Part shown: positions 1-38,110 of the stretch, piece by piece | How positions within the stretch are numbered: position 1 is the first letter of the stretch | How the letters are laid out: each line of letters starts with the position of its first letter | DNA from: a virus | Strand: one strand, 5' to 3' | Virus record (IMG/VR): IMGVR_UViG_3300005062_000005 | Location: 1 to 38,110 of that record | DNA length: 38,110 bases | The notes under the pieces: generated by a model | What the model was told of the DNA's origin: nothing | What the model saw: the letters and a program-made list of their open reading frames with translations, nothing else | Database searches by the model: none | Made by a program: the position numbers and the translations under genes

Positions 1-611
1 GGGTCCAGCCGGACAGGGTAAACGGCATTGTCCATCCACTCCTGGTCGATGCCGATGGTCATCACGCTGCCGGAGATGTCGAGCGTGCCCCACGCCTCAT
101 CACCGTCAGCGGCGATAAAAAGAGGCCGGTAGATGTGAGCAAACTTACCTGTGCCGTAGGCGTTGTGCATGCGGTCCATGTATATGGCGTAGCTGCCCAC
201 CACATCGTCGGGCCGCTCATGCCCGGCCGCGATCTCATCAACAGTCAGAGACGGCTGCCGGTGGTAGCTCAAGTTGCCACTGTCCGTGATGGCGAATTCC
301 CAGGCGTACACGCCGGGATGCTCATCAAATTCAACGTCCCATTTGAGTCGATCACTCACGATGCGGAAGATATCTCCGGTCGGAGTGCTCAGCGTCTCGC
401 CGTCAAAAGTCTCCCCCTCCAGGGCCTGAGCCGCAGTCCGGTTGATGTTGAGCCACGCCACCTCCTGCCCGCCGATCTCCAGCGACAGATTGGCGTTGGG
501 TACCACCACCCCCGGACAGCGCTCGTCGCTACCGCCGATAACGGTACGCAGATCCCGGTCATCCGCGATCATGACGTATTCGGAGGTATTACGAAGAGTC
601 AGTTCTGCCAT
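1..611 (-). CDS. Tail fibre-like virion protein, N-terminal part (cut by left window edge)
   Basis: This frame opens with ATG at 611 and stays open to the window edge (203 codons), so the C-terminus is missing. The translation starts MAELTLRNTSEYVMIADD and ends AVYPVRLD. That tail resembles the 'YPV-x-(V/I/L)-D-P' segment of phage fibre and structural proteins, which usually precedes a beta-rich C-terminal domain. Its ATG overlaps the stop of the upstream gene (TGATG), which suggests translational coupling. It is the last gene of the head/neck operon visible on this side. The fragment entering at the right edge (37562-38110) has the features expected of the missing C-terminal part. The function as fibre or receptor-binding protein is inferred from context and the motif only. 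Confidence 0.6.
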   Translation of the reverse strand, partial: MAELTLRNTSEYVMIADDRDLRTVIGGSDERCPGVVVPNANLSLEIGGQEVAWLNINRTAAQALEGETFDGETLSTPTGDIFRIVSDRLKWDVEFDEHPGVYAWEFAITDSGNLSYHRQPSLTVDEIAAGHERPDDVVGSYAIYMDRMHNAYGTGKFAHIYRPLFIAADGDEAWGTLDISGSVMTIGIDQEWMDNAVYPVRLD

Positions 612-889
612 CACGCTTCCCTCACCCTGAACCGCTTCGACCGCATATGGCCGCTGCCCACCCGCTCCCAGTTCATGGACTTTGCCCCAGTCTCACGGAT
701 CAGCCGCACGGCCTCACGCCGGTACACCTCACGCCACCGCCCGAGCATGCCCATGATGTGGGCCACTCTGCCGCGAACCAGCACCGTGGCCACGACCTCG
801 AACGGGTCGCCGTACCGGGCATGCTCCGGCCCGGCCCGCAGGATGGCCACGACCGGGTCGGCGCAGATGGGTGTCAGAGTTACGGACAC
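611..889 (-). CDS. Conserved-looking phage protein, unknown function (head/neck region)
   Basis: This is a 92-residue basic protein starting MSVTLTPICADPVVAIL and ending in an Arg/Lys-rich tail. The start is GTG at 889, chosen because an AGGAG lies 7 bases upstream, inside the stop region of the preceding gene. Its stop overlaps the next ATG (TGATG). No enzymatic motif or membrane segment is visible. The position after the adaptor proteins and before the fibre-like gene suggests a small virion or neck component, but that is context only. Confidence 0.65.
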   Translation of the reverse strand: MSVTLTPICADPVVAILRAGPEHARYGDPFEVVATVLVRGRVAHIMGMLGRWREVYRREAVRLIRETGAKSMNWERVGSGHMRSKRFRVREA

Positions 890-899
890 TCGAGTGCTC

Positions 900-1331
900 C
901 TAGACGTTACCCGAGGTGATGGCGTATGAGTCCAAACCGACAGTGCCGCCGGAAACGATGGACGTTCCGCCGCCAGAGATGGTGATTACAACTTCTTCCC
1001 CCGCGTCCGTGGCCGTGCTCAGGCGGGCGTCGTAGTCCTCAACGAAGTTACCGGCAGAGTCTTCAAGTACGGCGAACGTGGGCACGCCAGATGTGGACGC
1101 GGTCACATCGGACACGCTATTAGCTGTCCACACCCCGCCGGACGGAGCCCCGGCGATGGGGCTGCCCATCTCGAAGGTGACGAGCAGGTCGCCGGTCGGG
1201 GGGCCGCCCTTGGTGGTCGGTTTGGCTCCGGCGTAAATCTTGAGGACCGCAGCCCCGGCCCCGGCATCGGCCAGGGTGGTGCGGGCCGCGCCGCGGGCGT
1301 TACGCAAGGAATCGGAAGATCGCATGGTCAT
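900..1331 (-). CDS. Small virion-associated protein, beta-rich, unknown role
   Basis: This 143-residue protein has a short basic N-terminus (RSSDSLRNARGAARTTLADAG), then an Ala/Gly/Thr/Val-rich sequence containing AAVLKIYAGAKP, likely a compact beta fold. A GGAGG lies 8 bases before the ATG at 1331. Similar proteins with an 'IYTGAKP'-like segment are, from memory, common in prophage head-tail modules. It lies between the second adaptor-like gene and a small basic protein in the same leftward operon. A structural or decoration role is inferred from position, with no diagnostic motif. Confidence 0.65.
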   Translation of the reverse strand: MTMRSSDSLRNARGAARTTLADAGAGAAVLKIYAGAKPTTKGGPPTGDLLVTFEMGSPIAGAPSGGVWTANSVSDVTASTSGVPTFAVLEDSAGNFVEDYDARLSTATDAGEEVVITISGGGTSIVSGGTVGLDSYAITSGNV

Positions 1332-1354
1332 AATGTTTGCCTCCTATGGCTCAG

Positions 1355-1993
1355 CTAAATGCCCATCTTCGTCTTACGGAGTGGGGCAACCGTTCCACCC
1401 CTTTCCTCTTTGAAACGGGCTGAATCTATTTTTTGCTCGAAATTTCTCCACTGAACTGCGGCCAACTGCGGGTTGGACCAGGCTTTGTTCGGTTGCAGCA
1501 TCAGATACGCCCGGGCTCCTGCGGTTATGGCTTCCTCATGTTCGTCCATCAGGAACTCAGGCCCCACAAGGCTAGTCCTCGAAGGCTGCAGGACAACCCT
1601 GACGACCATGGCACCACTGATGGTTTGCAACGGGGTCGGCCAGAGGTGGACCAGATTGGGAGCGGTCACACGATAGTTGAGGGGCTGTCGGGCGGTATCA
1701 TCTTCCAGGTCATCCCATCCGGCCCTGGATATTGGCTCGACTTCCTGCTCGGCGACCTTGATCTTAGTCACGTTGCTGACCTTGACGTTGTTGTCATCCA
1801 CCACGCAGTTGTATGCGCTCTGCCCCGCGATGATGTCCGTGGCACTGGAGTCTATCCACCAGACTTCGGACTTGCGGCAAAAGCGAATAGCCGCCTTTCT
1901 GACGGCGTCGATGATCGCCGGAATCGGGCACCCGGGAAGATCCAGAAGAATCAAGTCGGCGTACTCTGCCCACTGGATGGTTGCGAGAGTCAT
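1355..1993 (-). CDS. Phage adaptor (head-tail connector)-like protein
   Basis: This 212-residue protein begins MTLATIQWAEYADLILLDLPG. It has an N-terminal helical part (IIDAVRKAAIRFCRKSEVW), a central beta region and a C-terminal helical part (HEEAITAGARAYLMLQPNKAW, then WRNFEQKIDSARFK). That layout fits podoviral gp4-like adaptor proteins that bind below the portal ring. The ATG overlaps the stop of the preceding adaptor-like gene (TGATG at 1991-1995), so the two are probably translated together. The family assignment is by pattern and operon position. It could equally be another neck protein. Confidence 0.6.
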   Translation of the reverse strand: MTLATIQWAEYADLILLDLPGCPIPAIIDAVRKAAIRFCRKSEVWWIDSSATDIIAGQSAYNCVVDDNNVKVSNVTKIKVAEQEVEPISRAGWDDLEDDTARQPLNYRVTAPNLVHLWPTPLQTISGAMVVRVVLQPSRTSLVGPEFLMDEHEEAITAGARAYLMLQPNKAWSNPQLAAVQWRNFEQKIDSARFKEERGGTVAPLRKTKMGI

Positions 1994-2655
1994 CAGACTG
2001 AAACCTCCCTGGCGTCGGTGTTAGGCGAGGCCAAAAGTCTGGCCCGAGCCTCGTCACCGAGCATGACGTAGAATGACTGCTCATGGCCCTTGGCTATCTG
2101 CTTCTCAGTGAGGGAACTGCCGTTGATGTTGTAGGCGCACCGCTTCATCCACTCCATCAGGGCTTCCTGCCAGGTGTCATCAAGGGCGATGGTTGATTCA
2201 ACGTCCTCCACGGGGACAGGTGGGGCTGCCAGCACCAATTCAAGGTGCACGTCCTCGGCCGGTACCGGTGTGACGTAGTAGTACTCTGGTGTCTTCTCGT
2301 CGTAGGTGAAATGGTAGATGACGGCTGAAGCCGTGTCGTTGTGCCATGTTGTATTTGCCGCGTTCAGGTCATCCTGGCTCACGTCGGTAACAGGACGGCC
2401 AGGGGTTTCTCCATCGACGCCCATGTTGCGGGAAACGGCGACCAAGAGGCGGGCCGTCGCGGGAACGGTCTGCCGGGTCTTGCCCGCTTCGAGTTTTACA
2501 ACATCGACTTCGGTGCTCACGTCCGGACGAAGATTAGCCACCATGTTTTGCGCCCGGTTTATATACCCGAGCATGGTGTTGTCATCCCAGCGCGTACCGT
2601 CGTCACTGAGGTCTGACCGTACCGCGTCGATAAGTTCCCTGGCCGTCATGGTCAT
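1993..2655 (-). CDS. Phage adaptor-like protein (DUF6682-type pattern)
   Basis: This 220-residue protein starts MTMTARELIDAVRSDLSDDG with WDDNTMLGYINRAQNMV following. This N-terminal helical pattern is what I associate with the phage adaptor family annotated DUF6682. The middle is beta-rich with repeated acidic and proline turns (PVPAEDVHLELVLAAPPVP). The C-terminus is helical (WQEALMEWMKRCAYNIN). The start ATG at 2655 has GGGAG upstream. It lies directly after the capsid and a small acidic protein and is coupled to the following adaptor-like gene. The probable role is connecting portal and tail, by inference. Confidence 0.65.
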   Translation of the reverse strand: MTMTARELIDAVRSDLSDDGTRWDDNTMLGYINRAQNMVANLRPDVSTEVDVVKLEAGKTRQTVPATARLLVAVSRNMGVDGETPGRPVTDVSQDDLNAANTTWHNDTASAVIYHFTYDEKTPEYYYVTPVPAEDVHLELVLAAPPVPVEDVESTIALDDTWQEALMEWMKRCAYNINGSSLTEKQIAKGHEQSFYVMLGDEARARLLASPNTDAREVSV

Positions 2656-2667
2656 GGTTCAATCTCC

Positions 2668-3210
2668 CTACTCGCTGAGGGCGTCGGCTTTGGCCTGCAT
2701 CGCCTGCATGTAGTCGATGATGGCCAACTTCTTGTCCGCAACGTTCAGTCCCTCGGCGAGAGGATTCATGCCGATTTCTGCCGCGTAGTTGTCCAGGGCG
2801 GCATGACGGCCCATGGCGTTGACCACGGAAACAGCTTCCTCGAGCGTGTCACATTTGTTGGGGTCGTCTTCCGGACCGCCCTCAGGAGCGGGGGTGGTTG
2901 GGGCCTCGCCATGGGCCACAGGCTGAACGCTGGCGGCCGGGGCTGGGGCGTTCCGAAGATCGTCGAGTCCTTCGGCATGGTTCTGGGGGTTGACGTCGTC
3001 CGGATCATCCAGATCGATGTATTCGACATCGGAAAGGTCGGAACCGGGGCCGATGTCGAACATGATCGGGTTACGCTTGATGAGCACTTCGGCGTCGGCT
3101 TCATCCACTTCGCAAGAGTAGCCGTTGTCCTTGGTGAACTCGTATTCTTTGGTCAGGTACTTGCCCTTCAGGTGAAGGTTTTTCCCTCTCTTGTACGTCA
3201 GCTTAATCAT
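2668..3210 (-). CDS. Acidic capsid-region protein with a C-terminal HeH/LEM-like segment
   Basis: This protein has 180 residues. A basic N-terminus (MIKLTYKRGKNLHLKGKY) leads to a compact region with a cysteine and many acidic residues. A Pro/Ala-rich linker (about residues 85-115) follows. The helical C-terminus (TLEEAVSVVNAMGRHAALDNYA and onward) looks like the small helix-extended-helix domain often found at the end of phage head proteins. The ATG at 3210 is preceded by AAGGAT. It follows the major capsid gene after a strong hairpin. A head completion or decoration role is plausible but not shown by any motif. Confidence 0.6.
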   Translation of the reverse strand: MIKLTYKRGKNLHLKGKYLTKEYEFTKDNGYSCEVDEADAEVLIKRNPIMFDIGPGSDLSDVEYIDLDDPDDVNPQNHAEGLDDLRNAPAPAASVQPVAHGEAPTTPAPEGGPEDDPNKCDTLEEAVSVVNAMGRHAALDNYAAEIGMNPLAEGLNVADKKLAIIDYMQAMQAKADALSE

Positions 3211-3227
3211 GCAGTTATCCTTGAATG

Positions 3228-3251
3228 GCCCGGGGGACCACTCCCCCGGGC
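3228..3251 (-). promoter_or_regulatory. Perfect 10-bp stem hairpin downstream of the capsid gene
   Basis: GCCCGGGGGA (3228-3237), loop CCAC, TCCCCCGGGC (3242-3251) form a perfect stem in the short gap between the capsid stop (3267) and the next ATG (3210). No run of T follows on the minus strand, so it is not a standard intrinsic terminator. It may stabilise the capsid mRNA 3' end or partly reduce downstream expression. The structure is seen directly and the role is inference. Confidence 0.6.
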
Positions 3252-3266
3252 GTTTAGGTTCATTGA

Positions 3267-4352
3267 CTAGGCGTTCGGGTTGCTGCAGGCGGTGTCCACG
3301 GCGACGACGCCGAAGTCCTTCCCGTTGTAGGTGGACTTCTTGACGCCGTAGATGCAGCCGCCGGTGATGGCGAGCTTGTTGCCGCGGTCGTCGGTTTCCT
3401 CGTTCCAGGAATACCGGTTCTTCTTGGTCACGCCGCCGTAGGCGATCATGCCTGCCTGGGCACCAAGGAACAGAGCCCGGGCGGCCTCCACGTTGGCTCC
3501 TGCACCGTAGTCGTCGAAACGGATGACATTCCGGTGTTTGTGCAGGATCACGTCCGCGTATTCGCCGAGCGCGTTCTTGTAGATCTTGTTCTTGTCGCCG
3601 CGCACGCCCGCGGCCTTCTGGATGGCCAGCCAGTCGTTTTCGCTGGACGAGGTGCGGAGCTGATACGCCTGGTATGTGTGCATGAGCAGGACGAACTTTT
3701 TCTCGCCGTCGACCATGAACGGAAGCATCATCGGGTCGCTGGTTTCAGCCAAAGCCACCAGACGTTCAACGAGAACGAGTCCGATGGAGTCCGCAGCCTC
3801 CATGTCGGCAGCGCCGGTCGCGTCACCGCCATAGATGGTGTGCGAAGAATCCGGGGCGGACAAGGTATTGTTGGCGCGGCCTGTCCAGGTGTCCGCTACG
3901 TGGAAGTCGGAGTTGATGCCCCGAGCACCGGCCAGGTACATCATGATCTGCTGGTCCTGGTCCTCGCCGAACCAGATGGCCAGGGCGTCACGGCTCTGCT
4001 TGCGCAGATTGTACGGGACACGCTGCTGGGTCATCTTGCCCTTGGTGCGGGTACCCTTCCGGCGCTGGTCGATGAACAGCGCATCGTTGAAGAAGGTCAG
4101 GGCTTCTTCGGCAGGAGTCCCTTCAATGTCGGCATCACCCTCGGCACCGTCGCCGGAGAGCTTCATGCGCAGGCCCACAGTGATTTTCTCACCGGCGCCC
4201 TTTTCCAGTTCGTTCTGCTGCTTGATGAGCGCGTCGTCGCCGGCGCCAATGAACTTGGCGAAGTACTGATTGATGGCCGCTTCAACGGCCAGGGAAGTGG
4301 ACCATCGTTGGACAGCCAACGGATCATTAAGAGCAAATTCGGTATCAGCCAT
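3267..4352 (-). CDS. Major capsid protein, N4-gp56 family
   Basis: This 361-residue protein starts MADTEFALNDPLAVQRWS. The N-terminal segment is helical (VEAAINQYFAKFIGAGDDALI), followed by KGAGEKITVGLRMKLSGDG and then QQRVPYNLRKQSRDALAIWFGEDQDQQIM. The C-terminal part contains ALFLGAQAGMIAYGG and YSWNEETDDRGNKLAITGGCIYGVKK. This order is characteristic of the N4-gp56 (HK97-fold) major capsid family found in podoviruses. GGAGG lies about 9 bases upstream of the ATG, inside the end of the scaffold gene. It is flanked by scaffold and adaptor genes as expected. The protein forms the icosahedral shell. Confidence 0.9.
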   Translation of the reverse strand: MADTEFALNDPLAVQRWSTSLAVEAAINQYFAKFIGAGDDALIKQQNELEKGAGEKITVGLRMKLSGDGAEGDADIEGTPAEEALTFFNDALFIDQRRKGTRTKGKMTQQRVPYNLRKQSRDALAIWFGEDQDQQIMMYLAGARGINSDFHVADTWTGRANNTLSAPDSSHTIYGGDATGAADMEAADSIGLVLVERLVALAETSDPMMLPFMVDGEKKFVLLMHTYQAYQLRTSSSENDWLAIQKAAGVRGDKNKIYKNALGEYADVILHKHRNVIRFDDYGAGANVEAARALFLGAQAGMIAYGGVTKKNRYSWNEETDDRGNKLAITGGCIYGVKKSTYNGKDFGVVAVDTACSNPNA

Positions 4353-4356
4353 TTAA

Positions 4357-5580
4357 CTACCCTCCAAGGTGTTTGGCCTGTTCCTCGGGGGAGAGTCTGG
4401 CGAAGTCGGCCTCGGACATGGTCGCACCGGTGGGCTCGGGCTTCTCGGAAGAACCCGGTCCATCACCGAGGCTACGGAAGTCCGGACCATCGCCGCCTCC
4501 CCTGAATTTTTCAGTGAGTTCCTTCGTGACCTCGGCTCGGATGGACTGTTCGAGTTCTGCCCGAAGGGCATCAGTGTCCACCGAACCGTTGAAGTCGTAG
4601 GCGTCCTTGACGAAGCCCGCGACTTCAATAGCTTTGCGGCCGAGATAGACTTGGCTGCCTGTTTCAGGATCGACCAGGACGGTCTTGGGATTCGTCAAGG
4701 CCAGGATTGTTTCGGAAGAAAGGCCGCGTTCACTGGCGAAGCTGACAGCCTTTGTCGCTGTCTCACCTGAGGCGGTCCCTTCAGGGAACAACCCGTTCAG
4801 TTCCGTGACGCAATTATCGAGGAACACTGTGGTGCCGGAAGTCCGGGCGCTCTCGTCGGCGGCCTTGACCTTGAGCTCCAGGGTCTTGCCGTGAGCATAG
4901 TCGGCCGCAACCTCGGGACCGTAGTCCTCAAGGCGTACCCTCAGGCCCTTGCCTTCGGGGGTATCCTCCGTGGCCATGGCCGCATACTCGGGGTATTTCT
5001 TCTGAAACTCCTGGACGTCCGGCAAGAGCTCTTCGGGAATCGTAGCCTGGGGAGCGTCCTTCTTCGGCTTGGCGGTACCGGCCTCACGGGCGGTGCGCTC
5101 CCGAGTCAGGGCATCCTCAGCTTCCTTGAGCCTGTTCTGTGCTTCCTGCCGTTTCTTTCGCTCTTCCTGCAGGGCTTTGAGGGGGACGGTCCGTTCGTTG
5201 CCTTCATCGTCTTTGGCGGGCGCATCTTCGTCTGATTTGCCGTCGCCTCCGTCTTCTGGCTTAGCTTCGCCCTTGTCATCGGCTGGCTCCCCATCGCCGT
5301 CTTTCTCAGGAATTTCGGTGTCCTTGTCACCTGACGGACGGGACTGGTCCGATTCGTTCGTCCCTGGCTCTTCCTCGGGCACTTCTCCGCGCAACTCGGC
5401 TTCAGACGGGGCCTTCTCGAGCCAGTCGTATTCCGGACTGCCCGAATCGTCGGCCGCGCTTTCTTCCGAAGTCGGCGCTTCCTGGGATGGGGTTTCCTGC
5501 TCGGTGGCCTGCTCGGTCACGCTTTCCTGACGTGCTTCTTCCTGACTTTCTGTGGTCGTGTCCTGAAGCTGCTTATCCAT
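4357..5580 (-). CDS. Scaffolding-like capsid assembly protein
   Basis: This 407-residue protein is very acidic. Its first ~170 residues are Glu/Asp/Ser/Pro-rich and probably disordered. A charged coiled-coil segment follows (KALQEERKKRQEAQNRLKEAED), and the helical C-terminus ends LSPEEQAKHLGG. I use ATG 5580 (MDKQLQDTTTES) because AAAGGAG lies 7 bases upstream; the frame is open 34 codons further without a good binding site. Composition, size and position immediately before the major capsid gene fit a scaffold that guides shell assembly and leaves the procapsid. No protease gene was seen nearby, so it is probably recycled or ejected intact. Confidence 0.75.
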   Translation of the reverse strand: MDKQLQDTTTESQEEARQESVTEQATEQETPSQEAPTSEESAADDSGSPEYDWLEKAPSEAELRGEVPEEEPGTNESDQSRPSGDKDTEIPEKDGDGEPADDKGEAKPEDGGDGKSDEDAPAKDDEGNERTVPLKALQEERKKRQEAQNRLKEAEDALTRERTAREAGTAKPKKDAPQATIPEELLPDVQEFQKKYPEYAAMATEDTPEGKGLRVRLEDYGPEVAADYAHGKTLELKVKAADESARTSGTTVFLDNCVTELNGLFPEGTASGETATKAVSFASERGLSSETILALTNPKTVLVDPETGSQVYLGRKAIEVAGFVKDAYDFNGSVDTDALRAELEQSIRAEVTKELTEKFRGGGDGPDFRSLGDGPGSSEKPEPTGATMSEADFARLSPEEQAKHLGG

Positions 5581-5596
5581 CTCGATTCTCCTTTTT

Positions 5597-5611
5597 CGCC
5601 TGAGAAAGGCG
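5597..5611 (-). promoter_or_regulatory. Small hairpin just upstream of the scaffold ribosome binding site
   Basis: CGCCT-N5-AGGCG forms a 5-bp stem ending immediately before the AAAAAGGAG of the scaffold gene. It could set the 5' end or stability of that mRNA. The short stem makes chance occurrence possible. Confidence 0.3.
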
Positions 5612-5680
5612 CATTTCGGCTGGTCACGGGGGCCGACCCGGAGTGATATTTCCTCGGCGGTAACGCCCGCCGGTGGCGGC

Positions 5681-5731
5681 AAAACAAAAGCCCCGAAGAG
5701 GGAGACTCTTTCGAGTTCCCTGCAACGGGGC
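5681..5731 (-). terminator. Intrinsic terminator between portal block and scaffold/capsid block
   Basis: Read on the minus strand, an outer GCCCCG/CGGGGC stem (5726-5731 with 5690-5695) encloses an inner stem AGGGA-ACTC-GAAA-GAGT-TCCCT with a one-base bulge. It is followed by TTTTGTTTT. This is a strong intrinsic terminator shape. It lies in the roughly 220-base gap (5581-5801) that otherwise holds no gene I can support. Read-through, antitermination or a second promoter would be needed to express scaffold and capsid. Confidence 0.75.
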
Positions 5732-5801
5732 CTATTGGCGCGGTTGGCTGCCTATAATGCGGGGCCCGGTCGGGCGCGGCATCAGGCGGTATGTGTGCGG
5801 G

Positions 5802-5915
5802 CTACAAGCCCTTAATATCTTCTCCCTTCTCCATTTTCTCCAAAAGGGACACGATCATTTTCAATCCGCGGACAATGATGCGGATGAGTAGTCTTGTTTC
5901 AGCGGAGACGGCCAT
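5802..5915 (-). CDS. 37-residue conserved-looking small phage protein
   Basis: ATG at 5915, TAG at 5804-5802. The protein begins MAVSAETRLLIRIIVRG and continues LKMIVSLLEKMEKGE. It starts 2 bases after the stop of the upstream 66-residue gene, so it is probably translationally coupled. It is a single amphipathic helix with a hydrophobic face. From memory, similar 'RLLxRLxVRGLKxIxSLLEK' mini-proteins sit downstream of portal genes in other podoviruses. Function unknown. It lies before a strong terminator and closes the packaging/portal transcript. Confidence 0.6.
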   Translation of the reverse strand: MAVSAETRLLIRIIVRGLKMIVSLLEKMEKGEDIKGL

Positions 5916-5917
5916 GC

Positions 5918-6118
5918 CTATTCCCACCTGATCCGGTCGAAGTTGTCCCGGTACTTCTGCCGGTCAACCTCAGTTTCCGTCCGGTTCCAGCACCGAAAGT
6001 TGCGGCCGTTAGGAAGTTCCCGATGGCCGCGGAAATGTTTTTCCGCCTTGCGTTCAAAGGCGGCTTCCTGGGCGGGGGTCATCGCCCCCCAATCCTTCTT
6101 CGGTTCAGCGTTCGGCAT
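5918..6118 (-). CDS. Small conserved-looking phage protein downstream of portal
   Basis: A 66-residue charged protein starting MPNAEPKKDWGAMTPAQEAAFERKA and ending in an Arg/Asp-rich tail (YRDNFDRIRWE). GAGAAG lies just before ATG 6118. It starts 12 bases after the portal stop and is followed almost immediately by the 37-residue gene. No catalytic motif is visible. Its constant-looking neighbourhood suggests a minor capsid assembly or packaging accessory, which is inference only. Confidence 0.6.
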   Translation of the reverse strand: MPNAEPKKDWGAMTPAQEAAFERKAEKHFRGHRELPNGRNFRCWNRTETEVDRQKYRDNFDRIRWE

Positions 6119-6129
6119 ATCTTCTCGCC

Positions 6130-8172
6130 TTATATCTGCGGCAGTGCAGGCTGTGGTTGACTCTTTCTCGCTTCCTCGGCCAATTCCTTTCCGACTTTGT
6201 GCCCGGCCAGATAATCCTCGCGCTTCTGGTCGCCAACGGTCTTGTCTGCCTTGGCGGCCTTGTCCGCTATCTCCGCCCTGAGTTTTGCGTTCTCAAGCTG
6301 CTTTGCCTCAAGTCCGAGCAAGACTATGCGATCTTCAATCATCTTCTGCTTCTCTGCCGTTTCTTTTTCGGACTGCATCCTGGCCAGGACTTGTTCCTTG
6401 ATCTCTTCCGGCGTCATATCCTCCTCACCGGGCATCTGCCCCAAGAGCGGGCGCAGGCGCATCAGGAGGGCGTCCTTGTTCGGGAGGTTGGAAAGTTCAA
6501 GGGCGAACGACATGAGGTGCGGAATGATCTCCGGCGGGGACTGCTTCACCCATTCGATGATAAGGTTAAGGCTCTGTTCCCTTGTGGTGTCGGTGGCCGG
6601 AGAATCGGTGATGACAATGTCGTAAATACCCTGCGTGATGTTGTTGGTGATGACCACGCCTCCTATTTCGTCCCGCTTCGGCTGGTTGAGCTCGACGAAC
6701 CTTTCCTGGTTCGTGATCTTGTCAGTGATACGAAGAATTTTCGGCCCCTTCCATTTGTCCTGAATCTCCGCTGACGCCAAGGTGCCAATGCGTTGGTGGC
6801 TCTGCTTGAGGTTGTCGAAGAGTTCCGCCAGAACCGTATTCGCCTGACGCTGCTTGTTTTCCAGAGCCTTGCCGGATTGAACGCTTGAACGATAGCCCAT
6901 GATCTCGTCGTTGGCCCCAGAGACTTGCTGAATCTCGGATTCGGATGCCGTCATCAAATCGGCCTGCCCCTGAGCGAGCATCTGCCCTTCAATGATTTGG
7001 ACTTTGGCCAATCCGCCCTCTTTGAGCTTCACGGCACCATCCATGGAATTTATTTCATCATAGAGAGTCTGAGCATCTTCAACGGCCTCTGCCTCGAATA
7101 AGACACGACGTTTTTGCAACAGGGCCAGGGCCATGGAACGGCGTTTGTTCACCTCTTCGTTTTGACCGCGAATCTGCCGGGGCACGCCGTAGGGGAACTT
7201 GAACCGGTCCACGTAGCCGAGGAACGGCACGTAGGGGTACTGGTCATGTCCGTGTGGGCTGGGCATATCCTGAAGCGGCTGAGCGCCTAGGAAAGTGAGG
7301 ACGCGCATCTTCCGAACCTTGGCCCTGATGATCTCCACGGCGGCCGTAACCATCATGTAGACCTCTTGGTCAGGGCTCTTTGGATCAATCTCGAGGCAAC
7401 GGCCGTCGGGGAAGCGGGCGAACAGACAATCTTCAAGGACCGGATACCACATCTCAACCGGGCGAACGCGCTTGCGGTTGGGGTCAATCCAGTTGCCCAT
7501 TCCCATGACGCGCTTGTACTGCTCGATGTCGTCGGCGTAGTCGCCGTATCCCACGATGTAGTCACTGTCGTTGGAGGACAGACCATCATAGGCCCCCTGG
7601 ATTTCCTTCTCCTTCTCGGGGAACATGGAGATCAAGGCCTCGAGGTCCATCCACCGTTGGAAGAACATGTACCGGCATTCCTCCGGGTCCAGCCACGGGG
7701 AAGCAAAGGGGTCCCACCAAACCTCTTTCCAATCGCGTTGCCTGATCTGAATGGGTTCCTTGCGAGGATCGGGGTTCAAACCGACATGGATCCATCCGAT
7801 ACCGGGGACAACGGCGTCCTTGAACGCCCTGGAAATATGGTGCTGTCCACGGTTTTGGTCCATGACGAACTGGATTGACTCGGTCATGATCTCGGCCATC
7901 TGTCCGTCTTTGGTGGTCCGCGCTTTTGCGATAATGTTCTGGCGGCCGGCTGCCTGGGTCCCGATAATCAGGTTTACGGCCGGGAAAATCTTGTTGATGG
8001 TCAGCGGGTCTATGCCTTTCTCTATCGCATCTAACCTGTCTGCCTGAGTCCACTGGTAGCCGTCGTACATCTCGCAGTCGCGCCACGAATCGGACCGCCA
8101 GTCACGGGCGGCCATGCGTGCCTCTTCGACAAATCCTGCGGCCATATGTGGAGTCATCTTCTTCAACGGCAT
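6130..8172 (-). CDS. Portal protein (P22-like)
   Basis: This is a 680-residue portal protein. The N-terminal region includes DWRSDSWRDCEMYDGYQWTQ and LTINKIFPAVNLIIGTQAAGRQ. A wing region follows (DWKEVWWDPFASPWLDPEECR, a typical portal segment). The C-terminal third is a long charged helix (about residues 575-670, with repeated Glu/Lys), as in the P22-type barrel. It starts at ATG 8172 with GAGGAG upstream and follows the terminase directly. It would form the dodecameric ring at one capsid vertex through which DNA is packaged and ejected. Length and motifs agree with the P22-like portal family. Confidence 0.9.
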   Translation of the reverse strand: MPLKKMTPHMAAGFVEEARMAARDWRSDSWRDCEMYDGYQWTQADRLDAIEKGIDPLTINKIFPAVNLIIGTQAAGRQNIIAKARTTKDGQMAEIMTESIQFVMDQNRGQHHISRAFKDAVVPGIGWIHVGLNPDPRKEPIQIRQRDWKEVWWDPFASPWLDPEECRYMFFQRWMDLEALISMFPEKEKEIQGAYDGLSSNDSDYIVGYGDYADDIEQYKRVMGMGNWIDPNRKRVRPVEMWYPVLEDCLFARFPDGRCLEIDPKSPDQEVYMMVTAAVEIIRAKVRKMRVLTFLGAQPLQDMPSPHGHDQYPYVPFLGYVDRFKFPYGVPRQIRGQNEEVNKRRSMALALLQKRRVLFEAEAVEDAQTLYDEINSMDGAVKLKEGGLAKVQIIEGQMLAQGQADLMTASESEIQQVSGANDEIMGYRSSVQSGKALENKQRQANTVLAELFDNLKQSHQRIGTLASAEIQDKWKGPKILRITDKITNQERFVELNQPKRDEIGGVVITNNITQGIYDIVITDSPATDTTREQSLNLIIEWVKQSPPEIIPHLMSFALELSNLPNKDALLMRLRPLLGQMPGEEDMTPEEIKEQVLARMQSEKETAEKQKMIEDRIVLLGLEAKQLENAKLRAEIADKAAKADKTVGDQKREDYLAGHKVGKELAEEARKSQPQPALPQI

Positions 8173-8175
8173 GGA

Positions 8176-9717
8176 CTATCTCCTCTTTGGGCGCCAGCCC
8201 GTCTTACCCTCGGACGGTGCCGCGTATCCCATTGCGTACTGCCGAAAAGCCGCCTCTGGATGCGAGGCCCAATCATGGACCGGCGCATTCATCCAGCATC
8301 CATTGTTGTCGTCCCAACGTCTCCGGTAGTTCTCAAGCCCTTTGATTCCCTCGTCGCAATTCTCTGCGTCGAAGTAGCAAACGGGAAGAACGTTTCTGAC
8401 CGCCTGGATGCCGCTGGCGATGTCGGCCACTCGAGGGACAATGTATGTGTCATGCCCCGGCAACAGCGACCGAAAGGTATCGATGAGTGACTTTGGGTTT
8501 TCCTGGCTACCCATCTCTCTCTTGGCCATGTCATGTGGAAAGAAGTGAATGCCGAAGGTGTAGCCCGTTTCCTTCAGGTAGTTGACGTAGAACCCAAGAC
8601 CACGATCCGAGAATGCGAAATACCGGATGAAGACTTGCTTCCCGGCTACGTCCTGATGAAACCAAATGGAGGTGTGGTCGGATATGCCCAGATCCCAAAA
8701 CGTATTGACCGGGTATCGCGGATCATAGGGGAAGGCCCCCAGACGTTTTTGCTTGCGTACTTGAATGAGCTCGGTCCGGTAATAGGCGCCCTGGACAGCA
8801 ATTTCAAAAGCTTCGTCCGGTGTGCTCGGGAACTCCTGCTTCATGTCGTCGCCCTGAGTCTCGAGCTTTTTGACATACCATGCTTTTTGCCCGGGAGTGA
8901 GATTGATCCCGTGCTTGAACTCCAACTCATCAAAATAATCTTTGTTCTCGGTAGAGAGAATCACGCCAGTCGGATCGATGGTATAACTAGGGTCCTGCCA
9001 CCAAGCGAAGAAGAAAAATTTGTAGTCGAGCTTTGTCAGTCTCGCCCCGCTGGCCTGTAGTTTCCTTGCAGTCTCGCAGTAATCCCAGAAGTACCCACTA
9101 CGCCCTTCAGCCGTGGACTCAATGAAGACATGACAACCTGCAGCCACCGCATTGAGGGCGCCGGTGACGATCTCCTTGGCCTTCTTTGGGTACTTGGCGC
9201 ATATCTTGCCGAACTCGGAGATGTGAAGGAACTGAAGCGTTCCGGACCGGAAGGACGTTGACACCCGGATGGAAGAACCGTTGGAGAACTTGAGCATGCC
9301 GGCCTTGTCCGTCTCGGCGGTGATAGCTTCCTTCACAATATCGGGCAGGCGCTGGTAGGCGAAGTCAACCTTGTCGTCAAAGAATGAGTTCGCATCTTCC
9401 CGGTTGTGCGCGATGATGCCAGCGCGGACGTTGCTATTGAACAGGCATGCGTCCAAAAACAGGATACAGATAAGGGTGGTGAAGCCGAGTTGGCGGGCCT
9501 TGAGGATAAGATTCAGATACCAGAGCAGCGGCAATATAGTCCGCTGGGCGTAGTTCATCTGGAACTTCACCTCGCGGCCATACTTGTCGAGGATCCAATA
9601 GAGGTTATTGAGGCGCCATACACGGTTCCCCCAATTCTCTAAGATCTCTTCCCGGGACAATTCCCGGGGCTGCTTCTGCTGGCTAGTTTTCTTCAACCAG
9701 CGTGGCGGTCTTCCCAT
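8176..9717 (-). CDS. Terminase large subunit (packaging ATPase/nuclease)
   Basis: This is a 513-residue terminase large subunit. A deviant Walker A is visible at about residues 73-81 (KARQLGFTT). The Walker B-like LQFLHISEFGK at 161-171 carries the likely catalytic Glu168. A nuclease-domain aspartate lies in FWDLGISDHTS near residue 341, with further acidic residues in the C-terminal RNase H-like half (YFDAENCDEGIKG). The enzyme translocates DNA into the procapsid through the portal and cuts it. The 5' end overlaps the small subunit gene by 35 bases, and the stop is 3 bases before the portal ATG. Confidence 0.92.
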   Translation of the reverse strand: MGRPPRWLKKTSQQKQPRELSREEILENWGNRVWRLNNLYWILDKYGREVKFQMNYAQRTILPLLWYLNLILKARQLGFTTLICILFLDACLFNSNVRAGIIAHNREDANSFFDDKVDFAYQRLPDIVKEAITAETDKAGMLKFSNGSSIRVSTSFRSGTLQFLHISEFGKICAKYPKKAKEIVTGALNAVAAGCHVFIESTAEGRSGYFWDYCETARKLQASGARLTKLDYKFFFFAWWQDPSYTIDPTGVILSTENKDYFDELEFKHGINLTPGQKAWYVKKLETQGDDMKQEFPSTPDEAFEIAVQGAYYRTELIQVRKQKRLGAFPYDPRYPVNTFWDLGISDHTSIWFHQDVAGKQVFIRYFAFSDRGLGFYVNYLKETGYTFGIHFFPHDMAKREMGSQENPKSLIDTFRSLLPGHDTYIVPRVADIASGIQAVRNVLPVCYFDAENCDEGIKGLENYRRRWDDNNGCWMNAPVHDWASHPEAAFRQYAMGYAAPSEGKTGWRPKRR

Positions 9718-10213
9718 CTATCTCGTCCATGATGTTTCGCATGACATCAAGCTCATGCTTATGATGGACCATTCCTGAATGGTTGTGGTCCACCTTGTCT
9801 TTGAACATGCCCTTGTGCTTGCCCATGAGCTCGTTGCCCCTGAGGGCGCTGCGTGCATCAAAGGTGAAGGCCGGGCACAAAATCCCATCTGCATTTTCGA
9901 CAAAGACCATTTGTCCGTTCCTGTCGGTCACGGGGATGGCCTGCATACAGCGTTCGGTGATTTCCTTTATGTTTCTCAGAACATAGTCCTGCGTAATCTC
10001 GGTGCGTTCACTTCGGTCATCCATCGCCTTCTTGATGGCTGCCTTGATTCGCTCGTCTTTCAAAAGGCGGTTTGCCTGTGAATAGGCTGTCTTCTCCGAG
10101 TATCCAGCACGAATTGCGGCCTGATTGCCGTTCAGGTCGATGATGTACTCCTGAACAAAGCGTGCCTGCTTCGCGTTGAGTGGAGTAGTGGACTTCGCGC
10201 TCTTCTTGGGCAC
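9683..10213 (-). CDS. Terminase small subunit (Terminase_2 type)
   Basis: This is a 176-residue terminase small subunit. The N-terminus, LNAKQARFVQEYIIDLNGNQAAIRAGYSEKTAYSQANRLL, is the classic Terminase_2 helix-turn-helix that recognises the phage packaging site. A central helical oligomerisation region and an acidic C-terminus follow. The start is GTG at 10213, directly after the TAG of the upstream gene and with AGGAGG upstream. It overlaps the large subunit by 35 bases. It would recruit viral DNA to the large subunit and portal. Confidence 0.9.
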   Translation of the reverse strand: MPKKSAKSTTPLNAKQARFVQEYIIDLNGNQAAIRAGYSEKTAYSQANRLLKDERIKAAIKKAMDDRSERTEITQDYVLRNIKEITERCMQAIPVTDRNGQMVFVENADGILCPAFTFDARSALRGNELMGKHKGMFKDKVDHNHSGMVHHKHELDVMRNIMDEIDGKTATLVEEN

Positions 10214-10600
10214 CTACTCCGCCTCCTGAGCAGCATGCAGCCGACGTAAGGTCCGCCCCTTGAGTGCGCCCATGGCGGCCATGATGTGAGCCAGGGCCTC
10301 GTCGTTCTCCGCGCACGGGAACTGTCCCCTCTGAAAGCACTTGAGCCGGTCCATGACGATGGCCAGCAGCGCCTCGTTGGTGGTCCCGTTGATGCCGCGC
10401 AGGTCGGGGGATCCTGTCTGAAATTTGATGAACTGCACCGGCCTGGCCGGGAGTCTGTCCGTGTCGAACTGGCAGATACGGTAGAGGCTGTACGCCCCGC
10501 CCGGGCCCGCCTGGCCCATGGACTGCACGCGCTCGACGGGAAGCGGGCTCTCCGCAACAACGTGGTCGGTGATGTCTCTGATTTTTTGGCCTATGGGCAT
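10214..10600 (-). CDS. Tad1/Acb2-like hairpin-domain protein (candidate immune-signal sponge)
   Basis: This protein has 128 residues. ATG 10600 is chosen because GGGAG lies 9 bases upstream and the preceding gene ends 5 bases earlier; an ATG 11 codons further up lacks a binding site. The C-terminal half contains GINGTTNEALLAIVMDRLK followed by CFQRGQFPCAENDEAL. This matches the 'GVNG-x-TNEALL-x-I-RL-x-FQ-G-F-CREN-AL' pattern I remember for the Acb2/Tad1 hairpin family. Characterised members bind cyclic oligonucleotides or cyclic ADP-ribose signals and block CBASS or Thoeris immunity. The usual C-terminal 'VEG' is absent, so ligand binding is uncertain. The family resemblance is moderately sure; the anti-defence role is inference. 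Confidence 0.6.
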   Translation of the reverse strand: MPIGQKIRDITDHVVAESPLPVERVQSMGQAGPGGAYSLYRICQFDTDRLPARPVQFIKFQTGSPDLRGINGTTNEALLAIVMDRLKCFQRGQFPCAENDEALAHIMAAMGALKGRTLRRLHAAQEAE

Positions 10601-10605
10601 GCTGT

Positions 10606-10890
10606 TCAACTCCCGAAAAATTTGAATATCCACGACACAGCCCCACCACCAACAACAGCCCCGATTGCAGACAACAAAAGAATTTGAGCTCGCAACTCCT
10701 CCAGCTTCTTGAGCCGGTTGTCATGCTCTTCCTGCTTTGTCTTCATGTCCTGCATCGTGCTCATCCGCGCCTCGCATCGCTCCGAAAGCATCGCTTCGAT
10801 TCGGGCCAGGGACGACTGGACAACCGACCTCTCGTCTCTCAACCCGTTGATGGCGTCCCAGAGGTTGCGGTGCTCTTCTTCGTTGTTCAC
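10606..10890 (-). CDS. XhlA-like coiled-coil membrane protein of the lysis cassette
   Basis: A 94-residue protein. The first ~65 residues are a charged coiled coil (NEEEHRNLWDAINGLRDE up to HDNRLKKLEELRAQ). A single C-terminal membrane helix follows (ILLLSAIGAVVGGGAVSWIF) and the protein ends FKFFGS. This layout resembles haemolysin XhlA-type proteins that assist holin function. The start codon overlaps the stop of the Rz1-like gene by 4 bases. It is the last lysis gene before the Tad1/Acb2-like gene. A lysis accessory role is likely; it could also be an unrelated tail-anchored protein. Confidence 0.65.
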   Translation of the reverse strand: MNNEEEHRNLWDAINGLRDERSVVQSSLARIEAMLSERCEARMSTMQDMKTKQEEHDNRLKKLEELRAQILLLSAIGAVVGGGAVSWIFKFFGS

Positions 10891-11162
10891 TTGCCACCGT
10901 CCGCTTGCAGGCTACCCTTGATTGCCACCTTATCCGCATTGCACCGGCCCAGAGCGTCCCGGTAGTCCAGGATGCACTGGACCAAGTCACCATTTGTCTC
11001 AGCCTTGCTGCAATCCGGTCCCGGCGTCTGCTCCATCAGGTGTTCCGGCGGAACCACGCGGACAACCTTCGTCACCGTGACCATCTCAGGCCGCCTACTG
11101 GAGCAGGCCGCGAACAGCATCAGGCAGAGGAGTATCAGCCCAATCGCGAGTTTCCGGCTCAT
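10887..11162 (-). CDS. Outer-membrane spanin lipoprotein (Rz1-like)
   Basis: This 91-residue protein has a lipoprotein signal (KLAIGLILLCLMLFAAC) and a lipobox ending at Cys20. Mature residues are proline-bearing (RVVPPEHLMEQTPGPDC), with further cysteines (C50, C63 and C74 by rough count), as in Rz1-type o-spanins. Its first 68 bases lie in another frame inside the end of the Rz-like gene (11095-11162), the classic overlapping spanin arrangement. It would anchor in the outer membrane and, with the inner spanin, fuse the membranes at the end of lysis. This is strong evidence for a Gram-negative host. Confidence 0.85.
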   Translation of the reverse strand: MSRKLAIGLILLCLMLFAACSSRRPEMVTVTKVVRVVPPEHLMEQTPGPDCSKAETNGDLVQCILDYRDALGRCNADKVAIKGSLQADGGK

Positions 11163-11496
11163 TTCTCAACGCCTCCTGCCATTTGCGCCGCACCGCATCG
11201 CGTTCGGCTACGATTACCTTGATTGCCCGGTCACGGGCGGCCAGGGCTTTGTCCTTTGCCTCTGAAATTTGTTCGAGTTCGGCCAGGGCCTCGCGGTTGG
11301 CTTCATAGGCCGTGGTCATGGCGGCCAAGTCCATCTCGGCCAGGGTTAGGTCTGCGCGGAGTTCGGCCCTGGCCCAGAGCAGCCACAATATAACGATGGC
11401 CACGGCCACCAAACCGACACCCAACACCACCCATTTGAGGAGCGAGGCCTTGCCCGCAAACAGGCCCACGGCCTTGGCTATCAGCGTGGAAAACAT
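11095..11496 (-). CDS. Inner-membrane spanin (Rz-like)
   Basis: This 133-residue protein starts at ATG 11496, with GGGAG 5 bases upstream; the frame is open further but without a sensible start. A membrane helix spans about residues 20-41 (LKWVVLGVGLVAVAIVILWL). A long periplasmic coiled coil follows (RADLTLAEMDLAAM to LEQISEAKDKALAARDRAIK), then a C-terminal segment (WADTPLPDAVRGLL) typical of i-spanins. It overlaps the transglycosylase by 16 bases and contains the start of Rz1. The pair completes lysis after the cell wall is cut. Confidence 0.85.
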   Translation of the reverse strand: MFSTLIAKAVGLFAGKASLLKWVVLGVGLVAVAIVILWLLWARAELRADLTLAEMDLAAMTTAYEANREALAELEQISEAKDKALAARDRAIKVIVAERDAVRRKWQEALRNEPETRDWADTPLPDAVRGLLQ

Positions 11497-12071
11497 GCGA
11501 GCTCCCTGTGCCAGCGATGGATACGCCGATTGTAGGTGATGGTTTCCTCTGCATGATGCCCGGTGACCAACGGCAGGGCCTCGATGATGGCAGCGTAACG
11601 GTTTGCCCCGCCCGCCGCCCGCTGCGCCTTGAGCAGGTTTCCCATGCCCGCGTTGTAACTGGCCCGGGCCAAGTCCATGCGGTCCATTTCCGGGCGCGGG
11701 GCCGACCATCCATTGCGCAGTTTGCGCATGTAGTAGGCCGCGGCCATGATGGAGTGCCGCACGGAATGCGGCGATACTCGGCCAAAGCCGAGTTGGCCGG
11801 ACACCTCGTCCCAGGTGCGTGGCATGAACTGCCCGAGCCCGGCTGCCCCGACTGGCGACACTGCCGAAGGATCAAGCTGGGACTCCTGATACAGCTGGGC
11901 CTTGAGCCACAGCCAATGACCCTCAGGATATGGCGTCCACCACCGTTCGGCGGCCTTGCTGATTTCGCTGTCGTAGCGGTCGGTATAGCGCCCAGCCAGG
12001 GCCTCAAGAGGCCAAGACGAGAGCGCAACCAATCCACACAGCAGACTGATAAATAGCCAGCGCAAGGGCAT
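11481..12071 (-). CDS. Exported lytic transglycosylase (phage endolysin)
   Basis: 196 residues from ATG 12071. A signal peptide is seen at residues 1-26 (LRWLFISLLCGLVALSSW, then an LEALA-G cleavage-like site). An SLT domain follows: AQLYQESQLDPSAVSPVGAAG with probable catalytic Glu63, GLGQFMPRTW, then ARASYNAGMGNLLK. It would cleave peptidoglycan between MurNAc and GlcNAc. AAGGAG touches the ATG directly, leaving no spacer, so TTG at 12065 (6 bases downstream of AAGGAG) may be the real start and would keep the signal peptide. The 5' end overlaps the holin-like gene. The cleavable signal suggests Sec export rather than holin-gated release. Confidence 0.88.
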   Translation of the reverse strand: MPLRWLFISLLCGLVALSSWPLEALAGRYTDRYDSEISKAAERWWTPYPEGHWLWLKAQLYQESQLDPSAVSPVGAAGLGQFMPRTWDEVSGQLGFGRVSPHSVRHSIMAAAYYMRKLRNGWSAPRPEMDRMDLARASYNAGMGNLLKAQRAAGGANRYAAIIEALPLVTGHHAEETITYNRRIHRWHRELACFPR

Positions 12072-12219
12072 CTCCTTCGATTTGCCGAATGGTGTTGGAC
12101 CAGGGACGGCCGTTAAATCTTTCGAGCATGCGCAAGCTGGCCCACAGCAAGAACAGGGCAATCAGCTTGTACACGTATTCGAGCACCAGGTTGATGGCCG
12201 CGGACTCAAACATTCCCAT
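12004..12219 (-). CDS. Holin-like small membrane protein
   Basis: 71 residues with two likely hydrophobic helices (about residues 8-27, INLVLEYVYKLIALFLLWAS, and 52-70, ALAIYQSAVWIGCALVLAS). A polar loop lies between them (RMLERFNGRPWSNTIRQIEG). ATG 12219 has GGAGGGAG just upstream. It precedes and overlaps the transglycosylase, the normal place for a holin. No known holin signature is recognised, so the call rests on topology and position. It would permeabilise the inner membrane at a set time. Confidence 0.65.
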   Translation of the reverse strand: MGMFESAAINLVLEYVYKLIALFLLWASLRMLERFNGRPWSNTIRQIEGDALALAIYQSAVWIGCALVLAS

Positions 12220-12379
12220 GACTCCCTCCGTACAAGACCCAGGCTATAGCCCGCTCCCACCACGACGAAATGCGCCGGGCTACCCGGTCAGGGCACCCGA
12301 CGCATCGCAGTCGGCAGTAGACATGCAGGGGATTGAACCGGTGTTGCATGCCATCGCGGATGGTGGAGATGATTGCCAT
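12206..12379 (-). CDS. 57-residue first gene of the late/lysis operon
   Basis: ATG 12379 is preferred because GAAGGGA lies upstream; the frame extends to 12469 without a good site. The protein begins MAIISTIRDGMQHRFNPLHV. It is basic with three Cys (YCRLRCVGC) and ends with an aromatic, hydrophobic segment (SSWWERAIAWVLYGG). From memory, similar 'IRDxxQHRxNPLHVYCRLR' mini-proteins occur at the start of phage lysis cassettes. Its stop lies just inside the next start region. The function is unknown; membrane association or a regulatory role is possible. Confidence 0.55.
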   Translation of the reverse strand: MAIISTIRDGMQHRFNPLHVYCRLRCVGCPDRVARRISSWWERAIAWVLYGGSHGNV

Positions 12380-12496
12380 GAGCCTGTCCCTTCGTATTGC
12401 GTGGTGGTCCGGTCGAGCCTCCTGGTGTCGTACTGCCGAGCCGTGGCCTGTGCAGCCGGTCAGGGCCAAAACACGGACCCTTTTCTAGTGGCTGTA

Positions 12497-12562
12497 ATTC
12501 TACCACGGGATTTGGGGATCTGTACGAGAATGCACGGTGGATGCACGGTAGATGCACGGTAG
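12497..12562 (-). promoter_or_regulatory. Putative activator-dependent late promoter with three 11-bp repeats
   Basis: On the minus strand a TAGAAT -10-like box (12502-12497) has only a poor -35 (GTACAG at 12525-12520, 17-base spacer). Directly upstream are three near-identical 11-bp units, ATGCACGGT(G/A)G on the plus strand, at 12530-12540, 12541-12551 and 12552-12562, plus a degenerate fourth. One unit per helical turn on one face fits activator binding beside the -35. It sits between the early terminator (12599-12616) and the first lysis gene (12379), in a 240-base gap without genes. The repeats are directly visible; the promoter role is inference. Confidence 0.5.
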
Positions 12563-12593
12563 ATGTACTCTTGACAGGGTGTTTTGAGGGCGC

Positions 12594-12616
12594 AAAAAAG
12601 CCCCCTTTCGGGGGCT
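12594..12616 (-). terminator. Intrinsic terminator of the early operon
   Basis: The minus strand reads AGCCCCC, GAAA loop, GGGGGCT, then a run of T: stem 12610-12616 with 12599-12605, T-run at 12594-12599. It lies just after the stop of the 74-residue HTH gene (12621). It would end leftward early transcription before the late promoter. Confidence 0.85.
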
Positions 12617-12620
12617 GTCG

Positions 12621-12845
12621 CTACGACTTCGATTTCACTAGGTTGCCGGGGCATCTCGCGGGGCCTGACTCCGGTTGCGCATACAACCAATCGGACAGCT
12701 GCCAGGCTTCGGCGTATGCGCCTTTGTCGGTCATGCGGATCGGCGCGCCCCGTTCTTTCCACGACTTAGCCTTGCGTGGGTCAACATCGTAGTACTTGGC
12801 TATGCCTGCCCACGTCCAGAGCGGAACGGGGATGCGTCCGGTCAT
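12621..12845 (-). CDS. Small winged-helix/HTH DNA-binding-like protein
   Basis: 74 residues. Residues 10-55 (TWAGIAKYYDVDPRKAKSW, KERGAPIRM, then EAWQLSDWL) look like the MerR/Nu1/excisionase-type winged helix used by small phage DNA-binding proteins. The ATG overlaps the stop of the preceding membrane gene (ATGA). It is the last early gene before the terminator, directly facing the presumed late promoter. A role as late-gene activator, excisionase or packaging factor is possible, and its position makes it a natural candidate for the repeats at 12530-12562. The fold call is by eye. Confidence 0.6.
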   Translation of the reverse strand: MTGRIPVPLWTWAGIAKYYDVDPRKAKSWKERGAPIRMTDKGAYAEAWQLSDWLYAQPESGPARCPGNLVKSKS

Positions 12846-13072
12846 TCGGCGTCCTCCTCTTCCGGTGGGTATTCCGGTGAAACAGGTGGGGATGGCGGAG
12901 GATTGAACCAGCGCCTATGCATCGTGCTCAACTGAAATTGTGCGATACAAAAGCAAACAGCCTGCACAATGCAAAAAACTATCATCGTTCCAAACAGCAG
13001 GTACTTACGCCATGGTGTTACCTCAAACTGTGAGACGATGAAGAATACGGCGTCCGCATACCCTTCCATCAT
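12842..13072 (-). CDS. Small membrane protein with proline-rich acidic tail
   Basis: 76 residues. A membrane helix or tight helical pair lies at about residues 25-46 (YLLFGTMIVFCIVQAVCFCIA), preceded by a mildly hydrophobic segment. The tail is PPPSPPVSPEYPPEEEDAE, likely disordered. The start (ATG ATG) has AAGGAG 8 bases upstream and overlaps the stop of the 404-residue zinc protein by 4 bases. The protein is unrecognised. Superinfection exclusion or a host membrane effect is imaginable from position in an early operon, with no direct support. Confidence 0.55.
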   Translation of the reverse strand: MMEGYADAVFFIVSQFEVTPWRKYLLFGTMIVFCIVQAVCFCIAQFQLSTMHRRWFNPPPSPPVSPEYPPEEEDAE

Positions 13073-14283
13073 GCCGCCCGCTCCTTGAAGTCCACGACCA
13101 CGATCCCCGGTGAAGCCCCGCCATCGCCGGTCACCTTGTACCGCCCCGTTTCGGTCACCCCCAGGTCGCGGAGGAACCCGGTTGCCGAAATAATCCTGGT
13201 GTTGCCGTCCTGGACCCTGAGCAAGACGCTGTCCCCGTCCGTGGGTTCGTCGAGCGGGACCAGGGCCAGGACCTTGGCTCCGGCGTCCGAGTAGACGTCC
13301 ACGTACTTGGCCTTGGTCAGCCCGAATTTGAGAACGGTCACGGCATTGAGCGCGAGATCCACGCCCTTGGCGTTTTTACGCACCGCCGCAAACGGCTGAT
13401 TGGTGGAGGTGGTGCGGTGGGTGATATGCCGAGTCAGGGTCAGACCGCCGAACTGGACGGACCGGTCTTGGCCGGATGCGATGTCCAGGCCCCCGAAAAC
13501 AGGCTTGTCCGAACCAGACGCAGGGTAAATGTCGAGAGGGACTGGCCCCGTAGGGCCGCCTAGCATCGTAGTATGCGAGCATGGCCCGGGGCACGCGCAC
13601 TTGTCGCACGCCTCGGCATATTCCTGTTTCTCGAGCGGGTTGCCTTCCCTGGCGTCGTCAACCTCTTGTTTGCCCATTACCCAGGCCAAGCGGATAGTGT
13701 GGGAGACATACGCCGGAGGCTCCACCTTCCAAGTCACGGTCCCGTCGCCGTTCACGACCAACCGCCCGTCCTTGATATACCGGTAGCAACCGCTGCACAA
13801 ACCACCCGCGACAATCTTCTTGCTATCCCGGCCGCACCCAATGCAGACGACCTTCTCCGGTTCGACTGTCTCGTGGTACTCCTCGCTCTTGGGCTCGTCG
13901 GCCAGGGCGTGCTCGGGCATCGTGATCAGCCACACCCATTCGTCGCCCTCGCGGATGAGCTCGCCGGACGCGCGATATTTGGAGCACTCCCCGCACAGCC
14001 CGCCACTCAGAGAGTACGGCCCACGTCCGCAACATTCGCATTTTCCACGCTTCGCCACCGTCTTGGCCTCCTTCGGCAGCCGCTCGGCCACCGTCTTGAT
14101 GAGCGCGCCGTACTCGGTGCACCGCTCGCACCGGTTGATTTTGTGGGGCTGGTTCCCGGTGGTGCTCCACCCGCCGACCCTGGCCCTGTTCGCCTTGCAC
14201 TGCTCGGGCGTGATCCGGGCCCGGATATGCGGACACTCGAACGTGTGGCGTTCCTGCCACGCCTGGATTTCAGCATCGGTCAC
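13069..14283 (-). CDS. Multi-zinc-finger early protein, unknown function
   Basis: 404 residues from GTG 14283, chosen because AGGAGG lies upstream and the codon overlaps the preceding stop (GTGA). The N-terminal half holds several cysteine modules: FECPHIR...EQCKANR...CERC, then KCECCGRGPYS..LCGECSKY, VCIGCGRDSKK..LCSGCYRY, and CDKCACPGPCSH. Each probably binds zinc. The second and third have the same 'CxxCGR-x(n)-GGLCxxCxxY' pattern, suggesting internal duplication. The C-terminal half is beta-rich (VLKFGLTKAKYVDVYSD, ATGFLRDLGVTETGRYKV). No catalytic motif is recognised. Nucleic-acid or protein binding is likely. It follows the MazG-like gene in the early operon. Confidence 0.7.
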   Translation of the reverse strand: MTDAEIQAWQERHTFECPHIRARITPEQCKANRARVGGWSTTGNQPHKINRCERCTEYGALIKTVAERLPKEAKTVAKRGKCECCGRGPYSLSGGLCGECSKYRASGELIREGDEWVWLITMPEHALADEPKSEEYHETVEPEKVVCIGCGRDSKKIVAGGLCSGCYRYIKDGRLVVNGDGTVTWKVEPPAYVSHTIRLAWVMGKQEVDDAREGNPLEKQEYAEACDKCACPGPCSHTTMLGGPTGPVPLDIYPASGSDKPVFGGLDIASGQDRSVQFGGLTLTRHITHRTTSTNQPFAAVRKNAKGVDLALNAVTVLKFGLTKAKYVDVYSDAGAKVLALVPLDEPTDGDSVLLRVQDGNTRIISATGFLRDLGVTETGRYKVTGDGGASPGIVVVDFKERAA

Positions 14284-14513
14284 TTGTATTCCTCCTGCAG
14301 GGCCCGAATGCCCGTGGCGATGAGGTCGAGCAGTTCATTATTGACCCGGGACACGCCCTCGTCATCGTTGGCGGCAGCCGCCACCTCACCGTGTTCTTCG
14401 GCGATGATGGCCAGGGCCTCGAAAAGCCCGCCACCGTGCGGAGTAAACTCGGGGTGTTCGCACCTGGCCCTGTCGAGCCTGGCCTGTATCCGCTGCATGG
14501 TGATGTCTTGCAC
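14280..14513 (-). CDS. MazG-like nucleotide pyrophosphohydrolase
   Basis: 77 residues. I choose GTG 14513 because AAGGAG lies 5 bases upstream; a later ATG (14498) has no such site. The segment IIAEEHGEVAAAANDDEG gives the EExxE motif and NNELLDLIATGIRAL the later ExxD motif of all-alpha MazG-type NTP pyrophosphatases, which bind Mg2+ and hydrolyse (d)NTPs to monophosphates. At this length it would act as a dimer or tetramer. The AAGGAG begins with the final A of the tRNA-Pro CCA end, so processing of the tRNA would cut into this gene's leader. Roles could be nucleotide pool cleaning or modulation of host (p)ppGpp stress. Confidence 0.75.
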   Translation of the reverse strand: MQDITMQRIQARLDRARCEHPEFTPHGGGLFEALAIIAEEHGEVAAAANDDEGVSRVNNELLDLIATGIRALQEEYK

Positions 14514-14523
14514 TGGTTCTCCT

Positions 14524-14600
14524 TGGTCGGGGCGGAGGGATTCGAACCCCCGGCATCCTGCTCCCAAAGCAGGCGCGCTACCTGACTGCGCCACGCCCCG
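14524..14600 (-). tRNA. tRNA-Pro (anticodon UGG), CCA encoded
   Basis: The 77-base minus-strand sequence folds completely. The acceptor is CGGGGCG/CGCCCCG, the D stem GCGC/GCGC, the anticodon stem CCTGC/GCAGG with loop TTTGGGA (anticodon TGG), the variable loop ATGCC, and the T arm GGGGG-TTCGAAT-CCCTC with one G-T wobble. A discriminator A and CCA follow. It reads codon CCA and wobble CCN codons. It lies between a cysteine-rich gene and the MazG-like gene, inside the early operon, with phage genes on both sides. It is therefore phage-carried cargo and not a host attachment site. Confidence 0.95.
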
Positions 14601-14610
14601 ATTGTTGACG

Positions 14611-15048
14611 CTACTCGCCGCGTTCGTGGTCGGACACGGCGCACCGTGTGCACTCGCCCTGGACGTTGCACGGGCCACCTGCAAACAGTTCGCCGCAGCT
14701 TGAGCAGGTGAAGGACTCTGCGATTCCGCAACCGTAACCGTCCGCATCGTGCCTGCAGTCGCACGGACCAGTATCCTCGGCAGGGCCGTTGTTCACGGCA
14801 CAACTCGACAGGTGTCCGCTGTGGATGTAGCAGCACGTTCCGCATTCCTCGTCGAGGTACGTAGGCTGACCGGCCAGGGGCTTGCCGCATATGCCGCAGT
14901 TGTCCGGTACTTCCACTTCGCGACTCAAATCGCGGCGGTTGTTTTCCAACTGCGGAACAATATCCCCGGCCAGGTTTGAAAAAGACTCGGGGTTGATGCT
15001 CTGTCTGCACATGGCCACAAACGCAGTGATAACCTGTTGTTCAGTCAT
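14611..15048 (-). CDS. Cysteine-rich zinc-binding early protein
   Basis: 145 residues from ATG 15048 (AAAGGAG upstream; eight further codons lack a site). The N-terminal helical part starts MTEQQVITAFVAMCRQ. The rest is full of cysteine pairs: CGICGKPL, CGTCCYIHSGHLSSC, CDCRHDADGYGC, CSSCGELFAGGPC, CTRC. These suggest three or more zinc knuckles. No known enzyme signature is visible. It lies directly upstream of the tRNA in the early operon. The function is unknown, with nucleic-acid or protein binding likely. Confidence 0.6.
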   Translation of the reverse strand: MTEQQVITAFVAMCRQSINPESFSNLAGDIVPQLENNRRDLSREVEVPDNCGICGKPLAGQPTYLDEECGTCCYIHSGHLSSCAVNNGPAEDTGPCDCRHDADGYGCGIAESFTCSSCGELFAGGPCNVQGECTRCAVSDHERGE

Positions 15049-15084
15049 TCCGTTCTCCTTTTGCGCTCTCACGCGGTTTATGAT

Positions 15085-15561
15085 TCATCTGTCCGACTCT
15101 CCTCCGTTGACCTGCCACCATTGAGCCTTGCACATCTGGCAGCTCAGTCCCTTGCGCAGGATCATGTTCACGCCGTAGTCGTGAGCCACGACATGGCCGT
15201 CGATGGTCCCGAAATTCGTCAACTTCAGGTCGGTGAAGAACCTCGGCATCATCTTCGGCCGCTCTGCCCAGCCGAGTGGTTGCGTCCGGCGCTGCATGAG
15301 CACCTTGCCGTTGGCGCTGATTCGTTCGCAGGGTGCAAGCCATTTCGCAGCCGGAGTACCCTCGGCCTCGTGGAAGACTTCCCACTCCATGATGTTCTGC
15401 CAAGAGTTCTCAGCCGTCTCGAATTTGAGGACGAAGTCCGTGTTGGTGGCACAGACGAACACTTCTCGGCTGATGCCGCCGCCCAGGCGTGGCCCAATGG
15501 TGAAGTCAAGTAGGTCGCGGCTGATGTTGTTGCCGAAGTGGTCCCAAACGTTCGTTGCCAT
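15085..15561 (-). CDS. Miniature protein-kinase-like phage protein
   Basis: 158 residues carrying the order of a kinase catalytic core. Residues 22-37 (IGPRLGGGISREVFVC) resemble a glycine-rich loop, VLK46 the ATP lysine, and E59 the helix C glutamate. LMQRRTQPL looks like a hinge, T-DLKLTN-FG (D111, K113, N116) the catalytic loop, and DYG (D128) the DFG motif. Most of the C-lobe after DYG is absent; the end has a C-x-x-C and WWQVNGG. Normal kinases need about 250 residues, so activity is open. Similar phage proteins exist from memory, usually unnamed. It follows rusA without a gap and precedes the cysteine-rich gene. Confidence 0.6.
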   Translation of the reverse strand: MATNVWDHFGNNISRDLLDFTIGPRLGGGISREVFVCATNTDFVLKFETAENSWQNIMEWEVFHEAEGTPAAKWLAPCERISANGKVLMQRRTQPLGWAERPKMMPRFFTDLKLTNFGTIDGHVVAHDYGVNMILRKGLSCQMCKAQWWQVNGGESDR

Positions 15562-15564
15562 GGG

Positions 15565-15957
15565 TTATCCTGCCATCCTGAGCACATCGAGCTCCCGAAC
15601 CTCGACCAGGACATACCCGCCCTTGACCACGGCCCCGCGCACCACGCGCAGGTCGTCAATCTGGGAGTCATCGCCCCAGATCCCGGCGTGAGTGAGCGCG
15701 TCGAGCAGCCCTTTGTTAAAATTGTCCAGGTCACGCTTGCGCCGGTCAGGCGGGTACAGCGTCACCTTCACGGCCAGACGTCCGCCCAGGTGTATATTGG
15801 TCAGGTGGACAACGCAGCATTCGCCGACAACGGCATCGCGGTAGTCCCGGCCCTTCGCGCTGATGAGCGTCCTGACTCCCTGGCCCATGCGGATGGACCG
15901 GTAGTACTGGTTCGTACTCGGGGGGAATGGCAGCTTGATGGTGACGGTGTCGCTCAT
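15565..15957 (-). CDS. rusA: RusA-like Holliday junction resolvase
   Basis: 130 residues from ATG 15957, which overlaps the previous stop (ATGA). The RusA pattern is clear: LPFPPSTNQYYRS at the start, and PPDRRKRDLDNFNKGLLDALTHAG with conserved acidic residues DLDN, followed by WGDDSQIDDL. The enzyme is a dimeric Mg2+-dependent nuclease that resolves Holliday junctions and branched DNA before packaging. Its length matches the family (about 120-135). It lies with replication genes in the early operon. Confidence 0.9.
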   Translation of the reverse strand: MSDTVTIKLPFPPSTNQYYRSIRMGQGVRTLISAKGRDYRDAVVGECCVVHLTNIHLGGRLAVKVTLYPPDRRKRDLDNFNKGLLDALTHAGIWGDDSQIDDLRVVRGAVVKGGYVLVEVRELDVLRMAG

Positions 15958-16148
15958 TTCCCGTACCCCTTCTTCCGCCAATACTCGCGGACCTGCTCAA
16001 TCCAGGGGCACGCGCCCATGTGGCGAATCGCCTTTGGATCCAGCCCACGGGCCCGGTCCCAATATTGGCGGCCGTAACAGGTCTTGCCATCAGGAGAGAG
16101 GCACGGCAGCTTGTCGCGGTATTCCTTTGTGTCGCAGGGCTTGGCCAT
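15954..16148 (-). CDS. Small cysteine-containing early protein
   Basis: 64 residues from ATG 16148 (GGAGGGA upstream, overlapping the preceding stop as TGATG). It starts MAKPCDTKEYRDKLPCLS and has four Cys (PCDTKEY, LPCLSPDGKTC, GACPW), which could bind one zinc. The basic C-terminus is REYWRKKGYGK. It is unrecognised. Coupling to rusA on one side and a helical gene on the other suggests an accessory DNA-metabolism role, by position only. Confidence 0.55.
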   Translation of the reverse strand: MAKPCDTKEYRDKLPCLSPDGKTCYGRQYWDRARGLDPKAIRHMGACPWIEQVREYWRKKGYGK

Positions 16149-16423
16149 CACAGTCCCTCCGCTTGGCTGTATAGGTGGGCAGCTTTGTCGAGCATCTTGT
16201 TGGCCCCATACCTTGCAGCATGTTGAAATTTCTGAGACTTCAACCAAGTCGCTGAGCGCCACAGTTTCCAGCCAGCCTCATAGCAACGACAAGCATCTTC
16301 TAGCAGCAAGACGCGTTCAGCCTGACGCTTTGCCCACCCGGCAAACGAATCCGGGTCGAAGCTGGTTCTGTGCCTGCCGTAAAGCTGGACGAACTGTTCG
16401 GCCTCTTTGCGTATCTTACTCAC
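16148..16423 (-). CDS. Small helical early protein, unknown function
   Basis: 91 residues from GTG 16423, preferred because AAAGGAG lies 7 bases upstream; a TTG 15 codons earlier has no site. The sequence is basic and helical (KIRKEAEQFVQLYGRH, then WAKRQAERVLLLEDACRCYEAGWKLW). No recognised motif. The stop overlaps the next ATG. It sits between the presumed replication genes and rusA. Confidence 0.55.
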   Translation of the reverse strand: MSKIRKEAEQFVQLYGRHRTSFDPDSFAGWAKRQAERVLLLEDACRCYEAGWKLWRSATWLKSQKFQHAARYGANKMLDKAAHLYSQAEGL

Positions 16424-16477
16424 TCCTCGTCTCCTTTCGCGTATTGGTCGGGTTTCAGCATTGTTCAACAGGCTAGG

Positions 16478-16894
16478 TTATTGCTGGTACCGCTTCGACC
16501 GTTCCGTCTCGACGGCAATCTTGATTGCTTCCATGCCCTTGACCCCCTCTTTCCCCAGAGCGGCAATCTGGCGGCATATCGGGCCGTCGCAGAACTTGCC
16601 CCGTTGTCCGTCCATGGCCTCGCTTGCAGGGCGTTCGGCCTGCTGTTTTTCCCGCCACTGGTAGTAAACCGCCATCATGGCCTTCTTGAGATTCCTGGGC
16701 TTGTTGTCCCCGTCCCCGAGCACTTCGGCGATGAACGGGTACGCCTCGGGTTCGATGAAGTTCTGGACCTTCTCCCACGCGACGGTGGTACGCCTGTCGT
16801 TGGCGTCGGGGGCGTTGAACCCCAAGCTGGCGTGGATATCCACCCAGCATTTCCAGAAGGCGTCGAAACGGCGGTTGTACTCTTGCTTATTCAT
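16478..16894 (-). CDS. Early protein following the replication initiator (possible loader partner)
   Basis: 138 residues, ATG 16894 overlapping the stop of the O-like gene (ATGA). It contains MNKQEYNRRFDAFWKCWVD, YPFIAEVLGDGDNKPRNLKK and YYQWREKQQAER, followed by a helical tail. No Walker motif is present, so it is not a DnaC-type ATPase. Position directly after an O-like initiator is where lambda P-like helicase loaders lie. That role is a guess from context; otherwise it is a hypothetical protein. Confidence 0.5.
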   Translation of the reverse strand: MNKQEYNRRFDAFWKCWVDIHASLGFNAPDANDRRTTVAWEKVQNFIEPEAYPFIAEVLGDGDNKPRNLKKAMMAVYYQWREKQQAERPASEAMDGQRGKFCDGPICRQIAALGKEGVKGMEAIKIAVETERSKRYQQ

Positions 16895-17826
16895 GCTGCG
16901 TCCTCCTTCACGACCCCGGGCTTAGGCGGAGGCGGGGTTGGTGTCTTGTTGGCCTGGGTTTCCGCGCGCTGGTACTTGTCCTTCCAACGCTGGTTCTCAA
17001 CGAACTTCGAAAATTGCGGGACGAATCCGCGTAACCACTTCTCGTCGTTGTCCCTGCGCTCGATGATATGATCGCGGATGTAGGCCGGTTCGATGAGTAG
17101 CCCTCGCTGATACATGTCGTGCCAGACCCTCCACCCTTCGACCTCGTTTTCCTGGACGGGGTAGACGTCGAAGCACGACTTGAACCCGGCGCGGGCGGGA
17201 TGATTCTTGGACGGGAAATTGTTCTTCTTTGGACCGGACCTTGGCGGGGCATTTTCCTCGCACACGCCCCCCTGCTCCGGCTCCCTGTTAGAGGCACTAT
17301 TGTGTGTGTTAGTAAGAGTAGTGTTATAAGTAGGAGTAGGAGAAGGAGAAGGAGAAGAGGGCGTTACCCCCGTGTTACCAGATTGTTTTGCCTTGAAGCG
17401 ACGTTGACGTTCAGCGTTGTTATTCTTGACTTTTTGTTCTCTCCACATACGTCGATTTATGAGCGTTATTTCAGCGTTGTGAAGCGTTATTTCAGCGTTA
17501 CTTTTTGCGTTACCAAGTAACGCTTCGGTAACGCCTGAGGCCACAAATTCACCCTCTTTTACAATCCACTCTTCGCCTATTTTCAGGTCGGCAAAACAGA
17601 ACTGAGCAACCTGTTGAAGGAAGTCGAAAAATTCGTCTGGGAACATCCCCAAGGCCTTGCAAAGGGAAGGGCCGGGGCCTTCCAGGATACCTTTCTGGGG
17701 ATTCCGCCACATACGGCAAAGGCAGCGCATCCAACGGCCTTGTGTGGCGTCGGACGCCTGCATAAGCTGGGTGTCGGACAACCAGTCGTCCGGATATATC
17801 TGGAAAGCCGGAGCCTTCTTCGCCAT
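16891..17826 (-). CDS. DUF1376/O-like phage replication initiation protein
   Basis: 311 residues. The N-terminus (FQIYPDDWLSDTQLMQ, ASDATQGRWMRCLCRMW) matches the DUF1376-type domain common in phage replication proteins. A low-complexity Ser/Pro/Thr/Asn linker lies at about residues 155-185. The C-terminal domain (WRVWHDMYQRGLLIEPAYI and FSKFVENQRWKDKY) probably binds replication partners. The middle encodes NAEITLHNAEITL, a protein repeat created by DNA iterons in the gene. It starts in TAATG overlap with the preceding gene. By analogy to lambda O it would bind the iterons and recruit the host replication machinery. That analogy is inference. Confidence 0.7.
   Translation of the reverse strand: MAKKAPAFQIYPDDWLSDTQLMQASDATQGRWMRCLCRMWRNPQKGILEGPGPSLCKALGMFPDEFFDFLQQVAQFCFADLKIGEEWIVKEGEFVASGVTEALLGNAKSNAEITLHNAEITLINRRMWREQKVKNNNAERQRRFKAKQSGNTGVTPSSPSPSPTPTYNTTLTNTHNSASNREPEQGGVCEENAPPRSGPKKNNFPSKNHPARAGFKSCFDVYPVQENEVEGWRVWHDMYQRGLLIEPAYIRDHIIERRDNDEKWLRGFVPQFSKFVENQRWKDKYQRAETQANKTPTPPPPKPGVVKEDAA
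17361..17534. other. Candidate replication origin (iteron cluster inside the O-like gene)
   Basis: A 17-bp direct repeat, AGCGTTATTTCAGCGTT, occurs at 17462-17478 and 17483-17499, 21 bases apart (two helical turns). The core GCGTT(A) also occurs at 17361, 17414, 17507 and, inverted, at 17517 and 17527. GCGTTAC-CAA-GTAACGC forms a perfect inverted repeat at 17507-17523. The stretch is AT-richer than its surroundings. Lambdoid phages carry their origin as iterons inside gene O, so this is a good candidate. The repeats are seen directly; the origin role is inferred. Confidence 0.6.
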
Positions 17827-18062
17827 TACGCGACCTCTTCAAGCGGCAAAGGGACCTGCCCGGCCCTGAGTGCCTTGTTCTGGTTCCTGAGTATTTGTAT
17901 CTGCGTTTTCATCAGCCTGATTCCGTCCTGAGCTTGTTCAAGTTTTTGCAGGGCTATTTCCTTGTCGCGTTTAACGCACAAGAACTCGTTCAGGAGCTTC
18001 TCGTATTGCTCCCTCCACCGCGTGCGGGGCGGTATTTCGAGTCCGTGCGCGTCCTTGGGCAT
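17826..18062 (-). CDS. Short coiled-coil early protein
   Basis: 78 residues starting MPKDAHGLEIPPRTRW. A nearly continuous coiled coil runs from residue 15 to 66 (EQYEKLLNEFLCVKRDKE and onward to LRNQNKALRAG). ATG 18062 has TAGGAG upstream, inside the stop of the CII-like gene. Its own stop overlaps the start of the O-like gene. Its function is unknown; oligomerisation or a regulatory partner role is possible. Confidence 0.6.
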   Translation of the reverse strand: MPKDAHGLEIPPRTRWREQYEKLLNEFLCVKRDKEIALQKLEQAQDGIRLMKTQIQILRNQNKALRAGQVPLPLEEVA

Positions 18063-18067
18063 GGCTC

Positions 18068-18562
18068 CTACTCTCGACGGAAGATCCTGCGCCAGAATGG
18101 GCGGGTGTTCCGAGGGATGGGGCGGCGGCTGAACGCAACGACCTGATCCGGGAACCGCCGGTACACGACAGCCTCGGCCTCCTCAATGATACGATTGACC
18201 GCTCTGGACATTTCAATCCGAGATGCGGTCGGACACTCCGCGAGTTCCATCAGAAGGCTCACGGCAGAAATGAGAGCGGATGGTCCGGCCTGGGGTACAG
18301 ACTTGCGATCTCGGCGGCGGACGTCGCAGCCGAGAAGATCGGCGATGTATTCCAGGGGGGCGATGTTGTGATTTGACAAGCAGAACGCGGCCAACTTCTC
18401 GGCTGGGAACCGTGCATACTCCTCAGTCGGGTTGAGTTCCTTGCGGTACGTCCAGTGGGACTTCATCCCCTCGCCATAGATATCGTCGCATTGCTGCTCA
18501 ATGGACTTGTCGGATTGGCTGGCAATCCGGTGCATCAGTGAGATCAAGCGGCTGTCGTTCAT
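18068..18562 (-). CDS. CII-like phage regulatory protein
   Basis: 164 residues. The pattern GMKSHWTYRKELNPTEEYARF, followed by AEKLAAFCLSNHNIAPLEY and IADLLGC, resembles the phage regulatory CII/CP76-type family ('LNP...L-x-x-x-x-N-x-x-PL-x-Y-x-A-x-x-LG'), which combines an HTH-like part with a C-terminal helical domain. A basic tail (RRPIPRNTRPFWRRIFRRE) follows. It is the first gene of the long leftward early operon downstream of cro, the position of cII in lambdoid phages. The family match is by eye and moderate. Confidence 0.55.
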   Translation of the reverse strand: MNDSRLISLMHRIASQSDKSIEQQCDDIYGEGMKSHWTYRKELNPTEEYARFPAEKLAAFCLSNHNIAPLEYIADLLGCDVRRRDRKSVPQAGPSALISAVSLLMELAECPTASRIEMSRAVNRIIEEAEAVVYRRFPDQVVAFSRRPIPRNTRPFWRRIFRRE

Positions 18563-18573
18563 GGCAAACCTCG

Positions 18574-18590
18574 GAATAGGTTGGCTATTC
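18574..18590. promoter_or_regulatory. Inverted repeat between the CII-like gene and the rightward small gene
   Basis: GAATAG-N5-CTATTC is a perfect 6-bp inverted repeat in the 59-base divergent gap (18563-18621). It could be an operator for a dimeric regulator acting on the CII-like gene and on the rightward 91-residue gene. No convincing -35/-10 pair was found around it. Confidence 0.4.
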
Positions 18591-18621
18591 TGCTTGCCCT
18601 GCCCTGTGTTTTGGTCAGAGC

Positions 18622-18897
18622 ATGGAAGCGAAATTGAACATTCATTTCAAAAGGCAGGCGGACGGATCGGTCCTGGCCACGGCCGTAATGACCGCCACAG
18701 GGACGAATAAACCGGGGTTCTACCGGGTCAAGTTGGCCCCGGATGTGGACCCGTACATCACCTACAACGACGTGGCGGCCCAGGCCATCAGCCACATCAT
18801 GGCGCGGAGGGATATGGCCGCGAACAAAAAAGAGCCCGCGAACGGGGAAGCCCCGGCGGGAAGGGTTATTCAGTTCAGGGGGGCATTGCCGACGTGA
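18622..18897 (+). CDS. Small rightward protein nested between cro and the CII-like gene
   Basis: 91 residues starting MEAKLNIHFKRQADGSV. The central part (YRVKLAPDVDPYITYNDVAAQ) has codon choice like real genes here (G/C at third positions), and the translation looks globular, beta-alpha. It is convergent with cro (3-base gap) and divergent from the CII-like gene, so it lies antisense to any transcript running from the cro promoter into the early operon. The ribosome binding site is poor. Function unknown; a small regulatory protein is possible. Confidence 0.55.
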   Translation: MEAKLNIHFKRQADGSVLATAVMTATGTNKPGFYRVKLAPDVDPYITYNDVAAQAISHIMARRDMAANKKEPANGEAPAGRVIQFRGALPT

Positions 18898-18899
18898 TG

Positions 18900-19118
18900 T
18901 CATGCGGCAACTTCCTTGGGGCCGGGGTGCTTGTCTCCATAGAGGTAGGGATGAAGTTTTTCGTAAACCTCAAAGCTCCTACACCCATCCTTTCTGGTAA
19001 CGTCTTCGCCAATAATACGGCGGATGGTCATGTAGGATACACCGGATTCCTCCGCTAACTTCTGCTTACTCCACCCGGTTTCGTCGAAAAACTGAATAAG
19101 GTCTTTCTTGATATTCAT
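18900..19118 (-). CDS. cro: Cro-like HTH repressor
   Basis: 72 residues from ATG 19118. An XRE-type helix-turn-helix is visible at residues 14-37 (TGWSKQKLAEESGVSYMTIRRI). It diverges from the CI-like gene and shares the operator region. The -10 of its promoter ends 6 bases before the ATG, so the mRNA probably starts at or next to the start codon with no leader. It would repress the CI-like gene and favour lytic growth. The gene name reflects position and fold, not sequence identity to lambda Cro. Confidence 0.75.
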   Translation of the reverse strand: MNIKKDLIQFFDETGWSKQKLAEESGVSYMTIRRIIGEDVTRKDGCRSFEVYEKLHPYLYGDKHPGPKEVAA

Positions 19119-19124
19119 GACCAA

Positions 19125-19153
19125 AGATTAACCGAGTGGTTATTTTAAGTCAA
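19125..19153 (-). promoter_or_regulatory. Early (cro) promoter, leftward
   Basis: Minus strand: TTGACT (19153-19148), a 17-base spacer and TAATCT (19130-19125), close to consensus. The -10 and spacer overlap operator 1. The expected transcription start falls at about 19118, the A of the cro ATG. Confidence 0.7.
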
Positions 19154-19174
19154 TCTGGATTCGTCAAGTGGTTA
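19126..19174. promoter_or_regulatory. Two repressor operators in the immunity switch
   Basis: GATT-N5-AGTGGTTA occurs twice in the same orientation, at 19126-19142 and 19158-19174, exactly 32 bases apart (about three helical turns). The first copy contains a perfect palindrome, TAACC-GAGT-GGTTA (19129-19142), covering the cro -10. The second lies between the cro -35 and the CI-like start. They are natural sites for cooperative binding by the CI-like and Cro-like proteins. The repeats are seen directly; binding is inferred. Confidence 0.65.
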
Positions 19175-19211
19175 CAGACTGCATACGAAAACTTTGATAT
19201 TGGTGGTAATC

Positions 19212-19949
19212 ATGGGATTTCACGATGATTTCGTTAATGGCCTCAAAGGGCTGGCAGGAGAAGACAAGCGGTTCAAGAATGTCGCTCGTCTAGCTGACGC
19301 CTGCGATGTGGCACCGATTCAGATCAGTCGGATTATCAACCGCGACCGAGAAACATACCTCAAGGCTATAGGCAAAATCATTGACGGCGTGGGAGCTCGT
19401 CTTGTTTTCGATTCTGAGGAGCACGATCCGACCAGAGAAGTATGCTTCATTGACGCAAAGGCAGTGAACGCGCCGGATGCGGCCAAGATAGCCGACGAGG
19501 ACTACATTGCCGTGCCCCTGGCCGAAGAAGTCGTTGCCGCCGGACCGGGAATCATCCCCCAAGACTCGATACGCGGATGGATTCTTGTGTGGAGGAACCA
19601 AAAGGCCGTCCAGTTCACCACCAACCTGGTTGCGGTCGAGATCGGCAGGAACGAAAGGTCCATGGTCCCGACGTTCTGGCCGGAAGACATTCTGCTTGTA
19701 GATAGATCGAACAGAAACCCAGAGACGGCCGGAAAAACCTGGCTGGTCTGCGACCCAGACGGCGGGTGTGCCATCAAGCGCGTGAGCTCAAGAAAGGTGA
19801 AGGGTGACGTGGAATTGACGTTCTACTCTGACAACGCAAAGGAATTTCCGCCCACGACCCATAGGCTCAATCGGGATTTTGACGGCGACATCAATCGGGC
19901 CATAGCTGGCCGAGTGGTCTGGGCTTGGTCGGACGTACGAGAAAAGTGA
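19212..19949 (+). CDS. CI-like repressor with S24 (LexA-type) autoprotease domain
   Basis: 245 residues from ATG 19212 (weak GGTGG upstream; TTG 19194 is less likely). The N-terminal HTH is at about residues 24-48 (VARLADACDVAPIQISRIIN). The C-terminal S24 peptidase has a possible Ala110-Gly111 self-cleavage site, catalytic Ser150 in ERSMVPTFWPEDILL and Lys189 in GCAIKRV. Such repressors keep a prophage silent and self-cleave with RecA after DNA damage. It diverges from cro over two operators and ends at an intrinsic terminator. It implies a temperate lifestyle. Confidence 0.88.
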   Translation: MGFHDDFVNGLKGLAGEDKRFKNVARLADACDVAPIQISRIINRDRETYLKAIGKIIDGVGARLVFDSEEHDPTREVCFIDAKAVNAPDAAKIADEDYIAVPLAEEVVAAGPGIIPQDSIRGWILVWRNQKAVQFTTNLVAVEIGRNERSMVPTFWPEDILLVDRSNRNPETAGKTWLVCDPDGGCAIKRVSSRKVKGDVELTFYSDNAKEFPPTTHRLNRDFDGDINRAIAGRVVWAWSDVREK

Positions 19950-19969
19950 AGGAAATACCCTGAGCTTAA

Positions 19970-19998
19970 ACCCTGCCGAAAGCGGGGTTTTCTTTTAC
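19970..19998 (+). terminator. Intrinsic terminator after the repressor gene
   Basis: ACCCTGC (19970-19976), loop CGAAA, GCGGGGT (19982-19988, one T-G wobble), then TTTCTTTT. It separates the rightward repressor from the leftward nuclease gene. Confidence 0.75.
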
Positions 19999-19999
19999 C

Positions 20000-20488
20000 C
20001 TACCTCCTGCGCCACTTCCACGGCGGTGTCGGGTTGTCTCCTTGCCATAGGCCAAGACGCTTTGTCTTGGCACCGGCCTCCAACTCTTCCCACTCTCCGC
20101 ACACAGGCAAGCGGCAATACCGCAAATAGACCCAGGCCCACCCTTGCTCAAGAATCATCCGGTTGAGCGTATGCCCGCCTGCGGTTGTCACGATGGCCAC
20201 GGACCGGCCGTAACGGTCCCGGTCAATCTCTTCGACATCCACCACCCTGCCAATCACGGACTTGACGTAGTCGGTCGCGCCCTTGCCGCCGGGCTGCTTC
20301 CGTTCCGGGCAGTCGATGCCATAGAGCCGGACGCGGACGCCTGAGCCGCCGTCAGTCACAACGTTTACCGTGTCGCCATCGACGACGCGGGCGACGGTGC
20401 CCTGCCAGGCGGAGGCTGGAAGGGCAAAGAATAAACACAAAAAAACAACAGATGGTAGCCGCGATAGAGCCCTACGGTAAATAATCAC
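20000..20488 (-). CDS. Exported SNase-like (thermonuclease) nuclease
   Basis: 162 residues. A signal peptide covers residues 1-27 (LPSVVFLCLFFALPASA-W). The SNase core follows: VARVVDGDTVNV, VRLYGIDCPERKQP with the catalytic-type Arg/Asp region, VEEIDRDRYGRSVAIV, and GWAWVYLRYC. Family members are Ca2+-dependent nucleases of single- and double-stranded DNA or RNA. The start is GTG 20488, overlapping the stop of the Sel1-like gene (GTGA), so the two form one unit. It faces the repressor terminator. The signal directs it to the periplasm or outside. In a phage this is probable cargo, perhaps acting on extracellular or incoming DNA. Confidence 0.85.
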   Translation of the reverse strand: MIIYRRALSRLPSVVFLCLFFALPASAWQGTVARVVDGDTVNVVTDGGSGVRVRLYGIDCPERKQPGGKGATDYVKSVIGRVVDVEEIDRDRYGRSVAIVTTAGGHTLNRMILEQGWAWVYLRYCRLPVCGEWEELEAGAKTKRLGLWQGDNPTPPWKWRRR

Positions 20489-21234
20489 TGTGGCCTAACC
20501 GCATAGATGAAAGACACGACAGATGGTCTATAAGCAGATTTGGTCGCCTTGATTGAATCAAATTTCTTTCTTGCTTCATCTCTCATTGATTCGCTGTCCT
20601 GAGAAGAAAGGACGCTTTCGACTTTGTCAGCATCCGAATTGAGCGCACCACGGATACCGTCATTAGGGGACATGGCTATGGCGATCAAGAACCATTTATA
20701 AGCCTCTTTCAAGTCTTTGATGGTCCCTTCGCCGTAAAGGTAAGAGTAGGCAAGCTGAGCGGCACCTATGTAACTCCCTTCATTGGCGCTTGTATTAGAA
20801 ATTTCGAAGGCTTCACGAGGCGTGACGAAGGGAAGCCCTTGTTTGTTAAATACATATATCCACAACAAATCCAACTTGGAAGATGTTGTGCCAGACCGCC
20901 GCAAATACCCTGTTGAGATCCTCAAATCTTTTTCTACGCAGTCGCCATTTGCGTACATGATGCCGAGCATTTCAAAATATTCGCTCTGGTCAAGACGACG
21001 TATTTCGTTGAGCCAAGAAAAAGCCTTTTCACACTCCCCCTTCTTTATATATTCAAGAACAATAAGCGGCTTTGGAAACACATCGTCTTTCCCGTTGGCT
21101 ATAATTGTTGATATGTCTGAAAGATTCGGGAAGTCATTCCCGAATTCAGTCACCATTTGGTCGTAATCCTGGGCCAAGCAAATCGAATTTTGAAAAAGAA
21201 ACAACGTCAAAACAAAAAATAACACTCGCTTCAT
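20485..21234 (-). CDS. Exported Sel1-repeat-like protein (accessory cargo)
   Basis: 249 residues from ATG 21234 (GAGGG upstream; ATG 21291 is a less likely start). A signal peptide is visible (VLFFVLTLFLFQNSICLAQ). Short helical repeats of Sel1/TPR type follow: YFEMLGIMYANGDCVEKDLR, and AAQLAYSYLYGEGTIKDLKEAYKWF. Codon use is clearly more AT-rich than in neighbouring phage genes, suggesting recent acquisition. It is coupled to the SNase gene. Sel1 repeats bind proteins. A secreted partner or modulator of the nuclease is possible but not shown. Confidence 0.7.
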   Translation of the reverse strand: MKRVLFFVLTLFLFQNSICLAQDYDQMVTEFGNDFPNLSDISTIIANGKDDVFPKPLIVLEYIKKGECEKAFSWLNEIRRLDQSEYFEMLGIMYANGDCVEKDLRISTGYLRRSGTTSSKLDLLWIYVFNKQGLPFVTPREAFEISNTSANEGSYIGAAQLAYSYLYGEGTIKDLKEAYKWFLIAIAMSPNDGIRGALNSDADKVESVLSSQDSESMRDEARKKFDSIKATKSAYRPSVVSFIYAVRPQ

Positions 21235-21315
21235 CCCACTACCCTCACTATTCTTGTCACAACGCACGCATATTTCTCCACAGTTGTTCATGCCCTACTC
21301 ACGGCACAATATTTT

Positions 21316-21358
21316 TGTCAATTTTGGGGTTGACAGTTTGTAATGCAAGCATTAATTA
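21316..21358 (+). promoter_or_regulatory. Putative operator/promoter in front of the Arc-like gene
   Basis: TGTCAA-N8-TTGACA forms a perfect inverted repeat at 21316-21335, whose right arm is a consensus -35. An AT-rich -10 candidate (TAATTA, 21353-21358, 17-base spacer) matches poorly. A second small palindrome, AATGC-AA-GCATT (21342-21353), lies between. The Arc-like protein may bind here to autoregulate. The rest of the 130-base divergent gap (21235-21364) holds nothing else I can name. Confidence 0.45.
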
Positions 21359-21364
21359 AGGCAC

Positions 21365-21526
21365 ATGAGCAATAATCAAGTGACGTACTCCATGCGCCTG
21401 GACAAAGAATTCCACAAGAGGATTAAGCTGTTCTCCATTGAGCAGGAAAAGCCGATCAAAGACATGTTCATTGAGTGTATGGAAAAGCAGATGGCGGAGG
21501 CCGAGGAAAAGAAGGAAACCAAGTAA
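21365..21526 (+). CDS. Arc-like ribbon-helix-helix regulator (53 residues)
   Basis: ATG 21365, TAA 21524-21526, AAGG just upstream. The N-terminus, NNQVTYSMRLDKEFHKRIKL, has the RHH beta strand with alternating residues (V-Y-M-L) and then helix A. The second helix is EKPIKDMFIECMEKQMAE. The length and layout match P22 Arc/Mnt-type repressors, which bind DNA as dimer pairs. It lies upstream of an unknown gene and the antirepressor, paralleling P22 immI (mnt-arc-ant). It probably represses the antirepressor operon. Confidence 0.8.
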   Translation: MSNNQVTYSMRLDKEFHKRIKLFSIEQEKPIKDMFIECMEKQMAEAEEKKETK

Positions 21527-21538
21527 CCAAACGAGATC

Positions 21539-21573
21539 GGCCCCGGAGGGAACTGCAATTCCCACCCGAGGCC
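21539..21573 (+). promoter_or_regulatory. Long hairpin in the leader of the antirepressor operon
   Basis: The RNA would fold as GGCC-C-CGG-A-GGGAA, loop CTGCAA, TTCCC-AC-CCG-A-GGCC: about 12 pairs with two small interior mismatches. No T-run follows, so it is not a plain terminator. It lies between the Arc-like stop and the AGGAGG of the next gene, the position where P22 expresses the small sar RNA. A translational or RNA-processing control site is plausible. Confidence 0.45.
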
Positions 21574-21604
21574 TGACCACAAACAGTCTAAACAGGAGGC
21601 TGTC

Positions 21605-22057
21605 ATGGCTCACAGGAATGTAGTAGAAACCAGTGTAATCGGCAAGTTGTTTGGGCGCAAGCCCACCACGCAAGCGCAACCTGAAACCAAGGTTGCCTAT
21701 TGTATCCCCCGCAACGTCCTGCATTTCGCCCTGTTCGATGAGGATGGTCCGTTCTCCGATCTTCCGATTACGGAAAAATACGCCGTAGCCGAAGAGATCG
21801 AAGACCGGCTCCATTCCATCGGCTGGCGCGTCGAGGCCAGTGCGCAGGCCCTGAATCTCAAAGACAATGAGTACCACCGCCGTCTGGCTCGTATTTCCAA
21901 GCGCGGCGGCATTTGGGCCAAACAGATCAGGTCGATGATCGACTTGGCCTATGATTATTTGGTCTACAAGGACCGTACGGGGAGCACTCTTCCCTATCCG
22001 TGGCCCTTCCGTGAAATATCGGTTTCCGACCTCGCTGAGGAGGTGAAGCATGTCTAG
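21605..22057 (+). CDS. Phage protein of the antirepressor operon, unknown function
   Basis: 150 residues with a strong AGGAGG upstream of ATG 21605. It contains VIGKLFGRKPTTQ, VAYCIPRNVLHFALFDEDG, then a helical region (RLHSIGWRVEASAQALNLKDN, YHRRLARISKRGG) and a C-terminus rich in aromatic residues (LPYPWPFREISVSDL). No known motif is recognised. Its last 8 bases overlap the antirepressor start, so the two are co-translated, which suggests joint function in immunity control or a host takeover role. Confidence 0.65.
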   Translation: MAHRNVVETSVIGKLFGRKPTTQAQPETKVAYCIPRNVLHFALFDEDGPFSDLPITEKYAVAEEIEDRLHSIGWRVEASAQALNLKDNEYHRRLARISKRGGIWAKQIRSMIDLAYDYLVYKDRTGSTLPYPWPFREISVSDLAEEVKHV

Positions 22058-22802
22058 CATCCTCCCCTTCCAGTTTGAGACGGCAGAGGTCAGGGTCATC
22101 CGTGACGAACAGGGCGAACCATGGTTCGTAGCCAAGGATGTGGCTGAGGTGTTGGGGTATGCAAAGCCTCGGAACGCCATTGCTACTCACTGCAAGGGGG
22201 CCTCGATTCAGGGCCTCCCTTCAAATGGCGGCGTCCAGGAAATGACCATCATCCCCGAGCGCGACGTCTACCGCCTCATCATGCGGTCCAAGCTCCCGAG
22301 CGCCGAGCGGTTCGAGGATTGGGTTGTCGGTGAGGTTCTGCCTTCCGTCCGCAAGCACGGCGGCTACATGACCCCGGAGAAGGTCGAGGAGGCCCTGCTC
22401 AACCCGGACACCATCATCCGGCTGGCGACGGACCTCAAGGCCGAGCGGGAGCAGCGCCAGCGCATCCAGGCCGAACGCGACAGGCTCAAGCCCAAGGCCG
22501 ACACCATGGATGCGCTCATGGCCACCGACACGGCCCTGCCCATCGGCTCGGTGGCCAAGGCCCTGCACAAGGACTTCGGCATAGGCCGCAACCGTCTCTT
22601 CCGCTTCCTGCGGAACCGGGGCCTGCTCATGGCCAACAACGAGCCCAAGCAGGAATACCTGAACCGTGGGTACTTCCGCGTCGTGGAACGGCGTTTCGAG
22701 GTCAACGGGGAAATGCGGGTGGGAACGCAGACCCTCGTCTACCAGAAAGGCGTCAACTACATCGCCCGTCTCTTGCGAGAGGGAACGGACGCAGCCGCTT
22801 AG
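22050..22802 (+). CDS. ant: Antirepressor (BRO-N plus KilAC/ANT domains)
   Basis: 250 residues. The BRO-N domain is at residues 1-105: VRVIRDEQGEPWFVAKDVAEV LGYAKPRNAI and FEDWVVGEVLPSVRKHGGY. A coiled linker follows (LKAEREQRQRIQAERDRLK). The KilAC/ANT domain is at about 150-245: IGSVAKALHKDFGIGRNRL FRFLRNRGLL, then YFRVVERRFEVNG and GVNYIARLL. Such proteins bind and inactivate CI-type repressors and so induce or protect lytic growth. It closes the rightward Arc-like operon and ends at a strong hairpin. Confidence 0.88.
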   Translation: MSSILPFQFETAEVRVIRDEQGEPWFVAKDVAEVLGYAKPRNAIATHCKGASIQGLPSNGGVQEMTIIPERDVYRLIMRSKLPSAERFEDWVVGEVLPSVRKHGGYMTPEKVEEALLNPDTIIRLATDLKAEREQRQRIQAERDRLKPKADTMDALMATDTALPIGSVAKALHKDFGIGRNRLFRFLRNRGLLMANNEPKQEYLNRGYFRVVERRFEVNGEMRVGTQTLVYQKGVNYIARLLREGTDAAA

Positions 22803-22810
22803 GATGAATA

Positions 22811-22836
22811 GGCCCCCGACATCGGGGGCCTTTCTC
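22811..22836. terminator. Terminator between convergent antirepressor and giant virion gene
   Basis: GGCCCCCG (22811-22818), loop ACAT, CGGGGGCC (22823-22830), then TTTCTC on the plus strand. The other side is less T-rich (TATTC), so it serves the antirepressor operon best, but the hairpin stands 5 bases beyond the giant gene stop and may end both transcripts. Confidence 0.75.
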
Positions 22837-25800
22837 AATACGCCTCCATCTGCGCCCGTAGCCGGAGCGCATCCCTTGGGCTGAGGCCGCCGGTCTTCAA
22901 CCTCGATTTGATTCGGGAGGTCAGGTCCTTCCGGGTAATGACCATCCACAACTTCTTGTCAGCCTTGGCCTGGCGGTTCCACTCTCGCAGTTCCTTGAGT
23001 GTATCCTGAACCGTCTCGCTGTCGCCATCCCGATATGCCCGGACAATACGATTCGCCAATTCACCGGCTTTCTCGCTCCTGGCGGCTTTGGAGACTTCCC
23101 GAGCCCGGTACTTGTCATACGACTTGCGGCTTGAAGTGGGCTGGAAGCCAGCCATCTTTCCAAGGGCCTCTGCCTTGGTCAGTTTGCGCGGACCGCGCTG
23201 GCCAGGCTCATTGATCGGCTTGCCGGACATGGAGTACTGACCACGCTTCCACAACCGGTATCCCGCCATGCCGTTTTTGATGATCGTGGGCGCGGCTTCT
23301 TCAAACGCACGCCACTCATTCCCGGACTTGAGTGCCTTCATGACCATGGTCGGCTTCCTGATGAACATATCGTAGGGGATGCCCAGGATATCCCCGAGGT
23401 TGTCGGATATGGTTTCTTCCAGCGTTGCGCCAGGCTCCACACGAGAGAGAACAGGAGTTTCCAGGCCGACAGACCCGCCAAGACTAAACCCGGCCCCGGC
23501 CGGGAGCCCGTAACTCGCCATGTCGCGCAGCATGTCACCTTCGGGAAGCTGCTTGCGGATTTCCTCGGTCCAGTCGTCGTCATCCCCGGTGATCCACTGG
23601 AAGAGGTGCATCAGGGTGGCATAGAATGGCAGTGCGGTGAAACCGCCAATGGCCATGGTGCCGGCCATGGATTTGGCGAATGCTTTACGCCCCTCCGCGC
23701 CCTGCGTGGTCAGCATCCAGTTCCACAGGGACAGGATGTTGTGGGAGAAGGTCCGAAACGTGTAGGCGGGATTCATGCCGCGCCCAAGGGTAGAGTTTCT
23801 GAGCGGCTGCGGGAGGTTTGTCTTGCCGTAGACGAAGTGGGCATCGCGCACCACATTCTCGGCGTATGCCTTAGCCTGGTCGTAATCGAAGGTTTCGCCC
23901 CGGCGTTTCCCGTACTCCTTGAGGACGCTCTTGTTCGTGATGTGCCCGTCTCGTGCTGCCCTGTAGGCGGCCAGGGCCAGGGACCCCCGGTTGAAACGCT
24001 CGGCCATGGCCATAGGCCACCCTGCTGCGCGAAGCACCTTGTTGCTGATCGAAGCCAGGGACACTCCCTGGACCTTCCCGCGGATCTCATTCAGAAAGCC
24101 TTCGGTTATGACATCCTCTCGATAGAGCTCGTCCATGAGCCGGGACTCATCTTCGGCCAAGGAGTTGTGGCCGGTCACGCTGTCCGTGAGTTTGTCCATG
24201 GCCGCTTTGACGTACTTGGTCCCACCGCCACGGACATCCATGCCCAGACGAGGCACCCCCGCTATGACATTCTGCGTCAGGTTCAATGCGGCAGTCTTCA
24301 GGTTGAACCCAAGATACCACAGGAAAGCCATGGCCTTGACGTTGCCCACGGCACGGTCGATTTTGTCCGCGTTTCTCAGCATGTTCTGCACATATTTGGT
24401 CGCGTATGTGTATTCCCGCGGGTGCCGCTTCGCATTGATGTCGCCGAGGAGGGAGGTAAAGTCACGGCTTGCAGCCATCTTCGTCAGCCACCCGGAGAGC
24501 CCCGCTTTGTAATCGTAGACGATGCCCTGGATATCATCTAGCTCATGCCCCGGTATCCCCTTCCGCGCAATGGTCGCCCCGGACCAGCCTCGGGCTTTCA
24601 TGGTGTCGGCCACGGCGCTGGACAGCGAGGCACGGATCTCGTTGGCTTGGGCCTTGTCCTCGAGACTATCGGCCGCGGCCTTGATGATCTGCTCCATGGC
24701 GTTGGTGTCGATGCCGAACTCGTAAACGTCATCCGGCAGGCGCTCATTCAGACCGGTTGACCATTCCAGGTCGGCCCCATACTCAGCCTTGAGCGCGGGC
24801 AATTTTCCCTCCGCCTTACGTTTGGCCATCTTCTTGGATGGAGAGTCGAAGTGTTCCCGATAAACGACGCCTAGCTTGTTTTCGGCCAAATGCTTCCGGG
24901 CGATGGATTCTTCCTTGAATGCGTCCGAGACTTCAACGCCGGCGGCATTGTAGACAACCCATTTGCCCTCTGCATTTTGACCGATGTGATTATCTCCGAC
25001 GGCCTGAATGTAGTATGCCCCGTACCTCTTGTGGGGAAAGTAGTTGTGGACGTGATTGATGTTCGTCCTGAACTCTTTGATGGTGTCGTCGTCGATCTCC
25101 GCCATCTGGCGCATGGCGTCGTAGGCCCGGAGGAAATCCCGGTCCAGGGACTCCCGCAAGGCCACAAGAGCACGCTGAGCCTTCGGGGGAAGCCCCTGCC
25201 CTGCCGTCCACTTTTCGAACGCATCATAATACGCCGGATTCATCTCCAACACCGGTCGCCCATTTTCAAACAGGGGCCGTCCGTCGTCGAGCTCCGCCTG
25301 GATGAATTTGTCCCCATCCAAGCCAGGCAATTTTTCCCCGTCGATTTTCCAGATGATGTCTCTGAGCTCGGCGTGTTCCGCCGGGGTCATGTCGGTGAAA
25401 AAGTCCTCCACCTCTTCAAGCGATTCCTTGAGTACGGATGCCCGCTCGTCCATTCTGGAGAGTTGGCGCCGGTAGATGGCGTCGAACGCCGGGAACCGCT
25501 TGGCGATCCAGTGCGGGAGGCTCGCCACCTCTTGAAGGACGCTCAGGTCCTTGGAGTTGATGCGGTCGATCAGTCCAGACTTTCCCGAGGCGGCAGCTTC
25601 GGCAATCTGGCTTGGGCGGTTGACGAGGGCACGGGCTACGTCTTGGGCCCCGTGGGGCAGGTTGCGCCCCCCCTGCTCGGCGGCGATTTGGGAAAGGATG
25701 TCCTTCGCTGACACATTGGACGTGGAAGGCCCAGAGGTGCCCCGTTTGGAGAACCTGGTCCTACTGAAGGCCGGCTTGACAACATCGGTAGGAAATTTTA

Positions 25801-28800
25801 TCTTTTTCCCACGACGCGCTCGGAGCACCCTGACACTCACCGGTTCACCCGGTTGCCGATTGTCAGACATGTCCTCCAGCGCGTCGAGTTTTTTGGGGTC
25901 CATGTATTCCAGGTCCCCCCCCCTGGCCGCTCCGGTTATTGCTCTGAAATTTCGTTCATCTCCAAATGCCGTTGCAATGCTGTTGATTTCCAAGCGCCCT
26001 TCATTTGCGGCAAGGTCCATGATGGCCGCAACAGGCTTCCCGTCCTCAAGCATATCCACGACCACTTTGAACTTGTTACCCCGTTGCCCGATCACCGCCA
26101 CCGGATCAGCCAACTCACGGTAGAGCCCTTTTAATTGCTCGACCGTCAGACCATGTGTCCGGCCACTGTGCTTATCCGGCGCGGCACCCGTCACCTTGTC
26201 GAAGGTGGTCTTTCTCATTGTCAGAGGCAGATCCGGGGCCCCCAACTCTACCAACAAATCTGGTGTCTGGCCCATCTGAAGGATAGCCCGAGGATGCAAC
26301 TTTCCGCTTACGGCCCGGTCAACGATATCGCTCCACTTCTTCTCAGCGCTGAGGACACGTTGTCCGTATTCTTCGCCCGTCTTGGCGTCATCACTTTTTG
26401 CAAACGCCACGGCCGGGGCCATGCCGGATTCCGATTGCTCAACTCTGTTACCTTGGACAGCCGTGCGAATGGACTCATTGACGATCCATGCGACTTCCGA
26501 ATCGGTCAACTTGAGATTGAGCCCCAAGTTGCGCAACCATCGAGTGACGGCGTTGACCACTCGCCGCCAAACAGGAACTTCCCGCCCTTCCAGAGCATGC
26601 CCTTCACTGACCTTCTCTGCGAGGTTGGCCAGGTATTCTTCGGCCGCATTCATCTGGTCAATTCGGCTGTTCAAGTCAAAGCCGTATCTCTCGGCGAGCT
26701 CCTTGAAGGCCTTCTTCCCGCCGGCCGCCACAAAGACATGGTTGAGAATGCGACGATGATCTGTGCCGAAGAGTCCCTTGAATCCGCTGTGAACGCCTTG
26801 TTCGTGCATCCACAGGGCTACGGCTCGGCGGCGTGATGCCACATTGTCAGCCACCATGTAGACGGATTCCCCGTCGTTGGCTGCTTCGATATAACCGCTG
26901 TCGCTCTTCTTTGCTTCGTCCTGGACATGCTGGGGAAGGTCTTCGAAGGACTTGACCACTTTGAGAGGAAGAGATCCCCTGGACGTTTTTTGGAGTTTGC
27001 GCACGGCCATTTCCACGGCCTTTCGGTTCATCCCCTTGGAACGGCCATCAGTCCGGGTGAAGTGGACTTTGCCTTTTCCAAAATCGTTCCCGGCCATGGC
27101 CATGGCCTCGCTCGCGCCTGACTTGGCCTTTTCCACGAAGTTTGAAATCTCTTCTTCAAGATCGGCCTGTTCAGAGTTGTCCGCTTCCTCGTCGGACAAG
27201 TCATTCAGGGCGACTTCAGGATCACGATTGAAAACGGCTTCATGGTCATCTGCGGACTCTTTCTCACGCGCCTGGGGCTTGCCTCCATCCTGACCAAGCG
27301 CCAGCGGCTTCTTGGTGTTGCCATTATGCACCCATTCCTTGAACTGGTCCGGGGCCATTTCGGTGATGGCGCCAAGCCCTTGCCACCCATCTTCATAGTT
27401 GGCCAGATAACCTTGCCTGGCATCCTGCTCGTTCTCAAATCCGGCCAGGATCTTGTGCTCATCGAAGGAACCGTCTTCGTTGATCTGATCCACCACGTAG
27501 ACTGGACGGTTTTCGATTTCATCAACCCCGGTACCGTTCTTCATGAAGACGTCCAGGTGATCCTTGTCCTTGCCCACGGTCCCCTTGATGTACCCGTAGT
27601 GATGTTCCATTTCGATGGACCAGGGCTTGCCGTCGCTGTCCGTTCCGGAACGCTCGGACCCGGCCGGGTTTTCGATAGATACGTCCATGCCCAAAACTCG
27701 GACATGCCCTTTCTTGTACACGCCGGCTTGTTTTTGAGCTTCTGTTGGGTCAGTATTTACTTCATGGGTTTCACCATCAAAGGAGAACTTGGTATGCCCC
27801 TTGTCACTCTCACTTGCGACACCTGTGGAAGGGCTTTCACTCGTCGCCCCTCCAAAGCCAACACCGCTACGGGAAGACATTTCTGTAGTCGGGAGTGTAT
27901 CAAGCGCCCGTTGAGGGTCTGTGCCCAATGTGGTGCCACTTTCCGACGAACCGGAAGGGTCGGGCAAACTCTCTTTTTCTGCGGAAAAAGGTGCCGAGCC
28001 GCCTACGACTTGGGGAGAAAGAGAGTCGATGAAGGAAACTATCGGCTGCGGTATCGGTTTGTCACTCGGGACGGTAAGCCGATGGGCGAGCATAGATGGA
28101 TCATGGAGAACCATTTGGGCCGCCCCCTTGGTACCGATGAGGTTGTCCATCACATCAACGGGGACGGACTCGACAACCGCATTGAGAACCTTCTTGTCAC
28201 CAAGCGAGGAAGCCACTTGAGAGAGCACCACATGCTGCCTATCCCGCTCGAGCGAGTTAAATCCCTCTTTGATGGTGGTATGAGCATTAGAGCCATTGCC
28301 AGAGAACTCGGTGTCGGCCGGACGACTATTTCCAGAAGATTGGCCGAGATGGGATTTGGAGTCTGCGGGAGGTGATTGCGTTGTAGCATTCTCCGGGGCG
28401 GTGGCCGCTTCGTTGGCCTCGGCCGCAATCTGCTCGGCCGTGGCCGGTGATGTGTTCTCGCGAACTGCCGGTGGCCGCCCCTGGACCATATCGAAGTCAG
28501 GCCTGTAATTCTGACCATCGTTGGACACCATATCAAAGTCCTGAGACGACCGGGCCGCGATTGGCGCGGACTCGGCAACGCCCATGGCAATCGGCCTTTG
28601 ACCTTCAGGGAGACCTACCGGGGCCTGCCCCTGCGGCATGCCCATGGCCGGGGCGTAGTTGGCCGGTTGCTGCGGGATGGGCCCGTACCCGGTCCGCTCT
28701 GTCGTTTGCGGTATGATGACCGGCCCGCCTGGCGGGAGTTGGTTGCCCTGCCCTTGTGGAAGTCCGCCCTGTGCGGGATACGTCTGGGGCGTAACGGTTG

Positions 28801-30328
28801 GCTGTTCCATGGAGAACACGTCACCGGCACCCGGGAACGGAGAACCGGCCTCGAGAGCCTGGCGCATTCCTTGGTCGAAAAAGTCGCTTACCTCCTTGGC
28901 GGAGTACCCGGGGGCATCATGATACCGGGAAGCCTCGGGCTCGGCGGGCTGAGCTACTTGCCCAGGCGTGACCGTAGGCGCTCCCATGGCGAAAGCCTGC
29001 CCGGCATTGGGGAACGGGGCCTGGACCGGGGCATGCTCTTCGGAATATCTGCGGTTGATTTCGTCCTCAGTGTAGCCGGCGTCCTGCGGGTAGTCCGAAG
29101 GGGATACCCTGGCACCTTTACCAGCCACGCCGCCAATCGCCTGAACGGCATCCTGAACAGGAACGGAACGGGCGTTGAGGGCCTGCACTCCCTGGTGATC
29201 AGGGGTAACCGCATGCCCAATTCGATGTGCCCCACCACCAAGCCCAACTCCCATCACACCGCCGGTGATGGCGCCGCCCATGGCCGATTCTCCAACTCCG
29301 GTGGAAAGGCTGTGCCCGAAATCGACATTTCGTTGCACAACTTGGTTTGCGGCGAACGTCTCATAAGCGCTCTGGGGAGCCTCTTGAAGAGCTTCCAGCA
29401 ATCCCTGCTTGCCCATGGTGCCTAGCAATGTGCGTCCACTCTCCCCACCGATAATTTTGCCTAAAGCGTGACCTGATGGAGCACCAAGCAGCGCCGTCAT
29501 GCCGCCAACCTTGGCAGCGCCCCAGGCTGCTGTTTTTGTGGCCAACTCTCGACGGGCAGCGGCGAAACGTTCGGTTTCCGGGATATCGCCTGGAAGGCTG
29601 TTGTAAATTTCCTGAAATTCATCGGACTGTGCAAGTTTTTCACCCGGGGCCTCAAGGATTATGTCCTCGAAATCCTTGGCCGTCTCGACGGCTGCAACTG
29701 AGCCTTCACCTAGCCCACCGCCTAGGACACCAGCCAGACCTGCGCTCATTCCTAAACGGACGAAGCCTTGAGTCAAAGCAGCGCCAGTTCCCATGCCAAC
29801 GGCCATGGAAGGAGCGGATTCAAGGATGGTCCCGGCTATCTTCGCAAAACTGGTGGAGCCTTCACCCCAAAAACTACCTTCCTTTTCAGATAGAAACGGT
29901 TTTGCTTGCTCGGCCTTGAACGCGGGACTCAACTCGCTGCGCAGTTGTTCTTCGCGCTTTTTGTATTTCCCCTCGACCCATTTACCAGAATTTTCAAGTC
30001 CGCCCCACTGCATCGTGCGACCAAGTGTCTGTCCGAAGCGGTCAAGGCCAATGGCAAGCGACCTTGAATAGTCGCCGACAGATGTTTCGCCATCGGCAGA
30101 TTGTTCACCAGATTTTTCTTGGGAAGCGGCGGGCGGTTGATATCCCTCCACGTTTGCCGAAAGGAAGTTGCTGCGAATCTTTTGCTGCTCTTCCTGGGGC
30201 AATGTCCGGAACTCATCGTCGGCCATGTTCTTGTCGAAATAATTCCCGACGACGTTGGCCTTCTCTGTGGCGGGCAGAGCAAGATACTCGTAGTCAGCAT
30301 CCCACTTGGCAATCTCTTGGTTCCGCAT
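22835..30328 (-). CDS. Giant polyvalent internal virion (ejection) protein
   Basis: 2,497 residues. ATG 30328 has AGGAG upstream. The N-terminus carries 'ALPATEKANVVGNYF...RTLPQEEQQKIRSNF'. Gly-rich hydrophobic helices (about 165-370) could enter membranes. A Pro/Gln/Gly-rich linker has a duplicated PFPxAGxxFxMxxPTVTP motif (near 439 and 509). Residues 652-845 are the antisense reading of an HNH gene. An inorganic-pyrophosphatase-like segment lies at about 850-1010, a metallopeptidase-like MHEQGVHSGF (HExxxH) near 1175, and a MuF C-terminal-like region at about 1345-1485. Long helical regions follow, and then a hydrophobic C-terminal domain of the polyvalent LPD38 type. It would be packaged and ejected with DNA. 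Domain names are by eye. Confidence 0.8.
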   Translation of the reverse strand: MRNQEIAKWDADYEYLALPATEKANVVGNYFDKNMADDEFRTLPQEEQQKIRSNFLSANVEGYQPPAASQEKSGEQSADGETSVGDYSRSLAIGLDRFGQTLGRTMQWGGLENSGKWVEGKYKKREEQLRSELSPAFKAEQAKPFLSEKEGSFWGEGSTSFAKIAGTILESAPSMAVGMGTGAALTQGFVRLGMSAGLAGVLGGGLGEGSVAAVETAKDFEDIILEAPGEKLAQSDEFQEIYNSLPGDIPETERFAAARRELATKTAAWGAAKVGGMTALLGAPSGHALGKIIGGESGRTLLGTMGKQGLLEALQEAPQSAYETFAANQVVQRNVDFGHSLSTGVGESAMGGAITGGVMGVGLGGGAHRIGHAVTPDHQGVQALNARSVPVQDAVQAIGGVAGKGARVSPSDYPQDAGYTEDEINRRYSEEHAPVQAPFPNAGQAFAMGAPTVTPGQVAQPAEPEASRYHDAPGYSAKEVSDFFDQGMRQALEAGSPFPGAGDVFSMEQPTVTPQTYPAQGGLPQGQGNQLPPGGPVIIPQTTERTGYGPIPQQPANYAPAMGMPQGQAPVGLPEGQRPIAMGVAESAPIAARSSQDFDMVSNDGQNYRPDFDMVQGRPPAVRENTSPATAEQIAAEANEAATAPENATTQSPPADSKSHLGQSSGNSRPADTEFSGNGSNAHTTIKEGFNSLERDRQHVVLSQVASSLGDKKVLNAVVESVPVDVMDNLIGTKGAAQMVLHDPSMLAHRLTVPSDKPIPQPIVSFIDSLSPQVVGGSAPFSAEKESLPDPSGSSESGTTLGTDPQRALDTLPTTEMSSRSGVGFGGATSESPSTGVASESDKGHTKFSFDGETHEVNTDPTEAQKQAGVYKKGHVRVLGMDVSIENPAGSERSGTDSDGKPWSIEMEHHYGYIKGTVGKDKDHLDVFMKNGTGVDEIENRPVYVVDQINEDGSFDEHKILAGFENEQDARQGYLANYEDGWQGLGAITEMAPDQFKEWVHNGNTKKPLALGQDGGKPQAREKESADDHEAVFNRDPEVALNDLSDEEADNSEQADLEEEISNFVEKAKSGASEAMAMAGNDFGKGKVHFTRTDGRSKGMNRKAVEMAVRKLQKTSRGSLPLKVVKSFEDLPQHVQDEAKKSDSGYIEAANDGESVYMVADNVASRRRAVALWMHEQGVHSGFKGLFGTDHRRILNHVFVAAGGKKAFKELAERYGFDLNSRIDQMNAAEEYLANLAEKVSEGHALEGREVPVWRRVVNAVTRWLRNLGLNLKLTDSEVAWIVNESIRTAVQGNRVEQSESGMAPAVAFAKSDDAKTGEEYGQRVLSAEKKWSDIVDRAVSGKLHPRAILQMGQTPDLLVELGAPDLPLTMRKTTFDKVTGAAPDKHSGRTHGLTVEQLKGLYRELADPVAVIGQRGNKFKVVVDMLEDGKPVAAIMDLAANEGRLEINSIATAFGDERNFRAITGAARGGDLEYMDPKKLDALEDMSDNRQPGEPVSVRVLRARRGKKIKFPTDVVKPAFSRTRFSKRGTSGPSTSNVSAKDILSQIAAEQGGRNLPHGAQDVARALVNRPSQIAEAAASGKSGLIDRINSKDLSVLQEVASLPHWIAKRFPAFDAIYRRQLSRMDERASVLKESLEEVEDFFTDMTPAEHAELRDIIWKIDGEKLPGLDGDKFIQAELDDGRPLFENGRPVLEMNPAYYDAFEKWTAGQGLPPKAQRALVALRESLDRDFLRAYDAMRQMAEIDDDTIKEFRTNINHVHNYFPHKRYGAYYIQAVGDNHIGQNAEGKWVVYNAAGVEVSDAFKEESIARKHLAENKLGVVYREHFDSPSKKMAKRKAEGKLPALKAEYGADLEWSTGLNERLPDDVYEFGIDTNAMEQIIKAAADSLEDKAQANEIRASLSSAVADTMKARGWSGATIARKGIPGHELDDIQGIVYDYKAGLSGWLTKMAASRDFTSLLGDINAKRHPREYTYATKYVQNMLRNADKIDRAVGNVKAMAFLWYLGFNLKTAALNLTQNVIAGVPRLGMDVRGGGTKYVKAAMDKLTDSVTGHNSLAEDESRLMDELYREDVITEGFLNEIRGKVQGVSLASISNKVLRAAGWPMAMAERFNRGSLALAAYRAARDGHITNKSVLKEYGKRRGETFDYDQAKAYAENVVRDAHFVYGKTNLPQPLRNSTLGRGMNPAYTFRTFSHNILSLWNWMLTTQGAEGRKAFAKSMAGTMAIGGFTALPFYATLMHLFQWITGDDDDWTEEIRKQLPEGDMLRDMASYGLPAGAGFSLGGSVGLETPVLSRVEPGATLEETISDNLGDILGIPYDMFIRKPTMVMKALKSGNEWRAFEEAAPTIIKNGMAGYRLWKRGQYSMSGKPINEPGQRGPRKLTKAEALGKMAGFQPTSSRKSYDKYRAREVSKAARSEKAGELANRIVRAYRDGDSETVQDTLKELREWNRQAKADKKLWMVITRKDLTSRIKSRLKTGGLSPRDALRLRAQMEAY
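27794..28375 (+). CDS. HNH endonuclease nested antisense in the giant virion gene
   Basis: 193 residues, ATG 27794, with AAAGGAG 8 bases upstream. Two zinc modules are visible (C8, C11, C31, C35 and C43, C46, C63, C67). The HNH core follows: GEHRWIMENHLGRPL and VVHHINGDGLDNRIENLL (H119, H120, N128), then H141/H145/H146. The C-terminus is a helix-turn-helix (MSIRAIARELGVGRTTISRR), giving DNA specificity. This is a full homing-endonuclease layout. The codons oppose those of the giant gene exactly, and it uses no TTA, CTA or TCA codon, so the giant frame stays open. It is most likely a mobile insertion in a linker of the virion protein. The frame runs open upstream to 27242, but only from 27794 does it look like a protein. 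Confidence 0.85.
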   Translation: MPLVTLTCDTCGRAFTRRPSKANTATGRHFCSRECIKRPLRVCAQCGATFRRTGRVGQTLFFCGKRCRAAYDLGRKRVDEGNYRLRYRFVTRDGKPMGEHRWIMENHLGRPLGTDEVVHHINGDGLDNRIENLLVTKRGSHLREHHMLPIPLERVKSLFDGGMSIRAIARELGVGRTTISRRLAEMGFGVCGR

Positions 30329-30337
30329 TCGCGTCTC

Positions 30338-31780
30338 CTATCTGTAATCTTTCCAGGACTGGCCGCCGGAGGAGGCTGGCTTACCCATGGCCGAGGCCTG
30401 TCCCTTTCCTGCTCCGGAGGGTGCGGCCTTTGATTCACCACCGAAACGCAACCCGTCCCACTGTCCGAGCATCTTGAGATAGCGGCCGGCTAACTGCTTT
30501 TCGACGTCGGAACCTGACCGGGCAAGTTCGGTCACGGCGGAAACCGTGCTGTTTCGCTCCTGCTGGCTCATGGACTCGGGATCGCTGGACAAAAGCGCAG
30601 CGAAGTCTGACATCCCGGTCTTCTCTGCCAACTGAGCCCCGACGAACTTCATGCTCTTTTCGAGCTCGGCGATGTTGTCGCTCTTTGCATCGCTGGAGGC
30701 TTTCGCGGCTTTGGTTTTGGCCTCCTGCTCCTTCAATGCAATATTCCGCTCCGTCGCTTTCTGGCTTGCCTCGGACGCCTTGGTCTGCTGCTGCGTGTAG
30801 GCGATGCCTGTTTTCTTCGCAGCTAGGTCGGCCTGGGCTTTCTCATGCTCCATGTTGCGTACCTGTACGCCGGATTGCTGCAACTGCTCGACCGTGTACA
30901 CGCCCAACTGTTTCCCGTTCTGGTGGACGATATATTGAACGTCATCGAATTTCTGGGGGTCGATCTGGGCATACACTTTAAATTTCTCGCCATTGGGCCC
31001 GGTGGCCTCTTGCCCGCCCTTCAGAATCTGTTCCCGATTGAACTGGCTCGTAGCCCTCATGTGAGTGGCAACCTGGGCCGTAAACTCCTGTTGGGTGAAC
31101 CCTTGGGCATACTGCATGAAATCGGGCACGGACATCGTCTCGCCGGTGTCCTGCCACCCTTCTTCACGGGACAAATACATACGGTGAAGAAGGCCGGTGT
31201 CTTCGTCAAACTCGTAGTGCCCGCGCATCGGAATGTTCCGGGTCATGCCGTCGATCAGCCGCCCAGCCGTCGAGGGATCGCCGTGAGCCAGAGAGTTCTG
31301 AGCCTGGCCTAGAATTGTCATAGCCTCCTGCCCCTTGGTATTGGCCATAGCCGCACGATTCTCGAACATCTTTTTCTGAAATCCGGAGTCCTTTGAGAAG
31401 AGTTCCCGAACTTCGGCCGTTGCCCGGAGTTCCGCTTCCGTTTCTGGCGCGTTGGCGTTGAAATACGCGAAGGGGTCACCACCGGCCTGCTTGATGCCGT
31501 TCATGATGTTGCTCTTCGCCGATTCCACCGCCCGGTCCCGCTTGGCCCCCATGGCGCTGCTGTAGTCGGAAGATAGATCCTTGTATGCCTTGACTTGGTA
31601 CTGGTTCATCGTGCTTGGGTCGCCCTGCGAAACGGCTTCGCCGATTCCCCCGTGCTGCTTGACCATGTCCTCTTTCGCGTCTTCATACTTTTTGTACTTG
31701 TTGTTGGCGTTCATAGCCGAAACACTTTTCGTCATGGACAGCCAATCGGCCATGGTCGGGTTTCCGTATCTATCTGGCAT
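30338..31780 (-). CDS. Internal virion protein, helical, unknown function
   Basis: 480 residues from ATG 31780 (AAGGAG 6 bases upstream; the 24-codon extension lacks a site). It begins MPDRYGNPTMADWLSMTKSV. The first half is helical (MVKQHGGIGEAVSQ, FSKDSGFQKKMFENRAAM). Then comes a coiled coil rich in Ala/Lys/Gln (about residues 325-390, AYTQQQTKASEASQKATER), and a Gly/Ser-rich end (PSGAGKGQASAMGKP). It lies directly before the giant gene, where podoviruses encode further ejection proteins. That role is inferred. Confidence 0.65.
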   Translation of the reverse strand: MPDRYGNPTMADWLSMTKSVSAMNANNKYKKYEDAKEDMVKQHGGIGEAVSQGDPSTMNQYQVKAYKDLSSDYSSAMGAKRDRAVESAKSNIMNGIKQAGGDPFAYFNANAPETEAELRATAEVRELFSKDSGFQKKMFENRAAMANTKGQEAMTILGQAQNSLAHGDPSTAGRLIDGMTRNIPMRGHYEFDEDTGLLHRMYLSREEGWQDTGETMSVPDFMQYAQGFTQQEFTAQVATHMRATSQFNREQILKGGQEATGPNGEKFKVYAQIDPQKFDDVQYIVHQNGKQLGVYTVEQLQQSGVQVRNMEHEKAQADLAAKKTGIAYTQQQTKASEASQKATERNIALKEQEAKTKAAKASSDAKSDNIAELEKSMKFVGAQLAEKTGMSDFAALLSSDPESMSQQERNSTVSAVTELARSGSDVEKQLAGRYLKMLGQWDGLRFGGESKAAPSGAGKGQASAMGKPASSGGQSWKDYR

Positions 31781-31794
31781 TGCTTGCTCCTTCC

Positions 31795-32754
31795 TTACGA
31801 GAAAAGAAATCCACCGACGAGGCCGATGCCTGCGCCGATCACTGTCCCCCATGGCCCTGCCGCCGAACCAGCCGTGGCTCCGCTCCCTGCTCCGGCTGCT
31901 GCTCCACCAGCAGCGACTCCCCCTCCGTAAATCCCGGCGCTCAGACCAGCAATTGCCTCCCCGCCGATGGCGGACCCGGCCCCGATACCACCAGCCGTCG
32001 TGGCGGCCGTCGTGGCGGCCGTTGTCCCGGCGGTCGTAGCGGCTGCTGTTTCAGCCGCGCCCAGAAGCCCGCTTCCGAGGCCAGAAATGGCTTCACTTCC
32101 TATGGCCGATCCTGCGCCTATTCCACCTGCGCCCATGGCAGTACTGAGTCCTGCCGTTCCGGCCACCGCAGCGCCACCTGTCGTAGCCCCGCCTAGAGCC
32201 CCTTCCGCGGCCAGGGCCCCGCCGGTAGCGAGTTGCGAACCTGTCTGGGCTGTAACAACAGGTGCGGCTTCCATCGCCGCGGGAACCGTGCTTTCGGCAG
32301 TCATTGCGGGGGCTGTTTCCATCGCTGAAAGAGGTGTCATACCATCGGTCAAATGAGCTCCAAGTCCAGCGACCCCGTTTTGTTGCATTGCACTCGCCCC
32401 ACCATCTACCGCCAGAGCTGAGTCTGGGGCCATGCCATAGGACGATACGGTGGTGCTACTCTCCTCGGGGAAAATAAACTTTTCAGCGGGAGTTGTAGGC
32501 GTTGATTCTGCTGAAACCCCACTGTCGTTTGTTCCCTTTCCGGATATCTTGTCCCACGCCATTTGGGCGATATCAGTGTCGCCAACGGCGTCAGCCATCA
32601 TCACGCCGCCGAGTCCGGTCATCGCATACTGCCCGGCCCCCGGTTCGGGCTGCTTCGTCTTCGTCCCCTGTTTCTTGGTCATGGCCGACATGGTCCCGGC
32701 CGCGCCCTGCATCTGGCTCGTAGCCCTTTCCGCACTGCTCTGCACGTTGTACAT
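31795..32754 (-). CDS. Ala/Gly-rich internal virion-like protein with internal repeats
   Basis: 319 residues of low complexity. The C-terminal half is almost only Ala, Gly, Thr and Ser. GGIGAGSAIG(S/G)EAI(S/A)GL occurs twice, separated by an AAATTAGTTAATTAATTAGG stretch. The end, PWGTVIGAGIGLVGGFLFS, is a hydrophobic helix. Composition resembles small ejection proteins that insert in membranes (T7 gp14-like), but no true motif is seen. The start ATG 32754 follows the previous gene by 9 bases. It is part of the internal-protein block 30338-33324. Confidence 0.6.
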   Translation of the reverse strand: MYNVQSSAERATSQMQGAAGTMSAMTKKQGTKTKQPEPGAGQYAMTGLGGVMMADAVGDTDIAQMAWDKISGKGTNDSGVSAESTPTTPAEKFIFPEESSTTVSSYGMAPDSALAVDGGASAMQQNGVAGLGAHLTDGMTPLSAMETAPAMTAESTVPAAMEAAPVVTAQTGSQLATGGALAAEGALGGATTGGAAVAGTAGLSTAMGAGGIGAGSAIGSEAISGLGSGLLGAAETAAATTAGTTAATTAATTAGGIGAGSAIGGEAIAGLSAGIYGGGVAAGGAAAGAGSGATAGSAAGPWGTVIGAGIGLVGGFLFS

Positions 32755-32763
32755 GATGCCCTC

Positions 32764-33324
32764 CTATTGCATGCCCATGGCCGTGGCCAGGCGCTTGTAG
32801 TTCTCGTCCTGAGCATCGGTCCTGGCCGTGTTCATGGCGGACGCCCTGTCTTTCGCCATGAGGTTCGAACTCGAAGTCATGGCAGTTGCCATCTTCCCGG
32901 AGTTCGGATTGATACCGAGACGGGATGTGTCACGAACCATCTGGCCCTTGGCCGCATCATAGGTGTGCTGGACATCAGCCCCGGCCCTATCCGCCCGCGC
33001 TTCTACGTCCACGCCGTCAAGGCTCTGTTGGTAGAAGTTGGATATGACTGGCTGCCTGGCTTCAACCTCGGCGAGATCAGACGCAATCTGCGCCGACTCC
33101 AAAGGCTTTTGTTCGCCCTGCCAGAAATTGAAATATTCCCGGGCCCAATCCTGTTGTTCCTCGGACAGGGTCGCCATCCTGGAGTTGTACTCCTTGTCCA
33201 CGGTGTTGGTGGTGGATGACCCGCCCCCCTTGCATTCGGCAATAGGCCCGTCGTGTCCGTAGGATTCCTCCTCGAGGACGACCATAGTTCCCATGTCTAT
33301 GACTACTTTCGTGTAGACTTTCAT
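32764..33324 (-). CDS. Small internal virion-like protein
   Basis: 186 residues. A short N-terminal beta part (VYTKVVIDMGTMVVLEEESYG) leads to a Gly/Ser/Thr linker and a helical region: QQDWAREYFNFWQGEQKPLE, ADVQHTYDAAKGQMVRDTSR, LGINPNSGKMATAM. The 'FNFWQ...PLE' and 'RLGINPNSG' elements are, from memory, shared by unnamed podoviral proteins upstream of ejection proteins. It overlaps the GNAT-like gene by 4 bases. A structural internal role is inferred from position. Confidence 0.6.
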   Translation of the reverse strand: MKVYTKVVIDMGTMVVLEEESYGHDGPIAECKGGGSSTTNTVDKEYNSRMATLSEEQQDWAREYFNFWQGEQKPLESAQIASDLAEVEARQPVISNFYQQSLDGVDVEARADRAGADVQHTYDAAKGQMVRDTSRLGINPNSGKMATAMTSSSNLMAKDRASAMNTARTDAQDENYKRLATAMGMQ

Positions 33325-33854
33325 CGCACGCTCTCCCTTGTCAGGCTGATGATCGTGGCTTCTTCGCTATCTTTGGTTTCAGGGTTGTACACGCCTCTGG
33401 GGAGTGTGCCGGTCACGATGCCCCCGCACTTCTGAACGAAGGCCAGGCCGACCCGGTTGCGGCTCGGTATGATCCCGACAAGCATGTCGAAAATATGTCT
33501 TTCCGCACTGCCCATCTCGAGCAGTTGCCTCAGTGCGTAGTTCCCGAGGGGGACTGTCTCTTTTCCCCACGCTTCCTTGAAAAAGCAAAAATGTATCTGG
33601 GCCCAACGGTACTGAAGACGGTTCAACCAAAAGATTCCGGACACGTTCCCGCCGCAGTACAAAACGTGGAAATGCAGTCCTTCGGTTTTGGTCATAGCCA
33701 GGAAGTCATCTTCGTTCGTGATGCCCACCCCCGCGAAAACGCTGTTGGCCGTGCCATCCTTGACCATTCTGGCGTACAGAGACTTGATAAAGCTGTCGGA
33801 ATAATTCTTAATCCCGTCCACTTCGGTGTAGGGTACTATGGCGTAATCGCTCAT
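33321..33854 (-). CDS. GNAT-like acetyltransferase in the virion module
   Basis: 177 residues from ATG 33854, overlapping the preceding stop (ATGA); the longer frame to 34001 lies across that gene. The pattern fits a GNAT fold: LHFHVLYCGGNVSGIFWLNR, IHFCFFKEAWGKETVPLGNYA, then FDMLVGIIPSRNRVGLAFVQ followed by KCGGIVTGTLPRG. The acetyl-CoA loop (usually Q/RxxGxG/A) is only weakly present. Phage GNATs of this type are often found beside tail genes. The substrate is unknown; a virion protein or host target is possible. Confidence 0.6.
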   Translation of the reverse strand: MSDYAIVPYTEVDGIKNYSDSFIKSLYARMVKDGTANSVFAGVGITNEDDFLAMTKTEGLHFHVLYCGGNVSGIFWLNRLQYRWAQIHFCFFKEAWGKETVPLGNYALRQLLEMGSAERHIFDMLVGIIPSRNRVGLAFVQKCGGIVTGTLPRGVYNPETKDSEEATIISLTRESVR

Positions 33855-34045
33855 TTCTTTGCCGCCTGTTTTGTTGCTTCGGCCTCTGTAGCCAATCCGA
33901 GATCGACTAGGTCCTGAAACGTGACCGCTCTCTCCATACCGCCGTTGACCATCCTGCGCTGCCACTCGGCGCGCAGTGATATGAGAAAACCGGCCAACCA
34001 ATTTGGTATGCCTGCCGCTTTGACTGCTGGAAGGGCTATCCTCAT
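33851..34045 (-). CDS. Small conserved-looking protein between nozzle and GNAT genes
   Basis: 64 residues from ATG 34045, overlapping the stop of the 599-residue gene (ATGA). It starts MRIALPAVKAAGIPNWLAGF, has an amphipathic helix (LISLRAEWQRRMVNGG) and ends with an Ala/Lys tail (EAEATKQAAKK). No motif is known. Tight overlaps on both sides suggest stable co-expression with the tail genes. Confidence 0.55.
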   Translation of the reverse strand: MRIALPAVKAAGIPNWLAGFLISLRAEWQRRMVNGGMERAVTFQDLVDLGLATEAEATKQAAKK

Positions 34046-35841
34046 CCCATCAACTCCATCATGGATGTGGCAACGTTGACCGATTTCACGAGAATGTCCG
34101 CGCTGACAGCGAACTCCCATTCCTTTGCCGCGTATCCGGCAGGAAGCGTGAAGGGTTGCCCGTTGTTGACCTCTTTGGTGGCCCTGAGCACCCCATCCCC
34201 CCACAACTTGAGCACTACTTGGGGCACCTCGATATAATGAACGAAAATGCCGTCTAGGGCATCTCCGCCAAAGACATACTCGCCAGGGCCGGACGCCCCG
34301 AGTTCTCCTCCGAATTCCCCTTCTTCGACGAATTCAGTGTTGGCCAAAATGGTTTCTTCCAACATGGCGGTGAATTCGTCCTCGGACAGCCCGTCCCGGA
34401 AATCTGCCTCAATTAGGGACGCTGCCATGTTCACTTCACTGGCAGTCTTGTAGATTTTACTTCTCCACTCCGCACGATAGGAAAGAACGGACCCGGCCCA
34501 TTTGGAGATATCCGTGCGACCGATCGATTCACTGGCCATGTAAAAATTATTCCCATCCGGAGTGACGTGGACAGCAGAGGCATAAAACCCGAGCCCGCGG
34601 GCTCGGTGAATACCATCCGAGTTCACGTCAAGAACAAACCCACGCTTGCCCCCGCTGGTATCTTCATAGAAGCAGAAATACTTTTGCAGATACCAGGTGG
34701 CGACCATGGTTTTCGGCTGCATCGCCTTCCAGTCGTCTTCACCGAAAACCTTATTCTTGGTGATATTCACTGCGTAGGAGGACGTCGGGTCAATCAGGTA
34801 GAGCCCGTCCTGTCCTGGGTACAGGACACCGTATGGCGAGTTGGCAATGCCCTTGGCGGAAAGGCAAGGTGCCTGTCCTTGCAGACCACGCGGAACGGCA
34901 TAGGTTATATCGGAACAATCCACGACGTAGGCTTTCCCTGTGGTCAGGACCACCTGATAGTCGCCGTTAAAGCAATGGCCGACGATGTCTGCTTCTACCG
35001 TCTGGTTATATTTGAGAGGCCATGCGAAAGGGTAATACGGTTCGCAGTACCAAAGGTTGCGTCCAACGAAACCAGCATAAAGCCCGTCGTTTGATATCAT
35101 GCCCCGTAGGCCATCAGGAGGCTCAAGCCACCCCTCTGTCGGACAGCCTTCTCCCAACGAGTCGTTACCCACAGTGTCGTTGTAGGTCGTGTCGGACACG
35201 TCGATATCGGCCACCCATTGAAATTCCGTGCTGCCGGAATCCCCTGTCATCAGGCGATAAATGCGTTTGTACTCAATCACGTTGTAATCGGTGACATCCG
35301 GCGTGATCAATCCGGAGAGAGAAACGGTATCACCATCCTTCCTGCCAATGAGTTCGGAGGCGGGAGACGGAGCGCTCTCCTCTCCATAAATGGACACAAG
35401 GGTGAAAATGTAGCCTGTGGTTACTACTTCGCCAGCTCCTGCCCCATCGGTCGAGGCCGTAGGTATTGCCGTGGGTGCTGGGATGCCGAGTTTTTTGGGC
35501 GAGAAGGTCCCGGAGACGTCCGCCACGGTGAATATCTTGGCTCCATCAGCGTCACTCAGATAGCATCGACCGTATTCGTCCTCGTGAAGATGCCCACGCA
35601 CGACGCTGGTTCCCTCATCCGTCCATGCCAGCCACGCTTTTTCACCGGCCAAGTCATAAAACATAAAGGCTTCTACGCCGTTGAGCGAAAGACTTTCCAC
35701 AACCAGTGGACGCTTGATCTGGCGGAGCTCACCGGAAGTCAGGTCGCAATTATCGGCGGTCTGGGCTTCGGTGTCTCCCAGAAGTCTTGGCGATACTGCT
35801 GGGCGAATGCCGGAGAAGACGGATGTCCCGATGCGTGGCAT
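34042..35841 (-). CDS. Tail nozzle / stabilisation-like virion protein
   Basis: 599 residues, nearly all beta. It starts MPRIGTSVFSGIRPAVSPRLL and continues with QTADNCDLTSGELRQIKRP, then a fibronectin-like portion (TGYIFTLVSIYGEESAPSPASE) and several propeller-like strands (YCEPYYPFAWPLKYNQTVEA, GVLYPGQDGLYLIDPTSS). The first segment ('A-x-NCDL-x-SG-x-LR-x-x-K') is typical of podoviral tail proteins analogous to T7 gp12 or P22 gp10. It would form the lower tail tube. It lies between the fibre module and the internal proteins. Confidence 0.7.
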   Translation of the reverse strand: MPRIGTSVFSGIRPAVSPRLLGDTEAQTADNCDLTSGELRQIKRPLVVESLSLNGVEAFMFYDLAGEKAWLAWTDEGTSVVRGHLHEDEYGRCYLSDADGAKIFTVADVSGTFSPKKLGIPAPTAIPTASTDGAGAGEVVTTGYIFTLVSIYGEESAPSPASELIGRKDGDTVSLSGLITPDVTDYNVIEYKRIYRLMTGDSGSTEFQWVADIDVSDTTYNDTVGNDSLGEGCPTEGWLEPPDGLRGMISNDGLYAGFVGRNLWYCEPYYPFAWPLKYNQTVEADIVGHCFNGDYQVVLTTGKAYVVDCSDITYAVPRGLQGQAPCLSAKGIANSPYGVLYPGQDGLYLIDPTSSYAVNITKNKVFGEDDWKAMQPKTMVATWYLQKYFCFYEDTSGGKRGFVLDVNSDGIHRARGLGFYASAVHVTPDGNNFYMASESIGRTDISKWAGSVLSYRAEWRSKIYKTASEVNMAASLIEADFRDGLSEDEFTAMLEETILANTEFVEEGEFGGELGASGPGEYVFGGDALDGIFVHYIEVPQVVLKLWGDGVLRATKEVNNGQPFTLPAGYAAKEWEFAVSADILVKSVNVATSMMELMG

Positions 35842-35844
35842 GGA

Positions 35845-36327
35845 CTATTCCCCGCTCTCCAGCGCGGCCAGCTCGGCCCGCAACGCCTGCTTGCTGGCTT
35901 CCAGATCGGCTAGCTTGTCAAGATCGTCCTGCGTGCCTTGTCCGGCGGTCACGGTGTGCAAGGGGCGTATCGCCTCCATGTCCAGACCGGCCAGCTCGAG
36001 TTTAATGTCCTTGATCAGTTCGGCATTTATTACACTTTGCGGTTTGTCCCCTTGGCTCAGTGAGTACCCGTCGCGGATCGGCCCGAGGTAATCGACCACA
36101 CCGGCTGACTCCCATCCGGAATAGACAGTCTTGCCCCGGTGGTCCTCCACTACAGACCAGACCCCAGTGGCAGTATCCCACACGGCGACCTGGTCGTCAG
36201 CGGTGTCTGGCGGAGGCGCGAACGTCGAATGAGCAGGGAGCACGGGGAGGCCGGACTTAGGGTCCAAATGGGCAAATCCTGATCCCCTGAACGTTCTTGT
36301 TTCTCGATCAAAATGATAAATCTGCAT
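35845..36327 (-). CDS. Tail fibre assembly chaperone-like protein
   Basis: 160 residues: MQIYHFDRETRTFRGSG, PVLPAHSTFAPPPDTADDQ, WSVVEDHRGKTVYSG. This 'Y-x-x-D-x-x-T-G/R ... P-A-x-(A/S)T ... P-x-x-W-x-x-V-x-D-x-R-G' order is typical of tail fibre assembly/accessory proteins, followed by a helical C-terminus (DDLDKLADLEASKQALRAEL). It sits directly downstream of the collar fibre gene, the usual place. It helps the fibre fold and trimerise. Confidence 0.75.
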   Translation of the reverse strand: MQIYHFDRETRTFRGSGFAHLDPKSGLPVLPAHSTFAPPPDTADDQVAVWDTATGVWSVVEDHRGKTVYSGWESAGVVDYLGPIRDGYSLSQGDKPQSVINAELIKDIKLELAGLDMEAIRPLHTVTAGQGTQDDLDKLADLEASKQALRAELAALESGE

Positions 36328-36335
36328 AATTCCTC

Positions 36336-37562
36336 CTAGTATGCGATTATGGGCAGCACGTGCATATTTTTAGGGCGCGTCTCAGTGTCACCTGTGGCTA
36401 ACGTTGAGAGATTATCTCGCTGCTTGGTATTGGAATTAATCTCCAACTTCGTTTCGCCAGTGACGCCACTCGTGCCCATGTTGATCTCATGATTATGGCT
36501 TTTAAACGCATCATCCTGATATGTGCCAACAACACCTCCAATCGGAACTCCGCGACGGAATAAGTTTCGAAAATCAGGAACGTTGAACGTAGTTGACCCG
36601 TCACCAACCCCGTAAAGAGTACCGATCACGGCGAACAACTCTGCATAATCTCCCCTGTCGTACTCTGCGCCGTCCATAACAAGCGCCCAACTTGGCGGAG
36701 TGGAGGACGGCCAATCGAGCATAGTGCCGGGAGGTGGAGACCCCTTTGCCAATGTTCTGATAGCCTGAGCAGTCGTCAGAGGAGTCATAACCTTGTTGTC
36801 GGCCTCTCCGGCCTCGGCCTCGATTTCGGTGGCTACATCCATATTGAACGCCGAGTTTTTGGAAAATACGGGTTCGTATGTCCCGGCGTGGTCGTGCGTG
36901 GCCGGTGCATAGAAATCGGGCGCATTACCGCCAAGATTGTCAGAGTCAGCGGCACTGTCGGCTGTTGCCGCATGTGTGTACTTGGGGGCCATACCGGTTC
37001 CCAGCCCGTATTCGACCAAGGCCAGGCCGGTGTCGAGGATCATGTTTTCGACCACAACAGTTGTCACGCCGCCGCTGTACGTCGCAGAAGTTACGTATCC
37101 TTGGGCGTCTACTGTCTGGTAAGCGCGAACAGCCCTGTAGGACTGGAACTCGCCGGCAAAATCTCCTGGCAGGGAAAACGACGTGTCGTTTAACCTTGTA
37201 GGGGTCTGAACTTCGCCGTTCGCTATTGGGCGCTCCCACACGTTCCCGCGCAGATCCGCAAGTGCCCCGGCGGTCAGCCGGAGTTCCACACGGTCACCGG
37301 CGCTAAAAGACTGCGCCGTCGTATTTTCCTGAGCTCGCTCGATGGTGAATGTGTTGTCTTCAACAGCGGTGATCTTTACGAACTCGGTTTTGAGTGTGGC
37401 CCCGCCGGTGGGCGTATTGGAAATAGCGGCCATGAACCAATCGCCGGGCAATGTCAGGGCTGGAAACTTGGGAACATCCGCGCTCGGTATTTGCAGCGTC
37501 GTATCGGTCGTGCCTATGCCAAACGAGAGCGTTGTTTTGGCGTAATTGGTCAATTGAAGCAT
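36336..37562 (-). CDS. Tail collar fibre protein
   Basis: 408 residues from ATG 37562 (GAGGAG upstream; overlaps the preceding stop as TGATG). The N-terminal beta part (TTLSFGIGTTDTTLQIPSAD) resembles domains that attach fibres to the tail. The phage tail collar domain is at about residues 285-380: SPPPGTMLDWPSSTPPSWAL, GDGSTTFNVPDFRNLFRRG, and FKSHNHEI, whose His residues may bind metal. It is a likely receptor-binding or accessory fibre, with the assembly gene downstream. Confidence 0.85.
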   Translation of the reverse strand: MLQLTNYAKTTLSFGIGTTDTTLQIPSADVPKFPALTLPGDWFMAAISNTPTGGATLKTEFVKITAVEDNTFTIERAQENTTAQSFSAGDRVELRLTAGALADLRGNVWERPIANGEVQTPTRLNDTSFSLPGDFAGEFQSYRAVRAYQTVDAQGYVTSATYSGGVTTVVVENMILDTGLALVEYGLGTGMAPKYTHAATADSAADSDNLGGNAPDFYAPATHDHAGTYEPVFSKNSAFNMDVATEIEAEAGEADNKVMTPLTTAQAIRTLAKGSPPPGTMLDWPSSTPPSWALVMDGAEYDRGDYAELFAVIGTLYGVGDGSTTFNVPDFRNLFRRGVPIGGVVGTYQDDAFKSHNHEINMGTSGVTGETKLEINSNTKQRDNLSTLATGDTETRPKNMHVLPIIAY

Positions 37563-38110
37563 CAAAACACTCCTCGAATGTTGATGGGTGGGTGGGCGCT
37601 GCCGCTGGTCAAAATGCCAATCGGCGACGGGGTCCGGCTCTGGGTATCGATGGAGATTCGTCCCTCGCTTTCGGCGGACAATAAGATGGTGGCTGCATCG
37701 CCATCTTCGACGGCGACAACAACGCATGAAACAAGGTTTGAAACCACCAACCCGATAGCTGCCACGTCAACGTCTTCAACGGCGAAGATGGCGGCCAACG
37801 AATCAGTGCTGAAAAAAGTCATGATGACGTTTGCCGCATCGTCATCCTCTGTGGCCTCAATCGAGGCTGAGGCTGGGTTTACGACGGTCACAACCCCGGC
37901 AGCTATGTCATCGTCTTCCGTGGCAATTATGGCGGCTAAAACATCGCGCTCGCCCCCCCCTGACTCGACGTCTGCGTACATGGATAGTCGGTAATCGTAT
38001 TGAGCGCCGTCTACCCATGGGTCGCCATACGTGCCGATGCGGCACGCGTCCGTGACCACATCGTATTTTTGCTGCAATTGACTGTTGGCACCCACGGCCA
38101 TGCAATACTG
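37562..38110 (-). CDS. Tail fibre-like protein, C-terminal part with tandem repeats (cut by right edge)
   Basis: The frame is open from the right edge (reading QYCM...), so the ATG at 38101 is probably internal. The segment YDVVTDACRIGTYGDPW, then YDYRLSMYA resembles the end of the beta-sandwich domains of fibre proteins whose N-terminal half ends 'YPVxxDP', like the left-edge gene. After it come four tandem 23-24-residue repeats (about residues 54-147) with consensus A-(T/V)-E-D-x-D-x-A-A, and a short tail. Phage fibres often carry such 'A-T-E-x-x-D-x-A-A' repeats as rods. The stop overlaps the collar fibre start. Confidence 0.6.
   Translation of the reverse strand, partial: QYCMAVGANSQLQQKYDVVTDACRIGTYGDPWVDGAQYDYRLSMYADVESGGGERDVLAAIIATEDDDIAAGVVTVVNPASASIEATEDDDAANVIMTFFSTDSLAAIFAVEDVDVAAIGLVVSNLVSCVVVAVEDGDAATILLSAESEGRISIDTQSRTPSPIGILTSGSAHPPINIRGVF

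Follow-up and report, generated by a model that had tools for sequence, protein, structure and literature searches.

A small gene at positions 10214-10600 of an IMG/VR virus record, analysed here over its whole 38,110 bases (the window), raises the question of whether a sponge-like anti-defence protein of the Tad1/Acb2 type is encoded between the lysis and the packaging genes of a phage, and of which immune signal such a protein would take up. The open reading frame lies on the minus strand and encodes 128 residues, with its ATG at 10600 and its TAG at 10214-10216. A Shine-Dalgarno-like GGGAG 9 nt ahead of the ATG overlaps the end of the upstream gene (TGA, 10606-10608), and the GTG of terS (10213) directly abuts the TAG. 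The initial annotation had placed a reading frame here and had quoted two motifs from its product, GINGTTNEALLAIVMDRLK (residues 69-87) and FQRGQFPCAEN (residues 89-99), all of which are present as described. The Tad1 family is already known; the altered C-terminal tail of this protein and its late-operon place are the parts worth a second look.

Family membership and predicted fold

Used as a single phmmer query against PDB sequences, the window protein matched CbTad1 (E 9e-11, window residues 23-117), CmTad1 (E 1.2e-8), and the jumbo-phage protein gp184 (E 1.7e-5), and it also matched phrog_2428, a family whose function is not known (E 9.7e-21). With a family profile that combined the window protein with 77 relatives at ~32-46% identity (78 sequences in all), the PDB matches became 1.4e-29 for CbTad1, 1e-26 for CmTad1, and 3.5e-25 for gp184, and nothing followed until E 0.38. 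Relatives are numerous: they came from 128 phage records, many matching over the hairpin only, from 191 IMG/VR loci found by one conserved pattern, and from 12 genome contigs and 5 plasmid records; a DNA-similarity search found no closely related phage. The window protein itself had no match in Pfam, NCBIfam, or PADLOC. For the Pfam model Acb2_Tad1_hairpin (PF24729), whose curated cut-off was not reached, matches were obtained to 43 of the 78 aligned sequences (E up to 0.1), and we attribute the miss to the limited sensitivity of so short a model.

The Tad1 fold has been defined as an N-terminal antiparallel β-sheet followed by two long C-terminal helices (PMC12043709). Both elements were found in an AlphaFold model of a single chain, predicted with the 78-sequence alignment (pLDDT 89.1, pTM 0.77), which places four strands in a β-sheet domain at residues 6-60 and then a two-helix hairpin at residues 75-91 and 97-127. 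A Foldseek search of the PDB with this model returned CbTad1 or CmTad1 structures as all of its best 20 matches (7uaw, E 3.5e-8, TM 0.76; CmTad1, E 7e-7), and the next match beyond Tad1 was unrelated at E 0.7. In a viral structure library the best match was an "Acb2/Tad1 hairpin domain-containing protein". The structural comparison, on which the initial annotation had let its family call stand or fall, thus gave a clear Tad1 match, and chance similarity was rejected on the E-values and on the gap between the Tad1 matches and the next fold match.

That call had covered Acb2 and Tad1 together and can now be narrowed to Tad1, since the N-terminal domain aligns with that of Tad1 relatives and the PDB matches were confined to Tad1 and gp184. 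Acb2 membership was rejected because Acb2 is short and all-helical, four strands are predicted ahead of the hairpin here, and Acb2 was absent from both the profile and the fold matches in the PDB. By the same alignment with 77 relatives, we rejected the "unusual N-terminal extension" that had been ascribed to this protein: residues 7-60 align with the N-terminal β part of Tad1 relatives, with IRDITDHVV of the window protein opposite their MRELTDHIV and GPGGAY opposite the GPGGAY of CbTad1, and only ~6 residues are left as extra. Only in comparison with Acb2 is this part an extension. Taken together, the profile and fold evidence leaves us in very little doubt that the 128-aa protein is a member, albeit a divergent one, of the Tad1 family.

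The ligand pocket and the missing tail

The residues of CbTad1 that contact gcADPR we take to be R57, F82, N92, and R109, a numbering that fits the CbTad1 chain. Three of these have counterparts in the window protein (F89, N99, and R116 for F82, N92, and R109, respectively) at alignment positions with 94-100% conservation across the family. No residue corresponds clearly to R57, whose position is not conserved in the family alignment. The consensus residue H38 is replaced by S. At the C-terminus, the initial annotation was right that the usual final VEG is missing, the protein ending in LRRLHAAQEAE; its HAAQEAE stands where the family consensus has RGVEGT, CbTad1 has RNVLGT, and CmTad1 has KGIEGT, so that the protein lacks the G-x-E/L-G-T tail that CbTad1 and CmTad1 share with most relatives. 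This tail is an element of the pocket and no requirement for homology. Since it lines the gcADPR pocket in Tad1 (PMC12043709), its absence is the single feature that could change ligand choice, and natural loss of the tail provides a test case for its role in that choice.

About 9 of the 78 sequences in the family alignment are tail-less, and 6 of these 9 have also lost the consensus residues D29 and H38, compared with 2 of the 69 tailed sequences. A first quick tree, in which the trait columns were included, grouped the window protein with a Vibrio group. We considered joint loss of the tail, D29, and H38 as the mark of a subfamily and rejected it, because, once the trait columns were masked, the tree supported no clade and covariation was not significant; the masked-tree analysis used a stricter tail pattern and therefore a longer tail-less list than the 9 of 78 above, and its independent pairs were too few for co-loss to be tested. 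The co-occurrence may serve as a lead only.

Proteins of the Tad1 family sequester gcADPR and cyclic nucleotides and leave them intact (PMC12043709, PMC10022894), with cyclic trinucleotides bound at a separate site (PMC12043709). On the strength of its homology and its predicted fold, the window protein probably works as such a nucleotide-signal sponge, whereas we regard the chances that it binds gcADPR in particular as evenly balanced. It would assemble as a Tad1-type oligomer, in which three dimers form a hexamer, and would bind TIR-made cyclic ADP-ribose isomers, CBASS cyclic nucleotides, or both, leaving them uncut. Since the C-terminal tail is missing, its ligand preference may differ from that of known members, and the loss probably changes affinity or ligand range with binding retained.

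A further step would be a Tad1-fold sponge whose gcADPR pocket has been repurposed through tail loss, so that it takes only or mainly CBASS-type cyclic nucleotides or another TIR-made signal. The replaced tail, the loss of D29 and H38 in 6 of the 9 tail-less sequences, and the separate trinucleotide site of Tad1 are all consistent with such a change, but F89, N99, and R116 are kept and the co-occurrence lost its support when descent was considered, and we therefore think this rather unlikely.

Late-operon setting and timing

All genes identified around tad1 share its minus-strand orientation. Listed in the order of transcription, they are an SLT-domain endolysin (11481..12161; PF01464, E 5.5e-15), an Rz-like inner spanin (11095..11541; phrog_89, E 2e-15), an Rz1-like outer spanin (10887..11162; PF23793 LysC, E 4.9e-14; phrog_456, E 1.1e-20), a 94-aa coiled-coil protein that has a hydrophobic stretch at its C-terminus (10606..10890) and whose gene stops 5 bases short of the tad1 ATG, tad1 itself, the terminase small subunit terS (9683..10213; PF03592, E 2.2e-26; phrog_51, E 1e-38), the large subunit terL (8176..9717; phrog_2, E 9.4e-29; 48-50% identity to annotated terminases), the portal protein (6130..8172; phrog_156, E 1.1e-122), and, further down, the major head protein (3267..4352; phrog_334, E 2.4e-97). 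The 94-aa protein, which gave no significant family match in Pfam or PHROGs, is possibly holin-like. Genes for a CI-like repressor (19194-19946) and an Ant antirepressor (22050-22799), both on the plus strand, indicate a temperate phage, and the Rz/Rz1 spanins suggest that its host is probably Gram-negative. Gene order makes it likely that tad1 is transcribed by read-through with the late genes, and a scan of the minus strand from 9500 to 12800, in which no sigma-70-like promoter was found, is a weak pointer in the same direction.

Several other minus-strand genes of the window deserve mention. A 2497-aa protein (22838-30328) combines an inorganic pyrophosphatase-like domain (PF18823) with a C-terminal MuF domain (PF18819), a polyvalent-protein arrangement, and is possibly ejected together with the DNA. 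The gene at 20003-20488 encodes a protein of the staphylococcal-nuclease fold (PF00565) whose start resembles a signal peptide, and the adjoining gene (20488-21291) encodes a protein in which a signal-peptide-like stretch accompanies a Sel1 repeat. A 404-aa open reading frame with several CxxC pairs (13069-14283) has no PHROGs or Pfam match.

The initial annotation had called the late-type operon an odd place for an anti-defence gene. The position is real, but its oddity is not supported: relatives are often found near packaging or structural genes. Terminase was detectable in 21 of the 50 IMG/VR records searched, which are fragments and carry mutually non-independent loci, and in 15 of these 21 tad1 lay within 6 kb of terL compared with 6.1 expected by random placement, a count never reached in 20,000 random-placement simulations. 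Within 2 kb of terL, the same 21 records gave 6 compared with 2.6 expected (p ~0.02). Tad1 genes thus occur near packaging genes unusually often. In one such locus (L023) tad1 is followed 16 bp later by terS and then by terL, which is also the order in the window; another has tad1 between terS and terL (L044), and others have it just before terL (L057) or just after it (L076); L032, L059, L065, L118, and others also count in this pattern. At other loci, tad1 directly adjoins genes for portal, tape measure, head-tail adaptor, or minor head proteins, or genes for DNA polymerase, exonuclease, or methyltransferases, and in annotated Vibrio and Rhizobium phage relatives the gene sits among DNA-metabolism genes. 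As a separate observation, a 316-aa open reading frame in a further locus (L048:5992-6942) has a Tad1-like domain followed by ~190 residues and is a possible Tad1 fusion.

Of 80 loci that carry a related terS, only one has a Tad1 gene nearby, and tad1 therefore looks like an accessory gene at its terS-adjacent place. At that one locus (L118:2695-3048), a CmTad1-like gene lies ~950 bp ahead of a terS that is related to the one in the window, which places another type of Tad1 close to a packaging module resembling this one.

Late expression could have a purpose of its own. The phage major capsid protein switches on staphylococcal and streptococcal Thoeris cyclases (PMC12578639), and a sponge gene placed ahead of the capsid gene would be a sensible arrangement where the capsid protein is the trigger. 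Because tad1 precedes the capsid gene and is read from the same strand, the sponge would be made just before the capsid protein, would be present when that protein raises the Thoeris alarm, and would keep host suicide effectors off during virion production by capturing the signal. Capsid-triggered Thoeris and a late tad1 together yield the testable idea that some phages time the sponge to the alarm and not to the start of infection. The fuller proposal, that a tail-less Tad1 is a functional variant with a pocket altered for a different immune nucleotide and is placed late, just ahead of the signal-triggering capsid, we advance as a long shot.

A sponge made late might instead be packaged with the head contents, injected, and act as the next infection begins. 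An analogy exists in gp184 of phiKZ, an injected virion protein associated with the inner body (PMC10449902), and the gp184 in PDB 8y6v, inferred from its name and from phiKZ-like matches to be the phiKZ protein, matches the family profile over residues 104-226; tad1 also sits with virion genes here. The window protein lacks the ~100 extra N-terminal residues of gp184, however, and no packaging signal is known for it or was seen in it, and we consider virion carriage very unlikely. That the protein is instead a packaging or virion-assembly accessory, with a Tad1 fold and no immune role, is extremely unlikely in our judgement, for although tad1 lies between the lysis genes and terS and the family is frequently near terL, the 1 in 80 related-terS loci implies that packaging can do without it, and homologues also have genes for DNA polymerase, exonuclease, and methyltransferases as neighbours.

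Comparison with known systems

Read as a probable nucleotide-signal sponge, the window protein adds to the family a divergent Tad1, missed by Pfam, NCBIfam, and PADLOC, from a temperate tailed phage. CbTad1, from a Clostridium botulinum prophage (PDB 7uav, 7uaw, 8smd, 8kbe-8kbh), is collinear with it over residues 23-117 at ~31% identity and matches its predicted fold at TM 0.76, with F82, N92, R109, GPGGAY, and FQ.G conserved. In contrast, the RNVLGTNT tail of CbTad1 is missing and its R57 and H29 are not kept, and the window gene lies in the late operon of a phage that has Rz/Rz1 spanins. CmTad1 (PDB 8kbb, 8kbc, 8kbd), solved with cAAA and cAAG, matches the window protein in fold and profile but is only ~24% identical to it and retains its KGIEGT tail. 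The gp184 of jumbo phage shares a Tad1-type domain and differs in its longer N-terminus.

Two further relatives are XLL19160 of Vibrio phage 10N.237.312.C11_PE002A, annotated as Thoeris_anti-defense, and the VPHZ6 homologue, which are 38-40% identical to the window protein over most of its length and tail-less like it, but whose genes lie among genes for DNA metabolism, ahead of an integrase. The anti-CBASS sponge Acb2 resembles the window protein in the region of the helical hairpin motif, and the Pfam Acb2_Tad1_hairpin model covers both, but Acb2 is without the N-terminal β domain (PMC12043709) that the window protein is predicted to have.

What the first reader, a model, noticed from the sequence alone, without database searches (positions are those of the whole stretch)
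15085..15561. 158-residue minimal kinase-like protein keeping Lys, Glu, DxKxxN and DYG
Motif order and spacing fit the kinase core (K46, E59, D111-K113-N116, D128), but nearly the whole C-lobe is absent. Either it is among the smallest kinase folds or it became a nucleotide-binding decoy. It stands in the early operon beside RusA and cysteine-rich proteins, so it may modify or sense host factors. Its replacement of HRD by FTD is unusual.
Basis: partly seen in the sequence, partly recalled or inferred. Interest (0 to 1): 0.65.

Follow-up and report, generated by a model that had tools for sequence, protein, structure and literature searches.

The report
Tiny phage kinase without C-lobe
A small virus-of-bacteria gene appears to encode one of the most stripped-down protein-kinase folds known, and its relatives in many unrelated phages keep the catalytic residues, so it probably still transfers phosphate, although no one has tested what it acts on.

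Summary
The ORF is real: window 15085-15561, minus strand, 158 aa, starting 3 nt after RusA's stop. It belongs to phrog_4301, 'unknown function' (E 2e-28); Pfam, NCBIfam and a PDB sequence search do not place it. tblastn finds relatives in 89 phage records. In 43 non-identical long-type relatives K46, E59, D111, N116 and D128 are present in 43 of 43. An AlphaFold2 model on 29 relatives (pLDDT 88.9) matches kinases: 14 PDB hits at E <= 0.001, all kinases, best OspG/NleH. The model has the N-lobe, helix C, catalytic loop and 'DYG', but no helix between hinge and catalytic Asp and almost nothing after DYG. A sister branch (118-133 aa in coliphages) ends exactly at DYG.

Phage kinases lacking the C-lobe were already predicted in 2017 (Kinase-PolyVal); this family lacks their Glu signature, and some phage records already call it 'kinase'. 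I rate it a new variant of a known kind. Most likely it is an ATP-dependent phosphotransferase acting on host proteins, perhaps completed by substrate or partner. Activity, substrate and partner are untested.

The parts
15085..15561 (-). minimal kinase-like protein, 158 aa, phrog_4301 (P0001); G-loop G27xG29xxR32, beta-3 K46, helix-C E59, catalytic loop D111-L-K113-x-x-N116, D128-Y-G
15565..15957 (-). RusA-like Holliday junction resolvase, upstream neighbour; its stop codon lies 3 nt before the kinase start
14611..15072 (-). cysteine-rich ORF, 153 aa, immediate downstream neighbour; no PHROG or Pfam match at E <= 0.01

Best explanation
It is a stand-alone phage member of the protein-kinase-like superfamily reduced to the N-lobe plus the catalytic loop and DFG-like strand. 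Shown by computation: the fold prediction, and conservation of the ATP Lys (K46), its helix-C Glu (E59), catalytic Asp (D111), Asn (N116) and Mg-binding Asp (D128). Inferred: it binds Mg-ATP and transfers phosphate. Inferred further: because there is no helix alpha-E, no activation segment and no peptide-binding C-lobe, the substrate or a host partner must dock on the open cleft and supply the missing surface, much as OspG is switched on by binding a host complex. Inferred last: the targets are host proteins altered for the phage's benefit (metabolism or defence), as for the phage kinases T7 gp0.7 and JSS1_004.
For: Model of P0001 on 29 sequences, pLDDT 88.9, pTM 0.83; 14 PDB matches with E <= 0.001, all kinases, top OspG and NleH; VIA Z 8.5 APH(2'')-IVa, 8.4 TTK, model 17-132 to TTK 516-668 in 5eho, which by that end puts D128 on residue 664, TTK's DFG Asp (numbering recalled). 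BFVD hits are family members, then several annotated viral kinases. Catalytic residues 43 of 43 in the long branch; K, E, D128 63 of 63 overall. Second model, 121Q gp215 (123 aa), pLDDT 84.3: 1-123 fits TTK 528-667, ending at DFG, best Foldseek E 6.1e-4. Neighbouring genes differ between phages, so no genetically fixed partner, which fits a host target or partner. Precedents read: Kinase-PolyVal (section 10), JSS1_004 (abstract and introduction), OspG (passages).
Against: No activity data. Sequence-profile comparison with bacterial Pkinase is at chance level for the long branch (E 0.023; best of 20 shuffles 0.024) and only modestly above for the whole family (score 23.5 vs 17.6). No Pfam kinase model hits the window protein. 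VIA Z values of about 8 are middling by the tool's own note. A SteC construct ending shortly after its DGD motif was inactive (PMC13395416, passages), so a kinase ending 28 residues past DYG may be inactive without a partner. Nothing shows a protein rather than a small-molecule or nucleic-acid substrate; APH is among the closest folds. Timing of expression was not measured.
Confidence: 0.5

Rival explanations
1. It is catalytically dead: a nucleotide-binding decoy or scaffold that competes with or binds a host protein (pseudokinase).
For: C-lobe missing; a truncated SteC kinase of comparable end point was inactive. One clade of six short-branch proteins has D111 to E, three of them also N116 to S.
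Against: D111, N116 and D128 are all identical in 43 of 43 long-branch proteins, which are only about 28-47% identical to the window protein; a pure decoy need not keep the catalytic Asp.
Confidence: 0.2
2. It phosphorylates a small molecule, nucleotide or nucleic acid (aminoglycoside-kinase-like or DNA-base kinase) rather than protein.
For: APH(2'')-IVa has the top VIA Z, 8.5 over 133 residues. Yuavirus phages carry a thymidine hypermodification pathway with a 5hmdU kinase (PMC11946847, one passage).
Against: APH profile no better than shuffles. The family also occurs in T4-like, N4-like, Seurat-like and jumbo phages and in Nanhaivirus, which so far as I recall share no one modification system. 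That the 5hmdU kinase is a separate protein is recalled, not tested.
Confidence: 0.2
3. It is half of a split kinase: an adjacent phage protein supplies the C-lobe, as in the composite HipA of Legionella.
For: Composite HipA precedent (PMC9758233, passages); 30 of 38 loci have an upstream ORF within -19 to +13 nt.
Against: No neighbour family recurs beyond 4 of 37 upstream or 3 of 37 downstream, and those are terminases. The catalytic loop and DYG, normally part of the C-lobe, are already in this protein.
Confidence: 0.08
4. It modifies proteins by AMP transfer (SelO-like), or phosphorylates only itself.
For: Kinase folds can transfer AMP (SelO, recalled; no call tests it here).
Against: Kinase-like placement of D111 and N116; otherwise not testable here.
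Confidence: 0.05

Closest known systems
phrog_4301 (PHROGs v4)
   Same: The window protein and all 10 of 10 relatives scanned match it.
   Different: PHROGs gives it no function.
Kinase-PolyVal (PF18762), Iyer et al. 2017, PMC5512222
   Same: Phage/mobile-element kinase domain that lost the whole C-terminal subdomain but kept active-site residues; G-loop, K, DxHxxN and ID in the same order. That PF18762 is the Pfam entry for the 2017 domain is recalled from its name.
   Different: PolyVal's Glu before strand 2 (GxEHxV) is absent (Glu in at most 1 of 63; R32 invariant instead); PolyVal is reported mainly inside multidomain proteins of Verrucomicrobia-Chlamydia and Bacteroidetes (pro)phages; profile comparison E 0.023 vs best of 20 shuffles 0.041.
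YrbL-PhoP_reg (PF10707)
   Same: Best sequence-level relative: 7 of 29 members hit it at E <= 1, best 0.0019; hhalign E 3.9e-4 vs best of 20 shuffles 0.023, mostly the G-loop and Lys region.
   Different: YrbL matches over the cut-off span about 170-205 aa with a fuller C-terminal part, in bacterial genomes.
OspG / NleH effector kinases
   Same: Top PDB fold matches; small kinases; OspG needs a host partner.
   Different: They are type III effectors and, as recalled, keep helix alpha-E; sequence identity 15-18% in the fold alignments.
T7 gp0.7 / JSS1_004 phage kinases
   Same: Phage-encoded kinases that alter host proteins.
   Different: Comparison of function only; the Lydia record's note 'gp 0.7; T7-like' was not confirmed by any sequence test here.

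Membership tests
Protein-kinase-like superfamily | beta-3 Lys and helix-C Glu | tested here: met
   K46 and E59, 63 of 63
Protein-kinase-like superfamily | catalytic Asp, Asn at +5 and DFG-like Asp | tested here: met
   D111, N116, D128 in 43 of 43 long branch; short branch 14, 17 and 20 of 20
Protein-kinase-like superfamily | kinase N-lobe fold | tested here: met
   by prediction only; short branch 107, 114, 115
Eukaryotic-like protein kinase (PF00069) | Pfam profile match | tested here: not met
   no match
Eukaryotic-like protein kinase (PF00069) | HRD motif, alpha-E helix and full C-lobe | tested here: not met
   FTD in place of HRD; no such helices in the model
Kinase-PolyVal (PF18762) | C-terminal subdomain lost, active site kept | tested here: met
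Kinase-PolyVal (PF18762) | Glu N-terminal to strand 2 | tested here: not met
   column 31 is S/H/Y/A/T and others; Glu in at most 1 of 63; column matched by hhalign
Kinase-PolyVal (PF18762) | conserved Gln in last N-lobe strand | tested here: inconclusive
   Q90 in 32 of 43 long and 3 of 20 short
Kinase-PolyVal (PF18762) | insert between His and Asp of the phosphotransfer site | not tested
   the position is not clear from the paper's text alone
YrbL-PhoP_reg (PF10707) | profile match over the curated cut-off | tested here: not met
   no hit of the window protein itself; hits of other members weak, best E 0.0019 and, 14.1 and 12 bits against a cut-off of 31.5
APH (PF01636) | profile match over the curated cut-off | tested here: not met
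   no match of the window protein; one relative at 13.3 bits against 23.2; hhalign at shuffle level
phrog_4301 | profile match | tested here: met
   E 2e-28 over residues 13-133

The most novel reading that the evidence does not exclude
phrog_4301 is a phage-wide lineage of catalytically active kinases of about 118-158 residues that work without a C-lobe: the host target itself docks to the naked catalytic core and completes the active site. They would be among the smallest complete kinases in nature, with the shortest members ending at the DFG motif.
Probability: 0.3. Interest if true: 0.75.

Novelty: new variant of a known kind. Interest (0 to 1): 0.5.

Why it matters
It makes testable, in a small E. 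coli phage protein, how much of the kinase fold is needed for phosphotransfer. It also turns a large 'unknown function' phage family (89 and 64 phage records by two searches, overlap not checked) into a concrete hypothesis about host takeover or counter-defence. C-lobe-less phage kinases were already predicted in 2017, which limits the surprise.

Tried and rejected
Pfam, NCBIfam and PDB sequence searches of the single protein gave nothing useful. A profile search of the PDB with A2 gave TBK1's N-lobe at E 0.76 among chance hits. PADLOC gave only one match, at E 0.064. A tempting likeness of 'TDLKxxNFG' to the DxKxEFG signature of SAICAR synthetase (signature recalled) was tested: profile comparison is at shuffle level; the fold hits to PAICS and a bacterial SAICAR synthase probably reflect the superfamily. 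APH membership was rejected on the same test. The split-kinase idea is weakened by variable neighbours. A single-protein scan of viral contigs found nothing; the alignment scan found 37 loci.

Bacterial genomes: 2 loci in genome contigs (80 stretches matched a pattern) and, of 249 Pseudomonadota genomes, only the seed genome itself, so it looks like a phage family. PF00069 was not found in the window's own record.

Print: nothing on phrog_4301 as a kinase was seen; searches were (open-licence PMC only; listings). Read: PMC11946847 (one passage), PMC12345140 (abstract, introduction), PMC9758233, PMC9950578, PMC13395416, PMC7824862 (passages), PMC5512222 (section 10 and passages). Some GenBank records already call members a kinase.

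Rows dropped: of 37 viral loci, 28 went into A2; L026, L043, L048, L049, L053 (broken or cut) and L021, L022, L038, L052 (duplicates or near-duplicates) were left out. Of 38 upstream ORFs, L020 and L037 were left out of A6 as near-duplicates. EKU1 (L015) has a broken frame and was left out. Profiles used 8 of 13 YrbL matches, 20 Pkinase loci, 19 of 20 APH loci, 20 SAICAR loci (L118 from a position found by frame) and 13 of 19 PolyVal matches. The tails of the OBP and Kc263 proteins were cut at residue 150 for the counts and tree. The row for L054 keeps some upstream frame.

Full report
What is there. The ORF lies on the minus strand at 15085-15561, 158 aa. It starts 3 nt after the stop of a RusA-like resolvase and is followed by a cysteine-rich ORF and a tRNA-Pro gene. 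The flanks look like a temperate phage: a CI-like repressor on the plus strand at 19194-19949, a replication/primosomal protein at 16891-17826, RusA, and a terminase small subunit at 9683-10213. The window is a 38,110-base virus record of its own. In the phage collection the 10 records listed (of 65 with a match to window 1-25000) match only at the tRNA, so the host is unknown.

Family. It matches phrog_4301 (unknown function) at E 2e-28 and no Pfam or NCBIfam model. tblastn finds 89 phage records at E <= 0.01: mostly Pseudomonas phages (72), many YuA-like, also phages of Sphingomonas, Dinoroseobacter, Stenotrophomonas, Pseudanabaena, Vibrio and others. A second branch, reached through two weak E. 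coli phage hits (E 4 and 8) that match the same PHROG at 1e-43 and 4e-31, has 64 phage records at E <= 0.001, among them T4-like, N4-like, Seurat-like and jumbo phages. Some annotators had called members kinases (for example AN14, Lydia, Pan1, PAKlein3, XM05, Kc263, AH04).

Conservation. In 63 non-identical proteins (43 long, 20 short): G29, R32, K46, N56, E59 and D128 are 63 of 63. D111 is 43 of 43 and 14 of 20 (Glu in 6); N116 is 43 of 43 and 17 of 20 (Ser in 3); K113 is K in 38 and H in 5 of the 43. The tree puts the six Glu proteins in one clade (96/92) and separates short from long branch (100/98), the bootstrap being rough. One change of the catalytic Asp therefore explains all departures; that clade, which includes OBP, Kc263, AH04 and RHph_I42, may be pseudokinases.

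Fold. The model built on 29 sequences has mean pLDDT 88.9, pTM 0.83: N-lobe strands, helix C (55-66), catalytic loop, strand pair 117-126, DYG, one short helix and a short strand. Foldseek against the PDB gives 14 hits at E <= 0.001, all kinases: OspG, NleH1/2, MEK1, RIO2, SPAK, CK2. VIA gives Z 8.5 (APH(2'')-IVa, 133 residues, rmsd 3.8), 8.4 (TTK) and 8.0 (PAICS). In 5eho the end of the alignment (132 to 668) puts D128 at 664, TTK's DFG Asp (recalled numbering). TM-scores are low (0.40-0.50 by query), as one would expect when much of the fold is missing. 121Q gp215 (123 aa; pLDDT 84.3) fits kinases from its first to its last residue, ending at DFG, but keeps two helices where alpha-E would lie. 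The window branch lacks these, so it is the more reduced between hinge and catalytic loop, while the coliphage branch is the shorter overall.

Sequence-level limits. By profile comparison the long branch resembles YrbL above chance (E 3.9e-4; best of 20 shuffles 0.023), Pkinase not (0.023 vs 0.024), the whole family Pkinase modestly (score 23.5 vs 17.6); APH and SAICAR synthetase not; PolyVal marginally (0.023 vs 0.041). The short branch alone resembles none of them above shuffles. The kinase assignment therefore rests on the predicted fold plus invariant residues, not on sequence profiles.

Context. Of 38 loci with an upstream ORF by a mechanical rule, 30 have it within -19 to +13 nt, so the gene usually sits in an operon. 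But the neighbours vary: of 37 upstream ORFs 4 are terminase large subunits and 2 DNA transfer proteins; of 37 downstream ORFs 3 match terminase. No partner gene is fixed. The 'early' label fits some phages (beside replication genes) but not those where it follows the terminase.

Mechanism. Shown: kinase-like predicted fold, invariant catalytic set, missing C-lobe. Inferred: Mg-ATP binding and phosphotransfer; substrate or partner completing the cleft (OspG is activated by E2-ubiquitin, passages); host proteins as targets (JSS1_004 phosphorylates DndFGH and other defence proteins). Against: a SteC fragment ending soon after its DGD is inactive, so partner-free activity is doubtful.

Known or new. 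Iyer et al. 2017 (section 10) described phage kinases that lost the whole C-terminal subdomain and suggested that they phosphorylate specific proteins. This family meets that general description but not the PolyVal Glu signature, is stand-alone, and was found mainly in phages of Proteobacteria. I therefore file it as a new variant of a known kind and do not claim PolyVal membership.

Noticed in passing
window 14524-14600, minus strand: tRNA-Pro (TGG) gene just downstream of the cysteine-rich ORF; about 89% identical to tRNA-Pro of Stenotrophomonas phages.
   Followed up: no
window 14611-15072 and 13069-14283, minus strand: Two cysteine-rich ORFs with repeated CxxC-type pairs and no PHROG or Pfam match at E <= 0.01; possibly zinc-ribbon proteins.
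   Followed up: partly
L136, L137, L138, L139, L143, L144: One clade of six short-branch proteins has the catalytic Asp changed to Glu, three also Asn to Ser; OBP and Kc263 carry long C-terminal tails: possible pseudokinase offshoot.
   Followed up: partly
L015 (Pseudomonas phage EKU1), L026, L043: The kinase frame is interrupted although the tblastn match runs on: broken genes or sequencing errors.
   Followed up: no
L001 9076-9546 (phage YuA gp44): Annotated as holding a diguanylate-cyclase domain with a putative role in host conversion.
   Followed up: no
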